A stretch of DNA of 30,722 bases from the IMG/VR virus record IMGVR_UViG_3300008217_000042, positions 1 through 30,722 of that record; one strand, written 5' to 3'. The number at the start of each line of letters is the position of its first letter. The first letter of the stretch is position 1. This DNA is from a virus. A model generated the notes under the pieces. It was given only the letters and a program-made list of their open reading frames with translations. It did not search any database and was not told where the DNA came from. This document shows positions 1-30,722 of the stretch, in pieces. The position numbers were made by a program, and so were the translations under genes.

Positions 1-2
1 GT

Positions 3-635
3 ATGGCTGTTGGAGATATAATAGGTGTAGTAACTGATTCTTCGGGAATACATTTTAGTACTATCACTGCTGTAGGTTCTGCTACAACATTAACTATTGC
101 AGACGCAATAGATGACGATGCATCTGATAATGACAGAGTATATACGTATACAAACGCATTTACGCAAAAGATTTTAAATATTAATAATGCTTGGGTTCGT
201 AGTACTGAGGATACTGATGTACCTATTACTATAATATCAAGACAAGAGTATGTTGACCTAAGTAAGAAAACCGAAAGTGGTAAAATAAACCAATTATATT
301 TTGATCCTCAGGTAACTACAGCCAATATGAATGTTTGGCCTGTGCCTGATGATTCACATACAAACGATAGAATACATTTGTATGTTACAAGAGCGTATGA
401 AGATTTTGATGGTGTAACTAACGAGAGTGAACCTGACTTTCCTCAAGAATGGTATTTACCATTGTGTTGGGGATTAGCAGTTATTATATCTCCTAAATAT
501 GGAGTAACTGCTACTAAATATCAGGAACTAATTGCAATATCTTCTTCATTAAAGCAACAATGTGATGATTGGTCAACGGAGAAAGAATCATTATTTTTAC
601 TTCCCGCTGATAGACAAGGAACATACCGTAGGTAA
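3..635 (+). CDS. Head-to-tail adaptor protein (P22 gp4 / T7 gp11-like), 5' truncated
   Basis: The visible 210 residues fit the podoviral head-tail adaptor family that sits between portal and tail hub. There is a beta-rich segment (GDIIGVV to VYTYTN, residues 4-50), then the family-typical stretch ISRQEYVDLSKK at about 78-89, the QLYFDPQ...VWPVPDD strands at about 97-116, and DFPQEWYLPLCWGLAV at about 145-160. In relatives I recall, a helical N-terminal region precedes the beta segment. The ATG at position 3 is therefore probably internal, and the gene should start left of the window. It is followed after 5 bases by the tail hub gene, the usual podoviral order. Identity as adaptor is fairly sure; whether it is closer to the P22 or T7 branch is open. 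Confidence 0.78.
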   Translation: MAVGDIIGVVTDSSGIHFSTITAVGSATTLTIADAIDDDASDNDRVYTYTNAFTQKILNINNAWVRSTEDTDVPITIISRQEYVDLSKKTESGKINQLYFDPQVTTANMNVWPVPDDSHTNDRIHLYVTRAYEDFDGVTNESEPDFPQEWYLPLCWGLAVIISPKYGVTATKYQELIAISSSLKQQCDDWSTEKESLFLLPADRQGTYRR

Positions 636-640
636 ATTTT

Positions 641-2074
641 ATGGATTCAGTACGAGTACCTTTATTTGCTTTGCCACAACAAAGGCAATTTAGTACAACA
701 GAGGATCAGTGGTTTAAGAATTGTTACCCTGAAGTAATAGCTGGTCCTGCAGATACTCCATTTACTTCAGTAATAAAACGACCAGGATTTTCAGATTCTC
801 TTACCACAGCTACTGCTGCTGGTAGAGCATTATATGGTTGGACTCAGAATGGTAGTATTTATGCTGCTGTTGGAAATAAAATATTCAAAGATGGGTCAGC
901 ATTAAGTGGCACATTGGATGATACTACTGGCAGAGTTGACGTAACTGAGGTTAGAGGGGGAACACCAAGACTTGTATTTAGAGTAGCTGATAAAATATGG
1001 ACTGTTGCAGCAGATAATACAATGACAAAAATGACTGACGCTGATATACCAACTGGATTAGTATCGGGTATAGTAAATATAGATGGATTTATTTGTGTAA
1101 TGAAGGGTTCCACTAATCAAATCTTTCATGCTGATGTAAATGACCCAACTAGTTGGAATGCAAACAGTGTTCTTACTTCTTCATTGGAACCTGATTTAGG
1201 GGTTGGAATAGCAAAGCATCTAAACTTTGTTGTAGCATTTAATGAATGGTCTACAGAATTTTTCTTTAATGCTGGTAATGCATCGGGATCAACTCTAAGC
1301 CCAGTAGAAGGTATAGCAATTCGCTACGGTTGTGCTAATGGAGATACTATTTTTTCAGGAGAGAATACAGTAATATGGTTAGCTCAGGGACGTAGTGGTG
1401 GTAAGTCTGTTATGATGCTTGAGGGAAATGATTTAAAAACTATTAGTACCAAGCCCGTAGAACGTTTGATTGATGAAGAAGCTAACGGTGGTGGAAATGG
1501 TATAGCAGATGCTTATGCGTATGGTATGAGAATCGCGGGACACCAATTTTATATATTAACTCTTAAAAATACAGCTAAAACTTTAGTATGTGATATAAGA
1601 GATGGTACCTGGCATGAATGGACATCTTTTGATGGAACTACCGAAACTTATTTTACAGGTATGGATTTTTGTGAAGACGCTGATAAGAAATTTTTATTAG
1701 ATGAAGATAACGGTAAAATATATAATATGGATATTGATATTCACCAAGATTCAACAAATGATATTAAAGTAGAAATGCTGACTAGTAGAATAGATTTTCA
1801 ATCAACTAAACCTAAATTTTTATATAGATTAGGTGTTATAGGAGATATACAATCTGCATCTTCTCCAATAACTATAGATTGGTCAGATGATGATTATAAT
1901 AATTATGCAGCCTCTAGAACTGTAGATATGAATAATACTTTTCCAAGACTAGTTGCTTTGGGAAGATTTCACAGACGAGCATTTAGATTAGCACACACAG
2001 CCAATACACCACTTAGATTAGAAGGTTTAGAGATGGGAGTAGAGCAAGGTAGATATGCTGAGGGAGATAATTAA
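641..2074 (+). CDS. Tail hub / packaged-DNA stabilization protein (P22 gp10-like)
   Basis: This 477-aa protein matches the P22 gp10 tail-hub family in length and pattern. It begins with the typical RVPLFALPQQ and a segment noting the supplied virion polypeptide (EDQWFKNCYPE, about residues 22-32), then KRPGF at about 47-51, and a run of beta-propeller-like repeats through to DFQSTKPKFLYRLG at about 383-396. The C-terminus (FHRRAFRLAHTANTPLRLEG) resembles the end of gp10-type proteins. In P22 this protein closes the portal and adaptor channel and anchors the tail needle and tailspikes. An AGGT lies about 9 bases before the ATG. The stop overlaps the next start as TAATG. Function is inferred from family resemblance. 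Confidence 0.82.
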   Translation: MDSVRVPLFALPQQRQFSTTEDQWFKNCYPEVIAGPADTPFTSVIKRPGFSDSLTTATAAGRALYGWTQNGSIYAAVGNKIFKDGSALSGTLDDTTGRVDVTEVRGGTPRLVFRVADKIWTVAADNTMTKMTDADIPTGLVSGIVNIDGFICVMKGSTNQIFHADVNDPTSWNANSVLTSSLEPDLGVGIAKHLNFVVAFNEWSTEFFFNAGNASGSTLSPVEGIAIRYGCANGDTIFSGENTVIWLAQGRSGGKSVMMLEGNDLKTISTKPVERLIDEEANGGGNGIADAYAYGMRIAGHQFYILTLKNTAKTLVCDIRDGTWHEWTSFDGTTETYFTGMDFCEDADKKFLLDEDNGKIYNMDIDIHQDSTNDIKVEMLTSRIDFQSTKPKFLYRLGVIGDIQSASSPITIDWSDDDYNNYAASRTVDMNNTFPRLVALGRFHRRAFRLAHTANTPLRLEGLEMGVEQGRYAEGDN

Positions 2075-2649
2075 TGGCTTTAGGACCTCCTCCTTTACAT
2101 ACACCAATTGAATCTCCTCAATGGAAGAGATATTTTGAAAGATTAAGTAACCAATTAGGAGGAGCACAAGAGGGTCAGTTAGGTTATTTTAATGGATTAA
2201 ATTTTACGAATTCTAATATTACGTCCATAGCAACTCGTACTCATAATAGTTTACAGACACATCAAGGTGGAAGTAGTGGGGAGAGATACCATTTAACTGC
2301 TGCTCAACATACTGGGGTTACTGCTGGAGGAAATTTTACTAAATCAGTAACTGATTCCATAACTGCTGGTGCTACTCAAACTCAAGCTGGAGCAACAGCT
2401 TTAACTAAAGATATAAATAGAGTAACAACAGTTGGTACTGATAATGATGGGGTTAAATTACCAACAGCATCAGCTGGATTAGAAATTTTAATTATAAATG
2501 CTGACGCTGGTCAAGACATACAAATATGGCCTAACACTGATGATGCTATAAATGGTGGTTCAGCAAATGCAGTAGATGGTACACCACTTGGAGAAGGCGC
2601 AACAAGAAGATATATAGCGGCAGACGCAACTAATTGGTATACAATATAA
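2074..2649 (+). CDS. Small tail/fibre-type structural protein
   Basis: A 191-aa protein coupled to the tail hub gene by a TAATG overlap. The N-terminal part (residues 1-60) is polar, followed by LQTHQGGSSGERYHLTAAQH at about 61-80, a motif that recurs in tail-fibre and tail-adhesin proteins of many phages. The C-terminal half (KLPTASAGLEILIINADAGQ onward, about 132-191) looks like a small beta-sandwich domain with a closing WYTI, again common at the ends of phage fibre proteins. It could be a fibre base, tail needle or minor virion protein. I cannot choose between these from sequence alone, and receptor binding is not shown. Confidence 0.6.
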   Translation: MALGPPPLHTPIESPQWKRYFERLSNQLGGAQEGQLGYFNGLNFTNSNITSIATRTHNSLQTHQGGSSGERYHLTAAQHTGVTAGGNFTKSVTDSITAGATQTQAGATALTKDINRVTTVGTDNDGVKLPTASAGLEILIINADAGQDIQIWPNTDDAINGGSANAVDGTPLGEGATRRYIAADATNWYTI

Positions 2650-2685
2650 AATGGAAATTACAATAAAACAACAGAGAAATGAACT

Positions 2686-3810
2686 ATGATTATTAAATAT
2701 TGGGTAGATTTTCACAAATTTGGGTGTGGTCCACAATACGGATTCTTCAGTGGAATTACTAAGTTCTTTAAAAAAGCAGCACCAATAATTTTGCCAATTG
2801 CTGGGTTTGCCCTTGCTGGGCCTTTGGGTATTTCGGCAGCAGCTGGTGCTGGTATAGGCGGAGCGATAGGTGGGGCAATTTCTGGCGGAGGTCTTAAGGG
2901 AGCACTTATTGGAGGATTGACTGGTTTTGCTGGTGGTAAACTTGCTGCTGGTGGACTTGGTGGATTTGGTGGTGCTGCAGGTGCTAGTGGTAGTGCGGTA
3001 CAATTTGGTGGAAGAGCAGCAGGAATAATGGGAATGTCTGGTACTGGTGCTGGAACTACAACTATGTTGAGCGGTTTAGCAGCCCCAAGTGCTGGAATGC
3101 TTCAAGCAGCACAACGAGGTTTTGGAACTGCTGCTGGTAAAAATGTACCTCTCTTAGGACAATATCAAGCATCGGGGTCAGGTTTGAAGGCAACTACTGG
3201 TTCTTTGTCTGGTGGATTAAAATCAGTAGGACAAGGTGTTATAACGGGACACACTGGTGGTGTACCACAATACAAAAGTCCTACATCTGTTCAGCCAGGA
3301 GCTTTAAAACAGGGATTTACTTTTGATAGAGAAAAGATTGAAGAACTTGTTGGTGCTGGATTCTCCGCATATGAAGGTGATATAAGACAACAGCAAATAG
3401 AAGCTACACAAGAAAATTTATCTAAATATCAAGATGAATTTGCAGATTTTTATGCTGCAGAAGCTAAGAAGCAACAAGAAGCTTTGGCTAGGGGAGAATT
3501 ACCTAAGACTTACGAAGCTGCCTTACAGAGAGAAAGCGACAGATTAACAAGGCTAATGATTGCTCAAGGACACAATCCAGCTGAATCGGGTTTTGGTGCT
3601 GAGACGGTGGTTAGAGGCTTAATGGATCTTGAAAGTAAATTTATTGGTGAAGAAAGAGATTACTGGAAATCTATTGGCGCAGGTGCTGAGGGAATGCAAG
3701 CAAGAATTCAAGAATTACAAGCACGGGAAGTACGAGAACCAGATGTTGGTCTGGCCTCACTGGGAGAACTTGGAACTAAGGTAGCTGGTACGCTGGCTGA
3801 CTTGGTTTAA
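2686..3810 (+). CDS. Glycine-rich ejection-type internal virion protein (T7 gp14-like position)
   Basis: 374 aa. Residues about 20-150 are Gly/Ala-rich with a hydrophobic segment (KKAAPIILPIAGFALAGPLG region) and repeated GxxGG steps, suitable for membrane insertion. Residues about 210-374 are polar, helical and rich in Glu, Gln and Lys. This build, a Gly-rich membrane-active N-terminus plus helical C-terminus placed between tail genes and two larger helical proteins, is that of the smallest DNA-ejection protein in podoviruses such as T7 gp14. The start has only a weak AGAG upstream. It lies 36 bases after the previous stop, and a 12-codon ORF (2651-2689) ends on it as ATGA. No sequence family is securely recognised, so the call rests on composition and gene order. 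Confidence 0.6.
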   Translation: MIIKYWVDFHKFGCGPQYGFFSGITKFFKKAAPIILPIAGFALAGPLGISAAAGAGIGGAIGGAISGGGLKGALIGGLTGFAGGKLAAGGLGGFGGAAGASGSAVQFGGRAAGIMGMSGTGAGTTTMLSGLAAPSAGMLQAAQRGFGTAAGKNVPLLGQYQASGSGLKATTGSLSGGLKSVGQGVITGHTGGVPQYKSPTSVQPGALKQGFTFDREKIEELVGAGFSAYEGDIRQQQIEATQENLSKYQDEFADFYAAEAKKQQEALARGELPKTYEAALQRESDRLTRLMIAQGHNPAESGFGAETVVRGLMDLESKFIGEERDYWKSIGAGAEGMQARIQELQAREVREPDVGLASLGELGTKVAGTLADLV

Positions 3811-3826
3811 ATAACGGAGATATAAA

Positions 3827-4978
3827 ATGGCATTAGAAACAATAGGTCAACACATAGCAGGTATACGACACACTGAGGCCGCTACTAGAAATATAAATGC
3901 TGCTACTAGGACAGAAGAAGCTCTTCGTCCTGGACGAGTAGAAAGCCTAGATCTCAGTAATGAACAAGCAAATCTTATGTTATCTGAATTATATAAAGAT
4001 GCTGATTTACGTGCGTGGGCAAGGGACAATGAAATGCATGAAGCTAGGGCATTGAATGAATATATAACTAACGATAGGGAAGGTTTTGTTGCTAATGTAG
4101 CTATAAGAGAAAGAGCAGCAGCACTTGGTAATAGTTTTGAACTAGCTACGAAGGAAGCTGATATGATATATCTCAGATTAGATCCTTTGCTAACAGAATT
4201 AACAAATGTTGTAAATAATCCTGACTTAACCCCTGATCAAGTAAATCAGGCTATGGGTAGAATAAATCAAGTCTATGATGGATATATACAAAGTTGGCAA
4301 ATGGACGGTACTTTAGGAGAGGAAGATAGACAGGAAGATGGAATAATTAGACCTGATGGAGGTCTTCCTGGTGGCATGTCGCAAGGAGACCCACTAACAA
4401 AAGAAAGTATAGGGGCTCTTAAGTTTACTACAGATGTTATGGGTAGAATGTCTAAGATAGGCAGAGAAGAACAAGCTAAACTAGCAGCAAAAGCTCCTAG
4501 TCTTAAAGACGCAGTAGACATACAAGGAAAGTTAACAACTGTCGGGGGTCAAAAAACTGACCTTATGCTGGAACAAATTTGGGGAACTTTTCCTGAGACA
4601 GCAGAAGTTACTGATACTGGAAAAAGAACAGCAGACAAGTGGGAATCAGCAAATACTAATTTATCTCAACTTTTAGAAAGTGCAATGACAGACAGTGGTG
4701 ATCCAATGGCTGATGCTCAGGTATTAAATGATTTTATGAGAAAATCACTTCAAACTGCTGAAGTTGGTTTTGACGCAAAGGGTTTAGGAAGTGGTGATGT
4801 TTATACTTATGCTCCTTCAGCTCAACTTGGAACTTTTAAAGGTCCAGGTGGAATTCAAATGAGTCGTGATATTTATATTGACATGTTAAAAGAGGCTATA
4901 CACCTTAAGTCTGAAGAAGAGGCTCAAAATATTGCTAATCAAATGTTTAATAATATGGTTACTTCATTGCCCAGGTGA
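3827..4978 (+). CDS. Presumed internal virion / ejection protein
   Basis: A 383-aa, mostly alpha-helical, soluble-looking protein rich in Ala, Glu, Gln and Asp, without signal peptide or membrane segment. I do not recognise a domain. Its position between the Gly-rich protein and the 1393-aa giant suggests the middle component of a three-protein ejection set, as T7 gp15 sits between gp14 and gp16. It is shorter than T7 gp15. A CGGAGA sequence about 8 bases before the ATG supports the start. Its last codons carry the Shine-Dalgarno sequence of the next gene. Role inferred from order only. Confidence 0.55.
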   Translation: MALETIGQHIAGIRHTEAATRNINAATRTEEALRPGRVESLDLSNEQANLMLSELYKDADLRAWARDNEMHEARALNEYITNDREGFVANVAIRERAAALGNSFELATKEADMIYLRLDPLLTELTNVVNNPDLTPDQVNQAMGRINQVYDGYIQSWQMDGTLGEEDRQEDGIIRPDGGLPGGMSQGDPLTKESIGALKFTTDVMGRMSKIGREEQAKLAAKAPSLKDAVDIQGKLTTVGGQKTDLMLEQIWGTFPETAEVTDTGKRTADKWESANTNLSQLLESAMTDSGDPMADAQVLNDFMRKSLQTAEVGFDAKGLGSGDVYTYAPSAQLGTFKGPGGIQMSRDIYIDMLKEAIHLKSEEEAQNIANQMFNNMVTSLPR

Positions 4979-4979
4979 T
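4973..4979 (+). promoter_or_regulatory. Ribosome binding site fixing a TTG start
   Basis: AGGTGAT is a seven-base match to the usual anti-Shine-Dalgarno sequence. It overlaps the TGA stop of the 383-aa gene and lies 5 bases upstream of a TTG at 4985, the start of the 1393-aa protein. No ATG occurs in that frame for about 70 codons, and the intervening residues contain a regular NPYLP repeat, so the TTG start is favoured. Confidence 0.6.
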
Positions 4980-4984
4980 AAAAA

Positions 4985-7900
4985 TTGATTAATCCATATT
5001 TAGATGTAGATACGAAAAGTACAAAATCACAACCCAATATTTCAGGAAATCCTTATCTACCTTCCACTAGTACTGCTCCTAGTGTAAATCCCTATTTGCC
5101 CCAAGCAAATCCTTACCTTCCTTCTCAAGGAGGGGACGTTGGAGGATACACTGGTCCTGAAGGTGGTCGTACACCTTTAAATATATTAGCAGCTATGCCA
5201 GGTACTGTTGAAGGTTTTGTAAAAGCAGGTCTTCAATTTGGAATAGCTACCCCTTATGCCACAGTTAAATCTGGTATTGTATCAGCCTTAAAAGGAGAGC
5301 TTGACGCATTTCCCGACGAATTTAATAAAGTACTAGAAAATGCAGCAAATGTAAGTTTTCTTGGTGTAAAGCCCTTTGCTGCTCAAACTGAGGCGGGTGA
5401 AAGATTTCAACATTTATTCCACGAAAGTATTATTGAACCCATAAGTGGACACTTTCAAAAAAAGGCTGACCAAGTATTTGAAGCTACCAATAGTGCAGCC
5501 TTAGCTACTTCAGTAAGAACCTTAGGAGAACTTATTTCTTTGTTAACTCCAATATATGGAATCAAAGGAGCAACAGCAGCAACTAAAGCTATGGTAGATA
5601 AAATACCTGCCAAACCTATAAATATCCCAGGTACCGATGTAGGTCTTCCTCTAGGAAGAAAATTTTATGAAGATCCAAAAAATATAATAGATTTTAAAAC
5701 TTGGGATACAGAATACATAAGAAGTTTAGATAAAAAAGGAAGAGGACATGAATACAATTTAGAAGCTTCCCGAGAACTATATACTTATGCAATGCAAAAT
5801 CACATAGCTAAAAAAGGTAAAAAGGGAGATGAAATTATAGAAGATAAAATAGAGATAACTGTGGAAGAAGCTGCACCAAAGGTGGATCCTTGGGAAAAAA
5901 GATTAGCTTCTCCTGGTGAATTTATATCTACTTTTGACAGATATTTAAACCCAAGAACTAATAAACCTTATACCGATAGAGCATTAGAAAAATATTATAT
6001 AAAATATTTAAACGAGTTTGACAAACCCCCACAACCTGAAATAGGTAAATATGCTAAACCCCCAGTAAGTGTAAGTAAAAAAATTTATGCTAAGACAAAA
6101 GCAGATGCAGAAATAAAATTTGCAAACTTAGCAGAATTTACGGAAATACTTAAAGAAAGAAAAACATCTAATAAACAATTAGCTCCAGAGATTACTCAAG
6201 AAATGGCTATTAAAATACTTGAAGAAGCTAGGCCTGCTGTACGAGGAGAAAAGGATGGTACAAGTACAATCTTTTCTGCTCTTAAAGGAGAAAGTTTAGT
6301 AGATGCTAAAATGAAAGCTAGAGATAAGGGTTATTCAGATCCAACTGTAGGTGTTTCTTCTAAAGGAATCGTATCTAAAGGAAAGACATTCTTTTCCAAA
6401 TTTGAAGTTTATCAATTAATGGAAAAAGGACAAACTGGAAAGTTAGTTCTTGAATCAGGGTTGGCTAAAAGACTTAAATATGAAGATAGCATATTTAAAA
6501 ATCGTGATCTTATGCCAGAAGAAATTACAGGAGTAAAAATTACTCCCGAAGCTTTCAAAGCAATGAAAAAGACTGAGGCAGCTGAAAGGGACGCTACAAA
6601 AATAGCTAAAGAAATTGCTAAAGGTCCCAAGGAAGTAAAAACCTTATCTCCTAAAGAATCTGAAAGTCCTTTAGATATTTTTGATGTTACCAAAGAAATG
6701 TGGAAAGAAGAAGGTGGTTGGGAAGGAAAATTTACATCCTTAGGAGCAAAATATATACCTGATAATACAGGAGAATTAATGGAATATTTAGGAGATCCAT
6801 CCAGAGGACAATTTAAACCTGGAGATCCTCTTCCTAAATATAGAGGATTGCTGACCAGACAACAAGGATTATTTTCAAAATTTATTCAAGGTACAACTTA
6901 TAAATCTATAAGCTTATTAAATAAAGTTAGACAAATATCTCCTACATATGCAAAAGTAGTTGATGGTTTTGTAGCCCCAGCTTTACATCTTGCTATATAT
7001 GATACTAAGGGAGTTGCTCGTAGACCAAGAACAGTAGATTCTGTTCATACTGAAAAAGCAAATAGAATTGGAACTTTCATGACAGCTACATTAGAAAATA
7101 ATGGATTCAAAGGATTGAATGAAATATTTAAAGCTGTAAGACCTACGTACTTACCTGGTGTACAACAGTTTGTTAGGTACGGTGGTAAAATAATGTCTGC
7201 AAAAGATGGACTAAAAATAGCCAGAGCAATTAGAGGCCAAGGTCCCGTACCAAAAGGAAAATTAGGTGAGCTCGTAAAAGAAACTCAAGAACTTATTCGC
7301 AGAATGGATGATTATATTAAAGAAGTATTTCCTGATCATGAAACAATTGCAAACTATTTTCCTCAAGCATGGAACCAAAGATTTATAAGTAAAAATTTAG
7401 ATCAATTTATAAAAGATCTTACAGAGTTTCTTGAAACTCCTAAAATAGCAAAAGAATTTGAAGGTAAACATGGTGCGTATGGTCCTGGTGGAGCTGCAGC
7501 TATGGCTGATCAAATGGCTATGAATATTATAGGTGAAGGACGAACTATGGCTAGCAACAGAGCTGAGGCTATGCTTGCTGATATAATGAATATGACTGGT
7601 AAAGAAAGTATGCCAGAAATAAAAGCTATAGCCAGAAAAGCTAGCGGAGTTGATCATCAAAGAATTTTAAGAGATTTACCCGTAGAAACATTTGAAAAAT
7701 ATATGAAAAATGATCCATATAAAGGATTACAATTCTATATTGAAGAAACATCCAATAGAGTAGAATGGGCAAGAATGTACGGTGAACATAATGAATTGTT
7801 GTATAAAGGTATAATTGATGGAGTCAGAGAATCAAGTGCAAAAGGATATGAAGTACCAGCCTATGTAGTAGAACGTACTTTAAGATTAGCAGAAGCTATG

Positions 7901-9166
7901 CAGGGTGCATATAAGATGGGTGGACATAAAGGATGGATAAAAACTCAAAGATGGACCACTAACTTTTTAAACGCAGCTCTTTTGCCATTGGCAACAGTAG
8001 CCTCTCTTCCAGAAGCTGCATTACCATTATATAATGGTGGAGCAAGAGCGTATGGTAAAGCAATTCCAAAAGTGATTGGAGCTGGTATTTTAATGGTTGG
8101 AAAGTCTATACATAAAGACTTTAAAATTGGTAAAATAGATAAAACCCGAGCTATGATTATTACTCAGCAGATACGAAAAGCTGGTGATGTATCAGCTATG
8201 GAAAGAATGAATGCACTATTCCAAGGAGATTCTAGTATGCTTGGTAATATAGTATTTCGTGCTAATCTTCTTTACTATTGGACTAATTGGATGAATCACT
8301 TAGCTGTAGGAACATACGATGCTATGGTAAAAGATTATTTTAAAGCTAGGGTAGCTGGTAAAAAAACTGGTCTCGTAAAAAGCGAAGAAGTTCGTATGGA
8401 AAGATTGATGGAATATTATGGATTGGATATAGCTGAAGGCATGGCTTGGGCTAGAGCCAAGGCACCACTTAAGGGACCATTCTTTGAAAAGTTAAAACGT
8501 GGTGCTCACATATTTGCTGAAGATTCGGTATTAACTCCTAATCCAGCAACACTTCCTCTATGGCACTCAAATCCTAATTTAGGATGGTTAAGACATCTCA
8601 AAACTTTTCCAACCTTAATTGGTAACAGAGTTATTGCTAAATGGGGAATAGAAACTTATAAAGGATTTCATGACCAAGGAATGCCAGTATCGGGAGGAAG
8701 AGCTGGTGTATATACAATAGGTACTGGAATGGGCCTTCTCCTCATTGCAGATTTATCTAATCAAATAATAGATGCTCTAAGATATGGAGATAAGGGTAAT
8801 CCATTATATGAACAAAGATTTAAAAAACTTTCTGAGTCAGAGCGGAGAGTATTACGTGCTATAGAAAGAGCTGGATTATTTGGTATGGGTAATTTTGTGT
8901 TTGACTCTATGTTTCATTCTTATACGGGAATAGTTGGAATAGCTATGGGTCCAACAGTAGCTAAGGGGGAAGCTTTGTTTAAAGCTTTTTTTGCAGAAGG
9001 ACTCGTTAAACAGAAGCCAAAAGCATTGGCTAGAGAACTTGTTAAACTAACCCCAGCGTTAAACGTAAATAAAGAAATACGAGATGAAGCTATTAAAACA
9101 TTAGAAAACTTTTTAAAAGAAAACACTTTTATGGATGAAGGTTCAAAATGGAGAAAGGCTAGATGA
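4985..9166 (+). CDS. Giant internal virion / DNA-ejection protein (1393 aa), TTG start
   Basis: At 1393 aa this is the largest gene and similar in size to T7 gp16 (about 1318 aa), the large ejection protein forming the trans-envelope DNA channel. The N-terminus carries a spaced motif: NPYL at residues 3-6 and NPYLP at 22-26, 35-39 and 42-46. The body is Lys/Glu-rich and helical. Hydrophobic stretches lie near 992-1015 (FLNAALLPLATVASLPEAAL), about 1030-1037 and about 1249-1265 (GLLLIADLSNQIIDAL). No transglycosylase triad is visible here. A separate transglycosylase-like protein is encoded at 10287-11183, so the enzymatic part may be split off. The TTG start is supported by AGGTGAT just upstream. 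Its stop overlaps the holin-like gene as ATGA. Virion role is inferred. Confidence 0.62.
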   Translation: MINPYLDVDTKSTKSQPNISGNPYLPSTSTAPSVNPYLPQANPYLPSQGGDVGGYTGPEGGRTPLNILAAMPGTVEGFVKAGLQFGIATPYATVKSGIVSALKGELDAFPDEFNKVLENAANVSFLGVKPFAAQTEAGERFQHLFHESIIEPISGHFQKKADQVFEATNSAALATSVRTLGELISLLTPIYGIKGATAATKAMVDKIPAKPINIPGTDVGLPLGRKFYEDPKNIIDFKTWDTEYIRSLDKKGRGHEYNLEASRELYTYAMQNHIAKKGKKGDEIIEDKIEITVEEAAPKVDPWEKRLASPGEFISTFDRYLNPRTNKPYTDRALEKYYIKYLNEFDKPPQPEIGKYAKPPVSVSKKIYAKTKADAEIKFANLAEFTEILKERKTSNKQLAPEITQEMAIKILEEARPAVRGEKDGTSTIFSALKGESLVDAKMKARDKGYSDPTVGVSSKGIVSKGKTFFSKFEVYQLMEKGQTGKLVLESGLAKRLKYEDSIFKNRDLMPEEITGVKITPEAFKAMKKTEAAERDATKIAKEIAKGPKEVKTLSPKESESPLDIFDVTKEMWKEEGGWEGKFTSLGAKYIPDNTGELMEYLGDPSRGQFKPGDPLPKYRGLLTRQQGLFSKFIQGTTYKSISLLNKVRQISPTYAKVVDGFVAPALHLAIYDTKGVARRPRTVDSVHTEKANRIGTFMTATLENNGFKGLNEIFKAVRPTYLPGVQQFVRYGGKIMSAKDGLKIARAIRGQGPVPKGKLGELVKETQELIRRMDDYIKEVFPDHETIANYFPQAWNQRFISKNLDQFIKDLTEFLETPKIAKEFEGKHGAYGPGGAAAMADQMAMNIIGEGRTMASNRAEAMLADIMNMTGKESMPEIKAIARKASGVDHQRILRDLPVETFEKYMKNDPYKGLQFYIEETSNRVEWARMYGEHNELLYKGIIDGVRESSAKGYEVPAYVVERTLRLAEAMQGAYKMGGHKGWIKTQRWTTNFLNAALLPLATVASLPEAALPLYNGGARAYGKAIPKVIGAGILMVGKSIHKDFKIGKIDKTRAMIITQQIRKAGDVSAMERMNALFQGDSSMLGNIVFRANLLYYWTNWMNHLAVGTYDAMVKDYFKARVAGKKTGLVKSEEVRMERLMEYYGLDIAEGMAWARAKAPLKGPFFEKLKRGAHIFAEDSVLTPNPATLPLWHSNPNLGWLRHLKTFPTLIGNRVIAKWGIETYKGFHDQGMPVSGGRAGVYTIGTGMGLLLIADLSNQIIDALRYGDKGNPLYEQRFKKLSESERRVLRAIERAGLFGMGNFVFDSMFHSYTGIVGIAMGPTVAKGEALFKAFFAEGLVKQKPKALARELVKLTPALNVNKEIRDEAIKTLENFLKENTFMDEGSKWRKAR

Positions 9167-9393
9167 TTACTAAACACCCAGAAGCTGTGGTTAAAGCTAT
9201 AGATTTTGTAACCTATGGTTGTTCGGGATGGGCTTGCATTGCTGCTTATATAAATCATTACTCAACTCTGTTTGCTATTGGCATAGCTTTTTGCTCACTA
9301 CTTGTAAGTATTTATTTTAAACAAAAGAATTATAGATTAGAAAAAAAGAAACTAGAGGCTATGTATGGAACTGACGCTAAAGAGAGTAATTGA
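9163..9393 (+). CDS. Holin-like small membrane protein, two TM segments
   Basis: 76 aa with two hydrophobic segments at about 16-31 and 36-52, then a strongly basic tail (FKQKNYRLEKKKLEAM, about 52-67). This matches phage class II holins, which form inner-membrane lesions that trigger lysis. It is joined to the giant virion gene by an ATGA overlap and overlaps the next gene by 29 bases. A second holin-like protein is encoded at 9789, so this one could instead be an antiholin or pinholin. Family assignment is by topology and neighbourhood. Confidence 0.6.
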   Translation: MITKHPEAVVKAIDFVTYGCSGWACIAAYINHYSTLFAIGIAFCSLLVSIYFKQKNYRLEKKKLEAMYGTDAKESN

Positions 9394-9775
9394 AAATGAA
9401 GATGCTACATTTGGTGTATTAATAAATGGTAATACTCCATTTGCTGTAACCCTAGAACCATCTTGGGAAGATAATAAAAAAGGCATAAGTTGTATTCCTT
9501 CAGGACCATACAATTGTAAAAGAGTTAAGTCTCCAAGGTTTGGAAATACATTTGAAATATTAGACGTAGCGGAAAGAACACATATATTGTTTCACAAAGG
9601 GAATAGTGAACATAACACACAGGGATGTGTACTTATTGCTGAAGAATTTGGTAAACTAAACGGAAGAGCTGCAGTACTTGCTAGCGGAAGGGGGTTTACC
9701 GAGTTTATGTATATCTTACAAGATGTAGATGAGTTTGATTTAATTATAGAAGATTATCGTTGTTGTAGTACTTAG
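9365..9775 (+). CDS. DUF5675 family protein, candidate lysis enzyme
   Basis: 136 aa, fitting the phage and bacterial DUF5675 family: an N-terminal beta region with FAVTLEPSW (about 26-34), CIPSGPYNCKRVKSPRFG (about 43-60), and the signature HKGNSEHNTQGCVLIAEEF at about 77-95. The spaced His77, Asn80 and Gly87-Cys88 look like an active-site arrangement and recall the His/Gly-Cys pattern of L,D-transpeptidase-like folds. A catalytic role is my inference and not established. It sits between two holin-like genes, where an endolysin is often found. It overlaps the upstream gene by 29 bases and has AGAGG upstream of the ATG at 9365. Confidence 0.65.
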   Translation: MELTLKRVIENEDATFGVLINGNTPFAVTLEPSWEDNKKGISCIPSGPYNCKRVKSPRFGNTFEILDVAERTHILFHKGNSEHNTQGCVLIAEEFGKLNGRAAVLASGRGFTEFMYILQDVDEFDLIIEDYRCCST

Positions 9776-9788
9776 TGGAGGATTAGAA

Positions 9789-10160
9789 ATGTTACAAGCA
9801 CTTATAGGACCAGTAGCCTCACTACTGGATAAATTTATACCCGATGCTGACACTAAGCAAAAGTTAGCACATGAAATAGCAACCTTAGCTGAGAGACAAG
9901 CTCACCAAATTGCTATAGCACAAATAGAAGTAAACAAAGAAGACGCCAAAGGTAATTGGTTTCAAGCGGGTTGGCGACCAGCGTGTGCGTGGGTATGCGT
10001 AGCTGGGTTTACAGTGAATTTCTTAATTTCACCATTAGCAGATCCATTTGGAATCATGGTTCCTCAGGCTGACATAAGTACGATGATGCCTGTATTACTA
10101 GGTATGCTTGGATTAGCTGGTGCTAGAAGTTTTGAACGGGTTAAAAAAGTTGGAAAATAA
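9789..10160 (+). CDS. GTA-type 3TM holin family protein
   Basis: 123 aa resembling the holin family known from gene transfer agents and many phages. An amphipathic N-terminus (residues 1-45) is followed by the family-typical NWFQAGWRPACAWVCVAGFT (about 56-75) leading into a membrane segment at about 65-84, and a second hydrophobic segment at about 98-114 before a basic end. A strong GGAGG lies 7 bases before the ATG. It should act in the inner membrane in timing of lysis or release of a cell-wall enzyme. It has a holin-like gene two positions upstream, so which one triggers lysis is unknown. Confidence 0.72.
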   Translation: MLQALIGPVASLLDKFIPDADTKQKLAHEIATLAERQAHQIAIAQIEVNKEDAKGNWFQAGWRPACAWVCVAGFTVNFLISPLADPFGIMVPQADISTMMPVLLGMLGLAGARSFERVKKVGK

Positions 10161-10173
10161 AAGGAGTAATAAA

Positions 10174-10284
10174 ATGAAATTTGATGAAATAAAAGATTAT
10201 GCACTAGATTTATGTGAATCACTTCCTAACATAATATGGTACGCTGGTTTCTTTATTCTTGGATTAGTTGTTGGCTCTTGGTAG
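10174..10284 (+). CDS. 36-aa single-TM protein in the lysis cassette
   Basis: A short gene with a good AAGGAG 8 bases before its ATG. The product begins MKFDEIKDYALDLCESLPN and ends with one hydrophobic segment, IIWYAGFFILGLVVGSW, at about 20-36. It lies 13 bases after the 3TM holin and 2 bases before the preferred start of the transglycosylase-like gene (TAG-CA-ATG), so it is placed for translational coupling. It could be an antiholin or lysis regulator. No family is recognised. Confidence 0.6.
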   Translation: MKFDEIKDYALDLCESLPNIIWYAGFFILGLVVGSW

Positions 10285-10286
10285 CA

Positions 10287-11183
10287 ATGGCGGAGTCCAC
10301 TACACCAACCAATACTCTTACTGAAAGGCTGGTAGATAAATTAATTTATCAATCTGGATGGTATCAAGAATTTTTTGGAAAGGATAAACGCGAGGATATT
10401 GTACCTCCTCCTCCTAAGGAGGAAATCCCTAGTATTGTAACTCCCAAAGCGGTAGAAATACCACAAGGGTATACTGATACAGATACATTATTTGGAAGAG
10501 ATGTTGAGCCATTTAATATGGAAGTGGTTTCTAGAATTGAAGGAGGGGATTTAGTTCTCAACAGTAAAGATCCTCATTTATATGTAAATCCAGTATCAAA
10601 AGCAGTAGGACCTTATCAAGTAAAACCAAAAGCGCACAGCGATGTAGGTAACTTAAGATGGTACGGTGCCACCAATCTTAGGGGTCCAAAAGATTATGAT
10701 ACAGGCGGTAAACAACGAGGACATTCTAACAGATATTTAACATCTTTATTAGGAAAATATGAAGACAGATATGCAGGAACAAATACAGGAAAGTATCGAG
10801 ATAAACATGGCAAAACTGTATTTGGTAAAGATGCTCAAGGGCGTTGGGATAAAACTGGAACTCAGTATATGCCTAGATTTGATGTTAAAGGAGCACGAGC
10901 AACAGCGTTAGCAGCATATAATTTAGGGCCTACTAGTATGGATTATATGTTAGATAAAAAGAAAAAATTAACTGGTAAGTCTTTTAAATATAAATATAAA
11001 GGAAAAACAATATCAGTTACAGAGGAAAAGCTAGAAGAAGTAAGAGGATATTTAGGTAGGTATGTAGCTGAAGGAGAATTAACTAAACAAGAAATTTTAG
11101 ATGCATTTCCAGAAATGAAAGGCAACATAGATAAATATATAACGGCTTGGCACGATGTAAACAAGAACAGGCAGAGACGTTAA
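10287..11183 (+). CDS. Lytic transglycosylase (SLT)-like protein
   Basis: 298 aa from this start. A Pro-rich linker (VPPPPKEEIP, about 39-48) leads into a domain with the landmarks of soluble lytic transglycosylases: SRIEGG with candidate catalytic Glu85, SKAVGPYQVKPKA at about 104-116 (the GxxQ motif), and ALAAYNLGP at about 207-215 (the AYNxGP motif). Such enzymes cleave peptidoglycan glycan strands, either as an endolysin or as a virion-borne lysin. An upstream in-frame ATG at 10236 would add 17 hydrophobic residues (WFLYSWISCWLLVA) that could be a signal anchor. It lacks a Shine-Dalgarno sequence and overlaps the 36-aa gene by 49 bases, so I prefer 10287. The stop is shared with the opposite-strand gene in a TTAA. 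Confidence 0.72.
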   Translation: MAESTTPTNTLTERLVDKLIYQSGWYQEFFGKDKREDIVPPPPKEEIPSIVTPKAVEIPQGYTDTDTLFGRDVEPFNMEVVSRIEGGDLVLNSKDPHLYVNPVSKAVGPYQVKPKAHSDVGNLRWYGATNLRGPKDYDTGGKQRGHSNRYLTSLLGKYEDRYAGTNTGKYRDKHGKTVFGKDAQGRWDKTGTQYMPRFDVKGARATALAAYNLGPTSMDYMLDKKKKLTGKSFKYKYKGKTISVTEEKLEEVRGYLGRYVAEGELTKQEILDAFPEMKGNIDKYITAWHDVNKNRQRR

Positions 11184-11437
11184 AAAGATTTTCTAAGTAT
11201 CTTAGCAGATTTTACAGTACCCTTAAGTATCTCTGAGTTACCCCCTTGACCATTGTCATTGGTTAATGTATTCATTACATGGTACCGTAACTTGTCTTCT
11301 TTTAATAACCACCCTACAGTCTTAGCCAGTATCGGTTCTTCTTCAAGATCCTTCATCTCAACCCAACCACCCTCACCTGCGTGGTCATACCATTCAATCA
11401 ATACCAATGGATACTTTTTAAACTTTCTGTTTTTCAT
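11180..11437 (-). CDS. Hypothetical protein, last gene of the - strand arm
   Basis: 85 aa, charged, no membrane segment: KKYPLVLIEWYDHAGEGGW in the first third, then a Lys/Leu-rich region, ending with basic residues. A short protein of this kind (hydrophobic LVLIEWxD strand, then a conserved Gly-Gly-Trp) is common in phages, but I know of no function. It is coupled to the upstream gene by an ATGA overlap. Its TAA stop shares a TTAA palindrome with the stop of the converging + strand gene, leaving no space for a terminator. Confidence 0.6.
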   Translation of the reverse strand: MKNRKFKKYPLVLIEWYDHAGEGGWVEMKDLEEEPILAKTVGWLLKEDKLRYHVMNTLTNDNGQGGNSEILKGTVKSAKILRKSF

Positions 11438-11703
11438 AAGTTGTTATATACTCCGTTCATCATAAGTATAAATAATAACACCTGCAATCCAATTAAATAA
11501 TAAGCTTTCTTTAGAAAGCCCCACCAAGCCCATACTATATCACTAAATCCATTTATTAAGAATCCTTGTACATAGTATCCTTCTGAGATAAGATATACAC
11601 CAACGACTGTAGTAATGGTTCCAATTATTTCATAGAATTTTTCCCACCTATGTGTGTTTTTAATTACATAACTATTCACTACTGTTCTCCAATTCATTTT
11701 CAA
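11434..11703 (-). CDS. Small membrane protein, unknown function
   Basis: 89 aa with hydrophobic segments at about 24-40, 44-62 and 67-84. The middle one is Trp-rich (FSDIVWAWWGFLKK) and the C-terminal one is LIGLQVLLFILMMNG. The arrangement slightly recalls small PnuC-like transporter fragments, but it is too short for such a call. It overlaps the DUF3310 gene by 32 bases and the following gene by 4 (ATGA), showing it belongs to the - strand operon rather than to the lysis cassette on the other strand. Confidence 0.6.
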   Translation of the reverse strand: MKMNWRTVVNSYVIKNTHRWEKFYEIIGTITTVVGVYLISEGYYVQGFLINGFSDIVWAWWGFLKKAYYLIGLQVLLFILMMNGVYNNL

Positions 11704-11887
11704 TTAAAAGATTTATATACTCTTGCGCTTTATGTAAATCTTCTAATCCACCCTTGTATCTCCATCTCATAATATATTTTATTACGTTACCCTCAGCATA
11801 GGGTATTTCATTTTCCATCATAAATTGTACAGGTTCTATTTTCCACCTTGAGTAGTGCTTAGGGTCTTTTATGTTATCTGGATTCAT
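11672..11887 (-). CDS. DUF3310 protein (T7 gp1.7-like small protein)
   Basis: About 71 aa from this start. It shows the DUF3310 pattern in order: PKHYSRWKIEPVQFMMENE, EGNVIKYIMRWRYKGG and EDLHKAQEYINLL. The family is widespread in phages, and its domain occurs in T7 gene 1.7, which has nucleotide (dTMP) kinase activity. That activity is not shown for this short form. An upstream ATG at 11902 would add five residues. I prefer 11887 because the preceding 52-aa gene ends there as ATGA, a junction type used repeatedly in this operon. Placement right after the ribonucleotide reductase supports a nucleotide-metabolism role. Confidence 0.75.
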   Translation of the reverse strand: MNPDNIKDPKHYSRWKIEPVQFMMENEIPYAEGNVIKYIMRWRYKGGLEDLHKAQEYINLLIENELENSSE

Positions 11888-12042
11888 GGGTATGTGTACC
11901 ATTTTTTAGTGTATTTCTCTTTATACCAGAGCGCAAACTCTGGATCCTCTTTAAATTTTACCATAACTTGTTTTGTAGACAATTGGTCAGACCTTATGAG
12001 GTCAGCCAACTGTTGATACTTATCTTCTTTTATATCTCGCAT
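11884..12042 (-). CDS. 52-aa hypothetical protein between RNR and DUF3310
   Basis: A short gene whose ATG lies inside the last codons of the ribonucleotide reductase gene (13-base overlap) and whose TGA overlaps the DUF3310 ATG. The product starts MRDIKEDKYQQLADLIRSDQ and ends with a conserved-looking stretch with DPEFALWYKEKYTKKWYTYP. It is highly charged and probably helical, with no cysteines or membrane segment. The double overlap makes chance unlikely. Function unknown; a regulator of the adjacent enzyme is only a guess. Confidence 0.6.
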   Translation of the reverse strand: MRDIKEDKYQQLADLIRSDQLSTKQVMVKFKEDPEFALWYKEKYTKKWYTYP

Positions 12043-13901
12043 GAGTTTCCAGTACAAGCTAGCTGTTGGGAACTACTTGTGTTGTCCTGTTCTTCAACCA
12101 AGAATGACCAATCTGCACTAGGAGTAACCTTTAACGCTTCTTCATACTCTTCTTTAGTACAGTCAGTATATGGTGCTTGTTTGTATGTTCCACCATCGTA
12201 AGGTAGAAAAGATATTCCACTTATAGCATCGAAGTGATCATATACCCAAGCTCCAACTTTCATCCACTCATGCTCTCTGACGTAAGCAGTAATAGATGGT
12301 TTATGTTCACACCAATTCTCTTGATATACTAGCCAATGTTCCAACTGTTCTATAGCTGTTTTCTGGTTTCTGGTAACAGCCCCCTTAGGACTCTTACATC
12401 CAAAAGAAAATATAGTTGTTGAATCTTCTTTGCCAAATGCTGGTTCATTAGGAAATCCACATTCTTTCATAAAAGCAGTTAACGGGTCTTTGTTATCTTG
12501 ACGTACTGTTCGTATATAGTAATTATTATGACGAGGATGTATCCCACTAGCAGTATTAGTAAGCTGACTAACAGTGCCGCTAGGTTTGACGCAAGTGATT
12601 GCGCTGCTTGGATTAATCCCGAGCTTATGCGCCCAAGTTTCATTCGTATTGATTGCCACATCTTTCATCTCCCGTAGCCATTTCTTAGTTATGTCTCTGC
12701 AAGTACTGAGAGTTTGATGATCCATTATGCCAGTCAACGACACTCCAAGCAATGCCTCTTCCTCAGTATTCTTTTTCCAAGAAGACCTCAAATATCTGAA
12801 GTCAGTTAAAGTAGCCTGCATAGTACCTATTATGGTAGCAATCTCTACCTTTCTCTTCAGATCTTTTAATGTATCTTTAGGTCTTACTATTACCTCAGAT
12901 AAGTTACAAAATTGATTAGGTCTAAGCACAATCTCAGAACATGGGTTAGTACCAAATTCCCAATCAATATCCCTACGTTCAGGAGAGAACTTCCTAGCTG
13001 CTGTTCTGTTAAAGATACCACGTTCTCCTGAGTGACTCAGATATAATGCTTGCCATTCAGACATAAATTGAGCCATATCGGGGGTCTCAGTGTAACAGGC
13101 AGAATTATTAGCTAACGCCCTTTGTCCGTTCAATTCCCACCAATTGCCAGACTTAGCTATTCTCATTCTGTCATCACTGAGATTAGATAAAGATATCAGC
13201 GCTGATCTCCTTACTCCCCCTACTACGACTATATCACCCACTTTACAACATATATCATGACACTCTATGCTTGTAAGTTTCCTGCCCTTGGCATTTGTAA
13301 AAGTATTTACAGTAAACTTAAATAAATCTTCCAATGGTTGTGGCCCTGAGGAACGCCCACCAAAGGTCTTTAATCTCGCTCCAGCGGGACGAATTTTTGA
13401 AACGTCCCACGAGGGTATCCTGCCAGAATAAAGCAGGGATATAAGCTCTCTGTAAGCGCTAGACCATCCCAATTTTGAGTCAGTTACGTGTATTACAGTA
13501 TTAGTATTATGTATCTCCTCGGATACTTGAGGTAATTGATTTATAAATTGTCTCTCTACGCTGAATCCCACTCCAGTGCCACACATTAGAATATACATTA
13601 TTTCGTCAAATGATCGTGGGTTATCTATGGGAAGATAACTACAATTAAATCCAGCTACATTATCTCTTTCTAAAGCCTTGCCAGCAGTCATTAAACATCT
13701 CATAGATGGCATGACTTCTAAATTTAGTATAGCTTTCTTTACTTCAGATAAATCAAATTCGTTATCAAATCTCTCAGTAAAAAAAGATATATATCTAACC
13801 ACAGTTTCCTCCCAAGTCTCTCTTCTTTGTTTATCAGGAAGATGTCTTGCGTATCTACTCAAGTGTATAAACTGTTGATACTCAGTCGGTAATTGGTTCA
13901 T
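12030..13901 (-). CDS. nrdJ: Adenosylcobalamin-dependent ribonucleoside-triphosphate reductase (class II, monomeric)
   Basis: 623 aa, in the family of the Lactobacillus monomeric class II reductase (739 aa), converting ribonucleotides to 2'-deoxyribonucleotides with a thiyl radical made from coenzyme B12. Visible landmarks: FNCSYL with Cys87 and FCNLSE with Cys332 (the active-site redox pair), NPCSE with Asn319, Cys321 (thiyl radical position) and Glu323, and a C-terminal CTGNSC pair that re-reduces the active site. No beta subunit or thioredoxin gene is in the window. It is shorter than the bacterial enzyme, as phage versions often are. GAGAGG lies about 11 bases before the ATG. It supplies dNTPs for phage DNA synthesis but depends on host or environmental cobalamin. 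Confidence 0.92.
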   Translation of the reverse strand: MNQLPTEYQQFIHLSRYARHLPDKQRRETWEETVVRYISFFTERFDNEFDLSEVKKAILNLEVMPSMRCLMTAGKALERDNVAGFNCSYLPIDNPRSFDEIMYILMCGTGVGFSVERQFINQLPQVSEEIHNTNTVIHVTDSKLGWSSAYRELISLLYSGRIPSWDVSKIRPAGARLKTFGGRSSGPQPLEDLFKFTVNTFTNAKGRKLTSIECHDICCKVGDIVVVGGVRRSALISLSNLSDDRMRIAKSGNWWELNGQRALANNSACYTETPDMAQFMSEWQALYLSHSGERGIFNRTAARKFSPERRDIDWEFGTNPCSEIVLRPNQFCNLSEVIVRPKDTLKDLKRKVEIATIIGTMQATLTDFRYLRSSWKKNTEEEALLGVSLTGIMDHQTLSTCRDITKKWLREMKDVAINTNETWAHKLGINPSSAITCVKPSGTVSQLTNTASGIHPRHNNYYIRTVRQDNKDPLTAFMKECGFPNEPAFGKEDSTTIFSFGCKSPKGAVTRNQKTAIEQLEHWLVYQENWCEHKPSITAYVREHEWMKVGAWVYDHFDAISGISFLPYDGGTYKQAPYTDCTKEEYEEALKVTPSADWSFLVEEQDNTSSSQQLACTGNSCEI

Positions 13902-14073
13902 GTTTTTTTAATTCCTCTCCTAAATATTTAAGAAATAATTCATCTCGTTCTTCTTCAGGGACGTTGTTTTTAAGCCAACCCCCAGCTTCTACTGGGCCAA
14001 ACTCATGATTTATTTCTGCAAAGATTCTTGCTCTTCTCCTCGGTATAAACGTATGATCTACGTTGTCTGTCAT
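13882..14073 (-). CDS. Hypothetical 63-aa protein upstream of RNR
   Basis: 63 aa, charged, with a central PRRRARIFAEINHEFGPVEA and an acidic/basic helical end (EEERDELFLKYLGEELKKHE). No membrane segment or cysteine. A clear AAAGGAG lies about 10 bases before the ATG, inside the end of the preceding gene. It overlaps the reductase start by 20 bases, so the two are probably translated together. Function not recognised. Confidence 0.6.
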   Translation of the reverse strand: MTDNVDHTFIPRRRARIFAEINHEFGPVEAGGWLKNNVPEEERDELFLKYLGEELKKHEPITD

Positions 14074-14077
14074 AATA

Positions 14078-14386
14078 TTATACTCCTTTGTTAAGTAAAC
14101 ACTGGTAAACTATTTCTCCAACCATCAAATAGTAATCAGGTATATTTAAAGCTGCATCCATTTGTTCTACCCAAACACTCACATATTCTGTAGGTGCTCC
14201 ATCCTGATTTAATTTTATAACTAAATCTTCTATAATTTTAGTTTTTGACTCCCCTTCCTGATGTTTCTGCCAAGAGTGTCCAAAAATAGCTCCTTTTAGT
14301 GAGCACTGCACGTCTATATTATTAAATCCCATAGTCACACTAGGAGAATTAACAATTAAACTTGTTAACAACAAAAAGGTATTCAT
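14078..14386 (-). CDS. Hypothetical protein with signal-peptide-like N-terminus
   Basis: 102 aa. The first 20 residues (MNTFLLLTSLIVNSPSVTMG) have a hydrophobic core and small residues as in an export signal. The rest is soluble with two cysteines (about 28 and 96) that could form a disulfide if exported. There is no family I recognise. It is coupled to the phosphoesterase gene by an ATGA overlap, with GAGGAT 7 bases before the ATG. A secreted product in the middle of a replication operon is odd. A signal peptide is an inference from hydrophobicity. Confidence 0.55.
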   Translation of the reverse strand: MNTFLLLTSLIVNSPSVTMGFNNIDVQCSLKGAIFGHSWQKHQEGESKTKIIEDLVIKLNQDGAPTEYVSVWVEQMDAALNIPDYYLMVGEIVYQCLLNKGV

Positions 14387-15192
14387 AAGTAATCCTCTTT
14401 AACTCTATCTATAGAGTGCTGAGTTATGTCAATAGTTCCATGACCTGTATGAGTTAACATAACTAATCCTGCCCACCAATCACAAGTAGCTTCATTTCCT
14501 TCCATGTATTCAGGCATATAATCTGCATACCATCCTACATTACAAGATTGTATTAATGGAGCTACAGTCTCATCACCATTAATTCTTTTCATAGTATGAA
14601 CACCAAATCTATGTGTGTGTCCAAATACTATTGATGTATCGTGTGTTTCAGTAGCTCTCTTAGTAACATACTCCCCACTTATGGGTTGATTAACTCGTCT
14701 GTTCATCGGTGCGTGTGTAAACGCTGTGCCATCAATATACACGTAGTGTCTATATTCTATTATATCCCACTTATCTTTACCAGCTCCAACAAAATCTGTC
14801 TCGGGTATAAACCCACTTAGTTCAGGTTTGTCTAGAGTATACCTCCAAGTCCTAAGCTCGTGGTTTCCAAGCAACCAGTATCTTTTAGGATTATACTTCT
14901 TTGTTTTCCATCTAGCTTGCTTTTTCCACAAGCCACGTATAGGTTTCATTATCTTTTCGTAAGCTTCTATACCTGAATCTATATCATCTTTTAATCTTTT
15001 GCCCTCTTTTATCAAAGGCTTATTAGTATCAAAGAAATTTATAGAATCTAAGTTCATGAAATCTCCTATCTGAACTATATTGTCAGGCTTTCTTTCGACA
15101 ATGAAGTTTCCGAGAGCCTCAAATCTGTCCTTATTATATTCAGGACCATCGTGAGCATCAGGAATCACCAGGGTCGTAGCATATTTCCTCAT
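14383..15192 (-). CDS. Calcineurin-like metallophosphoesterase
   Basis: About 269 aa. The metal-binding motifs are in the correct order (numbered from the upstream ATG at 15198): D14-x-H16, G45-D46, G111-N112-H113-E114, H162 and G193-H194-T195-H196. The protein should therefore bind two metal ions and hydrolyse phosphoester bonds. The substrate is unknown; phage members are candidates for nucleotide, DNA-end or RNA processing. I chose the second ATG (15192) because GAGG is 9 bases from it and only about 3 from the first. It overlaps the zinc-ribbon gene upstream by about 35 bases and the secreted-type gene downstream by 4. Confidence 0.85.
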   Translation of the reverse strand: MRKYATTLVIPDAHDGPEYNKDRFEALGNFIVERKPDNIVQIGDFMNLDSINFFDTNKPLIKEGKRLKDDIDSGIEAYEKIMKPIRGLWKKQARWKTKKYNPKRYWLLGNHELRTWRYTLDKPELSGFIPETDFVGAGKDKWDIIEYRHYVYIDGTAFTHAPMNRRVNQPISGEYVTKRATETHDTSIVFGHTHRFGVHTMKRINGDETVAPLIQSCNVGWYADYMPEYMEGNEATCDWWAGLVMLTHTGHGTIDITQHSIDRVKEDYL

Positions 15193-15385
15193 ATTCATTT
15201 TCCTCGTAGTTTAAGTTAAGCTCCCCACGTAAGTAGAGGCTGTTGATTATGTCAAAAGCCATGAGCACAGATATAACTGCGTGTTCTCCGCATTCATGAC
15301 AATGTGCCATCTCGTTATCTAATCCTTTTTCAGACTCACTTCCACATCTGAAACAGTAATAGATTTCTTCTTCTCTCTTATCCAT
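15158..15385 (-). CDS. Small zinc-ribbon protein
   Basis: 75 aa with two CxxC knuckles, Cys11/Cys14 and Cys29/Cys32, spaced as in a zinc ribbon, followed by a hydrophobic helix (VISVLMAFDIINSLYL) and an acidic tail. The fold suggests nucleic-acid or protein binding; no target is known. It overlaps endonuclease I by 67 bases in another frame and the phosphoesterase by about 35. The only Shine-Dalgarno-like sequence, AAGGA, is too close to the ATG, so translation may rely on coupling. Confidence 0.6.
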   Translation of the reverse strand: MDKREEEIYYCFRCGSESEKGLDNEMAHCHECGEHAVISVLMAFDIINSLYLRGELNLNYEENEYEEICYDPGDS

Positions 15386-15720
15386 TCCTTAGGTACTTCT
15401 GTAAAACTGTACTTGAAGTCGTGTCGTTTACACCACTCTGAGTATCTAGTCTTAGATGTTTTATGCAACTTGTTATCATATTTAAACACAAACCTAATAT
15501 CCAAACTAGGCTGTTGCTCCTTTATTAATAAATGTTTTGCTCTGTCGTAAGAAGTAAATCTACCCTTGCCTTCAATTATAATTCCGTTAGGTAAAACCCA
15601 ATCAGGTTTGTATGTATGAATTTTATAAAATGGTATTATAAGCTTCTCGTATCTAGCTCTACTTCCTCTTAGTTTTTTTGCAATCTCTTCTTCAAACTTC
15701 GACCTGTATCTAATAGCCAT
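15319..15720 (-). CDS. Endonuclease I, Holliday-junction resolvase (T7 gp3-like)
   Basis: 133 aa, close to T7 endonuclease I (149 aa). Active-site residues are in place: SKFEEEIAKKL with Glu10 as the equivalent of T7 Glu20, YKPDWVLPNG with Asp40, and IIEGKG with Glu50 and Lys52. The following AKHLLIKEQQPSLDIRFVFK (about 61-80) matches the conserved continuation in T7. It cuts branched DNA, resolving recombination intermediates before packaging and degrading host DNA. AGGAC precedes the ATG at a normal distance. It overlaps the preceding gene by 52 bases and the zinc-ribbon gene by 67. Confidence 0.92.
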   Translation of the reverse strand: MAIRYRSKFEEEIAKKLRGSRARYEKLIIPFYKIHTYKPDWVLPNGIIIEGKGRFTSYDRAKHLLIKEQQPSLDIRFVFKYDNKLHKTSKTRYSEWCKRHDFKYSFTEVPKEWIREKKKSITVSDVEVSLKKD

Positions 15721-15896
15721 TTTTTAATGTCCTTCTTCTTAAGTGCTGCCTTTAATTGATCTGCTGATTTTAAATCTTCTATGTCTCCTATATTAGTCTT
15801 GCTAACTCCACGCATCAATCTCTCTATGCCTGCTCTAGTAAGAGTATCTGACATGTCTTCTTGCTTCTTTTTTATGTCGCCTTTATAAACTTTCAT
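15669..15896 (-). CDS. Hypothetical basic protein, 75 aa
   Basis: 75 aa, Lys/Asp-rich and probably helical, with MSDTLTRAGIERLMRG at about 15-30 and a basic end (KKWLLDTGRSLKKRLQKN). The ATG at 15896 overlaps the stop of the 35-aa membrane protein as ATGA. An internal ATG at residue 15 is an alternative start. It overlaps endonuclease I by 52 bases. No recognised family; the basic C-terminus would allow nucleic-acid binding. Confidence 0.5.
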   Translation of the reverse strand: MKVYKGDIKKKQEDMSDTLTRAGIERLMRGVSKTNIGDIEDLKSADQLKAALKKKDIKKWLLDTGRSLKKRLQKN

Positions 15897-16000
15897 GACT
15901 TTGTATATAAGTATACAATATATGTAAAAAATGATATAAAGGCTATTACAGATACGTAAGAAGCTATTTCTCCAAGTATATTATTCTTGTTTAAGTTCAT
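15893..16000 (-). CDS. 35-aa single-TM protein
   Basis: A short gene starting in the last codons of the exonuclease gene (20-base overlap) and ending as ATGA on the next start. The product begins MNLNKNNILGEIA and continues as one hydrophobic segment (SYVSVIAFISFFTYIVYLY, about 14-32) with a Lys at the end, so it should be a small inner-membrane protein. A purine-rich GAGAAAG precedes the ATG. The precise overlaps on both sides support it; function unknown. Confidence 0.55.
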   Translation of the reverse strand: MNLNKNNILGEIASYVSVIAFISFFTYIVYLYTKS

Positions 16001-16841
16001 CTTTTCTTTCTCCTAATGTTATTAATCGTCTAGTCTCTTCTAAAATTTCTTCCCAAGTCATGCAGTACTCATTGCATTTTTCTACTCCTTTTTTATTCTG
16101 AGTGAAAAAATGTTCGTACTCTTGGGCTACTGCCTGTTCATAATCATCAATTGATTCACACCACTCAAGACATTTTTCCGCTCCTACTGGCCCAACCCCA
16201 GGGATACCTTCAATGTTATCAGTAGAATCTCCAGTAAGTATTTGCACGTACTTACTATGAATGCCTTGTTCTACAGATACTTCATACAGTTGGTCTTTAA
16301 CCCAATTGTAATGCCACCCAGCAATCTGGTCTAAGTCTTTATCGGTAGTAACAATACAAGTATTTTTATCTTGTAAGTCAGCCAGAACATCATCAGCCTC
16401 AAGACCTTCTCGCTCTTCAGCATTCCACACATTCTTTAGATACTCCTTAATCTCGGCGTACCAGTGAGGTTTATGCAAAGGATCTCTATTACCTTTGTAT
16501 ATTTTTATCGTAGCAAGATTATCTCTAAATGTTTCCTTCGGACTAAGGAATACCTCTAGCTCAACATCACCAAACCTATTGGATAAAAACTTCTCCACCT
16601 CAGTTAAGACAGTCTTAACATTATTTAATGCATTCTCAACAGGTTCTATGACTGTATCCACAGTAACAGCGTAATCAGATACCCCTTTGGCATGTTCTTC
16701 ACGCCAAGCAAGCATATCTTTTTTATACCTGAACTTAGGTATCTCTCCTAAGTACGATGGCAAAAATAGGTTATATATTTTACTTTGCGCAGCAAAGCCA
16801 CACCTGTAAAGTATAATGTCTCCATCTACTAGTGCTTTCAT
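15981..16841 (-). CDS. 5'-3' exonuclease / flap endonuclease (T7 gp6-like role)
   Basis: 286 aa with the features of the 5'-nuclease family: an N-terminal LVDGD (Asp6, Asp8), GLEADDVLADL at about 146-156 (metal ligands Glu148, Asp150, Asp151), TTDKDLDQI at about 165-173, and GDSTDNIEGIPGVGPVGA at about 204-221, which is the last metal-binding Asp followed by the helix-hairpin-helix that grips DNA. It should remove RNA primers, degrade host DNA and make single-stranded ends for recombination, as gene 6 exonuclease does in T7. It is joined to the 68-aa gene upstream by ATGA, with GGTGG ahead of the start. Confidence 0.9.
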   Translation of the reverse strand: MKALVDGDIILYRCGFAAQSKIYNLFLPSYLGEIPKFRYKKDMLAWREEHAKGVSDYAVTVDTVIEPVENALNNVKTVLTEVEKFLSNRFGDVELEVFLSPKETFRDNLATIKIYKGNRDPLHKPHWYAEIKEYLKNVWNAEEREGLEADDVLADLQDKNTCIVTTDKDLDQIAGWHYNWVKDQLYEVSVEQGIHSKYVQILTGDSTDNIEGIPGVGPVGAEKCLEWCESIDDYEQAVAQEYEHFFTQNKKGVEKCNEYCMTWEEILEETRRLITLGERKDELKQE

Positions 16842-17044
16842 AATAGTCCACCAATATTTGTTTCTTTTTTAGCCATATTAGTCAAATTCTTGTCTGAATT
16901 TTGATTTATACGCATTGGTCGTACCTTATACAGAGGACATTCATAACCTGTGCATTCTTCGACCTGTTTGCGCCATGTTCCTTTTGAATATGGGTCATAG
17001 ATGCAATAACGACACATATTATTGATGGCTTCTCTTAGTTTCAT
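16838..17044 (-). CDS. Small Cys-cluster protein
   Basis: 68 aa with Cys11/Cys14 and Cys31/Cys36 around a conserved-looking core (CRYCIYDPYSKGTW then ECTGYECPLYKVRP). This pattern, with CPL and RP after the last cysteine, is frequent in small phage proteins of unknown role and probably binds zinc. It sits directly ahead of the 5'-3' exonuclease, overlapping it as ATGA, so an accessory role in nucleic-acid processing is plausible but not shown. No clear Shine-Dalgarno sequence is visible. Confidence 0.6.
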   Translation of the reverse strand: MKLREAINNMCRYCIYDPYSKGTWRKQVEECTGYECPLYKVRPMRINQNSDKNLTNMAKKETNIGGLL

Positions 17045-17045
17045 C

Positions 17046-17300
17046 TTAGTTAATTAAAACCTTAGATTCTTCTTCTTTCTTTCTAGCTTTTTCAGCAAAC
17101 TTATCTCTCCAATCATCTAAGGTAGCTTGCATCTCATGTAGTCCCTCATATCCCTGTACTAAAAAAGGTACTTCAGCCTCTACTACATCAGTCTCTTTAT
17201 TGACTATTGCATAAACAGCATGACCGTTTCCCTTAGATGCAACAGAACCTTGTACCACAAGTTTGTAGTCAAGGGTTTCGTCTAAGTATCTACTATTCAT
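17046..17300 (-). CDS. Hypothetical 84-aa protein after SSB-like gene
   Basis: 84 aa: a beta-rich first half (TLDYKLVVQGSVASKGNGHA, then VYAIVNKETDVVEAEVPFLV) and a charged helical end (DKFAEKARKKEEESKVLIN). No cysteines or membrane segment. GAGGA lies ahead of the ATG. It overlaps the ssDNA-binding-like gene by 8 bases. No family recognised; position suggests a replication accessory. Confidence 0.55.
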   Translation of the reverse strand: MNSRYLDETLDYKLVVQGSVASKGNGHAVYAIVNKETDVVEAEVPFLVQGYEGLHEMQATLDDWRDKFAEKARKKEEESKVLIN

Positions 17301-17850
17301 AATTTGTGTCCTCTTCTAATAAATCAGCTTGAGCGTCAGAGGAAGGGTCATCATAAGACCCTTCTCTAGCTTCAGAAGCTTCTATATAAAATTTACGAGT
17401 AAATGCTTCAACAGATTTTTCAACTATTTCAGATTTCTTCTTGGTATTAGCACCTAAGCTAATTGCTCCAGAAGTAATTAATAAATCAACCATAGCAATT
17501 GCTCTTTGTAGACATGCTTCGTATCTAATTTCTTTAGAACGTAACTTGTCCTCTTCTTCTTTGTTAGACCAGTATGAGTCTCTGGTAACAGTTGCTCCAG
17601 CTGTAACTTTCACTTTAGGTGAAGCTGCTGGTTGTAAGTTACTTGTCTCTGATGCATCCACTACTTCTACTGATTTCAAATCTATATTCTTATAGATTCC
17701 TTTTTCAGTATATACAAATTTAATGGTATTACCTTCCTTAAAAGGTAATTTAGTTGCATCAAAGCCAGCACCATACCAAGCACCACTTATTGATACCGAT
17801 ACTCCTCTGCCAGTTCTTATAGTCTCTACGACTCCTTCTGCTGTATTCAT
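17293..17850 (-). CDS. Probable single-stranded DNA-binding protein
   Basis: 185 aa. The N-terminal 65 residues look like an OB-fold barrel (GVVETIRTGRGVSVSISGAW, then a strand IKFVYTEKG), the middle is low-complexity (LQPAASPKVKVTAGATV), and a helical domain with YWSNKEEEDKLRSKEIRYEA follows. The C-terminus is strongly acidic (DDPSSDAQADLLEEDTNYE), the hallmark of SSB-type proteins such as T7 gp2.5, which use the tail to contact polymerase and helicase. It lies between DNA polymerase and the exonucleases, as expected. A recombination mediator is the main alternative. Called from architecture and context, not from a clear family match. Confidence 0.55.
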   Translation of the reverse strand: MNTAEGVVETIRTGRGVSVSISGAWYGAGFDATKLPFKEGNTIKFVYTEKGIYKNIDLKSVEVVDASETSNLQPAASPKVKVTAGATVTRDSYWSNKEEEDKLRSKEIRYEACLQRAIAMVDLLITSGAISLGANTKKKSEIVEKSVEAFTRKFYIEASEAREGSYDDPSSDAQADLLEEDTNYE

Positions 17851-17851
17851 A

Positions 17852-19645
17852 TTAAGACCCCCAATGAGTTCCAGTTTTAATTTCAGCTTTTAATGGTATG
17901 TTGAAATCTATACCATATAGTTTCTTCATATACTTCACAGGAAAATCCTGTAATGACTCTGACATCACATCCATGAAAAAGTTCCGTTCATCTGGATGAA
18001 TTTCACAAATAATTGAATCATGTATAGTATTTGTGATAAAAGACTCAGCATTTGCACTTTTAAAGCAATGCCAAGCGTACACTAGTGCTGTTGGTACAAT
18101 CTCAGCTGTAGCTAAGTATTGCACTGGATAATTTCTAACTGATGTATTACCCTCAACATAACCAGTATGTGTAACCTTCAACGAGGGAAAGTAAAACTTC
18201 ATCCCCGTAGGAAGTGTTAATTCTTTGTTTATAACTGCTTCATCTACCCATTTATCTTGCTCTCTAGTGATTCCCCTGTATTTTTCAGTAAACGCTCTAT
18301 AATAACGTCTCTCAGATGGTGTTCCGCTTGTTCCACCATAGAGTGGCTTAAATGTATGCGCTTTTGCGTTTTGTCTAGCCTGTACTCTGTCCCGTTCTCT
18401 TGGATATATGATGTCAGCTGTAAATTTATGAACATCAAAATTTCCCTGTATGTCTCGAAGTCCTTGATTATCTCGTCCATACCAGACAGCGACTCTGAAC
18501 TCCAGTTGTGCTTCATCAGCTTCACCCACCAGCCAGCTTGGTTTTCTTGCTCTAAATAATCGTTTAAATCCTCGATCCACATTCTGGAATTGACACTTGT
18601 ATGTTTTTCCAGTACTGCTGTACCTGCCAGTAGTAGTAACTGCTTGGTTGATAGAGGCGTGTAGGATACCTTCCCCCTGCTCACAACATTCATTAAACTT
18701 CTCCAAAGATTTAGTAACTTGTGCATTTAGTTTCACCTGCCTTTGTTTTAGTTGTATAAACTTCTTTTGTTTACTAGTTTTTGGCTTCAGTAGAGATACA
18801 ACTACCGATGAAGCACTTCTCTCTCCCTTAGGAGTAGTTATAATATTACCGTTATGGTCTTTTGGCATAGCAAATTTAAGCTCATCATAAATAAACTCAG
18901 ACATCTGCTTATTACTTCTTGGGTTAAGACCACCAGTAAATTCGTCTAATTCTCTCTCAACTGAACGTAGCTCAGATACAGATAGCTTGTATACTTCCCT
19001 TACTTTGGAAGTATCTAAGCACATACCATTAAATTCAATATCTGCAAGAACTGGTATCTGCAGGCACTTTGTATAAAAAACACGCTCTAAGCCATTTTTA
19101 AATAATTCCCTACGCTGGTGCTCAAATAATTTATGCGTTTGCTCTACGTCGATTTTAGCGTACTTTTTGAGCCAATTTTCAGGCATTTCTGAAGGGCATA
19201 TTCCAGCGCCCATCATAGCACTAATTATTGACTCTTTTCCTCCGAGGTTTCTTCGTTTGAGGCACTCTTCAAGAGATAGTCTCCCTCGTCTGTTGGATCG
19301 TAATACGTATTCTGCCAATTGTGTACAAAAGGGAAGTGTCTGTTCAAGTCTGACTCCGAGGCGCTTAAGCCATCCAAGCTCGAACTTTGCATTGTGTGCA
19401 ACAATGAAATCAGCTCTTGCCACTTCTTCAAGAAAGTCTTCGATGTGGGCTGGTTTGGGATGTTGAACGAAAACTCCTCGCTCATCTCCTGATCGCTTCC
19501 ACGCAATGAGTAAGACATTGTTATTTTCATTTAATGGGTCTCCTTTATCTAGGTTAGTAGTTTCAAAATCGAATACCAAATAATTATTAGATTTGAATAT
19601 ATCAGGATTTGGATTAGTTACAAACTCAGGTATATTATAAATCAT
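17852..19645 (-). CDS. polA: DNA polymerase, family A, with 3'-5' exonuclease domain
   Basis: 597 aa. The proofreading domain has Exo I DFETT (Asp26, Glu28), Exo II AHNAKFELGWL (about 83-93) and Exo III YAKID (about 162-166). The polymerase domain has motif A DEAQLEFR (Asp377, Glu382, Arg384), motif B RQNAKAHTFKPLYG (Arg424, Lys428, Phe432, Tyr436) and motif C HDS (542-544). No 5'-nuclease domain is fused; that activity is encoded separately at 15981. The residue matching E. coli Pol I Phe762 is Phe432. Weak ribosome-binding signal; the start directly abuts the helicase stop. It is the replicative polymerase working with the helicase and primase upstream. Confidence 0.93.
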   Translation of the reverse strand: MIYNIPEFVTNPNPDIFKSNNYLVFDFETTNLDKGDPLNENNNVLLIAWKRSGDERGVFVQHPKPAHIEDFLEEVARADFIVAHNAKFELGWLKRLGVRLEQTLPFCTQLAEYVLRSNRRGRLSLEECLKRRNLGGKESIISAMMGAGICPSEMPENWLKKYAKIDVEQTHKLFEHQRRELFKNGLERVFYTKCLQIPVLADIEFNGMCLDTSKVREVYKLSVSELRSVERELDEFTGGLNPRSNKQMSEFIYDELKFAMPKDHNGNIITTPKGERSASSVVVSLLKPKTSKQKKFIQLKQRQVKLNAQVTKSLEKFNECCEQGEGILHASINQAVTTTGRYSSTGKTYKCQFQNVDRGFKRLFRARKPSWLVGEADEAQLEFRVAVWYGRDNQGLRDIQGNFDVHKFTADIIYPRERDRVQARQNAKAHTFKPLYGGTSGTPSERRYYRAFTEKYRGITREQDKWVDEAVINKELTLPTGMKFYFPSLKVTHTGYVEGNTSVRNYPVQYLATAEIVPTALVYAWHCFKSANAESFITNTIHDSIICEIHPDERNFFMDVMSESLQDFPVKYMKKLYGIDFNIPLKAEIKTGTHWGS

Positions 19646-20832
19646 TATATGCTCGTTATTTTATTAGTTTTCGTATCTATTAATACTGGAAAATATAAAT
19701 GCTCTCCGCTTAATTTATTTTTAGGTAGAGAAATCATTCTCCACGACTTGCTGTCGTATTCTTCATTAGAACCAACACCAATAATTAAGTCCATTTGGGC
19801 AGGCATTCCAGTATTTGAGAAATCTATATCACCCATCTCTAATCGCAGTTTATTCGTACCCGAATCTCCCGCTTGGGTAACTCCAATAACTAAGATATCA
19901 TTCTTCTTAGCTAGATTTCTTGCAGATGTAGCGGCTATCTCCATCTGTTCCACCCTACCTTCTTTACCTACCCAAATGTTACGGAGTTGGTTGATTACAA
20001 CAACATCAACCCCGTGTTGATCAATTAGACTCTGTATATCCCTAAAAGTTCCTGGGGATAATGATTTAAGTATTAAATTATCGTATCCCCTTTGTCTCAC
20101 TACGTTCTCGACCTCATCAGGATTCTCAATAACATCTACTATAGGCTTTTCCGCTAGTCTACAAATAAGCCTAGACATAGTTGATTTGGCTGGGTCTTCA
20201 TTTTCAATAAATAATACTTTGTAGCCATCATGCAACAGACCTCCGACCATATTAATAATAAACAATGACTTTCCAACTTCTGGTCTACCAAATACAAGTA
20301 CATTATTTCCTCGTATTGCTCCCCCAGTAGCTTCATGTAAAGCTTTAGGCCACATTCTAATTCTATTTTTATTTCTCAGTGACTCTACAACATTAGACAC
20401 ACTAGCACCAACCAACAGACTTTCATCTTCGTCATCATCATCAACGGAGTCTTCCACATTTTTATATTGCTCCATTAGTTCAAGTACACCTGTGCGTTTT
20501 TGCGTTAGCAATAATGATGATAGTTCTCTCGAAATAAAATCTTTTTTCAGAGCAATAATTTCTTCCAATAAATTTGGAGAGGAGGTGGTTTCATCCAAAG
20601 TTTTCAGAATATTTCTGTACAAATCTATTTGTTTAGGAAGCTCCCTCTCAATACGTTTCTCAATAAGTTCTAAATCTACGAAAGATATAGACGTATCTTT
20701 GTCATAAAAGTCGCATATAATTTCGTATATGAACTTAGCGGGTTCAGAGAAAGAATCCTTAACATCTAGTTTCGAGAGCTTGTTAAAAGATTCCCTGTCT
20801 TTAATAATTGAAGATAATATTTTAGATTCCAT
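19645..20832 (-). CDS. Replicative DNA helicase (DnaB / T7 gp4 C-terminal type)
   Basis: 395 aa. The N-terminal 130 residues are helical and end in an acidic run (VEDSVDDDDEDES). The RecA-like domain follows with Walker A GRPEVGKS at 182-189, an ENED segment after a strand (KVLFIENEDPAKS), a Walker B-like strand VDVVVINQL at about 274-282, and a later VIGVTQAGDSG (sensor region). This is the hexameric DnaB_C family that unwinds DNA ahead of the fork. Primase is a separate gene just upstream, so the T7 gp4 fusion is split here. The start has no Shine-Dalgarno sequence; it is preceded by a purely AT-rich leader. Confidence 0.85.
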   Translation of the reverse strand: MESKILSSIIKDRESFNKLSKLDVKDSFSEPAKFIYEIICDFYDKDTSISFVDLELIEKRIERELPKQIDLYRNILKTLDETTSSPNLLEEIIALKKDFISRELSSLLLTQKRTGVLELMEQYKNVEDSVDDDDEDESLLVGASVSNVVESLRNKNRIRMWPKALHEATGGAIRGNNVLVFGRPEVGKSLFIINMVGGLLHDGYKVLFIENEDPAKSTMSRLICRLAEKPIVDVIENPDEVENVVRQRGYDNLILKSLSPGTFRDIQSLIDQHGVDVVVINQLRNIWVGKEGRVEQMEIAATSARNLAKKNDILVIGVTQAGDSGTNKLRLEMGDIDFSNTGMPAQMDLIIGVGSNEEYDSKSWRMISLPKNKLSGEHLYFPVLIDTKTNKITSI

Positions 20833-20958
20833 AATTTTATATTATATGATATATATTATATAATTAATATAATACAAATAAATTACAATGTAATATATTT
20901 ATATTTATTAATATCTTATATTGATAATATAAGTAAGACTATAGGAAGGAAAATTAGT
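20833..20958. other. AT-rich gap between primase and helicase with dyads
   Basis: A 126-base non-coding stretch, the only sizeable gap inside the replication operon. It is almost entirely A and T, contains the dyad ATTACAATGTAAT at 20882-20894, and has a perfect 8-base inverted repeat with a 3-base spacer at 20915-20933 (CTTATATT / AATATAAG). It has no U-tract terminator. It could hold a promoter for helicase and polymerase, an operator, or a replication origin. No function is proven. Confidence 0.5.
20882..20894. promoter_or_regulatory. Candidate operator dyad ATTACAATGTAAT (copy 1)
   Basis: A perfect 6-base inverted repeat around one central base, 50 bases ahead of the helicase start. The same 13-mer (central A or T depending on strand) recurs at 29433 and 29449, and in near or partial form at 30453 and 30712. 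In an AT-rich genome a single copy could be chance; the set of copies in control regions makes it notable. Confidence 0.5.
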
Positions 20959-21804
20959 TCAAATTATTTTTGCGTAGCTAATAACTTTTTTAACTAATTC
21001 ATCATCATTCATATCTTTTGGGTCTTTGTCTATAGGAATAACACGACAAGACTTAAAAAATAAAGAATAACGATGTTTTATTTTTAAGGCGTGGGATATT
21101 GCATCATTATCTAATACAATGATTACATCTTTTCCAGACAATAAACTCATTGCATTAGTGGGTATTGAATTAGATAATAATGCTATACTCTGCTCATACC
21201 TAGCCATTCTTATAGAACTTACTATATCTTCTACCAATATAAATATATTTTTTACGTCATATTCCCTCCTGTAAGGAAAACTTACGTTGTAATAATTATT
21301 ACTTCTATTAATCCAATATGTCCTAGATTTTACTCCGTCATATTTTTTACCAGACAATTCTTTATAGTAACGAGAGACATACCCTTTTGTATTACCATTT
21401 TGTGATAATATTGGATATATTATTCTTTCTGTTTTGTCGCACCATTTTATTTTATTTAATATAATTTCTTCATTAGTTAGTTCAAATTTATTTTGTAAAT
21501 ATAAAATTTGACTTTCATTTAAGTTAATAATGTGCGACTCGTAAGGGTATTCCTCAGTCTTACGAACAATCGATGAATTAAAAGGTAAAAATTCTCGACT
21601 GTTCCATTCTCCTAAGTTACTGGGAATAAATCCCTTAGAATCGCACGCAACTCTAAAACACTTGTACAATAATCCATCTTCAGTTCTGGTTACAGCAAAA
21701 TCTCCATTTTGTTTAAGACAAAAAGGACATTGAACAGACCTAGTAGTTTCTCCTACTTCTAATTCAGAATTAAGGTGTGAAAGTTGTGTTCTACAATTAG
21801 GCAC
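20959..21804 (-). CDS. DNA primase (T7 gp4 N-terminal type), GTG start
   Basis: 281 aa. A zinc-binding module has Cys26, Cys29, Cys49 and Cys54 (QCPFC...YKCFRVAC). Then comes a primase core with KGYVSRYYKEL (about 140-150) and a Toprim fold with VEDIVSS (Glu192), VLDNDA (Asp232, Asp234) and KDPKDM (Asp261). This is the arrangement of phage T7-type primases, which make short RNA primers at recognition sites read by the zinc module. The helicase half is a separate gene downstream across an AT-rich gap. The start is GTG, overlapping the GGCT gene by 8 bases. The primase thus appears translationally tied to the amide-bond island rather than to the helicase. Confidence 0.87.
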   Translation of the reverse strand: MPNCRTQLSHLNSELEVGETTRSVQCPFCLKQNGDFAVTRTEDGLLYKCFRVACDSKGFIPSNLGEWNSREFLPFNSSIVRKTEEYPYESHIINLNESQILYLQNKFELTNEEIILNKIKWCDKTERIIYPILSQNGNTKGYVSRYYKELSGKKYDGVKSRTYWINRSNNYYNVSFPYRREYDVKNIFILVEDIVSSIRMARYEQSIALLSNSIPTNAMSLLSGKDVIIVLDNDAISHALKIKHRYSLFFKSCRVIPIDKDPKDMNDDELVKKVISYAKII

Positions 21805-22219
21805 TATAATCTGTGCCAGTTATACCATATGAAGGGTCATCATAACCATACCAAGTACCCTTATCTACACTCCTCAATTCTCTAGAAGATAACTCATCAG
21901 GTATAAAATACACCCAACAAGTGTGTGTCTTATCTGCCGAATCCAATATGGTAAATTGTTCCCTTTTATAAAAAGTTGGATATCCTTCTAAATAATCCAC
22001 ATTTTTGAAAGCCTCATCATCTACACTCCATATCTCTCCAATAATTTCCTGAGATGAACTTTTACCAGATGGTATAAGTGCTGGAAATGAACCCATACTT
22101 ACCATTCTAAGTTGATATGCTTCATCTAATCTTCCTACACCACAAAATATACCATTTTTAATAATTGAAAAATTTGGTTGGTGTTGTTTCAATGTTCCAT
22201 ACACAAATATTTTATTCAT
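21797..22219 (-). CDS. Gamma-glutamylcyclotransferase-like (GGCT/AIG2) protein
   Basis: 140 aa with the family signature: FVYGTLK at residues 5-11 (the YGTL anion-binding loop), GxFPALIPS at about 43-51, an EIIGEIWSVDDEA segment at about 58-70, and YLEGYPTFYKRE at 76-87, whose Glu78 is the expected catalytic acid/base. Family members release 5-oxoproline from gamma-glutamyl amines or peptides. In an operon of amide-forming enzymes it could edit, trim or recycle gamma-glutamyl bonds. Strong GGAGG ahead of the ATG, with an ATGA overlap to the ATP-grasp gene. Fold assignment is firm; substrate is unknown. Confidence 0.88.
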   Translation of the reverse strand: MNKIFVYGTLKQHQPNFSIIKNGIFCGVGRLDEAYQLRMVSMGSFPALIPSGKSSSQEIIGEIWSVDDEAFKNVDYLEGYPTFYKREQFTILDSADKTHTCWVYFIPDELSSRELRSVDKGTWYGYDDPSYGITGTDYSA

Positions 22220-22974
22220 AATAACCTCCGTACCTGTTGACTATATAAATCTAAAGTAGTTCCTTCTAACGCTGGTGCAGTATTAACCTCGTAAACAAAT
22301 GCTTTTTGAGAGCTTGCCTGCCAACCAACATCTACAGCTCCAAAATCTAAATTCAATGCTTCAACTGCTAATAACGCCTGTTCCACAACATCTTGTGGTA
22401 CAGCTATATTCTTACTACCAAATATCCACCCATTATTATAATTACGTATTTGAAAGTTGTTACCAACACTTCCATTACGCAGCATTTTTTTCTGCATGAA
22501 AGTGATAGTACCCATAAAAATATGTATCCTGTACTCATCAGATTTTTTTACGTACCTCGTATACAACGTACATTCAGGCAAATCATTCTCATTATCAATT
22601 AGGTAAATACCGCGTCCTCCGCAACCTCGTAATAATTTTCTAGCAACTGCTACCCTATCTTTTTTAATCCATCTTTCAGCTACATCTTTAAACGTAGTAA
22701 AACTAGGAATACGAACTTTGTTTAGCATACACTCTAGTGCTATGTGTTTATTCTGTGCCTTAGCTACAGACTTAGGATTATTTACAATGTAAATATTTTC
22801 ATTCCACCAATTTGGAAATCTCGAGTTACCCCAGTTTATAACTAAATGATTATCGTAATGTGAATAATTACCATTCTCCCGCACACGCTTACATCTTAAA
22901 TCAGATAAAGAATTAGATAATGCTTTGGCTGACTCAGATTGTAATTTGTAAGGATATATTATAGGTCTAAGCAT
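22216..22974 (-). CDS. ATP-grasp carboxylate-amine ligase
   Basis: 252 aa with ATP-grasp hallmarks: an N-terminal domain ending in VINWGNS (about 45-51), a lysine/arginine-bearing nucleotide strand and Gly-rich loop VARKLLRGCGGRGIYLI (about 110-126), SDEYRIHIF with Glu147 and Arg149, and the metal site FGAVDVGW (Asp215) and FVYEVNTAPALEGTT (Glu229, Asn231). Such enzymes activate a carboxylate as acyl phosphate and join it to an amine. The layout resembles the RimK-type group found in phages, which adds amino acids or peptides to an acceptor. It overlaps the 167-aa gene upstream by 8 bases and GGCT downstream by 4. Acceptor unknown. Confidence 0.85.
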   Translation of the reverse strand: MLRPIIYPYKLQSESAKALSNSLSDLRCKRVRENGNYSHYDNHLVINWGNSRFPNWWNENIYIVNNPKSVAKAQNKHIALECMLNKVRIPSFTTFKDVAERWIKKDRVAVARKLLRGCGGRGIYLIDNENDLPECTLYTRYVKKSDEYRIHIFMGTITFMQKKMLRNGSVGNNFQIRNYNNGWIFGSKNIAVPQDVVEQALLAVEALNLDFGAVDVGWQASSQKAFVYEVNTAPALEGTTLDLYSQQVRRLL

Positions 22975-23470
22975 TAGCTAATGACTCATTAGTAACATCT
23001 AATACTTCACATACTTGATAATGTGGATTAACCTTAACTTTGGTAAGATACTTAGTCCACATCTGTACGTGATATGGAGAGTTAGGATTCTTAACAGCTA
23101 ATCCATCAGTATTCCAATCATCCCACTCAGCAAATTCTCGCGTAACAAATACTGCACGATTATTGCCACGCATCTTAACATAATCCATTAATATAACAAT
23201 GCCAGCAGTCCAAGAACGCCTGTGTCCACCCTCATTTAGATAATCTCTGAGTATGGTAAACGCCTCCAATTTGAGTTCTTTACTAATATTTCTGTAAGAC
23301 ATAGACGAGTAGTATCCTTCTCCACCAGTCTCTCTCCAACCAGCAATATGTATGTCAGCTAATACTTGACCACCGCAGCAACTACCTGCTTTGCTGTAAT
23401 CGTAGCCAACATAATATTTTTTAACATCGCCATTTTCATCTGCGAAAGTAAATTTTACTTTGTCGTGCAT
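22967..23470 (-). CDS. Unrecognised protein within the amide-bond island
   Basis: 167 aa, no family recognised. Notable are a CCGG at about 31-34, many aromatic residues, a GGHRRSWTAGIVILMDYVKM segment, and WDDWNTDGLAVKNPNSPYHV toward the end, which looks conserved and enzyme-like rather than structural. It has a strong AGGAG ahead of its ATG and overlaps the ATP-grasp gene by 8 bases, lying directly after the glutamine amidotransferase. It could be an acceptor substrate, a tailoring enzyme or a regulator of the island. These are guesses from position. Confidence 0.55.
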   Translation of the reverse strand: MHDKVKFTFADENGDVKKYYVGYDYSKAGSCCGGQVLADIHIAGWRETGGEGYYSSMSYRNISKELKLEAFTILRDYLNEGGHRRSWTAGIVILMDYVKMRGNNRAVFVTREFAEWDDWNTDGLAVKNPNSPYHVQMWTKYLTKVKVNPHYQVCEVLDVTNESLANA

Positions 23471-23488
23471 GATATTTCTCCTGTACTA

Positions 23489-24898
23489 TTAACTTGGTTG
23501 AACTGCAATGTGTGAATCATACTCGCCCGTTTTGGTGCAGTCTTGACAAATCGGACGATTCGTATCAGTCCAAGAAATTGAATAATCATCTATTGAATTG
23601 ATTGGACATGAACAAACCTCGCAACCATCTTCGGTAGCTTTTCTAAATACTTCGTAGTCAACGTACTTACCATTAACTAAATAACTCTGACCTGATACAT
23701 CGCATGGGGCATCATCCCACACAACATCATCGTATTCATCATAGAGGTCGTCAAATACCTCTATTATGCTACTTGGGTCTAACATCAATGTGTGCTTATC
23801 AATATACCCCATATATTTTTTATTTTCTGACATAGATATCAACCTACCTGAACATATCTCACCAACTTCCATTGTTGCAAGATGTTTCTGATAATTATGA
23901 ACCTTAACTTTATATTGAGGAAAATTATTCCTTCTGCCAATTAAGCACCCACGAGTATTATTTTTATATGGTTCAAAGGATTCATACGTAAATTCTATTT
24001 CATCATATTTACACATTCCAATACATTTGAATGGATTGTTATCATCTTCATCAGAAAATAAATCATCTACTCTGGTTACGTTATGTTGTTGTCTACGACC
24101 AACGTATGGAGTACACATTCCATAATCATCATCCCAATAATTATTGTAATAATGTGCATAAGTGGGTCTAACTTGCTGTCCATCATATATTTTCTTAGTC
24201 TCAAACTTTCTATCTTTATCGAATGTTAATAATGTACCAACATTTAATGAGAATATCTTAGATAATTCTACTTCATTTCTTTTAGCCACAAAGTATAGTG
24301 CTTCAGCCTCAGACGCAAATAATACTACATCATCATCTTTCACGATACCAAAATGTAGGGGGCGTTCTGTATTGCGGATAAAATGTAACTTACGCTTTGA
24401 AGTGTCATACCACACAATAGTAAACGCTCCCTCTACTTTTTGGATAAAATCTTCTATGGAATTTTTACTCAAGGCAATAGCCAATGACTCAGAATCCACA
24501 TTACAATCTGTGCCTTTCTTATCAGCTAGCACACATATCTCGTGCTTGTTTCCAACATTTCCATTGTGTACTAATACTATATTTTTACAAATAAACGGGT
24601 GTGCATTGTCATCATTGATTTCCCCAGTAGTAGCGTATCTGGTATGCCCAATAACATATTTATAATTATTAAAATCTTTCATTATAGTTGTAAACTGCTC
24701 AGTATCTATAAATTGTCCTGCGGACACAGCTCGTTTAAGCACGCTTACAGTCTTATTATTATCTATTGGCACAGTAAACATACCTGTGGAATGTTTGCCA
24801 CGCAAAGATGTGGCTACCAATAAGTCTCTGAATAACTTTTTCTCTGACAACCCAAATTGTAATTGTGATAAATTAATTATGCCTGTTATGCCACACAT
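23489..24898 (-). CDS. Class II glutamine amidotransferase with extended C-terminus
   Basis: 469 aa. The first ~235 residues are a class II (Ntn-type) glutaminase: Cys2 nucleophile after Met removal (MCGITGI), SLRGKHSTGM (31-40), GHTRYATTG (84-92), HPF (100-102), HNGNVGN (111-117) and DSES (135-138), matching the glutamine pocket of GFAT and asparagine synthase. It should release ammonia from glutamine. No synthase domain follows. Instead there is about 230 residues with acidic runs (FDDLYDEYDD) and a putative zinc ribbon, Cys426/Cys429 and Cys451/Cys454. The ammonia acceptor enzyme must be another protein, probably one of the ligases in this operon. The start abuts the amidoligase stop (TAA-ATG), with GAGGG upstream. 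Confidence 0.87.
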   Translation of the reverse strand: MCGITGIINLSQLQFGLSEKKLFRDLLVATSLRGKHSTGMFTVPIDNNKTVSVLKRAVSAGQFIDTEQFTTIMKDFNNYKYVIGHTRYATTGEINDDNAHPFICKNIVLVHNGNVGNKHEICVLADKKGTDCNVDSESLAIALSKNSIEDFIQKVEGAFTIVWYDTSKRKLHFIRNTERPLHFGIVKDDDVVLFASEAEALYFVAKRNEVELSKIFSLNVGTLLTFDKDRKFETKKIYDGQQVRPTYAHYYNNYWDDDYGMCTPYVGRRQQHNVTRVDDLFSDEDDNNPFKCIGMCKYDEIEFTYESFEPYKNNTRGCLIGRRNNFPQYKVKVHNYQKHLATMEVGEICSGRLISMSENKKYMGYIDKHTLMLDPSSIIEVFDDLYDEYDDVVWDDAPCDVSGQSYLVNGKYVDYEVFRKATEDGCEVCSCPINSIDDYSISWTDTNRPICQDCTKTGEYDSHIAVQPS

Positions 24899-26107
24899 TT
24901 ATAATCCCTCATCATAGTATTCATCATTCTCGTCATATTGACCTTCATCATAATCTTCTTCATTGTAATCTTCTTCATCATCATAATGTTCTTGTACATC
25001 TCCGATGTTATCGTTAAAGAAATTTCCCATAGTATATCTAAATCGAGGTGTATCAATATCTCTGTCTATTCTTTGCATATATTTATTTAATGGGTAAGGA
25101 ATTATGTACTCATCTACCTGCTCGGCAATGTCTGTTTCTCTAGGTAGTAGTACAGTGTTATTCTTAAAATAATCTATGCTACTTTCTTTCATGTTGTTAT
25201 AAAGTAAAATATCCTGTGCTAATCTTATACCCTCGATTATGTCTGACTCACATTCATTGTAGTCTAGTATTTGATGATAGTTCTTAAATACTTTCTCTAG
25301 GTAATTTGAAATACCAAATCTAGATATTTCTCTGTGCAAATTATTGGCAGAGTTACCAATACAATTTTTCTTCAGACACATAATTATATTAATCCACTCT
25401 TTGACACGCATTATATCGTATGTGCCACCATGTAATCTAAATTCTAGACTGCCATAAGTGGAGGTAGCTTTTAAATTTAATGCACTATATTTAGGAAAAC
25501 CATTTACGTGCTTCTTAAAGTCCAAGTCTTTTTCTACTGACGTCAGTATGTTAGATAATGTACGTTTAAAATCATCAGACCTAGCGAAGGGCAAACAGTA
25601 TAAATTTTCTTTTCTATGTACACCACAATAATTAAATAACACATTCTCAAATATAGCATAGTCAATAAGCAGTCTAGCGTATTCATTTTTATTTAAGTCA
25701 GTAACATCTAAATGTATATGTACGCTACATCTGTCTGATGGAATACTATTGGGTACAGTAATAGCCGCAAGATATTCATTTAATTCATTCAGGGCTACAG
25801 CTAAATCTTTGCCAAATATCTTCTTAGTAACAAATTCAACTCCATTATTACGTAAACTGCCGTCATTCTTTACATTCCAATACCCAGTACCAAAAAATAT
25901 TCCTCTGGTTTCCGCGTCAAAACTAAAATATGGATTATCAGAGTCTCTATTTACTCCATTATGTACAAAATGACTAGCCTCTTTCATATTTTCTAACTCA
26001 ACTTCTACACCAATAATACATCTTGGTAATACAAAATCACTAGACTCCTGATAAGAAAATACGTTTCTATTTTTTTCGAATATTGAACCTATGTTATCTG
26101 TGGGCAT
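24899..26107 (-). CDS. Amidoligase_2-type putative amidoligase with acidic tail
   Basis: 402 aa, of the glutamine-synthetase-like amidoligase superfamily. Visible landmarks: IGVEVELEN (Glu35, Glu37; the GxExE strand), WNVKNDGSLRNNGVEFVT (77-94), SVHIHLD (His130, His132) and YSALNLKATSTYGSLEFRLH (207-226, with Glu222 and Arg224). These enzymes are predicted to make amide bonds using ATP. The last 30 residues are almost only Asp, Glu and Tyr (17 acidic, 6 Tyr), unlike a catalytic domain. Preceded by GGAGGAATGTTAA ahead of the ATG; overlaps the 223-aa gene by 14 bases. Family fit is good; the substrate is unknown. Confidence 0.8.
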   Translation of the reverse strand: MPTDNIGSIFEKNRNVFSYQESSDFVLPRCIIGVEVELENMKEASHFVHNGVNRDSDNPYFSFDAETRGIFFGTGYWNVKNDGSLRNNGVEFVTKKIFGKDLAVALNELNEYLAAITVPNSIPSDRCSVHIHLDVTDLNKNEYARLLIDYAIFENVLFNYCGVHRKENLYCLPFARSDDFKRTLSNILTSVEKDLDFKKHVNGFPKYSALNLKATSTYGSLEFRLHGGTYDIMRVKEWINIIMCLKKNCIGNSANNLHREISRFGISNYLEKVFKNYHQILDYNECESDIIEGIRLAQDILLYNNMKESSIDYFKNNTVLLPRETDIAEQVDEYIIPYPLNKYMQRIDRDIDTPRFRYTMGNFFNDNIGDVQEHYDDEEDYNEEDYDEGQYDENDEYYDEGL

Positions 26108-26765
26108 TTAACATTCCTCCAATCTGAATATTTTCTAATTGTATCAAATCTATTAAGTCATTGTTTCCATTAAATAAATCTACTGTTGGGTACATTGACT
26201 TGTCTCTCATTTTACCAACTAATATATCTTTATACCCAAGATAAATACCCTCGCTGTTCCACGTAGAACTTACATATAAATCTTTTGATATAGCACCTGC
26301 ATATCTGTCTCCAGATGTAATCCTACTTATAGCACCACTAACTGTGAAATAACTTGGAAAAAATACTTCCCTTATAAACTTTGGTTTTCTTAAATCTTCG
26401 TAGTTAAATAAAGGAAGTTTAAATATTTCTTTTAAGTCATGATTCAATTGAGTTATGTTTACAACTCTCTCATTAAAAGATTGTCTGTATTGTTGTGTAG
26501 CAAATCTAGATAGTCTGACAACACCTTTCTTAGCATTTAATAATCCCAATCTAGGAAACTTAAAATCAATTTCAATATATTCTACTCTATGTCTAGTCGG
26601 CAACCACTCATTATCATCTCCAATAATTGAACCTGAAATATTGTTTCTATCTTCATCAATATCGTCAACATAAAATAAGTTAGGTTTTGTATCATTTAGG
26701 TAGAGTAATACAGTGCAAGTTCTATATCTCTGTCTAAAATCTCTCCTGTCTTCTGTAATAATCAC
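26094..26765 (-). CDS. Unrecognised 223-aa protein between two amidoligases, GTG start
   Basis: 223 aa, rich in beta strands, with no recognised motif. Regions that look conserved: RTCTVLLYLNDTKPNLFYVD near the N-terminus, RHRVEYIEIDFKFPRLGLLN at about 58-77, and KFIREVFFPSYFTVSGAISR at about 129-148. The start is GTG, sharing TAGTG with the stop of the COOH-NH2 ligase. It overlaps the Amidoligase_2 gene by 14 bases. Its constant coupling to both ligases suggests a partner or scaffold in the same process. Nothing in the sequence shows a reaction. Confidence 0.55.
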   Translation of the reverse strand: MIITEDRRDFRQRYRTCTVLLYLNDTKPNLFYVDDIDEDRNNISGSIIGDDNEWLPTRHRVEYIEIDFKFPRLGLLNAKKGVVRLSRFATQQYRQSFNERVVNITQLNHDLKEIFKLPLFNYEDLRKPKFIREVFFPSYFTVSGAISRITSGDRYAGAISKDLYVSSTWNSEGIYLGYKDILVGKMRDKSMYPTVDLFNGNNDLIDLIQLENIQIGGMLNAHR

Positions 26766-27604
26766 TATGAAGTCCCCAAAGTTGGTACATGCATACCATA
26801 ATTTTCACATAAATCCCAAGCATCATCAACAAGACCACAATTAATAATATCTTGAAAATTATCCTCTCCGACATCTGCTATTCTTCGCTCGTGTGTAGGT
26901 TGTTCATTATTTGGTAAATAATGTAATACGTCAAAAGTCATTGCTTTTATCTGTTCAAATACCCACGCTTTTATATTATCGTTACTCAACCATATATTAC
27001 TAGGAGTTCTATATTCAATTCCATATTCTTTTTGCCTGAATGAACCTGCCTGACCATAAAATGATTTTCTTTGTGATGTTCCCTCTAATACTGTTAGCGG
27101 TAATCCAATATACCAATCACACCCTTTGACTAAACTACTGCGAGCCATTGGATGAAAATTAGGTTCGGTTAATCCAACATGGATATGACCACCTGCAGTT
27201 CTGATATTATCTTTGTGTAATAATTTAGTGTTCACAACATTTTGTTGTAAAGAATATATGTTGTAGTCAGGATCGCAACCAAATTGTTTAGCTTGTTCAG
27301 ACTTTAAAAACTCAGGCTCAAACTTTTGGAAGTCCATTATTTTATAGTGTAGGCTATGCGATTTTATGATAGTTCTTAATGATTCCATTACATCATTAGT
27401 CCTTTTAACAAATTGTTTTGCTGTGAGTGCGGGTTCAATATTGAGTTCAGCCATAACATTATCCTCCTGAACTGCACCACCATTAACTTCTCTAGGACAC
27501 GCCTTGCTACCACCAACCAAGCCAACGCTCGGATATGCGTTATTATCCTCATCATATAAGAATAACTCAGCATCATGACCAACAGTTAATATTTGTTTTG
27601 GCAT
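26765..27604 (-). CDS. phiEco32-type amidoligase (COOH-NH2 ligase)
   Basis: 279 aa, close to the phiEco32-like amidoligase type 2 pattern: VGHDAELFL (8-16, Asp11, Glu13), DNVMAELNIEPA (48-59, Glu53), TAGGHIHVG (136-144, His140, His142), and RKSFYGQAGSFRQKEYGIEY (179-198, Glu193, Glu197) followed by RTPSNIWL. The repeated acidic and His pairs match metal and ATP binding in the glutamine-synthetase-like fold. The family joins a carboxylate to an amine, judged from its structure class; no substrate is known to me. AGAGGT lies about 10 bases before the ATG. It is the first gene of the island in transcription order. Confidence 0.85.
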   Translation of the reverse strand: MPKQILTVGHDAELFLYDEDNNAYPSVGLVGGSKACPREVNGGAVQEDNVMAELNIEPALTAKQFVKRTNDVMESLRTIIKSHSLHYKIMDFQKFEPEFLKSEQAKQFGCDPDYNIYSLQQNVVNTKLLHKDNIRTAGGHIHVGLTEPNFHPMARSSLVKGCDWYIGLPLTVLEGTSQRKSFYGQAGSFRQKEYGIEYRTPSNIWLSNDNIKAWVFEQIKAMTFDVLHYLPNNEQPTHERRIADVGEDNFQDIINCGLVDDAWDLCENYGMHVPTLGTS

Positions 27605-27636
27605 AATTATTTACCTCTCCGTTTTTATCTCTTAAT

Positions 27637-27984
27637 TTAAAATTTTCGCAATATAAAAAGCCTAATATGCCCCCAACCACCACCATTCCTTCTAAACAGT
27701 TCTCTATGTTTTAAAGGCAGTATACCAAGACCAGTTTTCGTTAGTGTACAAAACGCCCTAGCAATATATTCCCTTTCAGCTTGGCTCTTGGAGTACATAC
27801 ACCCATGACCTTTAATTCTAGAAGTTTCAATATCCCTATCTAAAACAAGCTCCAAACGTCTTCTTTTACCCATTCTCTTATTAACTAAATCAGAATCAGA
27901 GTATTTTCTTTTGAACCAACGCTTACTACGTCTTTTGTCTTTTTTAGGTCTACTTATTCTGTGAAAAGGCCTATATTCACTCAT
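27637..27984 (-). CDS. Hypothetical basic protein
   Basis: About 115 aa, strongly basic: a run of Lys/Arg (RPKKDKRRSKRWFKRKY, then KRMGKRRRLELV) in the first half and a Gly-Gly-Trp-Gly near the end. The longer reading from 27999 would need a TTG start; I chose the ATG at 27984 because GGGAG lies 8 bases upstream. Such charge would suit RNA or DNA binding, or a role at the ribosome or nucleoid. No family recognised. It follows the 107-aa gene with 2 bases between stop and start and precedes the amide-bond island by 32. Confidence 0.55.
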   Translation of the reverse strand: MSEYRPFHRISRPKKDKRRSKRWFKRKYSDSDLVNKRMGKRRRLELVLDRDIETSRIKGHGCMYSKSQAEREYIARAFCTLTKTGLGILPLKHRELFRRNGGGWGHIRLFILRKF

Positions 27985-27986
27985 AA

Positions 27987-28313
27987 TCATATCTCCCAAT
28001 CGAATGTGAAGTCAGATTTTAATAATAATTTACCCTCGTGAAAAATAATTTGAACAGTAGAATCATCTATCTTCCGAATCTTAACAGTACAATGTGTAAC
28101 TTTGGTGTCAGATAACTTAAACAATTTAAGAAAATCATTAAGGTTATAATAATCAGTGTCCATCTGAATATTAAGTTCCTTATTTAATTCCTTATCTTGC
28201 TTAAGTTCGACAATAACTGGACAGTCAGGAGTAAAATCCTCTCCCGCCTCAGCCTCATCTATTGTTTTAGCTAGGTCTTTGCGTTTACCGCCAAATAATT
28301 CTTTTAATGACAT
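27987..28313 (-). CDS. Hypothetical 108-aa protein
   Basis: About 108 aa starting MSLKELFGGKRKDLAKTIDE. The first third is charged and helical; the rest alternates strands (TVKIRKIDDSTVQIIFHEGK) and ends in FDWEI. No cysteine pairs or membrane segment. The longer reading frame starts at 28373 inside the upstream gene. An excellent AAGGAGGTG at 28318-28326 points instead to the ATG at 28313. Function unknown. Confidence 0.55.
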   Translation of the reverse strand: MSLKELFGGKRKDLAKTIDEAEAGEDFTPDCPVIVELKQDKELNKELNIQMDTDYYNLNDFLKLFKLSDTKVTHCTVKIRKIDDSTVQIIFHEGKLLLKSDFTFDWEI

Positions 28314-28314
28314 A

Positions 28315-28809
28315 CTACACCTCCTTAATAGGATTAAACCAACTTGGTACTTCTGAATAATTCCACTTAGCAAATCTAGATTTTTCTACGTTGTAATATT
28401 CTCGATACGCAATAATTGTATTTTTATGTTTGTATTCATCAGGCATACATTGTGGTGGGCAAGTGAACTTTTCACTACCAATATTGTCAGGAACTTTAAT
28501 TAATAAATCGTACATTTCGGTGCATTTATGTATCTTCTCGTACCTAGCAAAGTACTCAAGTAATAAGAAGAAAAATAATTCATGAAGCCACCGATAATTA
28601 TCTTCGGACTTTCTAACCCATACTGCAGATGGGTGGTTGTGATGTGTCTTTTTATACAGATTAAATTCATCACAATAATCATCACCATCACATACTCGGT
28701 GTGCTGTACACAATAATTGTGCTGATTCTAATATCATTTTTACAACGTGTTTGTCGCAGTGCATTTTAGCACATTGGTCAGCGTTTTTATGTAAGTAAAA
28801 TATATTCAT
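28315..28809 (-). CDS. Conserved phage protein with HCDKHVVKM motif
   Basis: 164 aa. The pattern MNIFYLHKNADQCAKMHCDK, HVVKMILESAQLLCTAHR (about 21-38), THHNHPSAVWVRKSEDNY (about 54-71) and CPPQCMPDEYK (about 117-127) is one I have seen repeatedly in phage genomes. The many conserved His, Cys and Asp residues suggest a metal-dependent enzyme. I cannot name a reaction with confidence; annotations as a DNA glycosylase exist in my memory but are not supported by visible motifs. Coupled to the preceding gene by an ATGA overlap. Confidence 0.65.
   Translation of the reverse strand: MNIFYLHKNADQCAKMHCDKHVVKMILESAQLLCTAHRVCDGDDYCDEFNLYKKTHHNHPSAVWVRKSEDNYRWLHELFFFLLLEYFARYEKIHKCTEMYDLLIKVPDNIGSEKFTCPPQCMPDEYKHKNTIIAYREYYNVEKSRFAKWNYSEVPSWFNPIKEV
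28318..28326 (-). promoter_or_regulatory. Strong Shine-Dalgarno sequence deciding a start
   Basis: AAGGAGGTG (on the - strand) is formed by the last sense codons of the upstream gene (Lys-Glu-Val) and lies 4 bases before the ATG at 28313. It selects that ATG over an upstream in-frame ATG at 28373, which would overlap the neighbour by 59 bases. Confidence 0.6.
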
Positions 28810-29003
28810 ACCGAATTAATTCTGCGGTAAATACTAGATATGGTATGTCCTAAGTGCGGCATACCTTTGAACCTATTTGGATTTAATTGTTCCCTGTATA
28901 ACTTTGGCTCAGGCTTATGTATATCCAAATAATTACTGAATAGACACTCATTGTGATAAGATACATTAGACCTTACCTTAACTCGTTTCCTGTTCTTAGA
29001 CAT
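28806..29003 (-). CDS. Hypothetical basic 65-aa protein
   Basis: 65 aa, basic N-terminus (MSKNRKRVKVRSN), then Pro/Tyr-rich text (LDIHKPEPKLYREQLNPNRF) and MPHLGHTISSIYRRI. No family recognised. A strong CGGAGG lies 7 bases before the ATG. It overlaps the HCDKHVVKM gene as ATGA and follows the 72-aa gene with one base between, so it is part of the same operon. Confidence 0.55.
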   Translation of the reverse strand: MSKNRKRVKVRSNVSYHNECLFSNYLDIHKPEPKLYREQLNPNRFKGMPHLGHTISSIYRRINSV

Positions 29004-29004
29004 A

Positions 29005-29223
29005 TTATCCTCCGTTTACTAAATAATTACTGAGTAATAATAACCTGCCCTGATTGACAGGCATTGAATGGGATTTACACGCTTCGAGAATACAACGGAC
29101 TGATGTCCAATTTTTTATAGCGTTCCTATGAGAACGCTTATAATAAAAATATCCCGCAGTAATAATCATATCCTTCTCAGCGTCGGTTAATGGTGCTTTG
29201 TCGTTTGAATGTGATGTAATCAT
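29005..29223 (-). CDS. Hypothetical 72-aa protein
   Basis: About 72 aa starting MITSHSNDKAPLTDAEKDMI. The centre is basic and helical (AGYFYYKRSHRNAIKNW), with VRCILEACKSHSM after it. The ATG at 29223 is preferred over 29229 because TTTGGAGATG is placed about 8 bases before it. No recognised family; the short helical, basic nature resembles small early phage proteins that bind host factors, but that is a guess. Confidence 0.5.
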   Translation of the reverse strand: MITSHSNDKAPLTDAEKDMIITAGYFYYKRSHRNAIKNWTSVRCILEACKSHSMPVNQGRLLLLSNYLVNGG

Positions 29224-29242
29224 TAGCACATCTCCAAATTAA

Positions 29243-29401
29243 TTATTGAGGTATGACATCAAGCAAACGTATGATCTGATTTTCAGATGTTACGTTAGCT
29301 AGTGCCTGTTCATATGTTCCATACTTACCAACAATTTCATACCCATCACCAGATGGTGCAAGTAAGTGAAACAAGTAACCAAGTTCACTAATTGTACGCA
29401 T
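29243..29401 (-). CDS. 52-aa hypothetical protein, first gene of the long operon
   Basis: A short gene with the best ribosome-binding site in the window, AAGGAGGTGA at 29411-29420, 9 bases before its ATG. The product starts MRTISELGYLFHLLAPSGDG and continues with YEIVGKYGTYEQALANVTSE before a hydrophobic end (IIRLLDVIPQ). No cysteines or membrane span. It directly follows two copies of the 13-base dyad and a candidate promoter. As the leader gene of a long operon it should be well expressed. Function unknown. Confidence 0.6.
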   Translation of the reverse strand: MRTISELGYLFHLLAPSGDGYEIVGKYGTYEQALANVTSENQIIRLLDVIPQ

Positions 29402-29432
29402 GATTCGCTCTCACCTCCTTATATTGGATTTA

Positions 29433-29445
29433 ATTACATTGTAAT
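29433..29445. promoter_or_regulatory. Candidate operator dyad (copy 2)
   Basis: ATTACATTGTAAT, 6-base arms around one central base, 32 bases ahead of the first gene of the long - strand operon. It forms a tandem pair with the copy at 29449, 16 bases start to start, about one and a half helical turns. Confidence 0.6.
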
Positions 29446-29448
29446 AAA

Positions 29449-29461
29449 ATTACATTGTAAT
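29449..29461. promoter_or_regulatory. Candidate operator dyad (copy 3)
   Basis: ATTACATTGTAAT again, with the inverted repeat extending one more base on each side (29448-29462). Tandem identical copies in a non-coding region just downstream of a candidate promoter suggest cooperative protein binding. Confidence 0.6.
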
Positions 29462-29541
29462 TATTTTAATAATAGGCAAACCAAAAAAAATTTAGGGATT
29501 CCCCATTATTAAACACATTATCTCACATCTAAACATAAAAG

Positions 29542-29570
29542 TATATAGCATACAATAAAATAATCATCAA
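29542..29570 (-). promoter_or_regulatory. Candidate sigma70-type promoter for the long operon
   Basis: On the - strand, TTGATG and TATATA are separated by 17 bases, with a TGC just before the -10 (extended -10). It lies between the terminator at 29643 and the dyad pair. Both hexamers have four of six consensus bases. The AT-rich surroundings make chance matches likely, so this is tentative. The rest of 29462-29640 shows nothing else I can support. Confidence 0.35.
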
Positions 29571-29642
29571 TATAGAATAATAATTAATATCGCAATAATA
29601 AACTACTATCATCATTTATGTCTGTGGCATTTTCTTTGGGCG

Positions 29643-29682
29643 AAAAAAAATCCCTACCAGAGAGGAGGATTCTCTGATAGGG
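29643..29682 (-). terminator. Intrinsic terminator after the 240-aa gene
   Basis: On the - strand a 12-pair stem (CCCTATCAGAGA with TCTCTGGTAGGG, 7-base loop) is followed by one A and eight U. One pair is U-G, allowed only in the - strand RNA and a mismatch on the other strand, which fixes direction. It lies about 22 bases after the stop of the 240-aa gene and separates that gene from the long operon. Confidence 0.85.
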
Positions 29683-29704
29683 AAAATGTTACTACCTATA
29701 ACTT

Positions 29705-30427
29705 TTATTTTTTAGCCTTAGTCTTTGCTTCGATTGCTACACTTAAATTTTCAGCAAGTGCCTGAATTGCACCAAAGGCTGGTTTTAACATCGCGGCTAT
29801 TTCCTTAGCTGTAGCCTTTGACATTCCGCCTTTAACATCAGCTTTAGCATATAGACCTTTTAAAGCCCTATGTTCCTCAGCTAACCTAGCAATGTCCTGC
29901 TCAAGTACAGATTTTTTCATGTGCTTGGCACGCGTTACAAACTGAGCAAGCGTTTCGTGTTCTTTGGGTGATGTAACTTTTAAAGAACTGATTGCTTCAC
30001 TCTTACGTGTAGCGTATGACGCTCTATACTTAGGATTACTCCCGCCTTTTTCGTTCTTTGGCGAAGTGCTAATGTCAGCTTTAACCTCTAAGTGATCTAA
30101 CGCTGTACTTACCAGAGTTTTAACTAAGTGCTTATTATCTCCGCAAGCCTTTTTAGCTTCGCAAATCGTACCAAGTATGGCAAGAGATACAACACCAACA
30201 TTGTCATGATGGGCTTTTCTGGCCTCATCATAATTTTTTTGGCTGCTCGCCGTACTGCTTAACACGTTACAAACTTTTTGAAAAGATTGCGTGTCAGTAT
30301 GTGGTACGCCTTTGGAATCCAACAAGGTTGTTTTAAATCCATTTTTTTCAATGGAGTCAGCGAACATTGCTCCCTGTTGCATTGGTGAGACAACAACTTC
30401 TTCTACTTTTTGGTTTGATGATTTCAT
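29705..30427 (-). CDS. Stand-alone 240-aa hypothetical protein
   Basis: 240 aa, rich in Lys, Ala and Ser. The first third carries a hydrophobic helix (GVVSLAILGTICEAKKACG, about 77-95), the middle is basic and polar (KNEKGGSNPKYRASYATRKS, about 124-143), and the end is helical with an Ala-rich face (AKEIAAMLKPAFGAIQALAE, about 207-226) and a Lys tail. No known family. It is a single-gene unit: a promoter with a perfect TATAAT upstream, a structured ~190-base leader, AAAGGT before the ATG, and a strong terminator after it. This points to high, separately timed expression, such as an early takeover, DNA-binding or decoy protein, but no motif shows it. Confidence 0.65.
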   Translation of the reverse strand: MKSSNQKVEEVVVSPMQQGAMFADSIEKNGFKTTLLDSKGVPHTDTQSFQKVCNVLSSTASSQKNYDEARKAHHDNVGVVSLAILGTICEAKKACGDNKHLVKTLVSTALDHLEVKADISTSPKNEKGGSNPKYRASYATRKSEAISSLKVTSPKEHETLAQFVTRAKHMKKSVLEQDIARLAEEHRALKGLYAKADVKGGMSKATAKEIAAMLKPAFGAIQALAENLSVAIEAKTKAKK

Positions 30428-30452
30428 AGTTTTACCTTTTAAGTTAGTTAAA

Positions 30453-30465
30453 ATTACAATGTAGT
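30453..30465. promoter_or_regulatory. Candidate operator dyad, one mismatch (copy 4)
   Basis: ATTACAATGTAGT, matching the 13-base dyad except for one base in the right arm, 26 bases ahead of the 240-aa gene start. Like the copies at 29433 and 29449 it falls in the leader of a - strand unit. Confidence 0.45.
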
Positions 30466-30486
30466 TTTTCGTAGGTCTATTATTTC

Positions 30487-30534
30487 CTACTGTTTATTGT
30501 GCGGTTGTGTTTGAAATCTCAAAGCCCTATACAC
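30487..30534 (-). CDS. Possible 15-aa leader peptide, GTG start
   Basis: An AAGGAG at 30541-30546 sits 6 bases before a GTG that opens a 15-codon frame (MYRALRFQTQPHNKQ, then TAG), within the leader of the 240-aa gene and ending about 60 bases before it. Part of the ribosome-binding site lies in a 7-pair stem with 30612-30618. It may be a regulatory leader peptide. So short an ORF could be chance. Confidence 0.25.
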   Translation of the reverse strand: MYRALRFQTQPHNKQ

Positions 30535-30543
30535 TCGGCACTC

Positions 30544-30618
30544 CTTAGACTTGGTAGTTCTGTAATTTTACCCAATCCGATTTGGGTAGGACACGCTGTA
30601 ATGCTGTCGCTGTCTAAG
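30544..30618 (-). promoter_or_regulatory. Structured 5' leader of the 240-aa gene
   Basis: On the - strand transcript, CUUAGAC (30618-30612) can pair with GUCUAAG (30550-30544), closing a 61-base domain. That domain contains a perfect 7-pair hairpin, UACCCAA with UUGGGUA, around a 6-base loop (30588-30569). The outer 3' arm covers part of an AAGGAG. It matches no riboswitch class I can name. It starts right after the promoter. Confidence 0.45.
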
Positions 30619-30626
30619 TATTAACC

Positions 30627-30654
30627 ATTATACGCCCCTCACAATTTTATGCAA
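30627..30654 (-). promoter_or_regulatory. Sigma70-type promoter for the 240-aa gene
   Basis: On the - strand, a perfect TATAAT (30632-30627) with TTGCAT 16 bases upstream (30654-30649). Transcription would start near 30620, immediately ahead of the structured leader. The -35 is weak but the -10 is full consensus, and it is the best host-type promoter in the window. Confidence 0.6.
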
Positions 30655-30701
30655 GTTGCCCCTGTTTTTTAAATGTTGCCGTTGAAAAATAAATTCCCGT
30701 G

Positions 30702-30722
30702 TTGTAATTAAATTACAATGTA
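30702..30722. promoter_or_regulatory. Candidate operator dyad at window edge (copy 5) with added half site
   Basis: ATTACAATGTA from 30712 runs off the window end, so the full 13-mer cannot be confirmed. It overlaps a 17-base perfect palindrome (TTGTAATT-A-AATTACAA, 30702-30718) formed by an extra TTGTAAT half site. It lies about 50 bases upstream of the -35 of the promoter at 30627. Confidence 0.45.

Follow-up and report, generated by a model that had tools for sequence, protein, structure and literature searches.

The window (i.e., the whole 30,722-nucleotide stretch of viral DNA analyzed here) carries a cassette of amide-bond-forming enzymes. Six conserved genes of this cassette probably, though by no large measure of confidence, constitute one cytosolic pathway in which an amide-linked product is assembled under a temporary gamma-glutamyl group. 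The gene set is already known; the present work adds two more members to it. A sixth constant protein (X) and an exchange between two presumed terminal enzymes, gamma-glutamylcyclotransferase (GGCT) and Peptidase_C26, make the product question testable.

A run of seven consecutive genes had been predicted from the ORFs. All of the ORFs lie as predicted, on the minus strand between positions 27604 and 21797, abutting or overlapping (with one 18-nt gap; Table 1) and running into a primase-like gene, which confirms the placement beside replication genes. The predicted enzyme classes were borne out by Pfam and PHROG matches for the phiEco32-type COOH-NH2 ligase (CNL), Amidoligase_2, and the glutaminase, by a Pfam match for GGCT, and by a PHROG match for the ATP-grasp ligase. 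The complement of three ATP-dependent ligases, a glutaminase, and a gamma-glutamyl enzyme is likewise supported.

Table 1. Genes of the cassette and the adjoining primase-like gene in the window. Pfam cut-offs (bits): COOH-NH2_lig, 25; Amidoligase_2, 22; GATase_6, 27; GGACT, 22.8; R2K_2, 26.2.
Gene product	Coordinates	Strand	Matches	Junction with gene in next line
CNL, phiEco32-type COOH-NH2 ligase, 279 aa	26765..27604	-	PF14395 52.8 bits; PHROG 3815 E 8e-62	1-nt overlap
X, conserved sixth member, 223 aa, GTG start	26094..26765	-	PHROG 11055 E 1e-8	14-nt overlap
Amidoligase_2, 402 aa, acidic C-terminal tail	24899..26107	-	PF12224 42.3 bits; PHROG 7469 E 1e-53	abutting
Class II glutaminase, GlmS-type N-terminal domain, 469 aa	23489..24898	-	PF13522 66 bits; PHROG 4736 E 8e-73	18-nt gap
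167-aa protein, found only in close kin	22967..23470	-	5 viral loci, 69-100% identity	8-nt overlap
ATP-grasp ligase, RimK / alpha-L-glutamate ligase type, 252 aa	22216..22974	-	PHROG 2599 E 2e-70	4-nt overlap
GGCT, gamma-glutamyl(amine) cyclotransferase, AIG2/GGACT type, 140 aa	21797..22219	-	PF06094 79.8 bits	8-nt overlap
DNA primase-like gene after cassette	20959..21804	-	PHROG 47 E 1e-19	

Purifying selection acts on all seven genes. In comparisons with each of the kin loci L111, L112, and L114, their dN/dS ratios were 0.10 to 0.26 (with L112 and L114, dS is above 1, and saturated, in several cases), and the primase, used as a control with the same loci, gave 0.16 to 0.19. The residues that we take to be catalytic are kept across 12 to 14 aligned homologues per enzyme, so that the loss of catalytic residues, a weakness to which the original prediction was exposed, was not observed.

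Among 50,697 phage records, matches were found to CNL in 317, the ATP-grasp ligase in 310, Amidoligase_2 in 340, and the glutaminase in 338, with near-equal tallies per genus; many of the records with CNL or ATP-grasp (at least 310 for each) are from Pseudomonas aeruginosa and E. coli phages. GGCT was matched in only 70 of the 50,697 records, and X and the 167-aa protein in none of them; detection of X and GGCT required profiles. In 61 divergent loci picked solely by the presence of CNL, we found Amidoligase_2 (60/61), the class II glutaminase (58/61), and the ATP-grasp ligase (56/61), all on the same strand, and the four families were complete in 56 loci. The window's six-family order was seen in 14 of these loci, and 15 more had the same order without GGCT. 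A primase-family gene lay on the same strand no more than 2.5 kb downstream in every one of the 41 loci, out of 61, in which one was recognized. The co-occurrence thus surveyed in phage records and divergent loci, as the original prediction had proposed, far exceeds that of ordinary neighbors.

The window contains the five enzyme families of a LUZ24/phiEco32-type cassette (i.e., CNL, Amidoligase_2, class II glutaminase, ATP-grasp, and GGCT), and its order, CNL - X - Amidoligase_2 - glutaminase - ATP-grasp - GGCT on one strand and then primase, agrees with those of LUZ24 and phiEco32. UFV-P2, tf, and LUZ24 (LUZ24-like, Bruynoghevirus) share it up to the primase/helicase. Related phiEco32-like combinations exist, as the original prediction stated, and the island is not new, since UFV-P2 has the same order. 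The UFV-P2 cassette has an inserted HNH gene, the window has its own 167-aa gene, and primase and helicase are separate genes in the window, unlike in LUZ24-like phages. The phiEco32-type cassette (Gordonclarkvirinae) has all six families in the window's order, but its glutaminase (677 aa) and ATP-grasp (398 aa) proteins are longer and several small genes intervene. Among the matches listed, identity to phage proteins is at most 39% for CNL and at most 42% for the other members, and no DNA-level match to the window was found in the 50,697 records. Searches of the open-license literature turned up no named cassette product since 2009, in keeping with the statement that none was established, and a metabolomics search likewise gave nothing relevant.

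The original prediction counted seven genes with two unknowns. Both of these genes are present, but the set is better described as six conserved genes plus one local gene. X is the constant sixth member; it was found in 53 of 61 loci, between CNL and Amidoligase_2 in all 53, and overlapped the Amidoligase_2 gene in 44. The 167-aa gene is not a conserved cassette member: it was found only in the five close-kin viral loci, with PHROG matches only at E ≥0.03, Pfam matches only at E ≥0.075, and dN/dS values of 0.11 to 0.24 in kin loci. Most of the eight loci without an X homologue have long Amidoligase_2 proteins. Fusion of X to Amidoligase_2 or to the glutaminase was rejected there (profile-comparison probabilities of ≤0.3%, versus 99.9% for the positive control, Amidoligase_2 against its own long forms).

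The structural model of X (pLDDT, 87.2; pTM, 0.82) had no solved-structure match at E ≤0.001 and 11 matches at this threshold in a viral library, most of them nameless in its tables. Two roles for X were rejected. It makes a poor acceptor for a carrier or tag role, because none of its Lys, Cys, or Glu residues is invariant and the window has R-Q-S in place of the KKG motif. A nucleic-acid-binding role met with a weak Sm-like match (best Z, 5.1; rmsd, 3.5 over 72 residues) and an inconsistent charge (median pI, 6.4; 20 of 65 above 8).

The CNL model (pLDDT, 93.8; pTM, 0.91) has a predicted glutamine synthetase (GS)/glutamate-cysteine ligase (GCL) fold. It aligned with YbdK (1r8g; Z, 14.0; 235 residues; rmsd, 3.8), glutamate-cysteine ligase (2gwc; Z, 13.6; 244 residues; rmsd, 3.8), Dop (9cku; Z, 13.3), PafA (4bjr; Z, 13.0), and glutamine synthetase (Z, 12.8; Foldseek E, 3e-6), and 17 columns are invariant among 60 homologues. 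Identity to the GS/GCL-fold gamma-glutamyl ligases of similar fold (YbdK, GshA, GlnA, and PafA; Z, 12.8 to 14.0) is 12 to 16%. YbdK, GCL, Dop/PafA, and GS all act at the side-chain carboxylate of glutamate; solely by analogy with such relatives, we infer that gamma-glutamate may be the CNL substrate. For Amidoligase_2, no relative of solved structure came up at E ≤1; its E35, E37, H130, H132, E222, and R224 are invariant in 13 aligned proteins.

The glutaminase profile resembles GlmS across positions 1 to 225 (E, 3e-23), and C2, R87, N112, G113, and D135 are invariant in 14 aligned proteins; an N-terminal Cys and an oxyanion Asn-Gly, as in class II glutamine amidotransferases, are present. This N-terminal region and its key residues are common to the GlmS/PurF class II glutaminase domain. 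Unlike GlmS and PurF, the window protein has no sugar isomerase, phosphoribosyltransferase, or synthetase domain after it, and its C-terminal region (about 240 aa) gave no synthetase match. The closest relatives by ATP-grasp profile are alpha-L-glutamate ligase (7qyr; E, 2e-9) and RimK/ribosomal protein S6 glutamate ligase. The window protein's matches to MptN (43.6 bits) and rimK_fam (NCBIfam TIGR00768; 33.6 of 143.4 bits) are under the curated cut-offs, as for a distant relative of the RimK family, and it also falls below membership of the R2K clade (R2K_2, PF18299; 16 of 26.2 bits).

The last gene was originally assigned to a gamma-glutamyl editing enzyme. Its GGCT identity was confirmed: the profile matches structures of YtfP, YkqA, and AIG2-like domain protein 1, and Y7, G8, and E78 are invariant in 14 aligned proteins, giving the YG motif and Glu of the GGCT/GGACT family. 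Editing is better read as a gamma-glutamyl removal step, with Peptidase_C26 replacing or joining GGCT elsewhere. A Peptidase_C26 gene lay within or next to the cassette in 35 of 61 loci. All 10 of the C26 proteins tested scored above the PF07722 cut-off, 9 of the 10 also matched the class I glutaminase domain PF00117, and the presumed triad was kept (Cys in 29/31, His in 33/34, and Glu in 34/34 rows); the best match of two scanned proteins was gamma-glutamyl-CDP-amidate hydrolase, far under its cut-off. The 61 loci comprised 25 with GGCT only, 25 with C26 only, 10 with both, and 1 with neither (20, 12, 9, and 0, respectively, in the 41 well-covered loci). Thus, a presumed gamma-glutamyl-bond cleaver, GGCT in the case of the window, is encoded in 41 of 41 well-covered loci. 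Such replacement or joining of GGCT by Peptidase_C26 points to a gamma-glutamyl intermediate. The alternation (Fisher P, 5e-8, a statistic that ignores relatedness) follows clades on the CNL tree, which has 4 changes of GGCT and 7 of C26. Independent evolution of the exchange was not upheld, as 2 independent pairs (4 counting weak branches) are too few for significance; in none of them did both genes go the same way.

In the proposed pathway, CNL and/or Amidoligase_2 would use ATP to activate the glutamate gamma-carboxylate and couple it to an amine, and the RimK-type ATP-grasp enzyme would form another amide bond, again at the expense of ATP. Ammonia released from glutamine by the class II glutaminase would feed one of the ligases, and X may hold the two GS-fold ligases together or present the substrate. 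In the last step, the gamma-glutamyl group would be removed by GGCT (as 5-oxoproline) or, in other phages, by Peptidase_C26 (as glutamate). The product may be a small amine or peptide, made early, that helps host takeover or excludes rivals. Gamma-glutamyl protection of this kind operates in butirosin synthesis (BtrJ/BtrG) and polyamine breakdown (PuuA/PuuD), where a ligase puts gamma-glutamate on an amine and a GGCT or C26 enzyme takes it off; unlike these systems, the conserved phage set has no acyl carrier protein, oxidase, or dehydrogenase. A gamma-glutamyl intermediate predicts which compound accumulates once the last enzyme is removed.

Several points count against this pathway. Members of the superfamily need not use glutamate, the GGCT/C26 alternation is clade bound, and both enzymes occur in 9 of 41 loci. 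The C26 proteins also appear similar to class I glutaminases, the ATP-grasp protein is below every curated cut-off, Amidoligase_2 is without a solved relative, and 8 of the 61 loci lack X.

Alternatively, in the manner of RimK and PafA, the ligases might attach glutamate or a peptide to some protein of the host or the phage, with GGCT or C26 trimming or editing the tag; we regard this as unlikely. The ribosomal protein S6 glutamate ligase among the nearest solved relatives of the ATP-grasp profile and the closeness of the CNL model to PafA and Dop would fit such tagging. The substrates known for GGCT and C26, however, are small gamma-glutamyl compounds, no gene for a Pup-like tag was recognized, and X, the sole nonenzyme member, lacks an invariant acceptor residue. 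Host-protein modification by phage R2K ATP-grasp enzymes was proposed by Burroughs et al. 2015 (PMC4431377).

It is quite improbable that the cassette alters peptidoglycan or another host surface polymer and thereby shuts out competing phages. The conserved set has no transporter, glycosyltransferase, or lipid-linked-precursor enzyme, and it adjoins primase rather than lysis or receptor genes. In its favor, the isolate hosts among the best 60 of 317 CNL and the best 60 of 310 ATP-grasp matches are all what we take to be Gram-negative bacteria, and two papers attribute discussion of the phiEco32 cassette, with this suggestion, to Iyer et al. 2009 (PMC10580990, PMC11318856). Membership in a defense system was rejected on the basis of zero PADLOC anti-phage defense profiles at E 0.01 among eight proteins (the window's seven and one C26).

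The adjoining primase would suit a product joined to a base that shields phage DNA from restriction, a reading to which we give very little credence. DNA bases lack a carboxylate, and their amines are poor ones for GS-type chemistry, and the conserved set has no base-activating gene. From the known 7-deazaguanine and 5-hydroxymethylpyrimidine hypermodification pathways, no QueC/D/E, DpdA, or pyrimidine hydroxymethylase was named among the PHROG matches of 20 larger ORFs in the 30.7-kb fragment. DNA of three LUZ24-like phages, whose cassettes are assumed from kinship, was cut by EcoRI, HindIII, Sau3A, and AluI (PMC3634792), and that of phage tf, which has CNL, the glutaminase, and ATP-grasp, by RsaI, HpaI, EcoRV, SmaI, and HaeIII (PMC3517423). 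Because these nine enzymes cut LUZ24-like DNA, general DNA modification is unlikely. The nucleotide option of the original prediction is thus weakened and persists for phiEco32-like phages, which the BASEL authors describe as restriction resistant, pointing instead to a dCTP deaminase and a nucleotidyltransferase. The gamma-glutamyl reading leaves this resistance unexplained. Missing EcoKI and EcoP1I sites were ruled out as its cause in two genomes, and the accessible part of the SU10 paper makes no mention of a restriction digest. It is highly doubtful, if slightly less so than base modification, that the missing cause is a cassette amide group attached to phage DNA or a diffusible restriction-enzyme blocker; if so, the cutting of LUZ24-like DNA in vitro would mean that the product acts in the cell rather than on purified DNA, or that it differs.

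Auxiliary nitrogen metabolism, feeding ammonia into host amino acids, as claimed for Poriferisphaera phage ZRK32 with the same gene types (PMC10945688), is scarcely credible: what is recorded as ZRK32 is a LUZ24-like fragment (80% aligned at 84.8% identity to Pseudomonas phage SCYZ1, with an ordinary six-gene cassette), the loci found by a pattern scan of 84,980 genomes (at least 11) are all on MAG contigs, so that the cassette is not a common cellular pathway, and a GS-fold ligase and a glutaminase merely moving ammonia would amount to a futile cycle.

Reduced sets occur in an Arthrobacter phage (GGCT, Amidoligase_2, and glutaminase) and, reportedly, in Clostridium prophages (amidoligases and GGCT); both keep the gamma-glutamyl theme.

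The seven genes of the window form a genuine cassette, intact and of a known kind. All seven ORFs of the original prediction are present exactly where they were placed, on the minus strand of this linear fragment of a virus record in IMG/VR (30,722 bases; G+C content, 35.7%). The assignments of a phiEco32-type COOH-NH2 ligase (CNL), an Amidoligase_2 enzyme, a class II glutaminase, and a gamma-glutamyl cyclotransferase (GGCT) were confirmed by Pfam and PHROGs, while the predicted ATP-grasp enzyme is clear in PHROGs and not clear in Pfam. Genes for a primase, a helicase-like protein, a DNA polymerase, and an exonuclease lie 3' of the cassette, with ribonucleotide reductase farther along. LUZ24 and phiEco32 share six families and their order with the window. 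In LUZ24-like phage UFV-P2 (PMC3890496), CNL is followed by a hypothetical protein and Amidoligase_2 and then, after an HNH gene, by glutaminase; two small genes precede ATP-grasp and an AIG2/GGCT protein, and a single gene separates the latter from primase/helicase. What is useful here is a sharper picture of the cassette, i.e., a 223-amino-acid (aa) protein (here, X), Peptidase_C26 (C26), and gamma-glutamyl removal.

Cassette and associated features in the window and in compared phage or viral loci
Record	Positions	Feature
Window	27604-21797	Seven-gene cassette, minus strand
Window	28315-28809	164-aa protein, PHROG 624 (DNA-binding), 5' of cassette; weak likeness to pyrimidine dimer glycosylase
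Window	24899-24990	Acidic C-terminal tail on Amidoligase_2; 47% Asp/Glu over final 40 residues
L005 (phage RIO-1)	8179-9895	Annotated Amidoligase_2 and ATP-grasp genes sharing ~400 nt in different frames
L008 (Cellulophaga phage phi14:2, crAss-like)	9596-16294	GGCT, ATP-grasp, CNL, glutaminase, long Amidoligase_2
L010 (Arthrobacter phage Salgado)	8312-10888	Reduced set: adjoining GGCT, Amidoligase_2, and glutaminase; CNL, X, and ATP-grasp absent
L057	6627-8976	Two or three adjoining Peptidase_C26 matches
L086	7565-8954	Two or three adjoining Peptidase_C26 matches
L115 (OP650935.1, "Poriferisphaera phage ZRK32")	1-21911	80% of length aligns to Pseudomonas phage SCYZ1 (84.8% identity)

A tblastn survey of 50,697 phage records returned similar numbers of matching records for CNL (317), ATP-grasp (310), Amidoligase_2 (340), and glutaminase (338). 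The tallies per genus, in the same order, were also nearly equal (Pseudomonas, 121, 120, 119, and 121; Escherichia, 93, 93, 92, and 92; Vibrio, 22 each), and 14 Arthrobacter phage records also carry Amidoligase_2 and glutaminase. Only 70 records matched GGCT, and none matched X or the 167-aa protein, because these three proteins diverge fast. We therefore built profiles from the window together with 13 fetched annotated phage regions and applied them to 80 IMG/VR loci picked for CNL alone (the best 80 of 146), which were thinned to 61 loci with CNL proteins of <70% identity. Amidoligase_2 was found in 60 of these, glutaminase in 58, ATP-grasp in 56, GGCT in 35, and X in 50 by a first profile; all four core enzymes occur together in 56. 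Every partner gene lies on the CNL strand (259/259), and consecutive cassette genes overlap or are ≤50 nt apart in 180 of 224 cases. The link to primase across loci is strong, though perhaps not universal: a primase-family gene was recognised in 41/61 loci, always on the same strand and ≤2.5 kb after the final core gene. Among the 20 loci without a recognised primase, 13 have >4 kb remaining downstream.

Eleven loci from bacterial genome assemblies, kept out of profile building, agree with this co-occurrence. All are contigs of metagenome-assembled genomes, recovered from 84,980 genomes by a pattern-based scan (at least 11, as a lower bound). Nine carry matches to CNL, Amidoligase_2, and glutaminase (one glutaminase match has just 14 bits), and the other two are short contigs with CNL only. 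X and ATP-grasp were each found in 7/11, C26 in 6/11, and GGCT in 0/11.

X, the first of the two unknown proteins in the original prediction, is an addition to the conserved set. With a second profile it was found in 53/61 loci, between CNL and Amidoligase_2 in all 53 and overlapping Amidoligase_2 in 44. Its predicted model is confident (pLDDT, 87.2; pTM, 0.82), and comparison with solved structures gave no convincing match. Amidoligase_2 was recognised in seven of the eight loci lacking X, including phi14:2, and is long there (median, 523 aa, versus 334 aa with X). The ratios of dN to dS against three related loci (L111, L112, and L114) were 0.10 to 0.26 for the seven genes (CNL from residue 47 onward only) and 0.16 to 0.19 for primase, with some dS values saturated. 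The 167-aa gene falls within the same range and is thus functional as well, though found just in relatives of the window.

C26 is a second addition, found in 35/61 loci inside or directly adjoining the cassette, at a median distance of 19 nt from the cassette boundary. It is not present in the window, whose contig stops 3.1 kb upstream of CNL. Among the 41 well-covered loci, 20 have GGCT only, 12 have C26 only, 9 have both, and none has neither; across all 61, the counts are 25 with GGCT only, 25 with C26 only, 10 with both, and 1 with neither. The alternation is clade-structured and did not reach significance on the tree. The firm result is that every well-covered locus has one or the other of two unrelated enzymes presumed to act on gamma-glutamyl bonds, or both. 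The C26 proteins bear a Cys-His-Glu set; for the two scanned, the best NCBIfam match was gamma-glutamyl-CDP-amidate hydrolase, far under the cut-off. The adjoining C26 matches in L057 and L086 may be duplications or broken copies.

The CNL model (pLDDT, 93.8) matches the folds of YbdK (Z = 14.0), plant glutamate-cysteine ligase (13.6), Dop (13.3), PafA (13.0), and glutamine synthetase (12.8), enzymes that act on the glutamate side-chain carboxylate. The ATP-grasp profile matches alpha-L-glutamate ligases, RimK, and cyanophycin synthase, and that of GGCT matches YtfP, YkqA, and AIG2-like domain protein 1. Glutaminase matches GlmS across its first 225 positions; past position 225, the profile search gave no match. 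Two ligases of the glutamine synthetase fold, an ATP-grasp enzyme resembling glutamate ligases, a glutaminase, and an obligatory enzyme for gamma-glutamyl bonds together look like a pathway in which an amide would be assembled under a temporary gamma-glutamyl group. The reduced set of Salgado retains this theme.

Alternatively, the cassette could serve DNA modification, its product being joined to a base of the phage DNA and protecting it from restriction. PMC11990801 reports an unexplained in vivo restriction resistance of phiEco32-like phages, which its authors tentatively attribute to a dCTP deaminase and a nucleotidyltransferase. Two such genomes contain sites despite this resistance (EcoKI, 9 each; EcoP1I, 127 and 99). 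However, according to PMC3634792 and PMC3517423, respectively, EcoRI, HindIII, Sau3A, and AluI cleave LUZ24-like phage DNA (three phages, counted as LUZ24-like and not by individual cassette), and RsaI, HpaI, EcoRV, SmaI, and HaeIII cleave that of phage tf, which makes a role in DNA modification very improbable. For the amide pathway, a small amine- or peptide-like compound is the favoured putative product. PMC10580990 and PMC11318856 credit Iyer et al. (2009) with the idea that the phiEco32 enzymes alter the cell wall, excluding other phages.

Several minor observations concern individual genomes. A 42.6-kb contig (L110; IMGVR_UViG_3300025286_000033) encodes cassette proteins 99.5 to 100% identical to those of the window and could supply part of the phage missing from it. 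An acidic Amidoligase_2 tail was found, by the same measure, in just one other among 90 loci. The CNL protein of RIO-1 has a long N-terminal extension. In phi14:2, the cassette lies directly 3' of the primase gene, which overlaps GGCT. ZRK32, for which a chronic infection of a Planctomycete host and nitrogen genes have been described, has an ordinary six-gene cassette in a record titled UNVERIFIED_ORG, partial genome. GATC is far rarer than expected in Bas87 and Bas93 (loci L106 to L109; 156 observed versus 352 expected and 157 versus 327) and likewise in the window (39 versus 88).
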